Assembly: GCA_903934875.1 (NCBI GenBank)
Contig: CAIZPP010000151.1
Coordinates: 1-51,728 of the forward strand
DNA from: an uncultured Methylococcaceae bacterium
GTDB taxonomy: Bacteria > Pseudomonadota > Gammaproteobacteria > Methylococcales > Methylococcaceae
Length of the DNA: 51,728 nucleotides
Direction of reading: 5' to 3'
Shown: positions 1 to 51,728 of the stretch, piece after piece
Layout: each line of letters begins with the position of its first letter
How positions within the stretch are numbered: the first letter of the stretch is position 1
Notes under the pieces: generated by a model
Databases searched by the model: none
What the model was told of the DNA's origin: nothing
Seen by the model: only the letters and a program-made list of their open reading frames with translations
Translations under genes and position numbers: made by a program

Positions 1-64
1 GATTATGCGGCGGCAGCATCTGGGCAATGATCTTGGCTTTGAATTCTTCTGGATAGGTCGTCAT
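1..64 (-). CDS. IS3-type transposase OrfA, N-terminal part (cut by window edge)
   Basis: Only the first 21 codons lie in the window. They read MTTYPEEFKAKIIAQMLPPH, which resembles the start of small helix-turn-helix OrfA transposase subunits of IS3-like elements. An AGGA ribosome site stands just ahead of the ATG at 62-64. The rest of the gene lies left of base 1, so completeness cannot be judged. Confidence 0.55.
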   Translation of the reverse strand, partial: MTTYPEEFKAKIIAQMLPPHN

Positions 65-134
65 CGTTTTCCTCATTTCGTCCCCTATAGGCTAACAAAG
101 TCTCCTTGAAGGAGGCGACATCTATCCTGACACA
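1..134 (-). mobile_element. Right-hand end of an IS3-like insertion sequence
   Basis: The partial transposase is followed by about 70 bp of non-coding DNA ending near TATCCTGACACA. Read outward-in on the minus strand this is TGTGTCAGGATA, a plausible terminal inverted repeat starting with TG. The element boundary is inferred from that motif; the other end is outside the window. It lies about 100 bp upstream of the first desulfinase-like gene. Confidence 0.45.
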
Positions 135-239
135 GGGGGCTAGCCGACCCGTTGAGGTCGGTAGCGACGAGTGGCAAAGCCAATCCCATCAAACGAAGCT
201 TTTGGCTTCCAACGATACCCTTCCGAATAGGCGCAAAAC

Positions 240-1292
240 ATGAGTAATAAACTAGAAACCCTGTGGTATACCCGTTGCCCCGTCCCCACCGGCTTGGGGA
301 TTGCCGTGCAGAAAGGCTGGTTGGAGGAAAGCTTCAATGCCCAAGGCACAGTTATCAAGTCATTGCGCGAGTCCAATGACAAAGCGGTGAGGGAATCCCA
401 TTTCGACCACACCTTGGAAAACTCCGTGCGCCACGGCGGCAACATCCCCGCTATTTGGGCACGTTCGGTAGGCCGGGAAACCCGTCTATTGGGCTTGTCA
501 TGGTCCGATGAAACCCAGCGGATATTGAGCCTGCCGGAGAGCGGAATCAAACAAGTCAAGGATTTAAAGGGACGTAAGGTCGGCTTGCCGAAATGGGGAA
601 ACGTACAAATCGACTTTTCCAGGGCGCAGGCGATTCGGGGTTTGGAGAACGCCCTTAAAACTGAAGGCTTGAGCGTGGAAGATGTTGAGATCGTCGATTT
701 GCTTATCGGCGCGGGCCATAGCGACGAGCCGGCCCAGCGCGTGGCCGGAACCCAATTGTTCGGCGGGCGGCGCAGTGGCGGGCATAACACTGAACTGGTC
801 GCGCTGATCCGAGGCGAGGTCGATGCGATTTTCCTGAAAGGCGCCCATGCGGCACAGGCGGCCAGCCAATTTGGCTTGGTGACGGTGATCGACACAGGCA
901 TCCATCCCGATCCGTTGATCCGCGCCAACAATGGCACCCCCCGCACCTTGACAGTCGATCTTAACCTGGTCGAAAACCACTTTGATGCGGCGGTGCTGAT
1001 TGTCGAGAATGTGTTAAGGGCGCAGGAATGGGCATGGGCCCACCCGGACGAAACCCGTCGCTTTCTAGCCAAGGAAACTAATAGCAGCGAGTATTGGGTG
1101 ACGGTGGCCTACGGCGAAAATGCCCATCAGCGTCTGAATACGGATTTGTCGGAGCAAAACATTAAGGGTCTGCAAGATTTCACGGATTTTCTGTACCGTT
1201 GGAAATTCTTGCCTAACCCGGTCAATGTCAGCCAGTGGATAGACGCACGGCCGTTTGATGCGGCTTTGTCGAAATTGAAGGCGGCAGCCTAG
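240..1292 (+). CDS. DszB-like sulfinate desulfinase (SBP fold, no signal peptide)
   Basis: The 350-aa protein has the type-2 periplasmic-binding fold shared by SsuA-like binding proteins and the desulfinase DszB. It starts directly with the domain (LWYTRCPVPTGLG), has no signal peptide, and no permease or ATPase partner is nearby, so it should be cytoplasmic. Cys13 in the TRCPVP loop, His54 in HFDH, Arg64 and Gly67 in RHGGNIP match Cys27, His60, Arg70 and Gly73 of DszB. The His-to-Arg and Arg-to-Gly spacings are identical (10 and 3). The expected reaction is removal of sulfite from an organic sulfinate; the substrate is unknown. The ATG at 240 has only a weak upstream AGGCG. The gene stands alone, 105 bp from an IS end. 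A binding protein remains possible, but the intact active-site pattern argues for an enzyme. Confidence 0.75.
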   Translation: MSNKLETLWYTRCPVPTGLGIAVQKGWLEESFNAQGTVIKSLRESNDKAVRESHFDHTLENSVRHGGNIPAIWARSVGRETRLLGLSWSDETQRILSLPESGIKQVKDLKGRKVGLPKWGNVQIDFSRAQAIRGLENALKTEGLSVEDVEIVDLLIGAGHSDEPAQRVAGTQLFGGRRSGGHNTELVALIRGEVDAIFLKGAHAAQAASQFGLVTVIDTGIHPDPLIRANNGTPRTLTVDLNLVENHFDAAVLIVENVLRAQEWAWAHPDETRRFLAKETNSSEYWVTVAYGENAHQRLNTDLSEQNIKGLQDFTDFLYRWKFLPNPVNVSQWIDARPFDAALSKLKAAA

Positions 1293-1296
1293 TTAA

Positions 1297-1313
1297 GGTG
1301 CGCAATGCGCACC
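1297..1313. repeat. Short palindrome GGTGCGCAATGCGCACC
   Basis: A perfect GGTGCGC/GCGCACC palindrome follows the desulfinase-like stop codon directly. Similar GGTGCGCAATGCGCACC units are common dispersed extragenic palindromes in bacterial genomes. Confidence 0.6.
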
Positions 1314-1329
1314 CTACATGGCTGATCTA

Positions 1330-1373
1330 GGTTGGGTTAGGCGCTTTTTTTTTGCGCCGTAACCCAACCTACA
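1330..1373. terminator. Hairpin with central T-run, terminator-like extragenic repeat
   Basis: The arms GGTTGGGTTAGGCGC and GCGCCGTAACCCAACC enclose a run of nine T. The hairpin sits between the convergent genes ending at 1292 (+) and 1377 (-), where a bidirectional terminator fits. The GGTTGGGTTA arm is also typical of dispersed extragenic repeats. Confidence 0.5.
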
Positions 1374-1376
1374 CTA

Positions 1377-2198
1377 TTAAGGCATGAAGTTGATGTTCAG
1401 CCGAATAGTGTAGGTGTCATGGGTGCTGCCGTTGACCACATACTCCGGCTGAACGAAAAAGGTCAGATTCCTCGATAAGGCCATGCCGAACCCCAGGTTA
1501 AGCGGGATGATATAGTCATGATTTTTCCAGTCAAACTTCATCACCGGGTCAGAAATCAGGAAATAACCGCCGGGGAATAGCTTCACCACAATGGGCTGGA
1601 ATGACATGTAGTCCTGCGCTGTCCGGTTGCCACCGCCCGCAAAGGAATAAAATTGCTGTGCGAAGGCCGTTATCTGCCAACCCGGAAATCCCTGGTAAGT
1701 GACCAGTCCGGCAGGTCCGGCTTGCCATTTTCCTTGCCCCAAGGCTTTTTCAGTGGCAGTGGGCAATAACATTCCATAACCTAGCGCCAAAGAACCCCAG
1801 GATTGGGGTAAGACCACGCCGTGGGTAAAATTGGTGTCAGCCATACCAAAGGCATTGACTGATTTGAATTGCGCGTTGTGCTGTTGGATGGCGGATGTTT
1901 CCAGGCGAAACAGGCTATAGTAGTCCTGCCTGCCATCGGCAGCAAAGCCCGGAATGATCAAACCGTCGTAAGGCAGAAAAAAGCGGGAAAGGATAACGTA
2001 TTGGTCCGTGTTGTTTTTGAAGTGGCGATAAGCCGATTGTAGTTGCAGACGGGTGACATCCCCTGGCGGGTTGGTGGCTTTTTGGGCGGTTTCGCTGAGT
2101 ATCTCGCTATCCGCAGCTTGTCCCATTCCCCCGGTTTGGCAGGCCAAAAGACACAGCAGCGCCAGTAAACACACTAGGAACAGCATCAAGCGTTTCAA
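1377..2198 (-). CDS. Lipoprotein with outer-membrane beta-barrel-like body, function unknown
   Basis: The 273-aa protein begins with a lipoprotein signal, MKRLMLFLVCLLALLCLLAC; the LLAC lipobox predicts lipidation of the Cys at residue 20. The body is rich in alternating aromatic and small residues (SLALGYGMLLP, WQITAFAQQFYSFAGG) and ends in a strand with terminal NINFMP. This pattern resembles small outer-membrane barrel proteins, some annotated as putative transporters. No catalytic motif is visible. It is convergent with the desulfinase-like gene and separated from sulP by a repeat element, so no operon partner is evident. The assignment is structural only. Confidence 0.6.
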   Translation of the reverse strand: MKRLMLFLVCLLALLCLLACQTGGMGQAADSEILSETAQKATNPPGDVTRLQLQSAYRHFKNNTDQYVILSRFFLPYDGLIIPGFAADGRQDYYSLFRLETSAIQQHNAQFKSVNAFGMADTNFTHGVVLPQSWGSLALGYGMLLPTATEKALGQGKWQAGPAGLVTYQGFPGWQITAFAQQFYSFAGGGNRTAQDYMSFQPIVVKLFPGGYFLISDPVMKFDWKNHDYIIPLNLGFGMALSRNLTFFVQPEYVVNGSTHDTYTIRLNINFMP

Positions 2199-2344
2199 CG
2201 ATTACTCCCTAATCACTACACAATTGGACAACGGCCAATCTAAGTGGCGCGGTGGGAAAAAAGCCTTGCCACGGGAAACGAAACCCACACACGGCAAGGC
2301 GGAGAACCCCGCATGATGGGTTTCGGCATTCCTGCCTCTAACCC

Positions 2345-2508
2345 ATCCTACGGCCCACTGCCATTGAGTTAAGCCGTTCGTGGTGAGCCTGTCGAACCAT
2401 GAACGGCTTAACGATCAATGATATGGGGATTTTCCGTCCACCCTTCGGCAAGCTCAGGACTCAGGGCGAACGGAAAATCCTTAACTTAATGGCAGTGATC
2501 CTACGGCC
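2345..2508. mobile_element. 142-bp MITE-like element with 11-bp direct repeats
   Basis: The core 2356-2497 has inverted ends CACTGCCATTGAGTTAAG and CTTAACTTAATGGCAGTG. Directly outside them are identical 11-bp copies of ATCCTACGGCC (2345-2355 and 2498-2508), which look like a target duplication. The inside carries GAGCCTGTCGAA-type palindromic units. The right copy abuts the sulP stop codon. Between 2199 and 2344 only a partly palindromic GATGGGTTTCG-type repeat is seen. Confidence 0.65.
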
Positions 2509-4257
2509 CTAAATCATATAATAAAACGCTTCTGCTTTGTCGTGATCGCCACTGTTTTTTATGTCATGCTGCTGGCCCAACAGCTTGTAGGCGTAGCGCA
2601 CGGCATCAAGGGTAGCCGAGTATTGTTCATCCTGCTCCAGAAATATGCGGTCTGCGGGCAACCAATTTGGAAACCGGGTATTGTCCAGTATCTTTGCCAA
2701 ATCGGAGCGGACACCCGCCAACAGGACAGTGACACCTAGCTTTTCGGTATCCCTCAGAAAGCGTTCGAGATGCTCGATTGCGACCATATCAGGATTGCGT
2801 GTGCGCCGCAAGCGCAAGACCATGTAGCGGATGTCTGAATGGGCAATTTTTTCCTTGAAATCATCCAAATATTGGTCGAGTTCCGGGGCCGCGCCAAAGA
2901 AAAGTTCGCCCTCCAAGTCGTAGATCAGCACCGAACTCGCGAGCGGGTCTTGTGGCAGGCGCTCGCGCACAACACGCTCAGGGGTGACAATAAGCTCCCG
3001 CACCGTCAATTTGGATGCGCGAAGAACGAAGATGATGACGGAAAAACCCACACCGATTAGGATGGACTCATCGACGCTGATGAAGATTGCCGAGAAGGCC
3101 GTCGTTATAACCAATACCGCATCGAACAGGCTGGCCCGCACCGCATAATCCAGCCGCTTCCAGTCAATCAGCCGCGCTGCGGTGATGAAAAGCAGGCCGG
3201 CCAGCGCGGATTTGGGAATGAAACAGGCGTAAGGGCCGAAAAGTAAGACCACGATAGCGACAATGATCCCCGAGTAGATGCCAGATAGTCGGGTAAGCCC
3301 CCCGGCTTGGTAATTGATCGACGAGCGTGTCAGCGAACCGGAGCCAGGCAGGCACTGGAAGAAGCCGCCACCGAGATTGGCGACACCCTCGGCTAGGCAC
3401 TGGCGATTGTAGTCCAGCGGTTGGCGCGTGTAGGTGGCGATTGATTTCGCGACGGCAAGCGCTTCAAGCAAGCCGAGCAAGGATATCGCGACGGTGCTGC
3501 TAAATAACTTGTACACCCATTCGAAATTGATTTCGGGAATGTGGAACGACGGCAGCGCGGCAGGGACTTTGCCGACCACAGCAATGGCCGTCTTGCCATC
3601 CGCTCCCGGTATCGACCACTGGAACAAACCGGCCACCAAGGTGGCTGCTATCAACGCCAGCAGCATATCCATTTGCGGAAGTCTGTGCCGGTTGATCAGC
3701 TTACGCAGAAACAGCACCAATACTATGGTACCAATGCCCAGGCCGATGGCGCGGGGATTGACCGGCCCGCCTTGAGTCAGTGTTTCCCACAGTTGCGCCA
3801 GCACAGATTGGTCTCGGGCTCCCTTCTTGGCCATGCCCAGGAAATTGCCGACCTGACCAACTGCCACCAGCAGACCGGCACCCGCCATAAATCCAAGGAT
3901 GACTGATTCTGAGACATACCGTGTCAGGTCGCCAAGCTTGAACACAGCAATGAATATCTGCACGATGCCAACCATGATCGCCAGCAAAAACATCGCTTGG
4001 TAACTGGCAAAGCGCTCATCAAACCCGGCCAGCGCAGCAAAAACCAGCAACGAAATGGCGTTGGTCGGCCCGTTGATCAGATGGGAGGAAGAACCGAGGG
4101 CGGAGGCAATCACCGTCACTACGATGGCAGAGTAAAGGCCAAAGCGCGGATCGACACCGGCAATCAGTGCATAGGCCATTGCCTGTGGGATGGCAATCGC
4201 GGCAACCGTCGCGCCAGCCACCCAATCGCGCCGCGCAGTATCCCAGCTATAACTCAT
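2509..4257 (-). CDS. SulP-family inorganic anion (sulfate) transporter with STAS domain
   Basis: The 582-aa protein is a typical SulP permease: an N-terminal domain with 10 or more hydrophobic helices (GATVAAIAIPQAMAYALIAG near residue 15; INGPTNAISLLVF near 62) followed from about residue 430 by a cytoplasmic STAS domain (VLIYDLEGELFFGAAPELDQ). Such carriers import sulfate or related anions by proton or sodium symport, or bicarbonate in some lineages. Its ATG overlaps the stop of the upstream sulfate-binding protein gene by 4 bp (ATGA), implying translational coupling. That pairing favours sulfate as substrate. It is unusual because a binding protein normally works with the CysTWA ABC permease, not with SulP. 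Confidence 0.85.
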   Translation of the reverse strand: MSYSWDTARRDWVAGATVAAIAIPQAMAYALIAGVDPRFGLYSAIVVTVIASALGSSSHLINGPTNAISLLVFAALAGFDERFASYQAMFLLAIMVGIVQIFIAVFKLGDLTRYVSESVILGFMAGAGLLVAVGQVGNFLGMAKKGARDQSVLAQLWETLTQGGPVNPRAIGLGIGTIVLVLFLRKLINRHRLPQMDMLLALIAATLVAGLFQWSIPGADGKTAIAVVGKVPAALPSFHIPEINFEWVYKLFSSTVAISLLGLLEALAVAKSIATYTRQPLDYNRQCLAEGVANLGGGFFQCLPGSGSLTRSSINYQAGGLTRLSGIYSGIIVAIVVLLFGPYACFIPKSALAGLLFITAARLIDWKRLDYAVRASLFDAVLVITTAFSAIFISVDESILIGVGFSVIIFVLRASKLTVRELIVTPERVVRERLPQDPLASSVLIYDLEGELFFGAAPELDQYLDDFKEKIAHSDIRYMVLRLRRTRNPDMVAIEHLERFLRDTEKLGVTVLLAGVRSDLAKILDNTRFPNWLPADRIFLEQDEQYSATLDAVRYAYKLLGQQHDIKNSGDHDKAEAFYYMI

Positions 4258-5279
4258 TTTGTACCACTCTGTCCTATGTTATCGAAAAACCCGTTTTCAC
4301 CGAAAAACTTTGCCTGGGCATCGTTCCAGTCTTTGGCTATGAACGTCACAGGGAAAAGGTTGATGTTCGGCAGAACGTCTTGGTGTTTCAGCAATATCTT
4401 TGTGTTGATCGGCCGGTAGCCATGCTGGGCTAGGATTTCCTGGGCCTGATCGGTAAACAGGTAGTCCAAGTAAGCTTTGGCTGCTGGGCTGGATTTGTGC
4501 AACGCCACATTGGCATCAACCCAAGTCACACTGGGTTCGGCCCGAATGCTCACGGGGGGATAGACGATTTCCAAATCTCCTTTTGCCTCTTTCGCTTCAC
4601 GCAACGCCTCGTTTTCCCAAGTCAGATGCACATCGCCTATCCCTTCCAAGGTAAACGTCGTGGTCGAATCGCGGGCGCCCTGTCCTAACACAGGCACATG
4701 AAGATAGAGCTTCCTCACAAAGTCAAGGGCTTGGCTTTCGCTACCGCCACGCTGGATAACCGAACCCCAGGCAGCCAGCAAACTAAGTTTGCCATTGCCG
4801 GAAGTCTTTGGGTTTGGTGTGATAACAGCGATGTCCGGCCCGATCAAATCGGGCCAATCCTTGATGTGCTTCGGATTGGCCTTGCGTACGACGAAAACGA
4901 TGGTGGAGAAGTAAGGCTCTGAATCGTTCGGGAACCTTTTTTGCCAATCGGAGGCGACGAGTCCACGCTTGACGAGAATTTCGATATCCGATGGAAGGGC
5001 AAGCGTCACCACGTCTGCCGCCAGAGCGCCGTCCGCCACAGCCCTAGCCTGGCGCGAGGAACCGCCGTGGCTTTGCTCGACACCCACCCAACTCCCCGTT
5101 TCTTCCTCATACTTGGCGATGAACTTGGCGTTGATTTCGTTATACAGTTCGCGGGTGGGATCATAGGAAGCATTGAGCAGCGGGCGGGACTTGTCGTGCT
5201 TGGTGTTTTTGAATCCCACTAACGCAACCGCCACAACCACCAGAGCCAGCGCAATCGTATTAAGCCATTTTGTGCTCAT
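4254..5279 (-). CDS. sbp: Sulfate/thiosulfate-binding protein (Sbp/CysP family)
   Basis: The 341-aa protein shows the Sbp/CysP pattern: LLNASYDPTRELYNEIN after the N-terminal hydrophobic segment, then QSHGGSSRQARAV (anion-binding Ser/Arg loop), ADVVTLALPSDIEIL, NPKTSGNGKLSLLAAWG and TFTLEGIGDVHLTWENEA. Residues 7-23 form one hydrophobic helix that may be a signal peptide or an anchor; no clear signal peptidase site follows. It overlaps sulP downstream by 4 bp. Upstream its start overlaps the stop of a 60-codon remnant of a second sbp gene. No cysT, cysW or cysA gene is in the window, so its translocation partner is unclear. Confidence 0.85.
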   Translation of the reverse strand: MSTKWLNTIALALVVVAVALVGFKNTKHDKSRPLLNASYDPTRELYNEINAKFIAKYEEETGSWVGVEQSHGGSSRQARAVADGALAADVVTLALPSDIEILVKRGLVASDWQKRFPNDSEPYFSTIVFVVRKANPKHIKDWPDLIGPDIAVITPNPKTSGNGKLSLLAAWGSVIQRGGSESQALDFVRKLYLHVPVLGQGARDSTTTFTLEGIGDVHLTWENEALREAKEAKGDLEIVYPPVSIRAEPSVTWVDANVALHKSSPAAKAYLDYLFTDQAQEILAQHGYRPINTKILLKHQDVLPNINLFPVTFIAKDWNDAQAKFFGENGFFDNIGQSGTK

Positions 5280-5458
5280 GGGGCCAGCCTTCCATTGCGC
5301 ACATCATAGGAAACATTGAGCAGAGTGACAGTGTCCCCGGCTTGCGAAGGCCAAGCGGGAAACGCCAGTAAAATGGAAAGTAAAATTGTTGAAATTTTCG
5401 GCATGCTCCAAATCATCCTTGGAATAAATGGCTTAATCGGTGTAATCAAGATGCGCAT
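5276..5458 (-). pseudogene. Remnant of a second sulfate-binding protein gene (N-terminus only)
   Basis: The 60-codon frame carries a good signal peptide (ISTILLSILLAFPAWPSQAG) and then DTVTLLNVSYDVRNGRLAP. LLNVSYD is the conserved start of mature Sbp proteins and recurs in the intact neighbour as LLNASYD. The frame then leaves the family pattern and stops, overlapping the intact gene's ATG. It is probably the 5' end of a duplicated or replaced sbp gene. It could still be expressed as a leader coupled to sbp translation. Confidence 0.6.
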
Positions 5459-5635
5459 GCTCCTTCGGATTTATCTTAGTATGCGAAGGAAACACCTAAG
5501 TTGCCCAGCGCATATGGAACATGCGTGTCAAATATAACTAACATTACAGTTATGACAAAGAATAAATCAGTATATATAAATAATTAAAATACAGACCACT
5601 ACACCATCTGCCATACAGGATATGCCTACGCATTA
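5459..5635. other. Gene-free AT-rich leader region upstream of sbp
   Basis: No coding frame of interest is present. The stretch is AT-rich around 5530-5600 and must contain the promoter of the sbp-sulP operon on the minus strand. A TTGACA lies on the minus strand near 5525, but no well-placed -10 could be assigned. Confidence 0.35.
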
Positions 5636-5770
5636 GGACTTACGCAAAAACGTCCTATCATGACGTTCGCCCTGAGTTTGTCGAAGGGTGAGCGGCACTC
5701 GCAAAACCCATTCATGCTTCGACAGGCTCAGCACGAACGGGTTTTGGAACCGCTAACTGCTGTTTTTAGG
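5636..5770. repeat. Composite extragenic repeat with GACAGGCTCAG-type palindromes
   Basis: The left end GGACTTACGCAAA matches the end of the MITE at 20019. The right end, GGTTTTGGAACCGCTAACTG continuing to CTGTTTTTAGG, matches the end of the element at 8570-8735. The inside holds inverted TTCGCCCTGAG and CTCAGCACGAACGG arms. It therefore appears to be a hybrid or nested copy of two repeat types. No target duplication is evident. Confidence 0.5.
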
Positions 5771-5907
5771 ATTCACTAAAAAATGCTGTAAACGCAACAC
5801 CTCTGTTGTTGCGCTGTTGATCATCCAGCAAACCTGTGGGCGACACGGATTGCTGGAGGTCGTCAACCTCACCCCCAGTGCTGTTAAATTAAGGGTAACC
5901 CCGTCGT

Positions 5908-5923
5908 TGGCATTAAGTCTGCA
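5908..5923 (+). promoter_or_regulatory. Candidate sigma54 (-24/-12) promoter for aldolase-monooxygenase operon
   Basis: TGGCATTAAGTCTGCA keeps the invariant GG and GC dinucleotides of the sigma54 consensus TGGCACG-N4-TTGCA/T with exact spacing. It has TGGCA at -24 and TGCA at -12. Transcription would start near 5935, about 80 nt before the ATG at 6017. The SfnR-like activator at 18932 is a sigma54-type regulator and a natural candidate for this site. Confidence 0.5.
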
Positions 5924-6016
5924 ACATTAAGCCTGCAATAAGTGTCATTACAGCCGCAAAGTCAGCGGACCAAGATGATTTATCCCGATTCCCACACTTC
6001 ACGGAGACCACCACCT

Positions 6017-6694
6017 ATGTCTATCGACGCATCCCTAGTCGAAATTGTCACCTATGTCGATGCCGCCAAGGAGGAAGCTATCAACGCCTATAATTTCCTC
6101 AAAGAAACCGGTACACTGTCAGCCACTTTCACCTTCAACATCGTTCATCGCATTCCGGGCCACGACTTGCTGCTGGCCGTCAATTTCCCCAGACCCTGGG
6201 AAAAAAATGCAGGCGGTGCCAGTATCAAGCTGTCCAGCTTTTCCGAGCGCAGCGATTTGGTGCTGCATGAGGAACGACTGGATGCGGATACCTTCATCCA
6301 CGTCCACAGCCCCTATTTGGCGGCTTGGTCGTTGGCCCACGAGGATTTCCCCATCCGCTATGTGGCGGCACAACGCCATCTACTGACCCGCGTGATCCCC
6401 AACCACCTCGACCGCACCCGCAGCGTCATTGAAGTCATCCGCGAACGCCTTGACGATCACCCCGATTGGGCACCGCCTACCGGCATTCTGGAATCCAACG
6501 GCGGTGCGAACATCTGGGGCAAAGGCATCACCAAGACCGCCCAGTTGATCCTGTTCATTGAAGAGGCAGCCCGGTTCCAGTCTCTCGCCGAGCAGATCGG
6601 CGGTGCCAAGGACTACAACCCAGGCACACTGGATCAGCAGTGGAAACGCACAGGCTTGCTGGATAAGGCCAAGGAATCGAACTACGTCCAATAA
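6017..6694 (+). CDS. Class II aldolase/adducin-like protein
   Basis: The 225-aa protein has the class II aldolase pattern: VHRIPGHDLLLAVNFPRPW (substrate loop), FIHVHSPYLAAWSLAHE with the HxH metal ligands at His95 and His97, and a C-terminal GGANIWGKGI segment followed by a helix like those after the third His of fuculose-phosphate aldolases. Such enzymes cleave or epimerise phosphorylated or decarboxylated aldol substrates with a divalent metal. The ATG at 6017 is preferred over a GTG at 5942 because it has an upstream GGAG and the family start fits. A flavin monooxygenase of the DszA family follows 147 bp downstream on the same strand behind a candidate sigma54 promoter. A link to organosulfur metabolism is inferred from context only. 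Confidence 0.65.
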   Translation: MSIDASLVEIVTYVDAAKEEAINAYNFLKETGTLSATFTFNIVHRIPGHDLLLAVNFPRPWEKNAGGASIKLSSFSERSDLVLHEERLDADTFIHVHSPYLAAWSLAHEDFPIRYVAAQRHLLTRVIPNHLDRTRSVIEVIRERLDDHPDWAPPTGILESNGGANIWGKGITKTAQLILFIEEAARFQSLAEQIGGAKDYNPGTLDQQWKRTGLLDKAKESNYVQ

Positions 6695-6749
6695 GCCATC
6701 AAGGCTTAGTCCGGCAGTCCGCACAAGCAGATTTAGGCCAAGTTAGTTA

Positions 6750-6791
6750 GGCCAAAACCGGCTCGGTTTTTACAACCGAACCGGTTTGGCC
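6750..6791. terminator. Strong hairpin between aldolase-like and monooxygenase genes
   Basis: The imperfect arms GGCCAAAACCGGCTCGGTT and AACCGAACCGGTTTGGCC form a long stem around a short T-rich loop. No T-run follows, so it may attenuate or stabilise mRNA rather than terminate. Similar GGCTCGGTT units occur near 8560. Confidence 0.4.
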
Positions 6792-6841
6792 GGGCTTAAG
6801 GCCGGCTGGCGGATTTATTTTTAATACGATAAGGCACTGTC

Positions 6842-8251
6842 ATGAGTAAAAAACCCCGCCAATTGGTTCTAAACGCATTTTTTCAACGTTTTGGCCATCA
6901 CCCCGCCGGCTGGCTGCACCCAAGCTCCACCGACAACGGCCGGCCCAATCTGGACTGGTATATCCGCGCCGCCAAGCTGGCCGAAGAGGCCAAATTTCAC
7001 GCCTTTTTTCTCGCTGACTTCATCGGCCAATCCGGCGAGATCACCGCCAATACTGGTAAAAGCCCTAACAATTACCAATTTGAACCCTTCACCCTGCAAT
7101 CGGTGATTGCCTCGCAGACCAAACACATCGGCCTGGTGGTGACGCTGAACACTAATTTTAATTACCCCTATAATGTCGCCCGGCTATTCACGTCTTTGGA
7201 CCATATCAGCGGCGGGCGCGCGGCTTGGAACGTGGTCGCCCAATGGCCGGAACATACGGCTGAGAATTTTGGCATCAACCAAAACAGGCCCCCCCATCCT
7301 GAGCGTTATGTGCGGGCTGAGGAGTTCCTCAATGTCACCAAGGCGCTTTGGGACACTTGGGACGACGATGCCTTCGACCATCCCGACCGAGCGGCCCGGC
7401 AGTTCTATAACTCGGCATCGGCGCATCCTTTGGACTATAGGGGTAAATATTACTCCGCCAAAGGCCTGCTCGACTTTCCCCGTCCGATCCAAGGCTATCC
7501 GGTCATCGTGCAGGCGGGCAATTCCGAGGAAGGCCGCGAGTTCGCCGCCAAAATCGCCGAACTGCAATACTGCTCGGCACAGTCTCTGGACATTGCCAAA
7601 GCTTATTACACTGACGTGAAGCGGCGGCTGGCCAAGTATGGGCGGGAAGAAGACGATCTGCGCCTGACCCCCGGCCTTTCGGTCGTGGTGGCGGAAACCG
7701 ACCAGGAAGCGCAGGATCGCTTTGCTGAACTCCAGCAGAGGGTCGATGTCAGCAATGTGCATTTTGGCGGCTTCGACCTGTCCGGCTATGATGTGGACGG
7801 GCCGCTGCCCGACCTGCCTTACCAGGAAAGTGAAAACGGCAAGGGTCGCTTCCGCCAACAATTGGAACTCGCTAGGCGTGAGAATCTGAGCATACGCGAA
7901 CTGGTGTTGCGCTTCCGCGTGTCACGCGGGCACTTGCAGGCCATAGGCTCGCCAAAGACCGTGGCCGATATTATCGAGCAATGGTTTGTCGAGCGCGGGG
8001 CGGACGGCTTCAATATCGTTCCGCCGCTGCTGCCCAGCGGTTTTGAGGACTTCACGCGGCTGGTGGTGCCCGAGTTGCAACGGCGGGGCATCTACCACAA
8101 GGAATATGAAGGGGCGACCCTGCGCGAAGTCTTGGGGTTGAAGCGTCCGGCCAACCCGAACACCGGTGTGCCCAAGGGCGCGTCCGCCCACCGTGCAGTG
8201 CCGTCTGTTGCTGCTGAGGAAGCCGAATTACTCCGCGCCGCATCGGCTTGA
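6842..8251 (+). CDS. NtaA/SnaA/DszA-family FMN-dependent monooxygenase (copy 1)
   Basis: The 469-aa protein belongs to the bacterial-luciferase superfamily, NtaA/SnaA/DszA branch: KKPRQLVLNAFFQRFGHH at the N-terminus, FHAFFLADFIG, LDHISGGRAAWNVV, YPVIVQAGNSEEGREFAA, GSPKTVADIIEQWF and a C-terminal GFEDFTRLVVPELQRRG. These enzymes use FMNH2 from a separate reductase plus O2 to cleave C-S or C-N bonds; DszA opens a sulfone to a sulfinate, the substrate type of DszB. Length is slightly above the usual 440-460 aa because of a C-terminal tail. It follows the aldolase-like gene and probably shares its sigma54 promoter. The presence of DszB-like paralogues and an MsuE-like reductase favours a sulfur substrate, but a nitrogen chelate cannot be excluded. 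Confidence 0.85.
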   Translation: MSKKPRQLVLNAFFQRFGHHPAGWLHPSSTDNGRPNLDWYIRAAKLAEEAKFHAFFLADFIGQSGEITANTGKSPNNYQFEPFTLQSVIASQTKHIGLVVTLNTNFNYPYNVARLFTSLDHISGGRAAWNVVAQWPEHTAENFGINQNRPPHPERYVRAEEFLNVTKALWDTWDDDAFDHPDRAARQFYNSASAHPLDYRGKYYSAKGLLDFPRPIQGYPVIVQAGNSEEGREFAAKIAELQYCSAQSLDIAKAYYTDVKRRLAKYGREEDDLRLTPGLSVVVAETDQEAQDRFAELQQRVDVSNVHFGGFDLSGYDVDGPLPDLPYQESENGKGRFRQQLELARRENLSIRELVLRFRVSRGHLQAIGSPKTVADIIEQWFVERGADGFNIVPPLLPSGFEDFTRLVVPELQRRGIYHKEYEGATLREVLGLKRPANPNTGVPKGASAHRAVPSVAAEEAELLRAASA

Positions 8252-8310
8252 TACCCCCTCCCGCATAATAGAGAAAAGCATGACCCATACACTTGCGAGT
8301 ATATAACGAG

Positions 8311-8438
8311 CTGGTGTTACGCAAAGGCCCCTGCACTGTTATCGGCAAAGGATTGCTGACCTGAGGCGATTCGTTTTGGAGTGTCAAGGCCTGCCTTGAC
8401 AGGCAAAGCAGGCTTTGCCACTCCATGCGTAACATCAG
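8311..8438. mobile_element. 128-bp MITE with 7-bp target duplication (copy 1)
   Basis: Inverted ends CTGGTGTTACGCA and TGCGTAACATCAG are flanked by direct repeats TAACGAG (8304-8310 and 8439-8445). The core contains a GTCAAGGC/GCCTTGAC-type palindrome. A second copy of exactly the same length lies at 39804-39931. No coding capacity is seen. Confidence 0.75.
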
Positions 8439-8569
8439 TAACGAGAAGGAAATCCACTCACCACGCCAGGAAGGCGCGGCGAAGTTGATCCGCATCGAAG
8501 GCAACCCCAGCCAGACCGGGCCGCGCCACGCGTGGGAGCCGGTTTGACGGCTAGGCCGGCTCGGTTGAA

Positions 8570-8735
8570 CCTAAAATCGGCAGTTGGAACAAAGAAAAGC
8601 CGTTCGTGCTCAGCGAAGTCGAAGCATGAGCGGCTTTTCCTCGTTCACCTTTTGGGTGAGGTTCCAAAACCCGTTCACCCCCATCGACAGGCTCAGGGCG
8701 AACGGGTTTTGGAACCGCTAACTGCTGTTTTTAGG
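8570..8735. mobile_element. 166-bp MITE-like element with 5-bp target duplication
   Basis: Inverted ends CCTAAAATCGGCAGTTGG and CCGCTAACTGCTGTTTTTAGG (imperfect) are flanked by TTGAA on both sides (8565-8569, 8736-8740). The inside has two palindromic units with CGTTCGTGCTCAG and GACAGGCTCAGGGCGAACGG. With the 128-bp MITE it fills the gap between the monooxygenase and mop genes; no gene is visible there. Confidence 0.65.
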
Positions 8736-8764
8736 TTGAAAAAAACCAAGCCAGTCTTAATCTT

Positions 8765-8980
8765 CTAAGGTTTTGCCAACGCGACTTCAGTTGCCTTGAC
8801 CACGGCAATCGCCTCGGCACCAATTTGCAAATCCATACGCCTTAAAGAGCTAGTGGTTATCACCGAGGTTACCATGCCCGCAGCCGTCTCCAATTCGACT
8901 TCGGAGACGACATCGCCTAACTGTATGTTTTTGATTATGCCCTTTATCTTATTTCTGGCATTGATGGCTGAAATGGACAT
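8765..8980 (-). CDS. mop: Molbindin: single TOBE/Mop-domain molybdate-binding protein
   Basis: The 71-aa protein is one Mop/TOBE domain: MSISAINARNKIKGIIKNIQ, then GDVVSEVELETAAGMVTSVI and a C-terminal IGAEAIAVVKATEVALAK. Family members form hexameric rings that bind and store molybdate or tungstate in the cytoplasm. Its full length is normal for a molbindin. It is monocistronic here; the nearest genes are an unknown protein upstream on the same strand and a MITE downstream. Molybdate and sulfate are chemically similar oxyanions, so a loose link to the sulfate genes nearby is possible but unproven. Confidence 0.85.
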   Translation of the reverse strand: MSISAINARNKIKGIIKNIQLGDVVSEVELETAAGMVTSVITTSSLRRMDLQIGAEAIAVVKATEVALAKP

Positions 8981-9119
8981 GGTTTGAGTGCTCTTTGTCG
9001 TTTGAAAATAGCAAAATTAAAATCGCACGGCCTGTGCTGCCCGTTACTATAAACAGTATGGTAGATAATAAGAAGGAACATAAACACAGATAGTTATTTC
9101 AAAAAAGAATAAAGCGCGA

Positions 9120-9755
9120 CTAATTATGCCTGCAAAGCCCAGCATGGGGAAGTGGTTCAAGACCCATTTTGCGCAATTTATTGGCCGCCCTCAGGCTTCC
9201 CGTTCGTGCCCAAATCTCGTAAATCCTCAAAACATCCCCCGGCGAGCTTAAATGGCTGCTCTCGCCGACCTCACCTAATACATCGACAAAAGTTTTGAAT
9301 TTGGCGGACAATTCGGCGTAAATACCATTAAAAACACTGACACGAATAGAGCTATGAGCGCTATCGGAAAGGTAGGAATAGGCACTGCTTCCCATGCCAA
9401 TATAATAATCGATGTCAACCGACTTGCGATTTAAATAGCCTGAAAAAACTCCGGAAATCAACAATGCAACATCGCCTAAGCGACGTAAGGCGCGAAGCCG
9501 CACCTCTAGCCTGTCTGTCTGCACCGCTTGTGCATATAGCAAGGCTAAAGGTTGTATGTGTGTGCCGTTGGCACTTGGCTCAAAAAGATGTTCAGCCTTG
9601 GTGAAATGCGCCAGCAGATTGACGAGATAAAAGACTGTGTCTTCCTCCGCATCGACCTGCTGATTGGTTAGTGCTGCCGTTATTGCTTCACGGAAGTGTT
9701 CTTGTACATTCACATCAGTAACAATCTTAGCCTTGGACTGTTGAGTGCTCGACAT
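9120..9755 (-). CDS. Conserved hypothetical cytoplasmic protein
   Basis: The 211-aa protein has no signal peptide and no transmembrane segment. It looks all-helical, with recognisable stretches YLVNLLAHFTKAEHLFEP, RLRALRRLGDVALLISGVFS and YYIGMGSSAYSYLSD. The C-terminus contains RTGSLRAANKLRKMGLEP. I have the impression of a widespread proteobacterial protein of unknown role, but I do not recognise a named family. It is transcribed alone, diverging from the groESL operon, with 460 bp between them. Confidence 0.6.
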   Translation of the reverse strand: MSSTQQSKAKIVTDVNVQEHFREAITAALTNQQVDAEEDTVFYLVNLLAHFTKAEHLFEPSANGTHIQPLALLYAQAVQTDRLEVRLRALRRLGDVALLISGVFSGYLNRKSVDIDYYIGMGSSAYSYLSDSAHSSIRVSVFNGIYAELSAKFKTFVDVLGEVGESSHLSSPGDVLRIYEIWARTGSLRAANKLRKMGLEPLPHAGLCRHN

Positions 9756-10148
9756 AGGTTAAATCTCCAAACAGGTAATGTTTAATGTGCTTCATTAACT
9801 GCAAATTCAATACCAATATACAGCGTTTTTAATAGCGAATAGTTACTGGTTGGATTGCACCATTCTTCAAAGTAGTTCACACACGGGATGGTTTGATTGA
9901 GTGTCCTTTATTATTTTTCTTTGTTAAGAAAAAACGCTGTACATAAATGCAAATCGCGACTCCTAGCGATGTAGTGGAACATAAGCCGCGTTGTCGGGTA
10001 AAAAAAGATGTTGCAAGAACTACGGCTGACACCTATTACGCCTTACCGCGTTGCCAAGGCAACGATGGGGTTAAGGCTAGATTAGTTAGAACCTTATAAT
10101 GAAATGATCTTAATTGTCTATTGAATGATGGCAGTTCTTTGAGGTAAA
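9756..10148. other. Gene-free region upstream of groES
   Basis: No coding frame is supported. The stretch is AT-rich and contains the hairpin at 10041-10076. Promoters for the divergent unknown gene (-) and groES (+) must lie here, but no convincing sigma32 or sigma70 pair was found by eye. Confidence 0.35.
10041..10076. repeat. Imperfect hairpin CCTTACCGCGTTGCC / GGCAACGATGGGGTTAAGG
   Basis: The inner arms CGTTGCC and GGCAACG pair perfectly with an AA loop, and CCTTA/TAAGG pair at the base. It lies about 75 bp upstream of the CIRCE-like site. The role is unknown. Confidence 0.4.
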
Positions 10149-10175
10149 TTAGCAGCACTCGCACACGAGTGCTAA
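10149..10175 (+). promoter_or_regulatory. CIRCE-like HrcA operator upstream of groES
   Basis: The 27-bp site begins TTAGCA and ends GAGTGCTAA, with the overall length of the CIRCE consensus TTAGCACTC-N9-GAGTGCTAA. The right arm is perfect; the left arm is shifted (TTAGCAGCACTC), which also creates the tighter palindrome AGCACTC-N6-GAGTGCT. It lies 41 bp before the groES ATG, as expected for HrcA repression of a heat-shock operon. Confidence 0.7.
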
Positions 10176-10216
10176 CTTACTTATATCACTTTAGCTTTAA
10201 TCTTAAGGAGCAACTT

Positions 10217-10516
10217 ATGGCAAGTTCGATACGGCCCTTGCATGACCGGCTATTGGTCAAACGCTGGGATGAAGACATAACCTCCCCAGGTGGGATTGTG
10301 ATCCCTGACTCGGCAAAAGAAAAGCCGGTCAAAGGCGAGGTAATAGCCGTTGGTAACGGCAAGCCTTTGGACAATGGCGAAGTGCGAAGGCTGGAAGTCA
10401 AGGTCGGTGACAAGATACTGTTCGGCAAGTATTCAGGTAACGAGGTAAAGCTAGACGGCACCGACTACCTAGTTTTACGCGAGGACGATGTCATCGCTGT
10501 GTTGGAAACCAGTTAG
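10217..10516 (+). CDS. groES: GroES co-chaperonin
   Basis: The 99-aa protein matches Cpn10 throughout: [55 protein letters not shown] and a C-terminal [10 protein letters not shown]. It forms the heptameric lid of GroEL. The ATG at 10217 follows AAGGAG by 6 bp and is preferred to a GTG upstream that lies inside the CIRCE-like operator. The mobile loop region (residues about 17-32) reads [14 protein letters not shown] and is slightly unlike the usual EVKSAGGIVL. groEL follows after 72 bp. Confidence 0.95.
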
Positions 10517-10558
10517 ACCGACTCGCTCAGCGAGATAGAATCGGTCTACAAATGATGA

Positions 10559-12229
<1,671 letters not shown>

Positions 12230-12253
12230 ATCGCCACTCTAACCTCTGCCCCC

Positions 12254-12286
12254 AAAAAGCCCCGCCGTCGCCGGCGGGGCTTTTTT
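12254..12286 (+). terminator. Intrinsic terminator of the groESL operon
   Basis: AAAAA precedes the stem GCCCCGCCG/CGGCGGGGC with a TCGC loop, followed by TTTTTT. It begins about 25 bp after the groEL stop codon and is a textbook Rho-independent terminator. Confidence 0.9.
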
Positions 12287-12330
12287 ACACAACATTGAAA
12301 AACAGGCAGGTTGGAAATAGGAGACCACCT

Positions 12331-12723
12331 ATGCGTTATCCCGTAGTGCTCCATACCGATGACGGCATTCGTTTTGGTGTGACCGTACCCGACTTGCCCG
12401 GCTGCTTTTCGGCAGGCAACACTTTCGACGATGCTTTGTCCAGTGTAGTGGAAGCTATCAATCTGCATCTCGAAGGCATGGCCGAAGACGGCGAAGACAT
12501 CCCGGTACCCCGCCCGATTGCAGAACACCGGCAAAATCCAGACTTTGATGGCGGCGTATGGGCGCTAGTGGACGTGGATGTCACCCGTTTCGACGGTCAT
12601 TGCGAAAAGGTCAACATTACCCTGCCAAGCCGCTTACTAACGAAAATCGACGACTACACCCGCGCCCACGGGACAACCCGGAGCGGTTTTTTGGCGGACG
12701 CGGCACGGCAGGCAATGCGGTAA
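12331..12723 (+). CDS. HicB-family antitoxin-like protein without adjacent HicA
   Basis: The 130-aa protein has the HicB domain (MRYPVVLHTDDGIRFGVTVPDLPGC, then AINLHLEGMAEDGEDIPVP) followed by a ribbon-helix-helix DNA-binding tail (VNITLPSRLLTKIDDYTRAHG). HicB neutralises the HicA mRNA-interferase toxin and represses the operon. The ATG at 12331 has GGAG seven bases upstream and is preferred over one 36 bp earlier. No HicA reading frame is found on either side: groEL's terminator precedes it and a pseudogene follows on the other strand. It is therefore an orphan antitoxin or a free-standing regulator. Confidence 0.8.
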   Translation: MRYPVVLHTDDGIRFGVTVPDLPGCFSAGNTFDDALSSVVEAINLHLEGMAEDGEDIPVPRPIAEHRQNPDFDGGVWALVDVDVTRFDGHCEKVNITLPSRLLTKIDDYTRAHGTTRSGFLADAARQAMR

Positions 12724-12818
12724 AATCTCTACTGTGTAACTGCTTGGTAAGTTAAACATTTAGAAAATGATTGGAAAAAAATATTTGTGGGCTCCGCATT
12801 GGGTTCCGCCTCATGGCC

Positions 12819-13349
12819 TTATAGTTTTGATTGGCCCAGTAAAGCTTTGAGCCGTTCAATTTCTGCCTGTGCAGATTCTTGTTCCTGCAAAGTGGCTTGC
12901 TCGCGCTGTAAAGCTGCTTGCTTTTCCAACCGTTCCCGCTGCAAATCCTTTTGGGCCTGTTGCATATCATGCCGCATCTGCTCCTTTTCCCTCTCCATCT
13001 GCTCCATTTCCAGTTTTATTTTCTCCATTTCCCGTAAATCTTCCTCCCTCTCTATTTGCAAGGTACGCTGTTCCCGCAAATAGTTTTGTCGTGCTTGGTA
13101 AGCGTGGTAGTCGCGTTCTTTCTCGGAGAATTGTTTCAGGGTGCTCATGGCTTGCCTCATTTCTTCAGTGTTCATCCAATCAGAGAAATCGGCATCTTTG
13201 GTGACAATCACCAAATCGTTTTCCTGGGCGTATCGTCATATTTCAAAATCGCTCCAAGAGGTGCCCAAATCAAACACATGCTCAAACGCCTCACCCCGCC
13301 ACATTGCGAAGCGATATGGCAGATTCGCATCAATCAGAAATCGGGGCAT
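12819..13349 (-). pseudogene. Broken DUF5615 PIN-like toxin with a coiled-coil tail
   Basis: From ATG at 13349 the frame reads MPRFLIDANLPYRFAMWRG and FDLGTSWSDFEI, the start of DUF5615 PIN-like toxins. An in-frame TGA then follows at 13236-13238, where a Trp codon (TGG) is expected. The same frame continues RYAQENDLVIVTKDADFSDW, again typical of the family. After residue about 70 it changes to a charged coiled coil (EREEDLREMEKIKLEMEQ) of the kind seen at the C-terminus of Rpn-type transposase/nucleases, so the toxin's own C-terminus is missing. A DUF433 antitoxin gene lies 5 bp upstream. The remnant may be read from an internal TTG at 13214, giving a 131-aa product. Confidence 0.65.
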
Positions 13350-13354
13350 GGAGG

Positions 13355-13600
13355 TTAAGCAACTTTCGCCAGATCATAGCGCCGGTTCATCAGCTCGGCG
13401 GCAAAGCGCAGGCAGGCGCGAATGTCCTCCGGCTCAAGCGAGGGATATTGTTCCAGAATCTCCGCCTCGCCATCGCCCGCCCCGAGAAATTCCAAAACCG
13501 TTTGCACCGCAATCCGCTGGCTCCGGATAGTCGGTCTGCCATTGCAAATGTCTGGATTGATGGTAATCCGACCGTCAAGAAAACTTAAAGCGGTGGACAT
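13355..13600 (-). CDS. DUF433-family antitoxin
   Basis: The 81-aa protein shows the DUF433 helix-turn-helix pattern: GRITINPDICNGRPTIRSQR, IAVQTVLEFLGAGDGEAEIL and YPSLEPEDIRACLRFAAE. Such proteins are paired with DUF5615 PIN-like toxins. The toxin gene begins 5 bp downstream but carries an in-frame stop and a replaced C-terminus, so this antitoxin has probably lost its active toxin. The ATG at 13600 is the only sensible start. Confidence 0.8.
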   Translation of the reverse strand: MSTALSFLDGRITINPDICNGRPTIRSQRIAVQTVLEFLGAGDGEAEILEQYPSLEPEDIRACLRFAAELMNRRYDLAKVA

Positions 13601-13697
13601 GGTCGAGCCTTATTGAGTGGAGTGAAACGGGCAATATCGTAACATAATGCCTACCGTTCGAGAATGTTGGGGTTCGGGCGTGGTTCAAATCAGGACA

Positions 13698-13730
13698 AGG
13701 GCGCAATAGGTGAAGCCACTATTGCGCCCT
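13698..13730 (-). terminator. Hairpin after the TIR operon
   Basis: AGGGCGCAATA and TATTGCGCCCT form a perfect 11-bp stem around an 11-base loop. It lies about 25 bp past the stop codon of the exported TIR partner on the minus strand. No strong T-run follows, so efficiency as a terminator is uncertain. Confidence 0.5.
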
Positions 13731-13753
13731 TATGGCCCTTCGTGCCGAAACGT

Positions 13754-14407
13754 CTAGTCACCAACGGTCATTTTAGCGCATGGCGATAAGCCGATTCTTT
13801 CGGCTTTGCCTTTATTAATGTCATATTTAAAAAAAGTCATGGCAATATTTACATTAGTCTGTCCGCTTTTTGAACCCTTAAAACCTGTTCCAAACTCTAG
13901 TCCGATACCAAGTTTTTGGCCTGCTGAAAGTTTTATATATGAATCTATATGGTCACTAGTTGTTGATTTCACATAAGGTATTCCCTTAATGTTATATTCA
14001 TTAGATTGTCCTGAGAGAGCATATGTATCGTCACTCAATGTAGGACGATTATCAAGATCCCAAGCAAGGTTAACTGTTTCTGATGTCGTGTTTACGATAT
14101 TAAAATTAGCTTTAACGGTCGCCCCTGTCATTTTTGGAACAATATAAGCTGTTAATCCATCAGTTTTCACTGGCCCACAATTATTTATTTCTACAGATGT
14201 TTCTTTCCCTACAGGCGTAACTACTTCTTTGGAAGATTTTAGGATTTTTATATCCTCTTCCATATTTTTAATTTTTGTCGAAAGGCAATTCAGGATAACA
14301 CTTATATCTGTGTAGCTGTCCTTCTTGTGCAATTCTGTTTTGCACTCATCGGCTTGAATATTTGTTGTGATTAGAGATAATGTGAGTATTTTCCAAAAGA
14401 TGTTCAT
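13754..14407 (-). CDS. Exported protein paired with membrane TIR protein, function unknown
   Basis: The 217-aa protein has an N-terminal signal peptide (MNIFWKILTLSLITTNIQA, cleavage before DECK), a short coiled-coil stretch with an N-terminal heptad feel (STKIKNMEEDIKILKSSKE), and a beta-rich C-terminal domain (ATVKANFNIVNTTSETVNL, LSAGQKLGIGLEFGTGFKG). No known domain is recognised. The ATG at 14407 lies 5 bp past the stop of the TIR gene, so the two are one operon. The DNA is strikingly AT-rich: the line 13921-13980 has 18 G+C of 60. That suggests recent acquisition. It probably acts in the periplasm or at the outer face of the inner membrane with the TIR protein. Confidence 0.6.
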   Translation of the reverse strand: MNIFWKILTLSLITTNIQADECKTELHKKDSYTDISVILNCLSTKIKNMEEDIKILKSSKEVVTPVGKETSVEINNCGPVKTDGLTAYIVPKMTGATVKANFNIVNTTSETVNLAWDLDNRPTLSDDTYALSGQSNEYNIKGIPYVKSTTSDHIDSYIKLSAGQKLGIGLEFGTGFKGSKSGQTNVNIAMTFFKYDINKGKAERIGLSPCAKMTVGD

Positions 14408-14412
14408 TGTTT

Positions 14413-15393
14413 TTATTCTCGCCACAGGCAATTTATTGGTGGGTTTTCCTCATCACAAACAACCAATTCTTTTTGTGTCTCAGTCTGAATAGGCGTGGGT
14501 GGTGGGTCGTCGCGTTGTGTTTGTACTTCTGGCTGTTGTTTGGCAACGGTCGTTGCCACGCTGATTTTTAGCTCCTCTATTTTTTTTATGATACCATCCT
14601 TTCCTTCTTCGCTGTGCTTTAGAATAACATTCTCTGTTTCTTGGCTGTGTCTCTTAACAATGGCCTCTATGCTTTCATTATTTGGACCTTTGTTGAAAAA
14701 ATAGCTACTCAGAGCATACGTAAATAGGAAGATAAACACAGTTAAAATAAAAGTTATTGCAATGATTCTATGATGCTCCCAAAAATCTTTGCTTTTGATG
14801 CGATTTATATCAAAGTATGCGTGTAACCCGTCTCCCGCAAGCCTAGATGGCGGTTCTTTGGGAATTTGAATGGAAAGCGGCCTTGGTAAACTAGCTGCAC
14901 ACTTTGAAAACAATGGCATGCTTGTAGGCTGTAACTGGTCACCATTCAAATTCCCAAAGACCCTAGATGGCTTGGTCAGTTTGACACCAGTGATACCCCA
15001 CACCAATTTTTCCAGTCCAGGATCGGTCAATCCGTCTCTCAGATCGACCCAGGTAAAGCTTTGGAGAAATAGCGGTAATTTTGGTTCGGCAGGGGTGTGC
15101 CCGGGCAAGAGGACGGGAATCACCGGCAATTTTCGTTTGACGAACTCGGATAGACAGGCTCGCATTTCTGGGTTTTCCCATGGTCCCAGGCCGCCCTCTC
15201 CTATCAATACGGCCGCAGTCTGTGTCGTTTGAATTATCGTTTCCAGATTTTCCTGCCAAATTCGTCCCGGCATGAGTTGCTCTTCATCCAACCACACCCG
15301 CAAGTCATACAACTTTAACGCTTGGGCCAGATCTCGCACTATTGGCTTGTCTTGGCTGTTGTGGATGAGGAAAACATGGAATGACTTACTCAT
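14413..15393 (-). CDS. Membrane-anchored TIR-domain protein
   Basis: The 326-aa protein has an N-terminal TIR domain (SFHVFLIHNSQDKPIVRDLA, RVWLDEEQLMPGRIWQENLE, AAVLIGEGGLGPWENPEMRA; the conserved Glu is in WENPEM) to about residue 140. After a linker come one transmembrane helix near residue 215 (IIAITFILTVFIFLFTYALS) and a charged C-terminal helical tail. Bacterial TIR domains often hydrolyse NAD+ or make cyclic ADP-ribose signals in antiphage defence. The ATG at 15393 has AGGAAAC upstream and starts right at the TIR fold; one 42 bp earlier has no ribosome site. The 3' half is AT-rich and continues into the exported partner gene. TIR identity is firm; the defence role is inferred. Confidence 0.8.
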   Translation of the reverse strand: MSKSFHVFLIHNSQDKPIVRDLAQALKLYDLRVWLDEEQLMPGRIWQENLETIIQTTQTAAVLIGEGGLGPWENPEMRACLSEFVKRKLPVIPVLLPGHTPAEPKLPLFLQSFTWVDLRDGLTDPGLEKLVWGITGVKLTKPSRVFGNLNGDQLQPTSMPLFSKCAASLPRPLSIQIPKEPPSRLAGDGLHAYFDINRIKSKDFWEHHRIIAITFILTVFIFLFTYALSSYFFNKGPNNESIEAIVKRHSQETENVILKHSEEGKDGIIKKIEELKISVATTVAKQQPEVQTQRDDPPPTPIQTETQKELVVCDEENPPINCLWRE

Positions 15394-15436
15394 GTTGGTT
15401 TCCTGTAGCCCTAGCATGAGCGACCGACGGGTCACG

Positions 15437-15876
15437 CCCCCAAGATACCATAGAATTTCTTGAAAAGCCCTTGCTGGCGTGGCTTTCGACCATGTTAGCG
15501 TATCCCAATTCTAGCCACTTAAAACCAGCAGTTTTTTGGGAGGTCCCAACCTTAGTGCTCATCAGGAGCAGTGGCGCCTCTGAATGCATAGAAAAAATGA
15601 TCGTTTAAACGATAAGGAAAATTAGATAAAAAGGTCAGATATTACTATGTTTTTTCTTATCAAATAAGCCGTAATTTCTGGTATTCATTGAATAATACAG
15701 CAAAGGCAATAGCGTGAGGCAATGCACTGGAAGTTTGCGCCTTGTCACCGCTCATCATCCTATGAAACAAATCTGTCGTTTGTTTAAAAGCACCCACTGA
15801 TGGTTGATGCGAATAATAATAGCATGATGATTTTAAACTTTGTCATTTTTTATCAATACCTTCGCCAAAAATCAGG
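15437..15876. other. Gene-free AT-rich stretch between TIR operon and orphan antitoxin
   Basis: About 440 bp without a supported gene. The part from 15590 is AT-rich. The toxin expected after the MazE-like antitoxin (reading on the minus strand below 15877) is not found in any frame. Confidence 0.4.
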
Positions 15877-16086
15877 CTACTTTTGCATGAATCCTGCCGA
15901 ATCCATGAAACGCAGCAGGTCAGCATCCGCCCTATCGGACTCAGCGGCCAAGAGTGATTGACGGCGACATTCCTCCGCAAAACCCGGACGCGTCGTATCA
16001 GGAACCCATATTTGGACGGGGCGCAGCCCTGCCCTACGCAACGCATCACGCCGCTTTTTAACGCGCACAGAAACAGGTGTAGTCAT
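15877..16086 (-). CDS. MazE-like (DUF3018) antitoxin without its MazF toxin
   Basis: The 69-aa protein MTTPVSVRVKKRRDALRRAG continues LRPVQIWVPDTTRPGFAEEC, the hallmark of DUF3018 antitoxins that normally precede a MazF/PemK toxin. The ATG at 16086 has GGAGC upstream; an earlier start at 16143 would add a hydrophobic non-family extension. Downstream on the same strand no MazF motif appears and the reading frames are short, so the toxin seems lost. It is the second orphan antitoxin in this 4-kb stretch. Confidence 0.75.
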   Translation of the reverse strand: MTTPVSVRVKKRRDALRRAGLRPVQIWVPDTTRPGFAEECRRQSLLAAESDRADADLLRFMDSAGFMQK

Positions 16087-16194
16087 GGTAGCTCCTTTTG
16101 TTGTTACATGTAAAAACATAGCGCAAAACACGGTTACATGCAACTCACTGGCCTAGATAAACGGTGGTGGTCTCTCCTTGCGGACGCGATGCTG

Positions 16195-16420
16195 TTGACG
16201 CAGGTTTTGCCCGTCGTTCCGGTAGGGATTGCCGGAACCTAGATTACAGGGATGTAAATCTGCGGGTTGGTACATTGCCTTAATCAGGCACTTGCGCAAC
16301 TTACAAGTTACCATCCATGGCACTGGATTCCTGCATCCCTGCTGGAATGACGGCATTTTTGGCTCGCCGGAACTTGTGTATAACGGCGAGAGCAGGAGCT
16401 TGGGAACGGAGCAATAAGGA
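16195..16420. repeat. Paired CATTCCnGCAGGGATGC-type extragenic repeats
   Basis: Two inverted units are seen: CGTTCCGGTAGGGATTGCCG near 16213 and CCTGCATCCCTGCTGGAATG near 16333, followed by an ACTTGTGTATAACGGCGAGA tail. The same building blocks recur at 20845-21085, 23925-23985 and 30105-30385. They fill the gap between the antitoxin and the ABC exporter; no gene is present. Confidence 0.55.
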
Positions 16421-16439
16421 AGTTATTTTCGGCCATATC

Positions 16440-18524
16440 CTAAGCCGCCAGCCCCCAGCCTTGGGTCTGGATTTCAAACAGCCTGGCGTAAAGCCCGCCG
16501 CTTTGGTTGGCCAGGTCTTCGTGGCATCCGCGCTCGACCACGCGGCCTTCCTTCAGAACTAAAATCTGGTCGGCATTCATGACGGTGCTGAGGCGGTGGG
16601 CGATGATGACCGAACTGCGCCCGGTCACTAGTTTTTCCAAGCCCTGTTGCACCAATACCTCGGACTCCGAGTCCAGGGCGCTAGTGGCTTCGTCCAAGAT
16701 GATCAACTCGGGGTCTTTGAGGATGGCGCGGGCGATGGCGACGCGCTGCTTTTCGCCGCCGGACAGCTTGATGCCGCGCTCACCAACCAGCGTCCCATAA
16801 CCATCGGCCATGCGTTGGATAAAGCTATCGGCATGGGCGGCGGTGGCCGCTACTTGGATTTCCTCAGGTGTCGCGCCCGGCCTGGCGAAGGCGATATTCT
16901 CGCCTATGCTGTCATTGAACAAGGCCACGTCCTGCAATACCACGCCCATGCGGGCGCGCACCGACCGCTGCTTGTAATCGCGCAAATCCCGGCCATTGAT
17001 TAAGATGCGGCCTTCCGTTGGGTCGTAAAAACGCATCAGCAGCTTCACAATGGTCGATTTTCCGCTGCCGCTGAGTCCAACCAATGCCAGGGTTTCGCCG
17101 CCACGCAAGAAAAAAGACACGTCGCGGATGGCTGCGGCGCTCTTTTTGCCGGGATAGGAAAAACTGACCTGCTCGAAGGCGATGGACTCGATGTGTCCGA
17201 GTTCGACCGCATCGTGGCTGTCGGCCAGTTCGGTGTCCACGTCCAGCAATTCCACCAGACGCTCGGCGCTGGCTTCAATGTCGCCGGCTTGGTTGATCTG
17301 CCGGGCGATGGGGGCTATGGTGGTTATCAGGCTCTGGGTCAGTGTCAACACCAATAAGATGTCCCCCGCCGTCATCCCGCCTTGCAAAGCGCTAAAGGTA
17401 GCCAAGCCTACAGCGCCGCACACCCCCACGGCATTGCCGATATTAAGAGCCAAAGTCGAGCGCCACTCCACCTTGTGCAACATGTCGCGGGTTACTTTCC
17501 ACTGTTCTTGGGTCTCGTCATAGCGCTGCTTTACCGCCGGTTCGCCGCCGAAGCTGCGCACCGTGGCAATGTTGCCGACCATCTCCGCCAGCAGGCCCGA
17601 CATGCGCCCCGCCATCGCCTGCCAGCCGCGCCGGTAGGGCTTGGACCAGCCCACCGTCCGGTAGGATATGTAAAAATTGAAGGCCAGAACCACAGTCATC
17701 ACCACGCCGATGGCAGGGGCACGGTACAGCAACACGCCGATGATGAAGAACATTTGCAGAATGTTCGCCAAGGTGCCTTCGGTCAGGGAGAACAGCCATT
17801 GGGTGATGGACGGGATGGCCCCAAAGCGATCCATGATCTCGCCCGCACGGGTCTTCTCGAAATAATCAATGGACATGCGGGTCATGTTGTCGAACACCCG
17901 TTGGCGGAAGGTGCTCACCGTTTCCAACCACAGGTCATCAGCCTGTTTGTCCTGCAAAGCACCAAATACGACCAGAGCGAAGCGCAAGGCAAAGAAAATA
18001 GCCAAAAGCTGTAGGATGCTGTCAGCCGCGTCGGCATAAGGGAGCCGCCCATAGGCTAGTTTGGTGATCACATCGACGATCTTCTTATATAGGTAAGGGG
18101 TGCCCGCGCCGATGGCCCCAAGCACCGTCCCTGCCGCCAAAACGCCGAAGATGCGTCCGCGATATTCCGGTATAAACTGGATGACGCGCCAGATGTTCTT
18201 CAGGAAACCTGCTTTGCCAGGACGCACCCGGTGGGAAACACGCAAGAACAAACTAAGGCCGACAGACCCTGCGAGGACGGCCCCCAAAACTTGGATTGCG
18301 AACAACCCGGTGACGCGCCCGCGTCCCAAGTTGGACAGCACGGCTAGGGCATTCTCGCAAGCATTTCGCAGTTGGACCGTAATATCAGCCAGCCCGTTGT
18401 TATCGGCTAGCCATCGAAAGTGCCCCGTGATGAGGGTCGCCGCCAGACCCAAAGCCAGAAGGATGCCGACGATAAGCAAGGGGGATGCGGGGATGAATCG
18501 TAGGGCTCGACGGTGTGTGTTCAT
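16440..18524 (-). CDS. MsbA-like ABC exporter (fused TMD-NBD) with extra N-terminal helices
   Basis: The 694-aa protein has a type IV exporter membrane domain (residues about 120-420) and a nucleotide-binding domain with Walker A GLSGSGKST, Q-loop VVLQDVALFND, signature LSGGEKQRVAIARAIL, Walker B LIILDEATSALD and the switch His in IIAHRLSTV. All catalytic residues are present, so it should work as a homodimer. It is about 100 residues longer than MsbA: the N-terminus adds two hydrophobic segments (ASPLLIVGILLALGLAATLI and GLFAIQVLGAVLAGSVGLSL). Lipid A, other lipids or drugs are possible substrates. It is transcribed alone. Confidence 0.85.
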   Translation of the reverse strand: MNTHRRALRFIPASPLLIVGILLALGLAATLITGHFRWLADNNGLADITVQLRNACENALAVLSNLGRGRVTGLFAIQVLGAVLAGSVGLSLFLRVSHRVRPGKAGFLKNIWRVIQFIPEYRGRIFGVLAAGTVLGAIGAGTPYLYKKIVDVITKLAYGRLPYADAADSILQLLAIFFALRFALVVFGALQDKQADDLWLETVSTFRQRVFDNMTRMSIDYFEKTRAGEIMDRFGAIPSITQWLFSLTEGTLANILQMFFIIGVLLYRAPAIGVVMTVVLAFNFYISYRTVGWSKPYRRGWQAMAGRMSGLLAEMVGNIATVRSFGGEPAVKQRYDETQEQWKVTRDMLHKVEWRSTLALNIGNAVGVCGAVGLATFSALQGGMTAGDILLVLTLTQSLITTIAPIARQINQAGDIEASAERLVELLDVDTELADSHDAVELGHIESIAFEQVSFSYPGKKSAAAIRDVSFFLRGGETLALVGLSGSGKSTIVKLLMRFYDPTEGRILINGRDLRDYKQRSVRARMGVVLQDVALFNDSIGENIAFARPGATPEEIQVAATAAHADSFIQRMADGYGTLVGERGIKLSGGEKQRVAIARAILKDPELIILDEATSALDSESEVLVQQGLEKLVTGRSSVIIAHRLSTVMNADQILVLKEGRVVERGCHEDLANQSGGLYARLFEIQTQGWGLAA

Positions 18525-18627
18525 AGATTGTATGAGTGGTACTATGCAAATTCATGTCTAGTAAGCATTGCCCATGCCATGCAAGCGGCCTTGGTCGCCG
18601 TTCATCCCAATTAGTTGAGTTGGTGCG

Positions 18628-18757
18628 GGGTGTGATTAAAAGTGATGCAGACGAATTGGGTGGTCTTTGAATTTAAACCGGAGTGCAAGGCCTGCCTTGC
18701 TTTTAGATGCCCTCGCAAGGCAGGCCTTGCACTCCCGCATCAGTTTTACTCGCACCC
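18628..18757. mobile_element. MITE with GATTAAAAGTGATGC ends (copy 1)
   Basis: Ends GGGTGTGATTAAAAGTGATG and GCATCAGTTTTACTCGCACC are inverted copies with a few mismatches. The core has the GTGCAAGGCCTGCCTTGC palindrome. No target duplication is visible. It lies in the otherwise gene-free 407-bp leader of the sigma54 regulator. Confidence 0.6.
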
Positions 18758-18931
18758 AGAGTAATGTTTCCAGTGAGTCAGTCCAGTAACATAATTGTTG
18801 CTGGGCAAACACTTGCAGTGTTTTGGTTATATCCTTCAATCCATTAATTCTTGGATGGCAACAGGAATATACAATATAGTTATTAAAAATTAGTCTTAAT
18901 TAGTATTCCCGATTATGAGGAATTTCCGCCA

Positions 18932-20065
18932 ATGCCACTATTGACCTTCCCCAACCACCATCAGATGGCCTTGTCGATCCGGGCCACTGCGTTAGTTTTT
19001 GAAGACCCTAAATCCAACGCATTATTGCAGCGCATCCAATTGGTCGCGCCCAGCGATGCGAATATCCTGATTGTCGGCGAAACCGGCACCGGCAAGGAAT
19101 TGATCGCCCGCCATGTCCACCAGTTGAGCCACCGCAGGGATGGCCCGTTCATCGCCGTCAATTGCGGAGCCTTGACCGATTCATTAGTGGAAAGCGAATT
19201 GTTCGGCCATGAGAAAGGGTCCTTCACCGGGGCGGTCAACTCGAAGGAGGGCTGGTTTGAGGCGGCCAACGGTGGAACCCTATTTCTGGACGAAATCGGC
19301 GACTTGCCTCTGGCGACCCAGGTGAAGCTGTTGCGGGTGTTGCAGGAACGCGAGGTGGTGCGGGTTGGCTCGCGCCGCCCCATCCCGATCAATGTCCGCC
19401 TAGTCGCAGCCACCAATGTGCATCTGGAGCAAGCCGTCGCCGCCGCGCGCTTCCGCGAAGATTTGTATTTCCGCCTTAGCGTGGCGGTGCTGCAACTGCC
19501 TGCTCTGCGCAACCGGCCCGGCGACATCCTGCCATTGGCAAGCCATTTCTTAAATATCTATGGCAATAAGCTGGGCAGTCCCGCAGTGCGCTTGTCGCCC
19601 AATACCGAAACTGCTTTGCTGGCCCACCCTTGGCCCGGCAACATCCGCGAGTTGGAAAACGTCATCCACCATGCCGTGTTGGTCTGCCAAGACAATCTAA
19701 TCCAGCCCGGACATCTGCATTTAAGCCGGATGGAGTCCCGTCCTGGCCCGGCCAAGACGGTCAGCCGCGAAGAAGCACTGGAAGATGCGCTAATCGCCTT
19801 ATTTGATGAGGATTGCCCCGATCTGTACGCCAAGCTTGAACACGCTATCATGCGCACGGCTTATAAATATTGCCAGAACAACCAATTGCAGACGGCCCGC
19901 CTGCTTGGCATCAGCCGCAACATTGTCCGTGCGCGGCTGATCCACTATGGCGAGTTGAACCCGAAAACCCAAACACCCGAACCTAAGGCGGCAATATCGC
20001 CAAGGATGGCCTATCCTGTAGGACTTACGCAAAGCCCCGTTCGTGCTGAGCCTGTCGAAGCATGA
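18932..20065 (+). CDS. sfnR: SfnR-like sigma54-dependent activator without N-terminal sensor domain
   Basis: The 377-aa protein goes almost directly into an AAA+ sigma54-activation domain: [19 protein letters not shown] (Walker A), [20 protein letters not shown] (sigma54-contact loop, GSFTGA instead of GAFTGA), [13 protein letters not shown] (Walker B), [20 protein letters not shown] and [17 protein letters not shown]-terminal HTH follows ([20 protein letters not shown]). It has only about 25 residues before the AAA+ core, with [19 protein letters not shown], as in SfnR, the activator of dimethyl-sulfone and other organosulfur genes in pseudomonads. Candidate sigma54 promoters precede both monooxygenase operons here. 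The last 14 residues ([14 protein letters not shown]) and the stop codon are encoded by an inserted MITE. The SfnR name is by motif resemblance. Confidence 0.7.
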
Positions 20066-20140
20066 ATGGGCGTTGCATGCCTTCACCCTTCGACAGGCTC
20101 AGGGCGAACCGTGTTGGCAGACGTTTTTGCGTAAGTCTTA
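20019..20140. mobile_element. 122-bp MITE inserted in the 3' end of the sfnR-like gene
   Basis: Ends TAGGACTTACGC and GCGTAAGTCTTA are inverted repeats (one mismatch), flanked by TCCTG on both sides (20014-20018, 20141-20145). Inside are inverted GTTCGTGCTGAGCCTGTCGA and TTCGACAGGCTCAGGGCGAA units. The left part is read as the last 14 codons plus stop of the sigma54 regulator. Confidence 0.75.
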
Positions 20141-20184
20141 TCCTGAATTGGACACAACCTTCGCGATGGCGGATTGATTCCGTC

Positions 20185-20213
20185 GGATAACATCCCTCAA
20201 ATGGATGTTATCC
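20185..20213. terminator. Bidirectional hairpin between convergent regulator and reductase genes
   Basis: GGATAACATCC and GGATGTTATCC form a perfect 11-bp stem with a 7-base loop, 15 bp past the FMN-reductase stop codon. There is no strong T-run. Confidence 0.6.
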
Positions 20214-20228
20214 ATATTGCCAACACTC

Positions 20229-20795
20229 TCAAGCTGCAATCGATTGCACGCCGTTGTTGCGACTGAGCAGCCACAGCGTTTGTTCGACGATGGTGTCAAT
20301 GCGTTTGCTGACATCCGGGTTGTTGAGCCGATAAGCACCGCCCTCCTCTTTGACGAAGTCTGAATCCTTGACATACACCGTAGTCGGCACGGTGTGGACA
20401 CCGAAAAAACTGAGCAGCGGGCGCAATTGATGCTCCAACACCAAACTGTGGTGGTCGCTTCCGCCGGTTGCGGCAAGAACGGCCACTTTGCCGCTAAGAA
20501 CCTTGGGGTCCAGCAAGTCGAAAAAGTGCTTCACTAGCCCCGTGTAAGAACCCTTGTAAACCGGTGTCCCGACGACGACCACATCGGCTGACACGAGCTT
20601 CTCATAAGCCAAGCTGACTTCGGCAGGCAGTAGTTTCGGATTGAGGGCCAGCCCTAGGCTAGGCGCTATGTCCCCCACGCTGATGATCGCTTTTTTTGCA
20701 AAAGCGGCAGAGGCAGTTTGCCCGACAATCAGTTCCACCAAGGCGGTGGTTCTGGACGGATTGCTCAAACTTCCCGATATTCCGACTATACTCAT
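20229..20795 (-). CDS. NAD(P)H-dependent FMN reductase, MsuE/SsuE type
   Basis: The 188-aa protein is a flavodoxin-like reductase of the SsuE/MsuE/ArsH branch: SIVGISGSLSNPSRTTALVE (FMN phosphate loop), DVVVVGTPVYKGSYTGLVKH, DLLDPKVLSGKVAVLAATGG and SDHHSLVLEHQLRPLLSFFG. These enzymes deliver reduced FMN to two-component monooxygenases that desulfonate or oxidise organosulfur compounds. It is the only such reductase in the window and lies convergent with the SfnR-like gene, so it is the likely partner of both DszA-type monooxygenases. The ATG at 20795 follows AGGATATATTA; the upstream extension is repeat DNA. Confidence 0.85.
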   Translation of the reverse strand: MSIVGISGSLSNPSRTTALVELIVGQTASAAFAKKAIISVGDIAPSLGLALNPKLLPAEVSLAYEKLVSADVVVVGTPVYKGSYTGLVKHFFDLLDPKVLSGKVAVLAATGGSDHHSLVLEHQLRPLLSFFGVHTVPTTVYVKDSDFVKEEGGAYRLNNPDVSKRIDTIVEQTLWLLSRNNGVQSIAA

Positions 20796-20844
20796 TAATA
20801 TATCCTCTATTTTACATGGTTGTACTAATTTTAAAGCTCTCGCC

Positions 20845-21085
20845 GTTATACACAACTCCAGCCAAGCCGAAAAAATGCCGATGGATGCCGAAATCCAGGC
20901 CATGGACGGTAACCAGTCGGTTGCGCAAGCGCTCATTCATGTCACTTTCCAGCATGTGGAAAGTGTCCTTTGATACAGGGGCAGATGTCGTTGCTCCGAT
21001 TTTGCCATCCTTGCACGCTGGATTTCGGCATCCCTGCCGAAATTACGGGTCTTATACACTTGTGTATAACTGCGAGAGCAAGACC
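20845..21085. repeat. Paired GGATTTCGGCATCCnTGCCGAAAT extragenic repeats
   Basis: Inverted units ATGGATGCCGAAATCCAG near 20882 and CTGGATTTCGGCATCCCTGC near 21019 are bounded by GTTATACACAA and ACACTTGTGTATAAC motifs. The pair resembles the repeats at 16195-16420 and 30105-30385. No gene is seen between the reductase start and exbD. Confidence 0.55.
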
Positions 21086-21493
21086 TCACTGTGCGATGGT
21101 CAGCACCGACAGTTTGGTGACACCGGCACGCTCAATGCCCGACATCACCTTGGCCACAATGCCATAATTCACCCCCTCGTCGGCATGTAGATGCAGGGCC
21201 AGTTCGGGGTCTGCGTTTTTGCGTGTCTTCAATTCAGACTCCAGCCCTTGCACACTGATTTCGAGCTTGTCGATGTACACCTTGCCTTGTGCATCGACGC
21301 TCACATCAACCGCCTTCTTTTCCTCCGGCGGGGCGGTCTGCGCCGTTTTGGGTAAGTTCACATGCACTGCGTTAGTCAACAGGGGCGCGGTGACGATGAA
21401 CACGATCAACAGCACCAACATCACATCGACCAGCGGGGTCACATTGATCTCGCTCATCACGCCATCATCATCGCTTTGCGTCTGGAAGGCCAT
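21086..21493 (-). CDS. exbD: ExbD/TolR-family biopolymer transport protein
   Basis: The 135-aa protein has the ExbD layout: short cytoplasmic N-terminus (MAFQTQSDDDGVMSEINVTP), one transmembrane helix with the conserved proton-carrying Asp (LVDVMLVLLIVFIVTAPLLT), then a periplasmic domain ending in GIERAGVTKLSVLTI. With ExbB it converts proton-motive force into movement of TonB. Its start overlaps the exbB stop by one base (TAATG), and it is the last gene of tonB-exbB-exbD. Confidence 0.9.
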   Translation of the reverse strand: MAFQTQSDDDGVMSEINVTPLVDVMLVLLIVFIVTAPLLTNAVHVNLPKTAQTAPPEEKKAVDVSVDAQGKVYIDKLEISVQGLESELKTRKNADPELALHLHADEGVNYGIVAKVMSGIERAGVTKLSVLTIAQ

Positions 21494-22263
21494 TAGGCGT
21501 GCGCCCCCTTCGCATGGGCAGGGTCACGGTGGAGTTCCGCAACGGGGTTTTTGCCCTGCTGCGGGGAGGGGGCGACCCCCGGATCATCCACATAGCGCAC
21601 AGCGGGGCGTTTGATGATGAAGGATGTCTTTAAGGCAAGATGGACGAAATCCGTGGCGAAGTCGTCAAGGAAAGCCCAGATGACTTTGTTGCGGCGCACG
21701 AAAAAATTGTAGGCAATTACGGCGGGCACGGCGACCGCGATGCCGAGGGCGGTCGCAACGAGGGCTTCGCCGATGGGCCCCGCTACCACGTCGAGGCTGG
21801 CCGAGCCGCTTTTACTGATGTCCTGCAAGGCATGCATGATGCCCCACACCGTGCCGAACAGGCCGACGAAAGGCGCGGTGCTGCCGATGGTGGCCAGCAC
21901 GGACAGCCCGCTTTCCAAGGCCCCGCGCTCTTTTTGCATCTGCTGGCGCAGGCGGCGGTCAAGCAGTTCCTGGCGGTCGCCGGTATGCTCCAAATCGTGG
22001 ATCGTCGTGCCTCCGTCTGCGTCGCGCAAGGTGCCGAATCCGATGGATGCCACCCGTGCCGCAGGGCCAGAATACCCCGACAACTCCGAGGCGGCTTTGA
22101 TATCCGTGGCGCGCCAGAAAACTTTATTGAATTTATGGTTGTAGTGCGCCACCCGCAAGTGCTGGATGCCCTTGATAAGGATCAAGCCCCAAGTGATGAC
22201 GGAAAACGCACCCAATGTCCAAAGGGTGCCATCGACGATGGCGGCGGTGGATAAGCTCGGCAT
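21493..22263 (-). CDS. exbB: ExbB/TolQ/MotA-family proton channel protein
   Basis: The 256-aa protein has an N-terminal helix (GTLWTLGAFSVITWGLILIK), a long cytoplasmic loop, and two C-terminal membrane helices with the family motif GLFGTVWGIMHALQDISKSG and IGEALVATALGIAVAVPAVI. It energises TonB together with ExbD. Gene order tonB-exbB-exbD with overlap confirms the role. A C-terminal tail of about 45 residues extends beyond the last helix. Confidence 0.9.
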   Translation of the reverse strand: MPSLSTAAIVDGTLWTLGAFSVITWGLILIKGIQHLRVAHYNHKFNKVFWRATDIKAASELSGYSGPAARVASIGFGTLRDADGGTTIHDLEHTGDRQELLDRRLRQQMQKERGALESGLSVLATIGSTAPFVGLFGTVWGIMHALQDISKSGSASLDVVAGPIGEALVATALGIAVAVPAVIAYNFFVRRNKVIWAFLDDFATDFVHLALKTSFIIKRPAVRYVDDPGVAPSPQQGKNPVAELHRDPAHAKGAHA

Positions 22264-22316
22264 GATATAACCTCAGTTCATTCGATTGGAAAATAGTGGA
22301 AACCGCAAACCTGCCA

Positions 22317-23228
22317 TCAACCTGGCAGATTGAAATTAATTGGGACCGACACCCAACCGTCGGTCGGCGTGTCTCCGCGCATGGCCGGGACGAAGTGCCA
22401 AGAACCCTTGACCTTGCGGATGGCGGCTTGATCCAACACTTCGTGCCCGCTGGAGTTTTGCACGGATACGCTGTCTGGCCTGCCATTGGCTAACACATGT
22501 ACTTTCAATATCACCCGGCCTTCCCATCCTTCCTCTATCGCTATTTCCGGGTAATCCGGTGCCGGGTTGTGCAAATACCCTGCGCTTGCGCTGGGACCAG
22601 TGACCTTTTCCGCAACCGGAGCGGGCCGGGGTGCCGGTGGTGCCGCTTTGACAGGAGCAGGCGTTGGCTCTTCCTCCTCCTCTTCAGGCTCTGGAGGTGT
22701 TTCCTCTTGGATGGGTTCCACCCGCCTGACCACCGGCTTGGGTGGCGGTTTGGGCTTGGCAACTTGTGGTTTGATCGCCACGACTTCCTTCTTGACCGGT
22801 TTGGGCGGCTCCACTTTTTTGGGTTCAGGTTTCTTGACCTCCACTTTCTTCGGCTCTGGCGGTGGAGGGGGCGGGGGCGGCTGCACAATGGGCTTGGGCG
22901 GCGGCGGGGGTATCAGCGTCACCTGCACCATAGGCGGAACCTTGACCGGGGTGACGGGCGGTTCATTTCTGGCCCCGTCATGAAAGCGCTGCACGATATA
23001 AAAATGAACCAATAGGGTTAACAGGCCGATCAGCAAATAATCCAGCCAGCCCCGCTCGCCTGTCTTCTCTTCCGACCTGAAACCGGCCAAGCTGAAATCG
23101 GCATCGCTGACCGGCAGCACCGACCTTCCTGTTTTGTAGAGGACAAACTTCATTGGAATGATGCGGGCAGATTTCTTCGCTACCGGGGACTGCCCTTCAG
23201 ATTGTAGAGCCGTTAAAGGTTTGTTCAT
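22317..23228 (-). CDS. tonB: TonB energy-transducing protein
   Basis: The 303-aa protein has one membrane helix near residues 62-82 (LDYLLIGLLTLLVHFYIVQR), a long Pro/Lys/Glu-rich periplasmic spacer (about 90-205, with PPPPPPPEPKKVEVKKPEP), and a C-terminal TonB domain (PDYPEIAIEEGWEGRVILKV, SSGHEVLDQAAIRKVKGSWH). The cytoplasmic N-terminal extension of about 60 residues is longer than in classical TonB. It links the ExbB/ExbD motor to outer-membrane receptors; no TonB-dependent receptor gene is in the window, so the cargo is unknown. Regulation by Fur could not be seen. Confidence 0.9.
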   Translation of the reverse strand: MNKPLTALQSEGQSPVAKKSARIIPMKFVLYKTGRSVLPVSDADFSLAGFRSEEKTGERGWLDYLLIGLLTLLVHFYIVQRFHDGARNEPPVTPVKVPPMVQVTLIPPPPPKPIVQPPPPPPPPEPKKVEVKKPEPKKVEPPKPVKKEVVAIKPQVAKPKPPPKPVVRRVEPIQEETPPEPEEEEEEPTPAPVKAAPPAPRPAPVAEKVTGPSASAGYLHNPAPDYPEIAIEEGWEGRVILKVHVLANGRPDSVSVQNSSGHEVLDQAAIRKVKGSWHFVPAMRGDTPTDGWVSVPINFNLPG

Positions 23229-23380
23229 AAAAATCTGGCAGCCTCCGCCTGCGCACGCATCTGTTCATTCAATCTAACTTAAGACCGCCAGTGGTTTATC
23301 GGGATGTCAAGCTGGCATACACTGGTTATATACAAAAGATGTGCCATCAATGATGCTGGAGTGCAAGGCTTCCCTTGCAT
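23229..23380. other. Short intergenic leader upstream of tonB
   Basis: With the adjacent MITE and the stretch 23512-23638 this forms a gap of about 410 bp. It holds the tonB promoter region on the minus strand; no element could be assigned. From 23512 a frame reads LNLQQPAFDLFAGQHPHWKQ and stops just before higA; it may be a remnant but is not recognised. A TATAAT lies at about 23523. Confidence 0.3.
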
Positions 23381-23511
23381 GGGTGCGATTAAAAGTGATG
23401 CAGACGAACCGGGCAGTCCTTGAATTTATACCGGGAGTGCAAGGCCTGCCTTGCCTTTTGATGTCCTCGCAAGGCAGGCCTTGCACTCCAAGCATCACTT
23501 TTAATCGCACC
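23381..23511. mobile_element. MITE with GATTAAAAGTGATGC ends (copy 2)
   Basis: Ends GGGTGCGATTAAAAGTGATG and GCATCACTTTTAATCGCACC are near-perfect inverted repeats. The core has GTGCAAGGCCTGCCTTGCC and its inverted partner. No clear target duplication is seen. Confidence 0.7.
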
Positions 23512-23638
23512 TGGAATTGAGGCTATAATGTGCTTAATCTGCAACAGCCTGCGTTTGATCTGTTTGCCGGGCAACACCCGCACTGGAAACAAAGTTTCAC
23601 GCAACGGCGCGACGACGCAACGTAAAAAAGGGAAAAAT

Positions 23639-23884
23639 ATGTTTACCCTATACGATCCAGCGCATCCCGGCGAGGTGCTCCGCGAGTACCTGCCGGAAGA
23701 TATGAGCGTGAAAGAAGCAGCGGAGCGTCTCGGCGTTTCGCGGCAGGCCCTTTCCGCCATTTTGAATGGCAGAACCGGGATCAGCGCCGAGATGGATTTA
23801 CGCCTGTCCCTAGCCTTGGGGACGACACAAGGTTTCTGGCTCCGTATACAGATGCAGCGGGATATGTGGATGGCAAGGCAATAA
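23639..23884 (+). CDS. HigA-family antitoxin (XRE helix-turn-helix)
   Basis: The 81-aa protein has the HigA signature: YDPAHPGEVLREYLPEDMSV, then the helix-turn-helix KEAAERLGVSRQALSAILNG and the C-terminal LSLALGTTQGFWLRIQMQRD. HigA binds the HigB ribosome-dependent mRNase and represses its operon. The ATG at 23639 gives the normal family length. No HigB gene precedes it: the upstream 130 bp encode only an unrecognised fragment, and a MITE lies before that. The toxin was probably lost, leaving an orphan antitoxin. Confidence 0.8.
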   Translation: MFTLYDPAHPGEVLREYLPEDMSVKEAAERLGVSRQALSAILNGRTGISAEMDLRLSLALGTTQGFWLRIQMQRDMWMARQ

Positions 23885-23924
23885 AGGCTCCTGATTAGGA
23901 AGCCGTTTCAGCTAAACCCAAAAC

Positions 23925-23985
23925 GCCGTCATTCCAGCAGGGATGCAGGAATCCAGAGCCAAGGACGGTAGCTAGTTTGCCATCC
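23925..23985. repeat. Single CATTCCAGCAGGGATGCAGG extragenic repeat
   Basis: The unit CGTCATTCCAGCAGGGATGC with trailing AGGACGGTAGCTAGTTTGCC matches one half of the paired repeats at 16195-16420. It ends about 10 bp before the TIR gene's ATG. Confidence 0.5.
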
Positions 23986-23995
23986 AGGAGGTTTC

Positions 23996-24403
23996 ATGCG
24001 CGTATTCGTCAGTTATAGCCACCAGCAAGACCGGTGGGTTTGGGAGCGGCTGGTGCCGGTGTTGAAAGCGGGCGGGGCGGAGGTGTTGATTGACCGGGAC
24101 CGCTTCCAACTCGGCAAGGCGATGGTCGGGCAGATGGACGCTTTGCAGGCGCAAGCCGAGCGGCATCTGCTAGTGTTTTCGCCGGATTATCTCTCCAGTG
24201 CCTCTTGTCTACATGAAATGAAAAAGGCCGTGGCGCTCGACGCTAGCTTTAACCTAGGGCTTGTCGTGCCAGTCATGCGCGAGGCTTGCAGCTTGCCGAA
24301 ACCTATTCCCAAAACCAATCCGCTCTATGCCAACCTGCAAGATGATTCCAAAGCCGATGGGTGCGACAAGCTGTTGCAGACTAGCCATAATATTGAGAAC
24401 TAA
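23996..24403 (+). CDS. TIR-domain protein, head of a disrupted TIR-NTPase gene
   Basis: The 135-aa product is a TIR domain: MRVFVSYSHQQDRWVWERLV, GGAEVLIDRDRFQLGKAMVG, ERHLLVFSPDYLSSASCLHE (conserved Glu in the CLHEM segment). Relatives of this type continue after the NPLYANLQDDSKADGxDKLL segment into a STAND-like NTPase. Here the family match ends at about 24378 and a short AT-rich tail (TSHNIEN) leads to a stop. The matching NTPase C-terminus lies at 28329-28973, beyond a 4-kb cassette. A strong AGGAGG precedes the ATG. The stop is 17 bp before the next gene, so the domain could still serve as a free-standing TIR effector of the cassette. Confidence 0.75.
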   Translation: MRVFVSYSHQQDRWVWERLVPVLKAGGAEVLIDRDRFQLGKAMVGQMDALQAQAERHLLVFSPDYLSSASCLHEMKKAVALDASFNLGLVVPVMREACSLPKPIPKTNPLYANLQDDSKADGCDKLLQTSHNIEN

Positions 24404-24420
24404 TTTGCAGGAAATGCTAA

Positions 24421-27400
24421 ATGATTGATGCTAACGAAATACAAGTTCTGCTTGAGAAACTTAAAGCGCAAGTCGAAACCACAAATGAAGCCGAAACTGC
24501 TAGGCAGTGGATTGAGCTTATTGAAAATCGTCAAAGTTTTTTAGACCTAAAAAATCACTCTATAACTTTGATTGGTACTGTGGGGATTGGCAAATCGTCT
24601 TTACTCGCTGCCGCAAGTAATCTTTTTATCGATCCAGAACCCAAAGACAAAACTGCACTGAAAGCCAATTCAGTTTTGCCAATAGGTGCAGGTCGGACAA
24701 GCCTATGTGAAACCTGTATTCGCAGTAAACAAAAGGACGATCAAAGCGAACTAGGGTTACTCATTGATCCAGTGCCTACAGATGAAATAGAAAGGGAAAT
24801 TAGAGGTTTTGCCGAGGACGAATGGCAGAAACGCCAACCAAATGGTAAAAAAGGTGATGCTGACCCAGTTGCGCAAGAAATCCGCCGGTTTATTCGAGCT
24901 ATGACGGGGTATTCCATGACCCAAGAAAGCTATATTGATGGTGACAAACAAAAAAAACGATTAGTTGATCCATTAAATAAAATTATTCCGAACTACCACA
25001 CCTATGAAACGTTTGCTACTCATCTCCTTGAGTGTGCCCAATTGTCACAGCGAAGCACCACACAAATTTGGTTGGGTACTGACAAGAGAGAGAATAGGGA
25101 AACGTTAAAAGCACGTTTAGAAGACGTAAACCAAGGCAAGGATATGCAAACGCCACTCCCCAACCGTATAACTTTGGTAGTGCCTAGCTTGTTGGGACAG
25201 ACTGGCGAGCATTTCGATCTAAGCTTAGTCGATACACGCGGGTTAGAAGTTGGTGGATATATTGAGGCTAGGGAGGATTTACAATCCTGCTTGCGTGATT
25301 CCCGTTCATTAATTGTCTTATGTTCAAGTTTTAATGACGCGCCAAGTGAACCTATTATATCTGTTCTTCGATCTATGTCTGCCGATATGGAATTGCGGCA
25401 GGCTATGTCTAGGGTTTTACTGATATTGATGGATCATGGGAACGCCGATCAAGTCAATGGTGCAGACGGTGACCGTGAATATGGGCAGGAGTTAAAAATA
25501 CACGAGTGCATGATAGCACTGAAAGATGTGGGTATTTCGAGTATTAAAGAATCTCAAATCATCGCCTTTGACGTGTTGCAAGATGAGCAGGATCGGCTTT
25601 TGCAAATCCTTACGGATTCAGTAACGGCACTGCGCAAACAAGTTGAAGTTCAACTCGACGAGTATATTAAAAACGCTAGACAATTTTTAATTAATATCAA
25701 TGCTGCGCAAAGACCGGAACTGATCCAAGCTGTTAATGACAGGATTAAAGAGGTTATGGCTGAGCATTTGCCCACTGGATTTCCACTAGATGACCCTTTA
25801 GAAGGCTTATATCAAGCTATTCGTGCGGAACGATCACGGCCTTCGGTTATCTACGCAACTTGTCGCCGTAACGGGATATATCAGCGGCGAGGAATAAATT
25901 TATACGAAGCGATAAGGAATAAGGCTAGACAAGCAGCGACTTTATGGTTGGATAACTTAAAAAAAGAGGTAGATTCTGAGTTAGAAGAACTTGAAAGCCA
26001 ACCAGACTTTTGGGTAGTCAATGACCATATTGATTCATTTAAATGGGAGTTTATAAAGAGTCAAATTAGAGTCATTTCTGATTATTCATCAAATGTGTAC
26101 TCAGAAGTGCAGCATTATTTGAAGTCTGACTTCTTAGAGCAACAAAGCCAGCATATATGGGATAGCTGCTGGCAAGAATGGGGCCAAGGTGCTGGTTTTG
26201 TTGACAAAGTGATTGAGCATTTTGAAAATTGGTCAGAACAGCATCAGCATGTGATTACCTCCCATGAAGAAACAAATGCCGAAGAACATATCCCATTTTG
26301 GCGCGAAGCCGCCAAGCCAAGACAGGCTCCGAGATTTACACTGCATGTACGAAATCTTCGTGCATTAAGGCAAGCCAAATGGACACCAGAACCCGTTTCC
26401 GTTTTGATCGGAGCTAATGGAGCAGGTAAGACCACTTTACTTAAAGTCTTAAAGCTTTTGCAAAGAGCTTATGAGCAAGATTTGTCAACGGCAGTTAACA
26501 ATGTATTGGGAGGCGGTTATCATCTTCGTTCATGGGGAAGTGCAGAAGACGAGCCTATAGAGGCGGGTTTGGACTTCGACAACATCCGTTGGCGTATTCA
26601 GCTTTACTCTCAAGCTGGTTCTGTAAGTACTGTCACTGCTGAAAATCTATTAGAGGGCGAGAGGAAGGTGTTTTCGCGTGACAGTCTCGGAGTGCTTGTT
26701 TATGGAAATGAACAAATTGATTCGGATAAATTAACTGGACTACGCACGTTGATGAATCGCGGTAGTCATGATTATGCAATAAGGACAATCGCTAAGTTGC
26801 TGCAAAACATTGCTGTATATGATGATTTTGATTTGCCAAGCTTGCGTGAGAATGGTTCTAATGCCTTTGATGACCAAGTATTAAATTCGCGAGGGACAAA
26901 TGTATTGGCAGTATTGCGACGCTGGCGTGTTGAGCGCGATAATCAACACCGGTATGATTTTGTCATTGAAGGCTTACAAGCTGCATTTCCTTATGCGTTT
27001 AAGTCTTTGGATTTCGTAACGGCAGGTAATACTCTACAAGCCAATATCTATGTGCCTAATCGGGAATCGCCTAGTCCGTTGGCATTCGAAGCGAATGGCT
27101 TTTTGCAATTACTTATTTTGTTCTGCGCCGTGGCCAGCGCAGAAGAAGAAAGCGTGGTGGCGATTGATGAACCCGAATGTGGGTTACATCCTTATGCCTT
27201 GCGCGTTTTTTTGCGCCGGGTTAGCCGATGGGCCAAAATGCTTGATGCAACGATATTGCTGGCAACGCATTCATTGGTGCTATTGGATGAATTAACCGAA
27301 CATCCGGAGCAAGTCTTCGTGATACAGCCCTCCGATAAACCCATGCCTATCAGGCTGGATCATTATTGCAATCTCGAATGGTTGCAAGATTTCAAATTAG

Positions 27401-27456
27401 GTGAATTATATGAGGACGGCGAAATTGGCAGTAACAAGGACGAAATACGCCTATGA
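24421..27456 (+). CDS. Two-P-loop protein: GTPase-like N-domain fused to ABC/OLD-type ATPase
   Basis: The 1011-aa protein carries two nucleotide-binding units. The first has LIGTVGIGKSS (P-loop, residues 50-60), a Thr in GRTS (91-94) and SLVDTRGLEVGG (DxxG-type switch, 268-279), suggesting a dynamin- or septin-like GTPase. A helical middle follows (about 380-640). The second has VLIGANGAGKTTLLKVLKLL (Walker A, G664-T671), a degenerate signature before VVAIDEPECGLHP (Walker B, 912-917) and LLATHSLVLLDEL (switch His950), as in AAA_21/OLD/RecF-type ATPases. The stop overlaps the start of a TOPRIM-like gene by 4 bp. DNA is AT-rich compared with flanks. The pair resembles ATPase-nuclease defence modules (PARIS, AbiL, OLD), but the GTPase fusion is unfamiliar to me. 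Function is inferred. Confidence 0.7.
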   Translation: MIDANEIQVLLEKLKAQVETTNEAETARQWIELIENRQSFLDLKNHSITLIGTVGIGKSSLLAAASNLFIDPEPKDKTALKANSVLPIGAGRTSLCETCIRSKQKDDQSELGLLIDPVPTDEIEREIRGFAEDEWQKRQPNGKKGDADPVAQEIRRFIRAMTGYSMTQESYIDGDKQKKRLVDPLNKIIPNYHTYETFATHLLECAQLSQRSTTQIWLGTDKRENRETLKARLEDVNQGKDMQTPLPNRITLVVPSLLGQTGEHFDLSLVDTRGLEVGGYIEAREDLQSCLRDSRSLIVLCSSFNDAPSEPIISVLRSMSADMELRQAMSRVLLILMDHGNADQVNGADGDREYGQELKIHECMIALKDVGISSIKESQIIAFDVLQDEQDRLLQILTDSVTALRKQVEVQLDEYIKNARQFLININAAQRPELIQAVNDRIKEVMAEHLPTGFPLDDPLEGLYQAIRAERSRPSVIYATCRRNGIYQRRGINLYEAIRNKARQAATLWLDNLKKEVDSELEELESQPDFWVVNDHIDSFKWEFIKSQIRVISDYSSNVYSEVQHYLKSDFLEQQSQHIWDSCWQEWGQGAGFVDKVIEHFENWSEQHQHVITSHEETNAEEHIPFWREAAKPRQAPRFTLHVRNLRALRQAKWTPEPVSVLIGANGAGKTTLLKVLKLLQRAYEQDLSTAVNNVLGGGYHLRSWGSAEDEPIEAGLDFDNIRWRIQLYSQAGSVSTVTAENLLEGERKVFSRDSLGVLVYGNEQIDSDKLTGLRTLMNRGSHDYAIRTIAKLLQNIAVYDDFDLPSLRENGSNAFDDQVLNSRGTNVLAVLRRWRVERDNQHRYDFVIEGLQAAFPYAFKSLDFVTAGNTLQANIYVPNRESPSPLAFEANGFLQLLILFCAVASAEEESVVAIDEPECGLHPYALRVFLRRVSRWAKMLDATILLATHSLVLLDELTEHPEQVFVIQPSDKPMPIRLDHYCNLEWLQDFKLGELYEDGEIGSNKDEIRL

Positions 27457-28328
27457 CCGCACGAATTAGACTTATCGTCACCGGAGACACTGAAGAGCTT
27501 GCATTGCATGATTCATTGAGGCGATTTTTCCCAACCCATAGATCGAATGGTGAAGTCGTTGAATGGGATGTGCCGCGTTTTCACAGAGGAGGCGCAACGA
27601 GTAATAGGCTAGATTATGCTGCGCAACCGAATGGTGCCATGAAAAAACTTGCGCGAATAATGTTAAATGAAGCAATCATCGGAAAACATGGTAAACCAGC
27701 CGACTTTGTTATCTTGGTTGACGATGTTGAGTTGGCTAATGTTGGGCAAGAAACCGTGGTTTCACATCATTTTCGACAAGCTTTGGAACAGGAGCTAAGT
27801 AAAACGAATTACTCAGGCCATAACTTAATCAACTGCAAAAATATTCTCCGCAGCAATTGTTCTTTTCATCTACTTAAACCGATGGTCGAGGCATATTTTT
27901 TCGGAGGTGATGTTAATGTGCTGCATATTGCAGGTGTGCCTATTCACATCAAACCAAAGCTCGACAAAACTGATGTGGAGATGTTTGAGGTTATCGATAC
28001 AAAGTATATTGAAAAATGCGAAAAGCAACTAGAAAAGCCTTGGTGGCGTGAGGAGTGCCACCCTAAGAAATACCTAGATTATTTAATTAAACAAGACAAA
28101 CCTTGCAGACGGGCTTATGAAGAAACTAAACATGGTAAAGAAGCATTGTTGGCACTTGACTGGCCTAAAGTGCCAACACAGACAACAGAAACTCCCGTCG
28201 TTCGTTCGTTATTTGCCGATATTGCAGATTGGTTTGGAATCCCCAACCCTCTTCCCGGTGATATCCACTCTGGTTTCTATCCTAGTACTAACGTACCTCA
28301 TCATACACTCTTATTAAGAAATTTGTAA
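27453..28328 (+). CDS. TOPRIM/DUF4276-like protein, partner of the two-P-loop ATPase
   Basis: The 291-aa protein shows a DUF4276/RloB-like TOPRIM layout: IRLIVTGDTEELALHDSL (acidic Glu14/Glu15 after the first strand), DFVILVDDVELAN (acidic cluster, Asp90, Asp91, Glu93), FHLLKPMVEAYFFGG (Glu146, the usual E-A-[WY]-L/F motif) and HPKKYLDYLI followed by YEETKHGKEALLALDW. These positions normally bind Mg2+ in nuclease or primase TOPRIM folds. It overlaps the ATPase gene by 4 bp (ATGA) and shares its AT-rich composition: line 27661-27720 has 23 G+C of 60. By analogy it would be the nuclease effector controlled by the ATPase. DUF4276 assignment is from motif memory. Confidence 0.65.
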   Translation: MTARIRLIVTGDTEELALHDSLRRFFPTHRSNGEVVEWDVPRFHRGGATSNRLDYAAQPNGAMKKLARIMLNEAIIGKHGKPADFVILVDDVELANVGQETVVSHHFRQALEQELSKTNYSGHNLINCKNILRSNCSFHLLKPMVEAYFFGGDVNVLHIAGVPIHIKPKLDKTDVEMFEVIDTKYIEKCEKQLEKPWWREECHPKKYLDYLIKQDKPCRRAYEETKHGKEALLALDWPKVPTQTTETPVVRSLFADIADWFGIPNPLPGDIHSGFYPSTNVPHHTLLLRNL

Positions 28329-28973
28329 ATGAGGTGTGGTACCCGCAATAACCTAGACCCTATGCTGCGCGAGTCCATCCAAACCCATAGACGCATCGTC
28401 TGGCTGTTCGCCGGTAGCCACGCCATTGAGGAATTGACCCACGCCGAGTGGTCTTCCTACCTCATCAGCGCCCGCACGGTGGAAGTTCCGGCGTTCACAG
28501 AGGCGGAAACCCGTTTGCTGCTGACCGAGCCGATGAAACATTCGCGGCTGTTTGAGCGCGACGAGTCTAAGCGCCCGCGCTTCGAGCCGGGCTTTTGGGG
28601 CGAGGATGGGATAGCCCGCATCCAAGCCGAAACCGCCGGTTGGCCGCACCTGGTGCAATTATTGGCGGAAACCGCCGTGGATTTGTGCAACGAACGGCAA
28701 CGCCCGCTGGTGGATGCGGCTTTGTTGGATGATGCCATCGCCAAAGCGGTGACGGCGGGGGACACGGTGCTGCGGCAATTGCTCAAGGGCGAATCCAGCG
28801 AGGCCGATTGGGCGTGGCTGGTGGGTTTCCGCCGTTTGGACGCCTTACCGATACCGGAAGACGAGGCGGTGTTTTTATCCCTGCGCCGCCGTTGGTTGGT
28901 GGTCAATGCGGGGCCGGGGGAATGTCGGCTGCGAGTGCCGTTGTTGTTGCGGTGGTTACGCGAGCGGGGTTAA
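28329..28973 (+). pseudogene. C-terminal fragment of the TIR-NTPase gene
   Basis: The 214-codon frame starts abruptly with LDPMLRESIQTHRRIVWLFA and continues GSHAIEELTHAEWSSYLISA, VPAFTEAETRLLLTEP and GWPHLVQLLAETAVDLCNE. This is the tail of STAND/AAA ATPases that carry an N-terminal TIR of the 23996 type. No P-loop or Walker B precedes it, so the central NTPase part is missing. Composition returns to GC-rich (line 28621-28680 has 38 G+C of 60). It directly abuts the TOPRIM-like gene, with no ribosome site of its own. It is best explained as the stranded 3' part of the gene whose 5' part is at 23996. Confidence 0.7.
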
Positions 28974-28977
28974 TTTA

Positions 28978-29232
28978 TTGAACAGCAAACAGCGCAAGAC
29001 TTTGCAAGATATTTTCACCGACCCCGTCAGTTCGGCCATCCCTTGGCGCGACATTGAAAACTTATTTTTCGCCTTGGGCGCAGTCGTGAAAGAAGGGGCC
29101 GGTTCCCGTGTCAATATTTTGTTAAATGGGCGGGCGGCGGTTTTTCATCGCCCTCATCCGCACAAAGAAACCAACCGAGGCGCGGTCAAATCCGTGCGCC
29201 GGTTTCTCATCGAAGCAGGCATACAACCATGA
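28978..29232 (+). CDS. hicA: HicA-family mRNA interferase toxin
   Basis: The 84-aa protein matches HicA: LNSKQRKTLQDIFTDPVSSA, PWRDIENLFFALGAVVKEGA, GSRVNILLNGRAAVFHRPHP (catalytic His region) and a C-terminal VKSVRRFLIEAGIQP. The toxin cleaves mRNA during translation. The best start is TTG at 28978, 5 bp after the stop of the NTPase fragment; there is no ATG at the family start. The stop overlaps hicB by 4 bp, forming an intact toxin-antitoxin module. Confidence 0.85.
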   Translation: MNSKQRKTLQDIFTDPVSSAIPWRDIENLFFALGAVVKEGAGSRVNILLNGRAAVFHRPHPHKETNRGAVKSVRRFLIEAGIQP

Positions 29233-29555
29233 TCGAATACAAAAGCTATATAGGCCGGGTGGAATTTGACGACGAAGCGGGCATTTTCCATGGCGAAGTC
29301 ATCAATACCCGCGATGTGATTACCTTTGAAGGCACTAGCGTGGAGGAAATCCAGCGGGAATTTAGGATATCTGTCGATGAATACCTTAGATTCTGCGCCG
29401 AGCAGGGCAAAGCCCCGGACAATCCCAATGCCGGACACTTGGTGATTGACATTCCTCCCGATCTTCAGCGGGCGATAATTCAAGCCGCTAAGCGGGAACA
29501 CAAGAATTTGGATGCCTGGATTTTGGATAGGCTGGCTTCTGGCATTGCTGCCTAA
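29229..29555 (+). CDS. hicB: HicB-family antitoxin
   Basis: The 108-aa protein has the partial RNase H-like HicB domain (YKSYIGRVEFDDEAGIFHGE, then VITFEGTSVEEIQREFRISV and DEYLRFCAEQGKAP) and a C-terminal segment typical of Arc/CopG-like DNA-binding tails (VIDIPPDLQRAIIQAAKREH). It overlaps hicA by 4 bp (ATGA) and should neutralise and autoregulate the pair. Convergent with a DUF1993 gene 3 bp downstream. Confidence 0.9.
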   Translation: MIEYKSYIGRVEFDDEAGIFHGEVINTRDVITFEGTSVEEIQREFRISVDEYLRFCAEQGKAPDNPNAGHLVIDIPPDLQRAIIQAAKREHKNLDAWILDRLASGIAA

Positions 29556-29558
29556 AAT

Positions 29559-30062
29559 TCAACCCCCTAAAAAATCCCGCTTGCCGACAGGCACGCCATT
29601 GTGGCGGAGGATGGCATAGGCGGTGGTGACATGGAAATAGACATTCGGCACGCCGTAGTCAAACAAGTAATCCAGGCCCAGCCAAGTCACCGTCTGGTCG
29701 CGCCGGGTGATTTCAATGGTGCGGTCTTCCGCACCGTCCAGTTGCGCGGCATCAATGGTTTCCAGATAGTTGATGGCAGCCGAGATTCGCGTTTTAATCG
29801 CTTCCACGCTCGCTTCCTCATGGCCCAGCGCGGGAGGCTCTTGGCCTGCCAAGCGGGCGACAACCCCGGTGGCGGTGTCGGTGGCGATCTTGATTTGGCG
29901 GTAAAACGGGTGCATGTCGGGATACAGGCGGGCATTCAGCAGAATGTCCACATCGAATTTCGCCGCCTCGGCATGGGCGACGCCTTTTTCAAAGAAGGCC
30001 CCCAAGCTGTTGAGGGTGCGGATAAAGACGGGGACGGAAGCACGGTAAAAAGTCGAGGACAT
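29559..30062 (-). CDS. DUF1993-family protein
   Basis: The 167-aa protein matches the DUF1993 family: SSTFYRASVPVFIRTLNSLG, LLNARLYPDMHPFYRQIKIA, TDTATGVVARLAGQEPP and the C-terminal YLFDYGVPNVYFHVTTAYAI with LRHNGVPVGKRDFLG. The family has a four-helix DinB-like fold; its biochemical role is not established. The pattern is complete, and the ATG at 30062 is at the family start. It is monocistronic. Confidence 0.85.
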   Translation of the reverse strand: MSSTFYRASVPVFIRTLNSLGAFFEKGVAHAEAAKFDVDILLNARLYPDMHPFYRQIKIATDTATGVVARLAGQEPPALGHEEASVEAIKTRISAAINYLETIDAAQLDGAEDRTIEITRRDQTVTWLGLDYLFDYGVPNVYFHVTTAYAILRHNGVPVGKRDFLGG

Positions 30063-30104
30063 GGGTTTTCCTAAAAAATCAGTTAAAGAGGATGTCTGCT
30101 CGTT

Positions 30105-30385
30105 CCCAAGCTGGAATTCTTATCCTTATACATAAGTGTTGGAGACCCGTCATTCCGGTCAGGGATGCCGGAATCCAGCGTCCAAGGATGGCAAACTCAA
30201 CGCCGCGACAAGTGTCCCCGTATCAAAAGACAGGAAAACACAGGGTGGCAATTAATATGAATCTAGCACTTGTGTAACCGACTGGATACCGTCCATGGCC
30301 TGGATTTCGGCATCCATGCCGAAATGACGAGCCTCCTACATTTGTGCATAACGACGAAAGCTAGAGCATTGGAACCAGTGCAAAT
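30105..30385. repeat. Paired CATTCCGGTCAGGGATGCCGG extragenic repeats
   Basis: Inverted units CATTCCGGTCAGGGATGCCG near 30153 and GGATTTCGGCATCCATGCCG near 30301 are bounded by TTATACATAAGTGT and CATTTGTGCATAACG motifs. The block fills most of the 328-bp gap between DUF1993 and the monooxygenase. It belongs to the same family as the blocks at 16195 and 20845. Confidence 0.55.
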
Positions 30386-30391
30386 AATTAG

Positions 30392-31738
30392 TTAAGCCGC
30401 CTTCGCCACCTTGTCCTGCAAATGTTGGTTGGCCGGACGTTTCAAGCCCAAATTCTCGCGCAGGGTCTTGCCCTCGTATTCGGTGCGGAAGATGCCGCGT
30501 TTTTGCAGTTCAGGCACGACTAGATTGATGAAATCTTCCAATGAATCAGGCAGGAAAGTGGGTTTCAGGTTGAAGCCATCCGCCGCGCCGTTGACAAACC
30601 AGTCTTCAATCTGGTCGGCAATGTCAGCCGGTGTGCCCACGACGATGCGATGGCCTTGGACGATGCTGAAACGCAGGATCAGTTCGCGGATGCTGAGGTT
30701 TTCCCGGCGGGCGAGGGCGACGGCCTGCCGCCACCGGCCTATGCCGTTGGACGGCTCTGGCAGGTTTTCCGGCAACGGGCCATCCAGTGGGTGTTCGGAC
30801 AGGTCGATGCCAAACAGATTGCGCCTGCCGGACAGGTCGTAAGATTCGCGATAAGACTGGTATTTTTCCTCAGCTTCCTGGCGCGAGGAACCGATGTGGT
30901 AAAACAGGCCGGGGATGACGCGGACATCGTCCGATTCGCGCCCATATTTGGCAGCGCGATCCTTCACATCCTTGTAATAGGCTTGCGCCTCTTCGATGGT
31001 TTGCGCGGCGGCGTAGATCAACTCCGCATGTTGCGCCGCGAATTCGCGGCCGGTGTCGGAGTTGCCGGCTTGGAAAAACACCGGATAGCCCTGAATCGGC
31101 CGGGCGATGTCGAGCAGGGTGTCCACACTAAAATGCTTGCCGTGGTGGTGGATCGGGTGGACGCTGCTGGAATCAAGGAATTGGCCGGTTTCTTTGTTGG
31201 GGTGGTCGAAGGCACCGTCGTCCCAGGTGTCCCACAACAGCTTGGACACTTCGATGAATTCCGCCGCCCGCTCGTAGCGCCCGGAATGGTCCAAGGGTTT
31301 GTCCACCCCGAAGCTTTTTGCCGCGCCTTCGGACAGGGACGAGACGATGTTCCAGCCGATGCGTCCGCCGGTCAAATGGTCCAGCGAGGCAAAGCGGCGG
31401 GCGACGTTGTAAGGTTCGTTGAAATTGGTGTTCACTGTCGCCACCAGTCCGATGTGCCGGGTGACGTGCGCCAGTGCCGCCGTCAAGGTCAAGGGTTCAA
31501 AGCCGCCGCCGCGTGGATGCCGGCCAATCCGCTCAATGTCATCGCCGCCGTTGCCGACGAAATCGGCAAAGAAGGCGATATCGAACTTGCCCCGTTCCAG
31601 CAACTTCACAGTATCCGCCCACTGGTTAAAGTCGGGGTTGCCGCCGGCCTGCGTTTCGGCCCGCCGCCAGGCATTGGCATGGGTGCCGTAGAGTTGCACA
31701 AACGTCGATAAAATCAGTTGCCGTGTTTTCTTGCTCAT
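30392..31738 (-). CDS. NtaA/SnaA/DszA-family FMN-dependent monooxygenase (copy 2)
   Basis: The 448-aa protein is a second member of the luciferase-like NtaA/DszA branch: SKKTRQLILSTFVQLYGTHA, FDIAFFADFVGNGGDD, LDHLTGGRIGWNIVSSLSEG, YPVFFQAGNSDTGREFAAQH and SLEDFINLVVPELQKRG. It resembles copy 1 at 6842 but clearly differs, so it probably has another substrate range. The ATG at 31738 has an excellent GGAGG and is preferred to one 12 bp upstream. It is the last gene of a minus-strand cluster with three DszB-like desulfinases, but two MITE insertions lie in the 321-bp gap before it and may have reduced coupling. It needs reduced FMN, presumably from the MsuE-like reductase at 20229. Confidence 0.85.
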   Translation of the reverse strand: MSKKTRQLILSTFVQLYGTHANAWRRAETQAGGNPDFNQWADTVKLLERGKFDIAFFADFVGNGGDDIERIGRHPRGGGFEPLTLTAALAHVTRHIGLVATVNTNFNEPYNVARRFASLDHLTGGRIGWNIVSSLSEGAAKSFGVDKPLDHSGRYERAAEFIEVSKLLWDTWDDGAFDHPNKETGQFLDSSSVHPIHHHGKHFSVDTLLDIARPIQGYPVFFQAGNSDTGREFAAQHAELIYAAAQTIEEAQAYYKDVKDRAAKYGRESDDVRVIPGLFYHIGSSRQEAEEKYQSYRESYDLSGRRNLFGIDLSEHPLDGPLPENLPEPSNGIGRWRQAVALARRENLSIRELILRFSIVQGHRIVVGTPADIADQIEDWFVNGAADGFNLKPTFLPDSLEDFINLVVPELQKRGIFRTEYEGKTLRENLGLKRPANQHLQDKVAKAA

Positions 31739-31793
31739 GTTTTCCTCCAACCGGACTCAGGTTTTGGGCATTGCTGCCAACCTCAAACGTTTC

Positions 31794-31816
31794 GGTCGGG
31801 GTTACAAACCCCGACC
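31794..31816. repeat. Perfect hairpin in the leader of monooxygenase copy 2
   Basis: GGTCGGGGTT and AACCCCGACC form a 10-bp perfect stem with an ACA loop, about 55 bp upstream of the ATG at 31738. It may act as an attenuator or be a dispersed extragenic palindrome. Confidence 0.5.
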
Positions 31817-31828
31817 GGCTTTTAATAA

Positions 31829-31966
31829 CTGATGTTACGCAATCGTGTAGGCTGTAGCCCGGATGTTGTGGAGTGCGGCGACTCGTCGCCGCCTTTTGCG
31901 TCCAGCGGCGACGAGTCGCCGCACTCCACAAGTTGCCATCCTCTTGCGATGACTACGTAATATCAG
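31829..31966. mobile_element. MITE with CTGATGTTACGCA ends and a GCGGCGACTCGTCGCCGC core (copy 1)
   Basis: Ends CTGATGTTACGCA and TACGTAATATCAG are inverted repeats like those of the 128-bp MITE, flanked by TTAATAA and TTGATAA (6 of 7 match). The core differs: it holds a long GGAGTGCGGCGACTCGTCGC hairpin. An inverted copy of this core starts at 51595. Confidence 0.65.
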
Positions 31967-31980
31967 TTGATAACTGCTTA

Positions 31981-32058
31981 CTGATGTTAAGCATGGAATG
32001 TCAAAGCTCGCTTTGCCTGTCAAGGCAAGCCTTGACACGCCAAATCAAATCGCCGTAG
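31981..32058. mobile_element. Truncated copy of the 128-bp MITE
   Basis: From CTGATGTTAAGCATGG the sequence follows the reverse complement of the element at 8311-8438 for about 75 bp, then stops at the end of the desulfinase-like gene. The second terminal repeat is missing, so the element is broken, possibly by rearrangement with the adjacent MITE. Confidence 0.6.
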
Positions 32059-32059
32059 C

Positions 32060-33157
32060 TTAAGCCGCTTTGAGGTAGCCTTCCAAACGCCTGCGGGCTT
32101 CCTCCAACGGACGGTGGTCAATCCAAGCATCGAAATCGAAATCTCGGTCAAGGATGCCGTAGGTCAGTTGGAAGTTCTTCTGCTGGCGGAAAAGCTCCAC
32201 GCGTTCGCTGGACAAATCCGGTGCCAGAGTCAGGTGGAAGCCGTCGCGGTAGGCCGCCTGCAAACCTTCGCGGCTGGCACCGATTTCCTTGTGCAACAGG
32301 TCATACACGCTGTTCAAATTGGTCTTGGCCCACTCGGCGGCATGTAACGTCTGGTACAGGAAGCGCACCAGCAGGTCGAAGTGGTTTTCAAGGAAATCTT
32401 CATGCACGGTGATCGGGCGGGGTGTGCCGTTGTTGACGCGGAAGCGGCGCTCGGGCAGCTTGTCCAAGTCGATGCCGACCACCAAACCGCGCTGACGCGC
32501 CCCGTCGGCGGCGGAAGCGCCTTTCACATAAAGGCCATCCACCTCGCCCTTCAGCAAAGGCTCCAGCCCTTCCCAGAATCCACCCAGATTTGCGCCATTG
32601 CCGTCGCGGTCGGCTTGGGCGTGGCCGTCGCCGACTTCCACCAAATGCACATCGTCCAAGGTCAGCCCGACCGAGTTCAACGCGCCTTTGTAGCCATGCA
32701 AGCTGCCATAACGTGCAATGCTGCGGCCACGGCGGTTCTCGGCTATATCAATGGCTTTGATGGACGGCAAGGCCAAGCGCTTGCCCTTCAAATCCTTAGG
32801 GGAGCGGATATCGGAATCCGGGCGCACGATGATGGACTGGCCCTCGTCGATCCAGGTTAGGCCGATCAACCGGGTCTTCGCGCCTTGCGCCTTGGCCGGA
32901 ATCGCAAACAGGTTGCCGCCTTCGCGGATCAGGTTGGTCAGTTGGTGGTCGTAGTGGTTGTGGCGCTGGTCTTCGTTGCCGGTTTCTTGCAGGGTGCGCA
33001 GGGTGATGCCGTCTGGCTTGAACTCATTGTCCAGCCAGCCGAGTTGATAGGCCAAGCCTGTGGCCGTGGGCACGCCGCCCCTGCCATTGCCTGCGCAACG
33101 GGTAAACCAAATGGTGTCGATGTCGGTGGTGCTTGCATTGTCAGTTTGAACGGTCAT
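32060..33157 (-). CDS. DszB-like sulfinate desulfinase with insertion at the catalytic Cys loop
   Basis: The 365-aa protein is a close tandem paralogue of the next gene upstream (33286); both end DFDFDAWIDHRPLEEARRRL. It has no signal peptide. The active-site pattern of DszB is kept: Cys21, His68 in HYDH, Arg78 and Gly81 in REGGN. However, the usual CPVP loop reads CAGNGRGGVP, a net six-residue Gly-rich insertion immediately after the Cys. This may change access to the nucleophile or inactivate it. AAGGAAACATC precedes the ATG. It is the third desulfinase-like gene of the cluster, followed by monooxygenase copy 2. It would typically be misannotated as an ABC substrate-binding protein. Confidence 0.75.
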   Translation of the reverse strand: MTVQTDNASTTDIDTIWFTRCAGNGRGGVPTATGLAYQLGWLDNEFKPDGITLRTLQETGNEDQRHNHYDHQLTNLIREGGNLFAIPAKAQGAKTRLIGLTWIDEGQSIIVRPDSDIRSPKDLKGKRLALPSIKAIDIAENRRGRSIARYGSLHGYKGALNSVGLTLDDVHLVEVGDGHAQADRDGNGANLGGFWEGLEPLLKGEVDGLYVKGASAADGARQRGLVVGIDLDKLPERRFRVNNGTPRPITVHEDFLENHFDLLVRFLYQTLHAAEWAKTNLNSVYDLLHKEIGASREGLQAAYRDGFHLTLAPDLSSERVELFRQQKNFQLTYGILDRDFDFDAWIDHRPLEEARRRLEGYLKAA

Positions 33158-33186
33158 GATGTTTCCTTGATGGTTGATAATTCGTT

Positions 33187-33270
33187 TGCTCGTTCCCAGC
33201 TTTTGCTTGGGAATGGGGGTTTGAAGCTCCAGCTTCCCGAAAAACGGCCAAGTAGGAGCTTGGGAACCAG
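33187..33270. repeat. CTCGTTCCCAAGCT-type extragenic repeat
   Basis: Repeated inverted units of GTTCCCAGCTTTTGCTTGGG and GGAGCTTGGGAACC are packed in 84 bp between two desulfinase-like genes. Related GAGCTTGGGAAC and GTTCCCAAGCTGG words occur near 16395 and 30105. Confidence 0.5.
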
Positions 33271-33285
33271 CCAGACTTCTTTATC

Positions 33286-34341
33286 CTAAGCTGCCTTTGA
33301 GTAGCCTTCCAATCGCCTGCGGGCTTCCTCCAATGGACGATGGTCAATCCAAGCATCGAAATCGAAATCCCGGTCGAGGATGCCGTAGATCAATTGGAAG
33401 TTCTTCTGCTGGCGGAAAAGCTCCACGCGCTCACTAGTCAAATCCGGTGCCAGCGTCAGGTGGAAGCCGTCGCGGTAGGCCGCTGCCACGCCTGCACTGC
33501 TGGCGCGGGCTTCGCCCTGCAAAATTTCCTGCACACCGGCTAGGTTGGTCTTGGCCCATTCGGCGGCGCGCAGGGTTTGATAGAGAAAACGCACCAGTAA
33601 GTCGAAGTGATTTTCGATCAAGTCCTCATGGACGGTAATGGGCCTAGGCGTACCGTTGTTGACGCGGAAGCGGCGCTCGGGCAGTTTGTCGATGTCGATG
33701 CCGACCACCGCCCCATGCTGGCGGGCCGCATCCACCGAAGACGCGCCTTTGACATAGATGGCATCCACTTCGCCGTTGATTAAAGGTTCCAAGCCACCCC
33801 ACAAGCTGCCAAGGTTTTCCCGTGAATTGCCCGCAGTTGGCCGCTCATTGCTGACCTCAATCAGATGCACATCGTCCAAAGTCAAACCGGCCGAGGCCAG
33901 CACGCCTTTGTAGCCGGCCAAACTCATGCCCCTGGCAATGCTGCGCCCGCGCCGGTTCTCCGCCAGATCGGCAGCGCGGTAGGCCGGCAGTGCCAAGCGC
34001 TTACCCTTTAGCTGCGCTGGGGAACGGATGGTCGAATCCGGGCGCACAAGAATAGCCTGCGCCTCGTCTATCCACGTCAAGCCCACCAGACGGGTCGGAG
34101 CACCTTGGGCCTTGGCCGGAATCGCCAACAGGTTGCCGCCCTCGCGGACTAGGGTGGCCAATTGGTGGTCGTAGTGATGGCGGGCCAGATCGCCACCCAC
34201 TTCTTGCAGTGTCTTGATGTGGATGCCATCAGGCTTGAACTCGGAGTCCAGCCAGCCCAGCTTGTAGGCCAAGCCAGTGGCAGTGGGAACCGGGCAGCGA
34301 GTGAACCAAATAGTGTCCACATTTTTAGCGGATGTGCTCAT
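33286..34341 (-). CDS. DszB-like sulfinate desulfinase
   Basis: The 351-aa protein keeps the full DszB-type site: Cys16 in WFTRCPVPTATG, His56 in HYDH, Arg66 and Gly69 in REGGN, then the SBP-fold hallmarks VGLTWIDEAQAILVRPDS, LKGKRLALP and GEVDAIYVKGAS. It lacks a signal peptide. It is close to 32060 over its whole length (shared GTPRPITVHED, DGFHLTLAPDL), showing a tandem duplication. Its stop lies 128 bp before that gene. It starts 18 bp after the stop of 34360-35439, so both are surely co-transcribed. Expected reaction: sulfinate to hydrocarbon or alcohol plus sulfite. Confidence 0.8.
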   Translation of the reverse strand: MSTSAKNVDTIWFTRCPVPTATGLAYKLGWLDSEFKPDGIHIKTLQEVGGDLARHHYDHQLATLVREGGNLLAIPAKAQGAPTRLVGLTWIDEAQAILVRPDSTIRSPAQLKGKRLALPAYRAADLAENRRGRSIARGMSLAGYKGVLASAGLTLDDVHLIEVSNERPTAGNSRENLGSLWGGLEPLINGEVDAIYVKGASSVDAARQHGAVVGIDIDKLPERRFRVNNGTPRPITVHEDLIENHFDLLVRFLYQTLRAAEWAKTNLAGVQEILQGEARASSAGVAAAYRDGFHLTLAPDLTSERVELFRQQKNFQLIYGILDRDFDFDAWIDHRPLEEARRRLEGYSKAA

Positions 34342-34359
34342 TGTGATGCCTTATGATTG

Positions 34360-35439
34360 TCAGGCTGCCAAGGCAGCGGGAAATTCGACCAAAGCCGGTT
34401 CGCGTGCAACGAGCTTGATTGCCTCGGCCAAAGGCTCGGTGACAATCCAGTCGGAAAATTCGAAATCGGCATGCAAATAGCCCCAGTCGCGCAGGAAGTT
34501 TTTCTGCGCTTCCAGTCCTTTGATGTATTCCGGGCTGAGCTTGGGCAAAAAGGAGCGATGCACATCGCGACCATGCGATGCCCACACGTCTTCAAGGCTG
34601 AAGCCGCCGTTTTCAGGAACAAGCAACTCGGCGCTTTCTTTAGGATGCTGTTCGGCCCATGCGGCGGTGCGCAACAAAACGGCCAGGTAGCGCACAACCA
34701 AATCTGGATGTTTTTCCAAAAATGGTCGATCCACGGTGACGGGGCGGGGTGTGCCGTTGCCAACGCGGAGCAAGGGGTCGGGCAAGGTATTGATATTGAT
34801 GACTTCGTGGAAACGCGGGTCTTGCGACGTGCGGTAGCCTCGTGCGAAGCGCAGGAAAATCGCATCCACCTTGCCCTCCAGCAACGCATCGACTTCAAAG
34901 CTGCGCGTCCAGTCGGCCTGCCCCCGTCTTTCGCCTGGAGGGATTTCCACATCCACGAAAATAGCCTCTTTGGGATCAAACCCGGCCAACCCAAAGGCCG
35001 TCACAAAGCCGTGCTGTGCGGCACCGCGCTGGAAGTCAATCAGGTTCTTGTGCAGCGGTAGCCCCAGGCGCTTGCCTTCTAAGTCTTTAACTTGGCGTAT
35101 GCCGCTGTCGGCCAGGGTCAAAATGCCTTGATACTCGTCCAGCCAGGTTATGCCGATGACAGCAGTGTCTTGGCCTTGTGCTTTGGCCCATATCGGCGGG
35201 ATATTTCCACCCTCGCGAAATAGACCTGTGAGTTTGTGGTGGTAATGCGAATTGAGAATGTCCTGGTCATTGGATTCCCGCAACGAATGGAGAACCGTTC
35301 CACCTTGCGAAAACTCCGCTTGCAACCAGTTTTTCTGGATGGCAAGCGCCGATGCCGTGGCCGCGCCACAGCGGGTATACCAAAGATCAATAAGCTCGTT
35401 TTGCGCCGGGCCGATTTTGCTGCTGTGTTGATGTGTCAT
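34360..35439 (-). CDS. DszB-like sulfinate desulfinase, first gene of the cluster
   Basis: The 359-aa protein carries Cys24 (LWYTRCGAATASALA), His65 (SHYHHKL), Arg75 and Gly78 (REGGNIPPIWAK), matching the DszB site, though the CPVP loop is CGAA here. It is nearer to the solitary copy at 240 (shared SLRESND and GGNIP followed by IWA) than to its neighbours. No signal peptide is present. It heads a minus-strand cluster of three desulfinase-like genes and one DszA-type monooxygenase. A sigma54-type promoter lies about 45 bp upstream of its ATG. A ribosome site GGAAACCC precedes the ATG. Confidence 0.78.
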   Translation of the reverse strand: MTHQHSSKIGPAQNELIDLWYTRCGAATASALAIQKNWLQAEFSQGGTVLHSLRESNDQDILNSHYHHKLTGLFREGGNIPPIWAKAQGQDTAVIGITWLDEYQGILTLADSGIRQVKDLEGKRLGLPLHKNLIDFQRGAAQHGFVTAFGLAGFDPKEAIFVDVEIPPGERRGQADWTRSFEVDALLEGKVDAIFLRFARGYRTSQDPRFHEVININTLPDPLLRVGNGTPRPVTVDRPFLEKHPDLVVRYLAVLLRTAAWAEQHPKESAELLVPENGGFSLEDVWASHGRDVHRSFLPKLSPEYIKGLEAQKNFLRDWGYLHADFEFSDWIVTEPLAEAIKLVAREPALVEFPAALAA

Positions 35440-35484
35440 TAAGGGTTTCCAAATAAGGGTTTATTACTAGTTCTTACATAAGGG

Positions 35485-35500
35485 AGCATTGTCTGTGCCA
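35485..35500 (-). promoter_or_regulatory. Candidate sigma54 (-24/-12) promoter of the desulfinase cluster
   Basis: On the minus strand TGGCACAGACAATGCT matches the sigma54 consensus TGGCACG-N4-TTGCA/T at all positions except two, with the invariant GG and GC correctly spaced. Transcription would start near 35473, about 35 nt ahead of the ATG at 35439. Confidence 0.6.
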
Positions 35501-35767
35501 TGTGCTCCTGTAGTTAAAAATCCTTATGATCCGGCTGTTTTGCTAAGGTATTAGGCTTTGCAAAACTAGCTTTGCCTCATCATCAACAGGTATTCAGCAT
35601 ATTGCGCCTTGGGCAACAACGCGGGCTGTTGAATCTCAAACAGCGAATCAGCAGTCTTGTTGGCGGACACGCATACGAACTCCCGCCCGGCAGAATTGCG
35701 GCCAAGATGACCGCGCTCCCAGGAAAAGGCAGAGGAGTGTGAACGCTTACGCAAGGCAGGCATTGCA
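35501..35767 (-). other. Region with an unrecognised short reading frame
   Basis: A minus-strand frame at 35566-35763 ends in protein-like sequence (NKTADSLFEIQQPALLPKAQ, then YAEYLLMM), but its 5' part runs into repeat DNA and no family is recognised. It may be the 3' remnant of a gene cut by the adjacent MITE. Nothing else is seen between the sigma54 promoter and the MITE. Confidence 0.25.
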
Positions 35768-35916
35768 CTCCCGGCAGGGTAAGATTAAAAGTGATGCTGG
35801 AGTGCAAGGCCTGCCTTGCGAGGACATCTAAAGGCAAGGCAGGCCTTGCACTCCAGGTGTAAATTTAGCGACCTCCCGATTATTCTGCATCACTTTTAAT
35901 CACACCCCTCCCGGCA
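35768..35916. mobile_element. 131-bp MITE with GATTAAAAGTGATGC ends and 9-bp target duplication (copy 3)
   Basis: The element 35777-35907 has ends GGGTAAGATTAAAAGTGATG and GCATCACTTTTAATCACACC, flanked on both sides by CTCCCGGCA (35768-35776 and 35908-35916). The core repeats the GTGCAAGGCCTGCCTTGC palindrome of the copies at 18628 and 23381. The clean 9-bp duplication shows genuine transposition. Confidence 0.75.
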
Positions 35917-36029
35917 TCAATTTTTATCATACCCGTTTTTAAACCCGCGTCGGTCTAGCCGTATCCGTTGGCTTGGTATGTGCTTTGTATTCACTTATGA
36001 ATTGACTTGCCACTAAAAGCCACCGATGA

Positions 36030-36155
36030 ATGCAATTTCAACCCAAAAAACTTCCCATCCCAGCCGACCTCATCGATGCCGACTCTGCGGCAGAACCCAA
36101 GAGGGCCAAAGCCTTGGGCATTGCTGTCAGTCCTAGGCTGAGACACCCCATATGA
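36030..36155 (+). CDS. Candidate 41-aa leader ORF overlapping the ABC exporter start
   Basis: An ATG at 36030 opens a frame MQFQPKKLPIPADLIDADSA, then KRAKALGIAVSPRLRHPI, ending in TGA at 36153-36155. The TGA overlaps the exporter's ATG (ATGA), the same coupling seen in other operons here. No family is recognised. It could be a translational coupling leader or a small co-expressed peptide; it could also be chance. Confidence 0.3.
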   Translation: MQFQPKKLPIPADLIDADSAAEPKRAKALGIAVSPRLRHPI

Positions 36156-37933
36156 ACAATACCCATCCTTTACTGCGTTGCCTGGCCATCTACCGGGAAA
36201 TGCCGAAACGCTTTTTCTTGACCGTGTTCCTTTTTACCCTGGTCAATCTGAGCCTGTCCGGCCAGCAATGGCTGATAGGCCGCGCTGTGCATGATGTGGA
36301 GCGCGGCGTGGCGGTGGTGAAGCTGGCGGATGGAAGCCTTGATATGACAGTCGCCTGGCATTGGCTGGCAATCCTAGCAGGCGTGGCATTGGCCCGTGGC
36401 GTGGTGCAATACGCCGCCGGTCTATTGGCATTGATTATCGGGCAGGAACTGCTCTCCATCCTGCGCGAGCGCATCCTCGCGCAAGTGCAACGCCTGGACC
36501 TTGGCTTCCATTGGCAGCATGGGGTGGGCGAGATGGTGACCCGAACGACTAGGGATGCCGACAAAGTCCGCGACGCATTGGTTAGCTTCTGGCGGCAGGT
36601 GTTTGACACCGGTTTGGTGATTGTCGCCTCCATCGGTTTGCTGTGCTGGTATAACCTACAACTGGGCCTAGTGCCGCTGGCCTTGATGCTGCTGGGCATT
36701 TACATTTTTGTGGCGCAAACGGAACGGCTGGTGACATTGGACCGATCGGTGGGCGCCGCTTACGACAGGGTCAACCAAGACTTGTCTGAAGGCATCAACG
36801 GGGTGCGCGTCATCAAGGCTTTTGCCATCGAGCCGGCGCGCATCGACCGGTTCAGCGAACAGGTGGATATTTTTGCCGAACAGGCCCGCTTGGCCTTGGC
36901 TTATTCCGCTTCCCGCATTCCTTTTCCCCAACTGGTCGTCTCCCTAGGGCATGTCTGGGTTTTAGTCTATGGGGCGGAATTGGTCGCCGAGGGCAAGATC
37001 AACTTGGGCGAATTGGTGGCATCATTATTAGTGGCGACGACTTTGGTTTTCCGCGTCGAGGGCATAGGCCGGGTGATGCAGACTTTCGCCGATGCCCGTT
37101 CTTCGGCGGGGCGGATATGGGAGTTGCTTGATGCGCAGCCGGCTTTCGTCACTGGGCAACGGCCCTTGCCCAAGGAACCTTTGGGCTTGAAGCTCACCGA
37201 TGTCAGCGTGGCGACCCCCGGCGGCGGTAGCCACATCCTGCAGGGCTGCTCTTTAACCATCCAGCCGGGCGAAGTGGTGGCCCTAGTGGGTGTCACGGGT
37301 TCAGGTAAAAGCACTCTTGCCAGCCTGTTCGCCCGCTTGCTGGATGTGGATGAAGGGATGCTGGCGATAGGCTCGGACAAGACCGGCTGGCGCGACGTGC
37401 GTAGGGTCAACTTAAGCGAATTGCGCAAACGCGTCCATGTCGCCCCGCAGGAGAGCTTTTTGTTCTCGGACAGCTTGGCGGCCAATTTGCGGCTGGCAAA
37501 GCCCGATGCCAGCGACGGGGAGCTTCGCGAAGCCTTGCGTCTTGCCGCTGCGGAGGAAGTCTTGGAAGGCTTGCCGCACGGGCTGGACACCCGCTTCGGA
37601 GACCGTGGCGTCACCTTGTCTGGTGGCCAGCGGCAACGGGTCAGCCTGGCTCGCGCCTTATTGGGCAAGCCCGACATCCTCATCTTGGACGATGCCACCA
37701 GCGCCCTTGATGCGGTGACCGAGCGGAGCATCTTAAACAACATCCGCAGCTTGAAGCGGGCCGACGGGCACGGCACAACGCTCATCATCATCGCCAGTAA
37801 ACTCTCCACCATTTTACTGGCCGACCATGTGTTGATGCTGGCCAATGGCCGCATCGCCGCCGCAGGCACCCATGAAGCCTTGGCGGCCAAAAACGCAGAA
37901 TACCGCGATTTATTAGGTTTGGATAATGTTTAA
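36152..37933 (+). CDS. Heterodimeric ABC exporter, subunit with degenerate ATPase site
   Basis: The 593-aa protein fuses a six-helix exporter domain (about 20-310; FLTVFLFTLVNLSLSGQQW) to a nucleotide-binding domain: Walker A VGVTGSGKST, signature LSGGQRQRVSLARALL and Walker B ILILDDATSALD. The catalytic Glu after Walker B is Asp, and the switch His is replaced by Ser (IIASKLSTI instead of IIAHRLSTI), so its own hydrolysis site is degenerate. The next gene starts 2 bp downstream and supplies a complete Walker B. The pair forms a heterodimer of the BmrCD/TM287-288 type, likely exporting drugs or lipids. It may be translationally coupled to a 41-codon ORF upstream. Confidence 0.85.
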   Translation: MNNTHPLLRCLAIYREMPKRFFLTVFLFTLVNLSLSGQQWLIGRAVHDVERGVAVVKLADGSLDMTVAWHWLAILAGVALARGVVQYAAGLLALIIGQELLSILRERILAQVQRLDLGFHWQHGVGEMVTRTTRDADKVRDALVSFWRQVFDTGLVIVASIGLLCWYNLQLGLVPLALMLLGIYIFVAQTERLVTLDRSVGAAYDRVNQDLSEGINGVRVIKAFAIEPARIDRFSEQVDIFAEQARLALAYSASRIPFPQLVVSLGHVWVLVYGAELVAEGKINLGELVASLLVATTLVFRVEGIGRVMQTFADARSSAGRIWELLDAQPAFVTGQRPLPKEPLGLKLTDVSVATPGGGSHILQGCSLTIQPGEVVALVGVTGSGKSTLASLFARLLDVDEGMLAIGSDKTGWRDVRRVNLSELRKRVHVAPQESFLFSDSLAANLRLAKPDASDGELREALRLAAAEEVLEGLPHGLDTRFGDRGVTLSGGQRQRVSLARALLGKPDILILDDATSALDAVTERSILNNIRSLKRADGHGTTLIIIASKLSTILLADHVLMLANGRIAAAGTHEALAAKNAEYRDLLGLDNV

Positions 37934-37935
37934 AA

Positions 37936-39789
37936 ATGGCTGAAAATCTACGCACTAAAGTCCTCAGTGACATTGAGATGGAGGAGGTCTTCGCCAAGAA
38001 GTCCCTCAACCGCAGCATGTTCTCGCGCCTAGTCCCGCTGCTTAAGCCAGTGCGCCGGCGGGTGGTCGCGGTGATCGGCATTGAACTCTTGCTAGTGGCA
38101 GCGATTTTTTTGCGCCCCTTGCTGATCCGCCAATTGATCGACCGTGGCTTGGTTCGCGAGGGGGTTGGCTGGAGCGTGGACTACGGCTATGTGCAGTGGC
38201 TGGCGCTGGCGATGGCCTTGACTTGGGCGGTGCGGTTCCTGTTGGCGGGGCTGTCGCAATATTTGGCTGGGTCCGCAGCCATCCGCATCCTCAACGCCTT
38301 GCGTGTGCGCGTGTTTACCCATGTGCAAAGCTTAAGCGTGCGTTATTTTGACCGCACCAAGGCGGGCCGCATCATCTCCCGCGCCGACCGCGACGTGGAC
38401 AGTTTGGAGGCCCTGCTCATTCAAGGCCCGCCGGAATTGTTGTCGGCCCTGTTGCGCAGCGTGGTGTCCGGCATCCTGATGTGGCGGATTTCCCCCCTGC
38501 TATTCTTGAGCCTGGCCAGCGTCGTGCCCTTTTTGTTGGCAGGCACCTGGGCTTTTAAACGCATCTCCCAGCGCAATTGGGCCATCGTAGCCGAGAACCG
38601 CAGCCGTTTCACTGCGCATCTGGTCGAAACCGTGTCCGGTGTGCGTCTGCTGCAACAAACCGTGCAGGAGGAACCTAACCGGATTCGCTACCGGGGACTG
38701 GTAAACGAGTTCAACTGGTCTTTAGTGCGGGGTAATGCACGTTCGGGCTGGTTCACCCCGTTCACCGGCCTGCTCACCACGCTAGGCATGGCCTTGCTGC
38801 TGCTGGTTGGCGCCCGCGGCATCGCACTGGGTGAGATTAGCTTCGGCCAGATGACTGAGAGCCTGTTCTACGTATTTTTGTTTTTGGGTCCGTTGCAGGA
38901 ATTAAACGACTTGTTCGAACGCTACGCCACCGGGGCCGCTTCGGCACAGCGCATTTTCCTGCTGCTCGACACCGAGGCGGAAATTGTCGACAGGGACGAT
39001 GCCATCCACCTGCCTTCCGTGCGCGGCGAGGTTTCTTTCCAAAAGGTCCGCTTCGCTTACGACCCCAATGCGGCCAAGCCGGTTATCCGCGATTTGGATT
39101 TGCATGTGCCTGCCGGCCAAGTGCTGGCCATTGTCGGACCCACCGGCCACGGCAAGAGCACGCTGGTGCAATTGTTGACACGGTTCTATGAGACCCATCA
39201 TGGCTCGGTCAGCATCGACGGTTTGGATGTGCGCAAGTTTGCCCAGCGCAATCTGCGCCGCCATGTCGGCGTGGTATTGCAGGACAATGTCTTGTTTAGC
39301 GGCAGCATCTTGGATAATTTACGCTTGGCCGCAGCGGGGTCCAGTGATGAAGAACTGATAGCCGCAGCGCGTGAATTGGGCGCGGATGAGGTTCTCGAGC
39401 GCCTGCCCCACAACTACAAAACGGAAGTCGGCCCGCTAGGTGCGCACCTGAGCCACGGGCAAAGGCAGTTGGTGTGCCTGGTCCGGGCCTATCTCGCCGA
39501 CCCAGGCATCTTGGTGTTGGACGAGGCCACCTCGGCAGTCGATATCCATACCGAACGCCGCATCCAAAAAGCCTTGCGCCGGCTCTGCCAAGGCCGCACG
39601 GCCATCATCATTGCCCACCGCCTAGCCACCATCCGTGACGCAGATCGGATCGCCGTGATTAAGCACGGTGCCTTGGTGGAAATCGGCCACCACCGGACGC
39701 TCATCAACGCGGGCGGAGATTATGCCAAACTCTACCGCGCCTATGAAGAAAGCCTGTTCGGCGATTATGCCTTGGCGAAGGCAAGCTAA
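37936..39789 (+). CDS. Heterodimeric ABC exporter, subunit with canonical ATPase site
   Basis: The 617-aa protein has the same exporter fold: membrane domain about residues 45-340, nucleotide-binding domain with Walker A VGPTGHGKST, Walker B ILVLDEATSAVD (catalytic Glu present) and switch His in IIIAHRLATI. Its signature is LSHGQRQLVCLVRAYL, deviating from LSGGQ. In a heterodimer this motif completes the degenerate site of the partner, so the asymmetry fits both subunits. It starts 2 bp after the partner's stop and is clearly in the same operon. A MITE follows directly downstream. Confidence 0.85.
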   Translation: MAENLRTKVLSDIEMEEVFAKKSLNRSMFSRLVPLLKPVRRRVVAVIGIELLLVAAIFLRPLLIRQLIDRGLVREGVGWSVDYGYVQWLALAMALTWAVRFLLAGLSQYLAGSAAIRILNALRVRVFTHVQSLSVRYFDRTKAGRIISRADRDVDSLEALLIQGPPELLSALLRSVVSGILMWRISPLLFLSLASVVPFLLAGTWAFKRISQRNWAIVAENRSRFTAHLVETVSGVRLLQQTVQEEPNRIRYRGLVNEFNWSLVRGNARSGWFTPFTGLLTTLGMALLLLVGARGIALGEISFGQMTESLFYVFLFLGPLQELNDLFERYATGAASAQRIFLLLDTEAEIVDRDDAIHLPSVRGEVSFQKVRFAYDPNAAKPVIRDLDLHVPAGQVLAIVGPTGHGKSTLVQLLTRFYETHHGSVSIDGLDVRKFAQRNLRRHVGVVLQDNVLFSGSILDNLRLAAAGSSDEELIAAARELGADEVLERLPHNYKTEVGPLGAHLSHGQRQLVCLVRAYLADPGILVLDEATSAVDIHTERRIQKALRRLCQGRTAIIIAHRLATIRDADRIAVIKHGALVEIGHHRTLINAGGDYAKLYRAYEESLFGDYALAKAS

Positions 39790-39796
39790 ATTCATT

Positions 39797-39938
39797 TTCC
39801 AAGCTGATGTTACGCAGAGGCCCCGGTGCTGCCATCGGCAAAGGATTGCCGACCTACGGTGATTAGTTTTGGAGTGCCAAGGCTTGCCTTGGCAGGCAAA
39901 GCGAGCTTTGCCACTCCATGCGTAACATCAGTTCCAAG
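39797..39938. mobile_element. 128-bp MITE with 7-bp target duplication (copy 2)
   Basis: The element 39804-39931 has ends CTGATGTTACGCA and TGCGTAACATCAG and is flanked by TTCCAAG on both sides (39797-39803, 39932-39938). It matches the 8311-8438 element closely and has the same length. It lies between the ABC exporter and the convergent glucan synthase. Confidence 0.8.
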
Positions 39939-40002
39939 GTATGGTCTAGAGTTAGGCGTTTGGGCAGGGAGCATATCTATAGGCTCTTTCTCAGAAATCG
40001 CC

Positions 40003-43000
40003 TTACCCCAGCACCACCCTGACCCGATGCAGTTTCCCGTCGTCCCGCAATGCAATGCTGTTGCCATTCGACTGGCGTTCCCCGTCCAATTCCAGCATGG
40101 CAATGCCTCGGGCCACGCCGTTCGGGTTTTCAACCGTGATTTCATAGCGGGCGGTTGCATGCCGGTAGACAATGCTGTAACCGGGCCATGCATTGGGAAT
40201 GCAGGGATCGAACACCAGTTGGCCGGCCCTGACCCGCAGGCCCAATATCCACTCCAGCCCGGCACGGTAATACCAGCCTGCGGCTCCCGTGTACCAAGTC
40301 CATCCGCCACGCCGCACATGGGGCGGCTCGGCATAGATATCCGCCGCCAAGACATATGGCTCGACTTTGTAGGTGTAAACGCCGGTGCGGGTGGCCGTGC
40401 GGCTGATCGGATTCGACATGCGCAGCAGTTCCGCTGCCTGGCCGCCTTCGCCGAGCATGGCATAGGCGATGGCGCACCAGACCGCCGCATGGGTATATTG
40501 GCCTCCGTTCTCCCTGACACCCGGCGGGTAGCTCTTGATATAACCCGGGTCCCGCCCCGTCTTGTCGAAAGGCGGGGTGAACAGCAACACCAATTCGTCG
40601 CCGTGGCGGACTAGGTATTCGCGTACCGAATGCATTGCCCGCCGCGCCCGCACGGCATCGGCGGCGGCGGAAATGACCCCCCAACTCTGGGCAATCGAAT
40701 CAATGCGGCATTCGGCGTTGGCGGCGGAGCCCAATGGTGTGCCATCGTCGAAATAGGCACGCCGGTACCATGCGCCGTCCCATCCATCAGCCTCCACCGC
40801 AGACTTTAGGCTAACGGCGTGCCCGCGCCAGCGGATGGCCCGCTGGTAATCCCCGCGCGCCTCCGCCACGCTGGCGAAATCATCCAGCGTGGCCAGCAGG
40901 AACCATGCTAGCCAGACACTCTCGCCCTTGCCCTGGCTGCCGACCCGGTTCATGCCGTCGTTCCAGTCGCCGCTACCCATTAGCGGCAGACCGTGCGGAC
41001 CCGTTTCCAGGCTCAGGTCGAGCGCACGGGCGCAATGTTCGAACAGGCTTGCCTGCTGCATTGACCGGGTCGGCTCAAAATAAGCATCTTCCTGTTCGGC
41101 ACCCAGCGTCGGCCCTTCCAGAAACGGCAACTCCTCATCCAGCACACCGCTATCGCCGCTCACCTCAATATAGTGGAATACGACATAGGGCAACCAGACC
41201 CGGTCGTCGGAAAAATGCGTGCGCACACCGCGGCCTGTGGGCGGATGCCACCAATGTTGCACATCACCCTCGCCAAACTGGCGCGCAGCGGCGCGCAGCA
41301 GGTGGGCGCGGGCCAGATCGGGCCTAGCCACCGCCAACGCCAGGCTGTCCTGCAGTTGGTCGCGAAAACCGAAGGCTCCGCCCGCCTGGTAGAACCCGGC
41401 ACGCGCCCACAGGCGGCAACCGAGGGTTTGGTACAGCAGCCAGCGGTTCAGCATGAGGTCTAGCTCCCGGTCCGGGGTTTTCACTTGGACCTTGGCAAGC
41501 ACTTGCTCCCACGACTGCTTCACTTTGGCAAATGTCGCCGCTGTTTCGGCTGCCCGATAGCGCCGGACCAAGTCGCCCGCCTCGGCGCGGTCACGGCCTT
41601 GCCCCAACAGGAAGACAATCTCGACGCATTCCCCGGCTGCAAGTTCGACTGCCGTCTGCACTGCCGCGCAAGGGTCCAGCCCCGCGCCGACGCGGTTTTT
41701 CAGCGCCTTGGCGGCGAGCAATCCCGCCGGTGCGTCCAGGCTCCCGTTGCGGCCGATGAATTCAGCCCGGCTCCCGGTCCACCCGGTCTGCCGGCCGGCG
41801 AGATCGGCGAAGGCGATGCGCTGGCCAAACTCCACGCTCCACGGGTTGTAGGCGAACACCGCCCCCGTTTCCTGGTCCAGTTCGGTGATGATGTGCAGCG
41901 CGGTCACGCTGCGCGAGGTGCCCAGCACCCATTCCAGATAGGCCGCGACGGTTAGCCTCCGGCTTCGCCCGGACACATTCCGCAAGGTCAAAGAGGATAT
42001 CTTGACCGGATCGTCCGGGCTGGCAAATTGCAGAAGCTCGCTATGGATGCCATGGGAGGCATGTTCGAAACGGCTGTATCCCTGCCCGTGGCGAATCACA
42101 TAGCTGGCATTGTCAACCCGTATCGGCAATACGGTTGGACTCCACAATTCGTTCGTCTCATCGTCACGCAAATAGAAGGCCTCCCCTGGGGGGTCGCTGA
42201 CCGGATCGTTCGACCAGGGCGTCAACTGGTTTTCCCGGCTGTTGCCGCACCATGTGCAACCGCTGCCGGACTCCGAGGCCATAAAGCCGAAGTCGGCATT
42301 GGCGATCACATTGGTCCAGGGGGCAGGCGTCCACTGGCCCTTGTCGAGCACGACCACATATTCGCGCCCGTCTTCGGCAAAGCCGCCAAGGCCATTGAAG
42401 AATTCAAGCGGGGGCGGCAGCAACGGCGGCGAATCGGCGGCTGGGGCTGGAAATGCCTTAGCCGCAACGAAAGCCCCGCCCGGCTGGGGGTGGCGCAACA
42501 GTTGTTCGGCCAGAGTGCCCCGATTGCTGACCAGCACCGCACGGGCTGCCGCTTGCAGCAGCAGCCGTTCTTCCGCCGATATGCGCTCGCCCCGCATGAC
42601 AAAAATCGCGCCCTCGTTGGCTAGTCCGTGATGGTTTGAAAGCGCCAGCTTCTCCCGCACCATGCCCTCCAGCAGAATTTGCAAATCCTCGGCATAAGAC
42701 AACTTCTTTTCGTTCAAGATCACCAAGTCGACGGCAAGGCACTTCATCCGCCAATATTCGTGGGCGCGCAGCAATTGTTCGACGAGGGATTGGTCTTCAG
42801 GCTCCGTCACACGCAGCAGCATGATAGGCCGGTCTCCCGAAATGCCATGCCGCCACAGTCCGGTGACGTTCAAAGCATTCATCTGCATCAACTTGGCCGC
42901 AGGCCGTAGCGATGGGTCGGCATAGAGCAGGCGGTTGGCCAGATATTGGAACAGTTGGGCCTCATCCGGCTTGATGCGCAGATGGTGCAATTGCACATGG

Positions 43001-46000
43001 GCATGGGTCCATGCCAGGGAGGACACACGCTCCCATGCGTCCAAGTTGTGGTATTTGTCGGCCAAATCCTCCACCGCCTGGCGCGAAGCGGCAACCAGCG
43101 TGGTGAACGTCAGGTGTTCGGTTGCCCCGGCTGCGATGATAACCCGTGTGCGCAGGCTGAAGATAGGATCGAGGACGGAGCCTACCGTGTTGGTCAGCGG
43201 ACGTCCGTCCATCACTGCAATGGGTTTGCGCAGCGTTTGTCCGCGTCCGACGAAACGGGCGCGGTCGGTTTCGTATTCAAGCCCGTTGGCGGTCTGGCGG
43301 TCGGCCAGCACATGGGCCGCCCAGACCGAAGGCTCGCCTGCCACACGCTGGCGCCGTTGCGCGACCAGAGCCCATGCCTGGGGCAGGTATTCGGTCTGGA
43401 CGAACAGGTTGGAAAAGGCAGGATGCGCGATGTCAGCCGGCAACGGGGCGAGCACGATCTCAGCATAGGAGGTGATTTCGATTTCCCTAGGGCGCGTCCC
43501 ATTATTGGTCAAACTCAAACGGCGAATTTCCGCATCGTCAACCGGCGAGACCACGATCTCCAAATTACACGACAGGCTGCCGTCCGTGCGGGCGATGCGG
43601 GCGCGGTCTTCGACAAAAATCGCCTCGTATTGGTCAGGGACCGCCGCTGTCGGCTGGTACCCGGCTGACCACACCTGGCCGGTTGCCATATCGCGCAGAT
43701 AGAGATAACTGCCCCAGGCATCCCGCGTCACATCTTCGCGCCAGCGCGTCACCGCGAGGTTTTGCCACAGGCTGTAGCCCGAGCCGGCGGCGGTGACCAT
43801 CACCGCATAATGGCCGTTGGACAGCAGGTGTGAGGAAGGCACCGACGAGGTGGGCGAGGGCACCCGCCGGATCGGCGGCTGCACGGATTCCTTGACTTCG
43901 GCAAGGGCCTGAAGGAACGGCAGGTCGCATGTATCCGCACCGTGCGGGACGCGCTCCTGCAACAACAAATCGGCGGCCTGGATCAACGGCGTGCGGTGGA
44001 AGCGATGGCGCATCGCCCCGTCATGCACCACATTGGCGAAGGCCACCAGGGACATGCCTTGGTGATGGGCCATGTAGCAACGGATGACGGCGCTACGCTG
44101 GCCTTCCGCAAGCCGGACCGGGGTGAAGTCTAGCGCCTCATAGAAGCCGAAGCGGCCCAATGCGCCCTCCTTTTCCAAGCGCGCGAAGTTTTCCACGGCG
44201 GCATGGGGGAGGTACATTGCGGCCAAGGCGGTGGCGTAGGGTGCGATCACCAAGTCTTCGCCTAGCCCCCGCTTCATTCCCAGGCCGGGCACACCGAAGG
44301 CAGAATACTGGTAGGTGAAGGCGAGGTCGCGGGCATTGAAGGCCGACTCTGAAATGCCCCACGGCACACCGCACTCCCTGCCATATTCGATCTGCCGCTT
44401 CACTGCCAAGCGGCAGGTCTGGTCGAGCAGGCTGTAACGCCGGGTAAAGGTCGCCAAGGATGGCATCAGGTATTCGAACATCGACCCCGACCACGACAGC
44501 AGCACGGTGCCATGCGCGGCGCGCGTCACCCTTCGGCCAAGGTGGAACCAGTGCTTGCACGGCACATCGCGTTTGGCAATCGCAACAAAACTGGAAAGGC
44601 GCGCCTCGGAGGCGAGCATGTCATAATAGCTGGGATCAAGGCCGCCCTCAGCCACGCGATACCCAAGCGCGAACAGGTGGCGATCCGAGTCGTAGAGAAA
44701 GCGGAAATCCATGGCATGGAACAGTCCGTCTATCTGCATGGCCATGTCCTCCAGCCGAGAGGCCAGCACTTTTGCCTGTGCCGCGCCGTGTTGCAACTGC
44801 GCCGCCAAGCCGCCGGGTGCCGGGCGACTCACCGCGGATGCCGCGAGATCGTCCAGGGCCAGCGCGTAGCAGTCCGCGAGTTCGCCCAAGGGTGTCTCCA
44901 AGGTCAGGCTTTTCCGCAACGGCGCGGGACAGGGGTGCGATGCTAGCTCTTCCGCTCCAGGGTGTCGAGGGAAGTGGACCCAAGGTGCCAAGTTGTCCAC
45001 ATCGCGGGCATGGGAGCGGATGTCTTCGCACAACAGCGTAGACCATGCCAGCACTTCGCTGTCGCCCGCATCGCCGCGTTCGGCGGCATAGGCGTGTGCC
45101 AGATCCAGCAGCGTGTCGGCGCACAGCGTCAACTGCTGCCACAGGCTGCCCCAGCCGTCCGCGCCGATGCGATGGCTTCCCAGCAATTCGCCGATGTGGG
45201 CTATTTTTTGCTGCAGTTCTTGTCGGGTGACAGTGAGTGTGCGCCGGTCATCGGTGCTATGGGTAATCGCGTCCATGAGCAGTTGGTGCGTATCCGCAAG
45301 GCCCGCCAACGCCACGGGAAACGCGAGCGGCCGCTCCAGCATTTCCCGGCACGCTTGCGCCAGCACGAGCAGATGCCCCGCCAAGTTGCCGCTGTCCACG
45401 GTGGACACATAGCGGGGTTCCAGCGTGTGCAGGTCGAGGGTGTCGTACCAGTTGTAAAAATGGCCGTGCAGGCGCGGCAATGCCGCGAGTGTCGCCAGCG
45501 TGGATTCAAGCCGGTCGACGGTGTCCAGCAAGCCGAGCCAGCCGAAATCCCGTGCGGCCATGACGGACAGCAAATAGAGGCCGAAATTGGTGGGCGAACT
45601 GCGATGTGCAATGACGGGCTGCGGGTCTTCCTGAAAATTGTCAGGCGGCAGCCAGTGCTCCTCCTGCGTCACAAAGGTCGTGAAAAAGCGCCAGATGCGC
45701 CTTCCGATCAAACGCAGCCGCACACTATCCTGGGGTTGCAGGGTTTCGGCCAAGTCCGGCCTAGGCGGCAGGCTCAACGCACGGGCGACGACCGGTGCCA
45801 GCCACCATAACAGCAGGAATGGTGCGGCGGCCTGGATGCCGGCCGGGTTGGACAGCAACACCACGGTACCGGCACCGATGGCGACTGTGGACGAATGGCT
45901 CAGTGGCCTGATTAGGTTCTTCAGTGCATGGGTCGCGCCTGTCTTGGCCTGCAGGGCGGTGACCCACTTCAGCAATTTGCGGCGGGTGATGAACAACCGC

Positions 46001-48714
46001 ACCAAGGTGTGGGCGATGGCATCCAGCATCAGCCAGGCGTGTTGTGCGAGCAAGGTCAAAGCCACCAGTCCGTTGCCGATTGCCCATAGCACATTATCCC
46101 CCGCCGTGCGCAAATGGGTGCGCAACGAGACGCCCCGGCGCGGCGGCACAAACCCGCCAGTGAACGCCAGGACGGCGGGGATGGCCAGCGAGGCCAGCAC
46201 AAACCCGACGAGGATGGCCTGCGGCGCGTTCGGGATGGCCCACGCGGCGACTAGGGTAAAGAATGCCGCCGGGGCGGAGAGGGACCGGCGCAAATTGTCG
46301 AGCATCTTGCAGCGGCCAATCATTGGCATGTCTTTGCCTTGCCGCCCGCATATCCACGGCAGCAATTGCCAATCGCCCCGCGTCCAGCGGTGCTGCCGCG
46401 ATGCGGCGACCTCCGTGTGGGAAGGGAATTCCTCAAAAAACTCGATATCGCTCACCAGTGCGCAACGCACGAACACGCTTTCGAACAAATCATGGCTGAG
46501 TTGGGTGTTGTCCGGCACACGCCCGGCCAGGGCGGCCTCGAAAGTGTCCACATGGTAAAGCCCTTTGCCGCTATAGGTGCCGAGCGTGAACAGGTCTTGG
46601 TAGAGTTCGGACACCGTGCTGGCATAGGCATCGGTGCCGGAAGCACCGGCAAAAATCTGGTGGAACATTGAGCGCTCCTGCCGCAGCGGCAGGGTTGGTG
46701 TCACACGCGGCTGGAGTATGCCGTAGCCGTCGACGACTCGTTGCGCTTTCGGGTCGAACATCGGCCGGTTCAGCGGGTGGGCCGCCACGCCCACCAGTTG
46801 GGGCACGGCATCCATAGTCAATTTTGTGTCGGCATCAAGGGTGATGACATAACAGACCCCGCCCGGCGCAATGGCCGGCTGGCCGTCTGCCGGCAGAAAG
46901 GTCGTGTCGGCCGCGCCACGCAACAGGCGGTTGAACTCATGCAGCTTGCCGCGCTTGCGTTCCCACCCCATCCACTTGCCTTCGCCGGGATTCCACAGCC
47001 GCTTGCGGTGGAACACAAAAAACCGTTGTTGACCGCCGTATTTGGCGTTGAGCGCGGCTATCGCAGTGGCGGCCACACCCAGCAGCAGGCCATCGTCCGG
47101 CATCGTTTCCTGGTCGGCGTCGGCCCAATCGGACAATAGCGCAAAGTACACCTGCCCTCCTGGATTGGACAGGTAGCGAATCTCCATTTGCCCGATTTGC
47201 TCCCTTATCCCGGCCTCGCTGGTAAACAGCGTCGGTACGACGACGAATGTGGCCAGGGTCTGCGGCACGCCATCCTTCAATGCCAGCCGTGGCAGGTGGC
47301 GCGGCGGAAGGCCCGCAATGATCAACCGGTTCACCAGTCCGACAGCGATATCCGAGGCCGGAAACACAGCGAACAGCGCCAGCAGGAACAGCGTAAATCC
47401 GCCCATCCCGGCGGCGCTGCACGCAGCTAGAGGAAGCCCGAGCAGCAACAGGGTCAACAGGCCAAGGCTGCCCCCATAGGCGAGTCCCGCGTGGGCGGTG
47501 TAGACGCGCAGCAAGCGTTGTTTTCGTGTGGGTTTAAAACCGATTTCTTTTTCGAACCCATAGCGGCCCGCACCGATCAAGTAGTAGCCCGGTTCATATT
47601 GCCGTGCCTGGTTAAGGGAATCCCCGCCGATGTGGTGGACCTTGGCCACCACTCTGCGGGCAATCTCCACCTCCGAATGCGGCGAGCGCCTGGCAAGGTC
47701 CTCAATCGCGTGGCGGTAACGGTCGCGGGTCAGGAAATCCATCGCCGCATAGCCTTCGTGGGTGCGCAGGCACCCGTCCACTAGGCTTACGTCTTCGACG
47801 AAGCGGGGCCAATCGTAGGCGGAGATGGCGCGCATGCTGGTGATGATGTTGCGCACCGTCAGATTGTCGGCGATCTGGTCGGCGTGTTCCCGGTGCACGA
47901 TTTCATCCAGGCTGATGCCTTGCCCGTTCAGCCAGTCATTCAGGTAGTCTAGGGAGAATGCGGACCCCGGATGCGGGTCGTGCAAACGTTGCAGGATTTG
48001 CACCGCGTAGGCCTGGCACAATGGGGGGTCGGGCAGTGCCGCAGTCGGCAGTGGCTGGTCGGGTTTGTCGGTTTGGTCGGCGGTCTGTTCGATGCTATCA
48101 ATAAATTCATCCGCCAGCCTTCGCCCGCTTTGGGAGCGCATGATGCGGGCCGCCAACCGTCGCAGATTCTCGACCAGCAGGAGCCGCAGGGTGATCGGTA
48201 TTGCCCAGAGTTCGCCTAGCGTTAGGGGTTCGACGTTTTGATATGCATGCACGAAGTGCGCCAGCAAATCCGGCGCAAAGCGGCTGTCGGTATGAGCCAC
48301 CAAGGCCCAGGCGATGCCGTAGACGCGGGGATAGCCGGCCAGCACACCTTCGGCCAGTTTGGGCAACTCCCGGTAATAGCTTTCGGGCAAGTCGGTGTGG
48401 ATGTCGCTAATCTGCTCTTCCAACACATGAAAATTATCCAGCAGCCATTCCGCCGCCGGGGTGACCGCGTGTTGCTCGCGCACCGCTTTGGCGACGGCTT
48501 TATAGGCCTCAAGCAACACCCGCGCATTCTCGCGCACCCGTGTGATCAGTTTCTGCCCCTCCCTGCTGCCACCGGTGACTTTTTGCGCCTGTGCCAAACT
48601 CACCGCATGCTGTTCAAGCCGTTCGGTGCTGAACAATTCGAACCGGATGGGTGTGTCATCGCCCCCCGGATGATCCACCCTGACATGCCGTCTTTGTCCA
48701 TACCACTTTGCCAT
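40003..48714 (-). CDS. ndvB: Cyclic beta-1,2-glucan synthase (NdvB/Cgs, GT84-GH94)
   Basis: The 2903-aa protein has the size and layout of cyclic beta-1,2-glucan synthases. It begins with a helical cytoplasmic part, then two membrane helices near residue 420 (GLLTLLLLGLPLAACSAAGM). A GT84 glycosyltransferase domain follows (VCYVITLDADTKLTMDAVPQ with the DxD, and QHRWTRGDWQLLPW as the QxxRW motif), then further membrane helices. The C-terminal half contains glycoamylase-like and two GH94-type domains (MGSGDWNDGMNRVG, KSYPPGVRENGGQYTHAAVW, PYVLAADIYAEPPH). The enzyme makes, elongates and cyclises beta-1,2-glucan from UDP-glucose and exports it to the periplasm for osmotic adaptation. ATG at 48714 (MAKWYGQ, with GGAG upstream) is preferred to a TTG seven codons earlier. 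It is monocistronic. Confidence 0.92.
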   Translation of the reverse strand: MAKWYGQRRHVRVDHPGGDDTPIRFELFSTERLEQHAVSLAQAQKVTGGSREGQKLITRVRENARVLLEAYKAVAKAVREQHAVTPAAEWLLDNFHVLEEQISDIHTDLPESYYRELPKLAEGVLAGYPRVYGIAWALVAHTDSRFAPDLLAHFVHAYQNVEPLTLGELWAIPITLRLLLVENLRRLAARIMRSQSGRRLADEFIDSIEQTADQTDKPDQPLPTAALPDPPLCQAYAVQILQRLHDPHPGSAFSLDYLNDWLNGQGISLDEIVHREHADQIADNLTVRNIITSMRAISAYDWPRFVEDVSLVDGCLRTHEGYAAMDFLTRDRYRHAIEDLARRSPHSEVEIARRVVAKVHHIGGDSLNQARQYEPGYYLIGAGRYGFEKEIGFKPTRKQRLLRVYTAHAGLAYGGSLGLLTLLLLGLPLAACSAAGMGGFTLFLLALFAVFPASDIAVGLVNRLIIAGLPPRHLPRLALKDGVPQTLATFVVVPTLFTSEAGIREQIGQMEIRYLSNPGGQVYFALLSDWADADQETMPDDGLLLGVAATAIAALNAKYGGQQRFFVFHRKRLWNPGEGKWMGWERKRGKLHEFNRLLRGAADTTFLPADGQPAIAPGGVCYVITLDADTKLTMDAVPQLVGVAAHPLNRPMFDPKAQRVVDGYGILQPRVTPTLPLRQERSMFHQIFAGASGTDAYASTVSELYQDLFTLGTYSGKGLYHVDTFEAALAGRVPDNTQLSHDLFESVFVRCALVSDIEFFEEFPSHTEVAASRQHRWTRGDWQLLPWICGRQGKDMPMIGRCKMLDNLRRSLSAPAAFFTLVAAWAIPNAPQAILVGFVLASLAIPAVLAFTGGFVPPRRGVSLRTHLRTAGDNVLWAIGNGLVALTLLAQHAWLMLDAIAHTLVRLFITRRKLLKWVTALQAKTGATHALKNLIRPLSHSSTVAIGAGTVVLLSNPAGIQAAAPFLLLWWLAPVVARALSLPPRPDLAETLQPQDSVRLRLIGRRIWRFFTTFVTQEEHWLPPDNFQEDPQPVIAHRSSPTNFGLYLLSVMAARDFGWLGLLDTVDRLESTLATLAALPRLHGHFYNWYDTLDLHTLEPRYVSTVDSGNLAGHLLVLAQACREMLERPLAFPVALAGLADTHQLLMDAITHSTDDRRTLTVTRQELQQKIAHIGELLGSHRIGADGWGSLWQQLTLCADTLLDLAHAYAAERGDAGDSEVLAWSTLLCEDIRSHARDVDNLAPWVHFPRHPGAEELASHPCPAPLRKSLTLETPLGELADCYALALDDLAASAVSRPAPGGLAAQLQHGAAQAKVLASRLEDMAMQIDGLFHAMDFRFLYDSDRHLFALGYRVAEGGLDPSYYDMLASEARLSSFVAIAKRDVPCKHWFHLGRRVTRAAHGTVLLSWSGSMFEYLMPSLATFTRRYSLLDQTCRLAVKRQIEYGRECGVPWGISESAFNARDLAFTYQYSAFGVPGLGMKRGLGEDLVIAPYATALAAMYLPHAAVENFARLEKEGALGRFGFYEALDFTPVRLAEGQRSAVIRCYMAHHQGMSLVAFANVVHDGAMRHRFHRTPLIQAADLLLQERVPHGADTCDLPFLQALAEVKESVQPPIRRVPSPTSSVPSSHLLSNGHYAVMVTAAGSGYSLWQNLAVTRWREDVTRDAWGSYLYLRDMATGQVWSAGYQPTAAVPDQYEAIFVEDRARIARTDGSLSCNLEIVVSPVDDAEIRRLSLTNNGTRPREIEITSYAEIVLAPLPADIAHPAFSNLFVQTEYLPQAWALVAQRRQRVAGEPSVWAAHVLADRQTANGLEYETDRARFVGRGQTLRKPIAVMDGRPLTNTVGSVLDPIFSLRTRVIIAAGATEHLTFTTLVAASRQAVEDLADKYHNLDAWERVSSLAWTHAHVQLHHLRIKPDEAQLFQYLANRLLYADPSLRPAAKLMQMNALNVTGLWRHGISGDRPIMLLRVTEPEDQSLVEQLLRAHEYWRMKCLAVDLVILNEKKLSYAEDLQILLEGMVREKLALSNHHGLANEGAIFVMRGERISAEERLLLQAAARAVLVSNRGTLAEQLLRHPQPGGAFVAAKAFPAPAADSPPLLPPPLEFFNGLGGFAEDGREYVVVLDKGQWTPAPWTNVIANADFGFMASESGSGCTWCGNSRENQLTPWSNDPVSDPPGEAFYLRDDETNELWSPTVLPIRVDNASYVIRHGQGYSRFEHASHGIHSELLQFASPDDPVKISSLTLRNVSGRSRRLTVAAYLEWVLGTSRSVTALHIITELDQETGAVFAYNPWSVEFGQRIAFADLAGRQTGWTGSRAEFIGRNGSLDAPAGLLAAKALKNRVGAGLDPCAAVQTAVELAAGECVEIVFLLGQGRDRAEAGDLVRRYRAAETAATFAKVKQSWEQVLAKVQVKTPDRELDLMLNRWLLYQTLGCRLWARAGFYQAGGAFGFRDQLQDSLALAVARPDLARAHLLRAAARQFGEGDVQHWWHPPTGRGVRTHFSDDRVWLPYVVFHYIEVSGDSGVLDEELPFLEGPTLGAEQEDAYFEPTRSMQQASLFEHCARALDLSLETGPHGLPLMGSGDWNDGMNRVGSQGKGESVWLAWFLLATLDDFASVAEARGDYQRAIRWRGHAVSLKSAVEADGWDGAWYRRAYFDDGTPLGSAANAECRIDSIAQSWGVISAAADAVRARRAMHSVREYLVRHGDELVLLFTPPFDKTGRDPGYIKSYPPGVRENGGQYTHAAVWCAIAYAMLGEGGQAAELLRMSNPISRTATRTGVYTYKVEPYVLAADIYAEPPHVRRGGWTWYTGAAGWYYRAGLEWILGLRVRAGQLVFDPCIPNAWPGYSIVYRHATARYEITVENPNGVARGIAMLELDGERQSNGNSIALRDDGKLHRVRVVLG

Positions 48715-48768
48715 GCTGTGATGCTCCGAAACCAAATAAACAATTAAGAAAAAACAACTTCCCGCAGG

Positions 48769-48975
48769 CTAAAAACCGTGGTACTGGAAACCATACAGCC
48801 CTCCCCTGTTGCCGCTATTCCCGTGAAGAGGCAAATCCTTGTTTTTGATATCGCCGCCCCCGTCCCTGTCCAGAAGGGGGCGGGGCAAACGCTCAGGGTT
48901 TTGCACGGCCACTAACGCCAGCAAAATGAATATCCCTATCGCAAGCGCCAAAGCGGGTTTGATCGGGATATGCAT
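48769..48975 (-). CDS. Small single-helix membrane protein, unknown
   Basis: The 68-aa protein has one N-terminal hydrophobic helix (PALALAIGIFILLALVAVQN) and a Gly/Asp/Asn-rich tail. A good ribosome site (AGAGGAG) precedes the ATG. It lies 15 bp after the small coiled-coil gene and 55 bp before the glucan synthase gene on the same strand, so the three may be co-transcribed. No family is recognised. Confidence 0.5.
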   Translation of the reverse strand: MHIPIKPALALAIGIFILLALVAVQNPERLPRPLLDRDGGGDIKNKDLPLHGNSGNRGGLYGFQYHGF

Positions 48976-48990
48976 GGACTCCTCTTTTGG

Positions 48991-49278
48991 TTATTTGAAA
49001 TTGGCAGTGGCATTGGCCAGGCCGGTCTTCAGGTCATCCCAGACCGTATGCGCCGTGTCTTTGACCGTTTCCCACACATCGCCGCTGGATTCCTGCAACT
49101 CTTTAATCTTTTCGGCGGCGGCATGCTGTCTGCTGCGCAACCCGGCGAGTTCGTCGGCGTAATTGAGCTTCGCTTCTGCCGTTGCGGCTTCCGCTCTGGC
49201 GGCCAACAGGTCGATCTGGGCACTCCATTCTTTCAGTTCCGATGTCAGGCTTTGGATATATTCGTCTTTGCTTTTCAT
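48991..49278 (-). CDS. Small coiled-coil protein, unknown
   Basis: The 95-aa protein MKSKDEYIQSLTSELKEWSA is predicted to be almost entirely alpha-helical, with heptad-like Ala/Leu repeats (AQIDLLAARAEAATAEAKLN) and a C-terminal amphipathic segment (VWETVKDTAHTVWDDLKTGL). Similar short proteins occur next to envelope-stress genes. The ATG at 49278 has AAGGGTGAC upstream; the upstream extension in the same frame has no ribosome site. It probably forms an operon with the small membrane protein. Confidence 0.6.
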   Translation of the reverse strand: MKSKDEYIQSLTSELKEWSAQIDLLAARAEAATAEAKLNYADELAGLRSRQHAAAEKIKELQESSGDVWETVKDTAHTVWDDLKTGLANATANFK

Positions 49279-49596
49279 AGAGTCACCCTTATGGGTTGGG
49301 TTGGCGTTTTCACGTTGGTTATTGGTGTCACTGGAAAGCAGCTTAACCGCAATACCACGCGTAGTCTGTACGGTAACGAACATAAAACCGCTGGCTTGGC
49401 TGGCTGGGATTTTGCGCGATGCACGGTCGAGTAGTGTGCGGTAGCGGACAGGGTGCGGCAGAGGACAGACCGCCATGCAATTAGCGGGTATAAGTTAATC
49501 AGACACACTCCATAGGCCCTTCACTTTAGCGGACTTAGTGGGGCTGCGGCGGATTGCTTTAAATACGTCGCCAAACTCAACTCCAGGACACATTCC
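49279..49596. other. Divergent intergenic region, no gene seen
   Basis: This 318-bp stretch separates the small-protein operon (-) from a 58-aa gene (+). It should hold both promoters. A TATAAG-like -10 lies near 49489. No strong hairpin or repeat was noticed. Confidence 0.3.
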
Positions 49597-49773
49597 ATGA
49601 ACACCTTACTCGCTAAATTGATCCATGCCTCCAACGGCTATTTCCACGAAACCTCTGGTATGGTCATCGCTTTCTTCGACGATCCAGACAAGGCCCGCCG
49701 CTGCGCGAACGAGATCAAAGTTACTTTGGGCAAGACGGTTGAGGTCTGTGGCAATCGCTTGGCGATAACTTAA
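49597..49773 (+). CDS. 58-aa conserved-looking small protein
   Basis: The frame MNTLLAKLIHASNGYFHETS continues with GMVIAFFDDPDKARRCANEI and KVTLGKTVEVCGNRLAIT. CCAGGA stands 8 bp before the ATG. The amphipathic alternation and the FDDPDKARRCANEI helix look like a genuine folded protein (a small ferredoxin-like alpha/beta unit), but no family is recognised. Its length is under 60 codons, so simple gene callers may miss it. Confidence 0.5.
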   Translation: MNTLLAKLIHASNGYFHETSGMVIAFFDDPDKARRCANEIKVTLGKTVEVCGNRLAIT

Positions 49774-49783
49774 GCCCTGATGT

Positions 49784-49858
49784 CACGCCAATATGCTCGG
49801 CGTGCGCCGCGAAAACGCCACCAAGGCCGGCGGCAAATTGCAGCAAGCAGGTTTGACC
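49784..49858 (+). pseudogene. Fragment of a Crp/Fnr-type regulator helix-turn-helix
   Basis: After an in-frame TGA the codons read CHANMLGVRRENATKAGGKL and QQAGLT, close to the recognition helix of Crp/Fnr regulators (LANMLGVRRE, AAGxLQKAGLI). Nothing of the sensor domain remains, and the following sequence (GQDARAT) is repeat-like. It is likely a relic. Confidence 0.4.
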
Positions 49859-50026
49859 GAATACCCCTTGACCGCCCTCAGCGGGCAAGATGCCCGCGCT
49901 ACTAGGGGGGGTGAACGCTCACGCCGGTTTTGCATGCTTGCAATGTGCGCTAGCGAACAGAATAATTTTGGGCAATTTCCTATCATTGAATTGTGAGCTG
50001 TCTTCACGCCTATGTGTAGGCTACAG

Positions 50027-50060
50027 CCCGGATGGAGCCGCTTGGCAAGCGCAATCCGGG
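50027..50060. repeat. CCCGGATnnAGC...GCAATCCGGG extragenic palindrome
   Basis: The arms CCCGGAT and ATCCGGG enclose GGAGCCGCTTGGCAAGCGCA. Preceded by GTAGGCTACAG, it is a common dispersed palindromic repeat; the core word also occurs in the MITEs at 31829 and 51595. It fills part of the 347-bp gap before 50122. Confidence 0.5.
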
Positions 50061-50121
50061 ATAACGCGGCCACGCGGGGCAGCACTCAGCGAATTTTTTG
50101 TTCAATTGTTGGAGAAGTATC

Positions 50122-50538
50122 ATGAAGCTTTTTCTGTCCATTATCTTTACCGTTCTTTTCTTTACCCATGCCTACGGCGAAACCGTCGGCATAACACCAC
50201 AGACCCAGGGGGATGTCACTTTTGTCAGCGGCGGCATCGGTGAGGATGAGCATAAAGCGCTACGGGCCATCCAAAACCAATACAATCTGCATCTGACCTT
50301 CGCCGTCAAGGGTTCGGGGGAATACGTGTCCGGGGCCAAGGTCAAGATCGAAGACGCGAAAGGCCATGTTTTCCTGGACACTACAACCAATGGCCCCACC
50401 CTTTTGGTGCAGCTTAAGCCCGGACATTACAAGGTTAGCGCAGACCGCGACGGGCATGTGATAGCAGAGGAAGTCGCAGCCCCCACCAAGCATGGGACAG
50501 CCGTCGTGTTTCACTTCCCAGTCGAGAAGGGCGACTAG
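50122..50538 (+). CDS. Secreted carboxypeptidase-regulatory-like (Ig-fold) protein
   Basis: The 138-aa protein has a clear signal peptide (MKLFLSIIFTVLFFTHAYG, cleavage before ETVG). The mature part is a beta sandwich: YNLHLTFAVKGSGEYVSGAK, VKIEDAKGHVFLDTTTNGPT, LLVQLKPGHYKVSADRDGHV, as in carboxypeptidase regulatory-like domains. No catalytic residues are seen. GGAGAAG precedes the ATG at 50122. A transglutaminase-like gene begins 4 bp after its stop, so they form an operon. Confidence 0.65.
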   Translation: MKLFLSIIFTVLFFTHAYGETVGITPQTQGDVTFVSGGIGEDEHKALRAIQNQYNLHLTFAVKGSGEYVSGAKVKIEDAKGHVFLDTTTNGPTLLVQLKPGHYKVSADRDGHVIAEEVAAPTKHGTAVVFHFPVEKGD

Positions 50539-50542
50539 CACT

Positions 50543-51349
50543 ATGAAAATCCGGGTTGGCTACGAATTAATCTACGACTGTCCCCAGCCGACGCCAATGA
50601 TATTGACGTTGCACATCCATTTTACCCGCGCCTCCGACATCGTCGTCCCCGACTACCTCACCGCCACCCCGACTATCCCCATCACCGCCTACCGCGATGC
50701 CTTCGGCAACTGGTGCAGCCGGATCGTTGCGCCTAAGGGTCAGCTTCGGCTTGCTTCCACTGCGGTTGTGAACGACACGGGCGCGGTGGACAGTGCCAAC
50801 ACTTCGGCGTGGCAGTACCCGGTGCAAGACCTGCCCGAGGAGACTCTGGTGTTCCTGTTGGGCAGCCGCTATTGCGATACTGACCGCCTGTCCCAAACGG
50901 CCTGGGATTTGTTTGGCAAATCGCCACCAGGTTGGGGGCGCGTCCAAGCCATCTGCGACTTCGTCCACTGCCATGTCAGCTTTGGCTACGAACACGCAAG
51001 GTCCACGCGGACAGCAGGGGAGACGCTCCATGAGGGGATAGGCGTCTGCCGCGATTACGCCCACCTCGCCATTGCGTTATGCCGTTGCATGAACATTCCG
51101 GCCCGCTACTGCACCGGCTACCTGAGCGACATCGGCCTGCCGCCGCCCTACAGCACGATGGATTTTGCCGCTTGGCTTGAGGTTTACTTGGGAGGACACT
51201 GGCACACCTTCGATGCCCGCAATAACACACCGCGCATTGGACGCATATTGATCGCACGGGGCCGCGACGCCGCCGATGTCCCCATTGTCCATACGTTTGG
51301 CCCCAATACCCTGGCAAGTTTCAAAGTCTGGACGGACGAGGTGCAGTAG
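50543..51349 (+). CDS. Transglutaminase-like cysteine protease-fold protein
   Basis: The 268-aa protein has an N-terminal beta domain (MKIRVGYELIYDCPQPTPMI) followed by a transglutaminase-like core: WGRVQAICDFVHCHVSFGYE, then GIGVCRDYAHLAIALCRCMN with the nucleophilic Cys, ARYCTGYLSDIG, and MDFAAWLEVYLGGHWHTFDA with the Asp. The position usually held by the catalytic His (DFHAW) is Ala here, so activity is doubtful or uses another residue. The C-terminus IGRILIARGRDAADVPIVHT is typical of this bacterial subfamily. The ATG at 50543 lies 4 bp after the secreted protein's stop. Cytoplasmic location is likely, as no signal peptide is present. Confidence 0.8.
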   Translation: MKIRVGYELIYDCPQPTPMILTLHIHFTRASDIVVPDYLTATPTIPITAYRDAFGNWCSRIVAPKGQLRLASTAVVNDTGAVDSANTSAWQYPVQDLPEETLVFLLGSRYCDTDRLSQTAWDLFGKSPPGWGRVQAICDFVHCHVSFGYEHARSTRTAGETLHEGIGVCRDYAHLAIALCRCMNIPARYCTGYLSDIGLPPPYSTMDFAAWLEVYLGGHWHTFDARNNTPRIGRILIARGRDAADVPIVHTFGPNTLASFKVWTDEVQ

Positions 51350-51414
51350 CTCACTGAAATAACTGGTGTTACGCCAAAAATGCCTGTTTTAACCTTACCC
51401 TTTTGGAGAAAGAA

Positions 51415-51594
51415 ATGTCGACCGACACAATTGTGGAATCAGAAGAAGCAAGAAAAGACGCAGAAATGGCTGAAATTCGCGCCCGTGAGGCTGAAGCTCA
51501 CGCTCTTGAAGCCGAAGCTCACGCCCGTGAGGCCGAAGCTCATGCAAGAGAGGAAGCCGCAAGCAGTGGCAGCAAGGGGAACGGGAATTCTTAA
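51415..51594 (+). CDS. Small Ala/Glu repeat coiled-coil protein
   Basis: The 59-aa protein MSTDTIVESEEARKDAEMAE contains three to four tandem AEAHA(L/R)E heptads (EAEAHALEAEAHAREAEAHA) and an S/G/N-rich tail. The DNA shows matching near-identical 21-bp repeats. A TTTTGGAGAAAGAA ribosome site precedes the ATG at 51415. It is highly charged and probably a helix bundle or a low-complexity linker protein; no family is assigned. A MITE begins directly after its stop codon. Confidence 0.5.
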   Translation: MSTDTIVESEEARKDAEMAEIRAREAEAHALEAEAHAREAEAHAREEAASSGSKGNGNS

Positions 51595-51728
51595 CTGATG
51601 TTACGCAGTCATCGCTAGAGGATGGCAACTTGTGGAGTGCGGCGACTCGTCGCCGCTGGACGCAAAAGGCGGCGACGAGTCGCCGCACTCCACAACATCC
51701 GGGCTACAGCCTACACGGTTGCGTAACA
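51595..51728. mobile_element. MITE with CTGATGTTACGCA ends (copy 2, runs off the window)
   Basis: It starts CTGATGTTACGCAGTC and carries the inverted core of the element at 31829-31966 (GGAGTGCGGCGACTCGTCGC and its partner), ending TTGCGTAACA at the window edge, where about four more bases are expected. Its left end touches the stop codon of the preceding gene. Confidence 0.65.

Follow-up and report, generated by a model that had tools for sequence, protein, structure and literature searches.

Genes of a kind annotated as substrate-binding proteins as probable DszB-type desulfinases in a Methylococcaceae gene cluster

Three adjoining minus-strand genes, and a fourth standing apart from them, occur in the window analysed here, a 51,728 bp stretch of a contig from an uncultured Methylococcaceae bacterium (Table 1). 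Their relatives are annotated as 'ABC transporter substrate-binding protein', and an earlier note on this DNA had proposed that the genes instead encode desulfinases resembling DszB that pose as binding proteins. This raises the question of whether they are components of importers, enzymes that release sulfite from organic sulfinates, or something else built on the same fold.

Table 1. Features of the window discussed in the text; positions are those of the whole stretch.
Feature	Position	Strand	Remarks
P0004, DszB-like	240..1292	+	350 aa; Cys13/His54/Arg64; ORF
Class II aldolase/adducin-fold protein	5942..6694	+	66 of 78 foreign DszB-like loci carry a homologue
LLM_b, second NtaA/DmoA-DszA family monooxygenase	6842..8251	+	52% identical to LLM_a
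Sigma-54 interaction domain activator	18932..20065	+	Pfam gave no other domain; 35 of 78 foreign loci carry a homologue
MsuE-like FMN reductase	20229..20936	-	191.7 bits, under curated cut-off 212.5; candidate FMNH2 supplier
ExbD, ExbB, TonB genes	21086..23228	-	
LLM_a (P0005), NtaA/DmoA-DszA family FMN-dependent monooxygenase	30392..31750	-	passes NtaA/DmoA family model
P0001, DszB-like	32060..33157	-	365 aa; Cys21/His68/Arg78; intact ORF
P0002, DszB-like	33286..34341	-	351 aa; Cys16/His56/Arg66; intact ORF
P0003, divergent DszB-like paralogue	34360..35439	-	359 aa; Cys24/His65/Arg75; intact ORF
Sigma-54-like -24/-12 element TGGCAC-N5-ATGCT	35485..35500	-	one mismatch; 45 bases upstream of P0003
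exA, ABC half-transporter, exporter fold	36152..37933	+	
exB, ABC half-transporter, exporter fold	37936..39789	+	

The 'three tandem' genes of the earlier note do adjoin one another but are not equivalent. P0001 and P0002 form a pair of duplicates (76–77% identity) and P0003 is only 35–38% identical to either, so the set consists of one recent pair and one old paralogue; P0003 as a simple third copy of the pair was rejected, as it falls in an old, separate clade of the tree. A fifth DszB-like copy is present elsewhere in the genome, outside the window. Multi-copy loci are common in the family, with two or three copies in 53 of 78 foreign loci (those left of 85 after setting aside L001–L005 from this genome and, as close relatives, L006 and L007; some of the 78, e.g. 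L009 with L022, overlap on one contig).

Sequence and fold comparisons place these proteins closer to DszB than to binding proteins. DszB was the first PDB sequence match for all four (1.3e-10, 3.3e-07, 6.9e-11 and 8.2e-08), at about 20–24% identity, and a profile of 53 family sequences matched it at 5.4e-35 over positions 10–340, versus 7.7e-05 over 54 positions for the best SsuA; 4,5-dihydroxyphthalate decarboxylase was a weak match (0.033). The separation of DszB from SsuA by HMM that the note had suggested as a check falls on the side of DszB. The AlphaFold2 models, built for P0002 and P0003 only (pLDDT 91.5 and 90.9), likewise found DszB first in the PDB (7.9e-20, TM 0.74; 4.2e-17, TM 0.71) and SsuA next (5.9e-15; 5.1e-14), with Thi5 and MqnD also among the fold matches. 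A tree from which an unrelated protein selected by position (L117 4774–5820) was excluded grouped DszB with 58 family rows against six binding proteins (support 100/98), which suggests, with the caveat of long branches (that of DszB is 1.92), that DszB and the family lie together, split off from the binding proteins.

The existing annotation would make these proteins ordinary binding proteins of ABC importers in the SsuA/NMT1 family, and it draws on the labels of relatives and on Pfam NMT1, which the window proteins match at 31–36 bits, over the cut-off of 20.5. Against it, scores with the SsuA model TIGR01728 (54.1, 54.5, 64.0 and 84.7 bits) lie far under the curated cut-off of 163.5, and neither a match to an importer permease family nor an SsuBC-type importer neighbour was found among the window ORFs scanned. 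A signal peptide also appears to be absent, as the note had held for the three tandem proteins: the top hydrophobic 12-residue stretch in the first 50 residues scored 0.56–1.2 in P0001–P0004, at most 1.56 in 144 relatives (those not truncated by the end of a locus and with a start codon about where one was expected) and 1.3 and 1.8 in two DszB sequences, compared with 2.0–3.2 in four of the six binding-protein comparators and 0.53 and 0.85 in the other two. The comparator scoring 0.85 is probably mis-started. For each DszB-like ORF of the window, no earlier start codon lies between the preceding stop and the start used, so that a longer reading is impossible, and it is from this hydrophobicity scan only that the cytosolic location is called. 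SsuA-type binding proteins were rejected on the model scores, the scan and the profile search, and we regard the annotated function as highly improbable; the view that these proteins merely pose as binding proteins is borne out by these results together with the fold search, the tree and the active site.

Exactly one cysteine occurs in each of P0001–P0004, and it aligns with Cys27 of DszB; DszB itself is reported to have a single cysteine (PMC8557817). A regular-expression check reproduced exactly the Cys/His/Arg numbering of the earlier note and showed x-G-G behind each Arg, so that Cys, His, Arg and Gly are spaced as in DszB in all four proteins. In P0001, a loop six residues longer directly behind the cysteine, common to six relatives, accounts for a pairwise PDB match to DszB that starts at query residue 29, past the cysteine, which was therefore assigned to Cys27 by multiple alignment. 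Of the 185 cysteines in the 157 family rows (those of the window among them; thresholds of 35% identity and 180 aligned residues), 138 sit in the Cys27 column and four in the next richest, and in DszB numbering Ser/Thr25 is conserved in 154 rows, Cys27 in 138, His60 in 145, Arg70 in 156 and Gly73 in 156, with Cys, His, Arg and Gly together in 133. The equivalents of all five are present by alignment in P0001–P0004, and the family carries motifs of its own, W-[FY]-T-R-C and N-N-G-T-P-R. Nine weaker rows (<35% identity) stood in for binding proteins: at the DszB positions Cys, His and Arg are absent from every one of them, and all nine have the Gly, which alone is thus not diagnostic.

How far the cysteine is conserved was judged from two samples only, since one of the two patterns used to fetch loci contained Cys, which makes the anchor rows (80/80 with Cys27) uninformative. 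The first comprises the 73 rows that did not serve as anchors, made up of 72 neighbours plus the C328 copy. Cys27 is missing from 19 of these (14 Ser, 3 Arg, 1 Gly and 1 fragment), and 24 do not have the full set of Cys, His, Arg and Gly; Arg70 and Gly73 are retained in 72. The second comprises 14 relatives that a protein search found or that neighbour such matches, with Cys in 14/14 and His-x9-Arg in 13/14; these were hand-picked and are neither random nor fully independent, since a single Sphingobium plasmid contributed three and a single Sinorhizobium plasmid two, and one is the C328 copy already counted. In the clade of P0003, three of six rows have Arg instead of Cys, and P0003 appears the most doubtful of the four as an active enzyme.

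The Cys-less copies could point to cytosolic ligand-binding or helper proteins that hold an organosulfur compound for flavin monooxygenases, or sense it, with no chemistry of their own, the Ser and Arg variants then being ordinary members. Consistent with this are the retention of Arg70 and Gly73 where Cys27 is lost, the six Pseudomonas loci in which an adjacent pair comprises one Cys copy and one Ser copy, and the Ser mutant of DszB, inactive according to PMC6100217 yet crystallised with ligand (title of 2DE3). A mere binder, however, would need no cysteine, whereas here 138 of the 157 rows (80 of the 157 came from a motif that can contain Cys) keep one in a single column, in proteins otherwise poor in sulfur: Cys and Met together number 8 in 2585 residues of seven desulfurization-type window proteins versus 143 in 5611 residues of seven others (p 2e-15; we chose both groups, leaving out GroEL, a sulfate-binding-type protein, transporters and regulators). 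On balance we consider a purely ligand-binding role unlikely.

The genomic context is of a sulfur-scavenging type, with an MsuE-like reductase and both NtaA/DszA-family and SsuD-annotated monooxygenases among the neighbours. For LLM_a, the likelier start is an ATG four codons in (31738), from which the protein has no Cys and no internal Met. The note had called it a DszA-type monooxygenase, which holds only at the level of the wider family: among solved structures it is nearest to an NTA-monooxygenase-family protein (1.5e-92) and YtnJ (3e-92), with DszA behind (6e-80). The order of DszB-like and monooxygenase genes is conserved in relatives, where LLM_b comes after LLM_a and the aldolase in two genomes (G002 and G011). 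P0001–P0003 may be co-expressed with LLM_a; P0001 and LLM_a are separated by a 309-base gap with a 12-pair hairpin in the window and by about 60–170 bases in three relatives. No match to a DszC-like (acyl-CoA-dehydrogenase-type) family was found among the window ORFs scanned, a set without the smallest and spurious-looking ORFs, and some plasmid relatives do have such a neighbour. The commonest of the window partners tested, counted by tblastn because longest-ORF gene calling misses genes in G+C-rich loci, is the class II aldolase; in 49 of its 66 loci a P0001/P0002-like gene is no more than 300 bases from it.

An aldolase so regularly present would be superfluous for plain desulfination, and this is one of the observations suggesting a same-fold enzyme with other chemistry, e.g. 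substitution of a proton for a carboxylate or C–S cleavage of a non-sulfinate. The fold hosts Thi5, MqnD and, by the weak match above, 4,5-dihydroxyphthalate decarboxylase, and Tyr63 and Gln65 of DszB are not conserved, being His and Leu in the alignment of the window proteins. The five DszB active-site positions kept in P0001–P0004 and the sulfur-scavenging neighbours argue against such chemistry, to which we give a low probability.

A homologue of exA at 50% identity or more occurs in 39 of the 78 loci, so the exA–exB pair is not a universal partner, and among the matches listed (best three candidates per genome) none of the six other phylum-sample genomes with a P0004 match has a close exA match. 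In other lineages some DszB-like members lie near peptide-type or Ssu-type importers, and there they may be linked to transport. Pfam scans of ten further window ORFs confirmed chaperonin and sulfate-permease labels.

Support for the putative -24/-12 element upstream of P0003 comes from its position only, ahead of the first DszB-like gene in the window and in part of the relatives. In relative G006 a near-identical element, also with one mismatch, precedes P0002 by 44 bases; it is not kept in G011 (five mismatches), and in G002 the site has two mismatches and is 222 bases away. Among the remaining genes of the cluster, several, including P0004 of the window, have at least four mismatches or no site, and the pattern is not enriched window-wide (4 found versus 3.3 expected). 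Scans of the window for sigma-70 promoters and terminators gave results at chance level.

Taken together, the sequences make P0001, P0002 and P0004 probable desulfinases of the DszB superfamily, cytosolic and without need of a cofactor, and P0003 a less certain one. The homology, residue conservation, sulfur-poor composition, synteny and promoter-like element in part of the relatives are observations, and we infer the following for catalysis, the order of steps, the substrate class and the regulation of the cluster. An organic sulfinate, supplied by an NtaA/DszA-family monooxygenase that uses FMNH2 and is encoded in the cluster, would be bound in the cleft of the binding-protein fold through Arg and His, and the single Cys would either put a proton in place of the sulfinate group or attack the sulfur, yielding sulfite for assimilation; if the mechanism of DszB holds, the substrate would be an aryl or other unsaturated sulfinate. 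The gene set would probably be induced by the sigma-54 activator under sulfate starvation. The expanded desulfinase set of the earlier note is upheld in its homology to DszB and its retained residues and weakened by the distance from DszB, the loss of Tyr63 and Gln65, the insertion behind the Cys of P0001, a monooxygenase not closest to DszA, the 19 of 73 non-anchor copies without Cys and the half Cys-less clade of P0003. Our best reading of the whole is a sulfur-starvation cluster of DszB-type desulfinases, NtaA/DszA-family monooxygenases, class II aldolase, exporter-fold ABC pair and sigma-54 activator. More speculatively, these could form a so far unrecognised Proteobacterial organosulfur acquisition system, with a sigma-54 sulfur activator and with Cys-less paralogues as non-catalytic partners, that gains sulfite from a natural aryl or vinyl sulfone or sulfonate, its dedicated heterodimeric exporter-fold ABC pair perhaps acting as an importer behind a TonB receptor; we offer this only tentatively.

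DszB is the slow step in fuel biodesulfurization and desulfinates without a cofactor (PMC6100217), and we found no title or opening of an abstract, among the matches listed from mostly open literature, that describes a desulfinase role for this family in Proteobacteria. A group of sulfur-scavenging genes is probably misnamed as binding proteins. If so, annotation would be corrected in Pseudomonas, Janthinobacterium, Massilia, Sphingobium, rhizobia and some methanotrophs, and many natural relatives of DszB, with the same active site and a different pocket, would become new enzymes to test, their natural Cys-to-Ser copies offering ready-made tests of mechanism. It would also point to a natural source of organosulfur.

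Among known systems, the SfnR-type sigma-54 sulfur regulon of Pseudomonas combines a sigma-54 activator with sigma-54-like elements before sulfur genes. By description, the window resembles it in both. With SsuA and the NMT1/THI5 binding proteins the window proteins share the fold, weak profile similarity and the label given to their relatives; unlike them, they have no signal peptide and, among the window ORFs scanned, no importer partners, and do have the Cys/His/Arg set. Two actinobacterial proteins are likened here by description only, the BdsA desulfinase of Gordonia terrae (PMC3868597) and the chromosomal 'SsuA/DszB' of Rhodococcus IGTS8 (PMC8557817), which these papers present as annotated desulfinase/DszB, up-regulated with an organosulfur source and located among sulfonate-transport-type genes. 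DszB acts on 2'-hydroxybiphenyl-2-sulfinate, is encoded in the operon dszA-dszB-dszC and depends for its activity in part on Tyr63 and Gln65. The window proteins differ from it in their low identity, in the change of these two residues, in their own motifs and in that no DszC-type gene was recognised among the window ORFs scanned. They resemble it in fold, length, absence of a signal peptide, a single Cys and almost no Met, in the Cys27/His60/Arg70/Gly73 set with Ser/Thr25, and in sharing their cluster with a flavin monooxygenase from the broader DszA family.

The four DszB-like reading frames described in the earlier note were recovered by ORF reading, and a residue check found Cys, His, Arg and Gly at the positions it gave. 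P0001 and P0002 are 76–77% identical, and P0003 and P0004 share 35–41% identity with the others. A different contig of the 5.41 Mb source genome carries a fifth copy, near two ORFs that we read as luciferase-family monooxygenases. The closest named locus among those listed belongs to Candidatus Methylumidiphilus alinenensis, a MAG whose P0001 counterpart is 97% identical. In seven of 157 family rows, those of P0001 and six relatives, a Gly-rich insertion (AGNGRGG or close) sits right behind the Cys.

Coordinates of the features discussed
Feature	Position	Strand	Remark
P0004	240-1292	+	DszB-like
Solute-binding protein	4254-5279	-	SBP_bac_11; 0 Cys, 0 internal Met
Aldolase	5942-6694	+	class II
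LLM_b	6842-8251	+	NtaA/DmoA-DszA family monooxygenase
ORF	9120-9755	-	no Pfam match
GroES (Cpn10)	10217-10516	+	neither Cys nor Met
GroEL (Cpn60)	10589-12229	+	546 aa; 0 Cys, one internal Met, Met-free tail
TIR-domain protein	14413-15435	-	between chaperonin and sulfur genes
Third ABC half-transporter	16440-18524	-	exporter-type
Sigma-54 activator	18932-20065		
FMN reductase	20229-20936	-	MsuE-like
Large ATPase	24421-28328	+	AAA_21/AAA_15 matches; range given together with partner ORF
LLM_a	30392-31750	-	NtaA/DmoA-DszA family monooxygenase
Hairpin	31792-31818	+	12 pairs, G+C-rich; between P0001 and LLM_a
P0001	32060-33157	-	DszB-like
P0002	33286-34341	-	DszB-like
P0003	34360-35439	-	DszB-like
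exA	36152-37933	+	exporter-fold ABC half-transporter
exB	37936-39789	+	exporter-fold ABC half-transporter

Profile, structure and tree comparisons, of the kinds proposed in the earlier note, came out on the side of DszB. Against all PDB sequences, DszB was the first match for P0001 (8.2e-08), P0002 (1.3e-10), P0003 (3.3e-07) and P0004 (6.9e-11), and a profile of 53 family sequences placed it far ahead (5.4e-35, near full-length) of E. coli SsuA, second at 7.7e-05 over 54 positions only. Confident AF2 models of P0003 and P0002 (pLDDT 90.9 and 91.5) matched the DszB fold first (E 4.2e-17, TM 0.71 and E 7.9e-20, TM 0.74, respectively), with SsuA next for both. A 66-row tree, in which the tool flags long branches and the DszB branch has a length of 1.92, set DszB and 58 family rows apart from six binding proteins (support 100/98). 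Profile, predicted folds and tree, with DszB on its long branch, thus indicate that the window proteins are relatives of DszB, not close orthologues.

Across 157 family rows, Cys27 (DszB numbering) was kept in 138, His60 in 145, Arg70 and Gly73 in 156 each and Ser/Thr25 in 154, whereas nine weakly similar proteins taken as binding-protein comparators had Cys, His and Arg in none and Gly in all nine. Because one scan pattern included Cys, the 73 non-anchor copies are the fair sample; Cys occurs in 54 of these and all four residues in 49. Among 14 further relatives (13 plasmid-borne, plus the fifth copy of the source genome), all have the Cys and 13 the His-x9-Arg. The exceptions are patterned: Asp replaces His in a sphingomonad paralogue, Arg replaces Cys in three proteins of the P0003 clade from Massilia/Pseudoduganella, and Ser-for-Cys copies adjoin Cys copies in six Pseudomonas loci (L043, L045, L047, L049, L050, L082), each with two adjacent P0004-like genes. 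These Ser copies mirror in nature the C27S mutant of DszB, which is inactive.

Each window protein has its only Cys in the Cys27 column and no more than one internal Met; DszB itself reportedly contains a single Cys and lacks Met (PMC8557817). Of 185 Cys in the family, 138 fall in the Cys27 column (the next column has four), and this Cys is the sole one in 118 of 157 rows. In protein groups of our own choosing, Cys plus Met made up 8 of 2585 residues in seven desulfurization-type window proteins versus 143 of 5611 in seven others (Fisher p 2e-15). Since it is retained in so sulfur-poor a protein, the conserved Cys is likely required for function; in our judgement, sequence alone can make no stronger case for catalysis.

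Sulfur-poor composition extends to the window's GroES and GroEL. The genome's second GroEL is 76% identical and has 1 Cys and 18 Met in its aligned region. Among 30 GroEL rows from 17 genomes, five lack Cys and have no more than one Met in that region, including the window's and that of a more distant gammaproteobacterium, whose gene is some 14 kb away from a DszB-like one; two genomes (G004, G019) have such a GroEL and no DszB-like match at 1e-20, and GroEL was found in none of 78 foreign DszB-like loci. By its composition the window GroEL looks like a sulfur-sparing chaperonin, on which our literature search found nothing. The ORF at 9120-9755 adjoins GroESL, and by eye similar ORFs lie beside sulfur-poor GroEL in G004, G019 and G011. 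The solute-binding protein gene, by our reading of sulfate-binding type, overlaps the beginning of a gene for a sulfate permease.

Neighbours were counted in the 78 foreign loci retrieved together with family members, each about 17 kb or less and some overlapping. An aldolase homologue occurred in 66, and in 49 of those 66 its gene and a P0001/P0002-like gene are no more than 300 bases apart. The sigma-54 activator has homologues in 35 loci, LLM_a (≥50% identity) in 11, and ExbB and ExbD (≥50%) in 10 each; sulfate permease and the sulfate-binding-type protein occurred in none. In eight of 10 cases an LLM homologue (≥45%) and a P0004-like gene are likewise at most 300 bases apart. Homologues of exA (≥50%) were found in 39 loci and of exB in 38, and both together in 36, on the same strand in 35 and with at most 49 bases between matches in 34. 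Given this frequency, and best exA matches listed outside the source genome of only 29–36% identity among 398 phylum genomes, the pair is by sequence a special ABC subfamily tied to DszB-like loci.

Gene order in two relatives is P0003-P0002-P0001-LLM_a-aldolase-LLM_b (G002) and P0002-P0001-LLM_a-aldolase-LLM_b (G011), each with the ABC pair divergent upstream; in a third (G006) the order is P0002-P0001-LLM_a, and exA is divergent. This gene set is also present in the window, with aldolase and LLM_b about 22 kb off. The third half-transporter (82% identical in G002 and G011) lies near MsuE and ExbB/ExbD in the window and in both of these relatives. The large ATPase, of overcoming-lysogenization type by look, and a partner ORF with no Pfam match sit amid the sulfur genes and were not found in the 78 loci; the region is possibly a defence-type insert.

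In the window, P0003 is preceded at a distance of 45 bases by a sigma-54-like element (TGGCAC-N5-ATGCT), and G006 has a nearly identical one 44 bases ahead of P0002. Elements deviating at one or two positions precede the aldolase gene (window, G002, G011) and P0004 (G002, G011); the one before P0004 in G006 has three mismatches. None was found before P0002 in G011, P0004 in the window, or several other genes, and the pattern is not enriched across the window. Together with the sigma-54 activator, these elements suggest a starvation regulon. The hairpin, of a kind present at chance number, could end or process a transcript.

Relatives number at least 554 in a genome-contig scan, and 136 plasmid records match at 1e-5 (101 over ≥80% of the query). 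Counting the source genome, five of 61 relatives' genomes have a match at 1e-20 (four with 4–5 copies, the fifth with a single 28% match) and seven of 398 phylum genomes a P0004 match at 1e-15. This patchiness points to horizontal gain or repeated loss in methanotrophs.

The earlier note's desulfinase reading is, as a prediction, the best one for P0001, P0002 and P0004, and is weaker for P0003. An FMNH2-dependent monooxygenase would turn a sulfone into the sulfinate, using FMNH2 supplied by the MsuE-like reductase. Siderophore importers with an exporter-type ABC fold exist; the ABC pair could import the source compound or, alternatively, export the desulfurized skeleton. For the aldolase-fold partner, sequence search found no solved relative. 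Two mechanisms have been proposed for DszB (PMC6100217). By analogy, the Cys may protonate the sulfinate-bearing carbon, an electrophilic aromatic substitution, or may instead attack the sulfur; were DszB's mechanism to apply to this family, one would expect its substrate to be an aryl or similarly unsaturated sulfinate.

The family is DszB-like and has conserved partners of its own; its members frequently carry a binding-protein label, and our literature search listed no description of it. On Sinorhizobium and Ensifer plasmids an annotated acyl-CoA-dehydrogenase-family gene lies between two DszB-like genes (both checked by sequence in Sinorhizobium), with an NtaA/DmoA monooxygenase 3–4 kb further, a 4S-like gene set. 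Such a flavoprotein gene also adjoins a DszB-like gene on Agrobacterium and Paracoccus plasmids; the three of these plasmid flavoproteins that were scanned scored far under SfnB and DszC cut-offs. Mutation of Tyr63 or Gln65 affects DszB activity (PMC6100217), and His and Leu occupy these positions in the window proteins, which by alignment retain the chemistry residues of DszB but not these two pocket residues.
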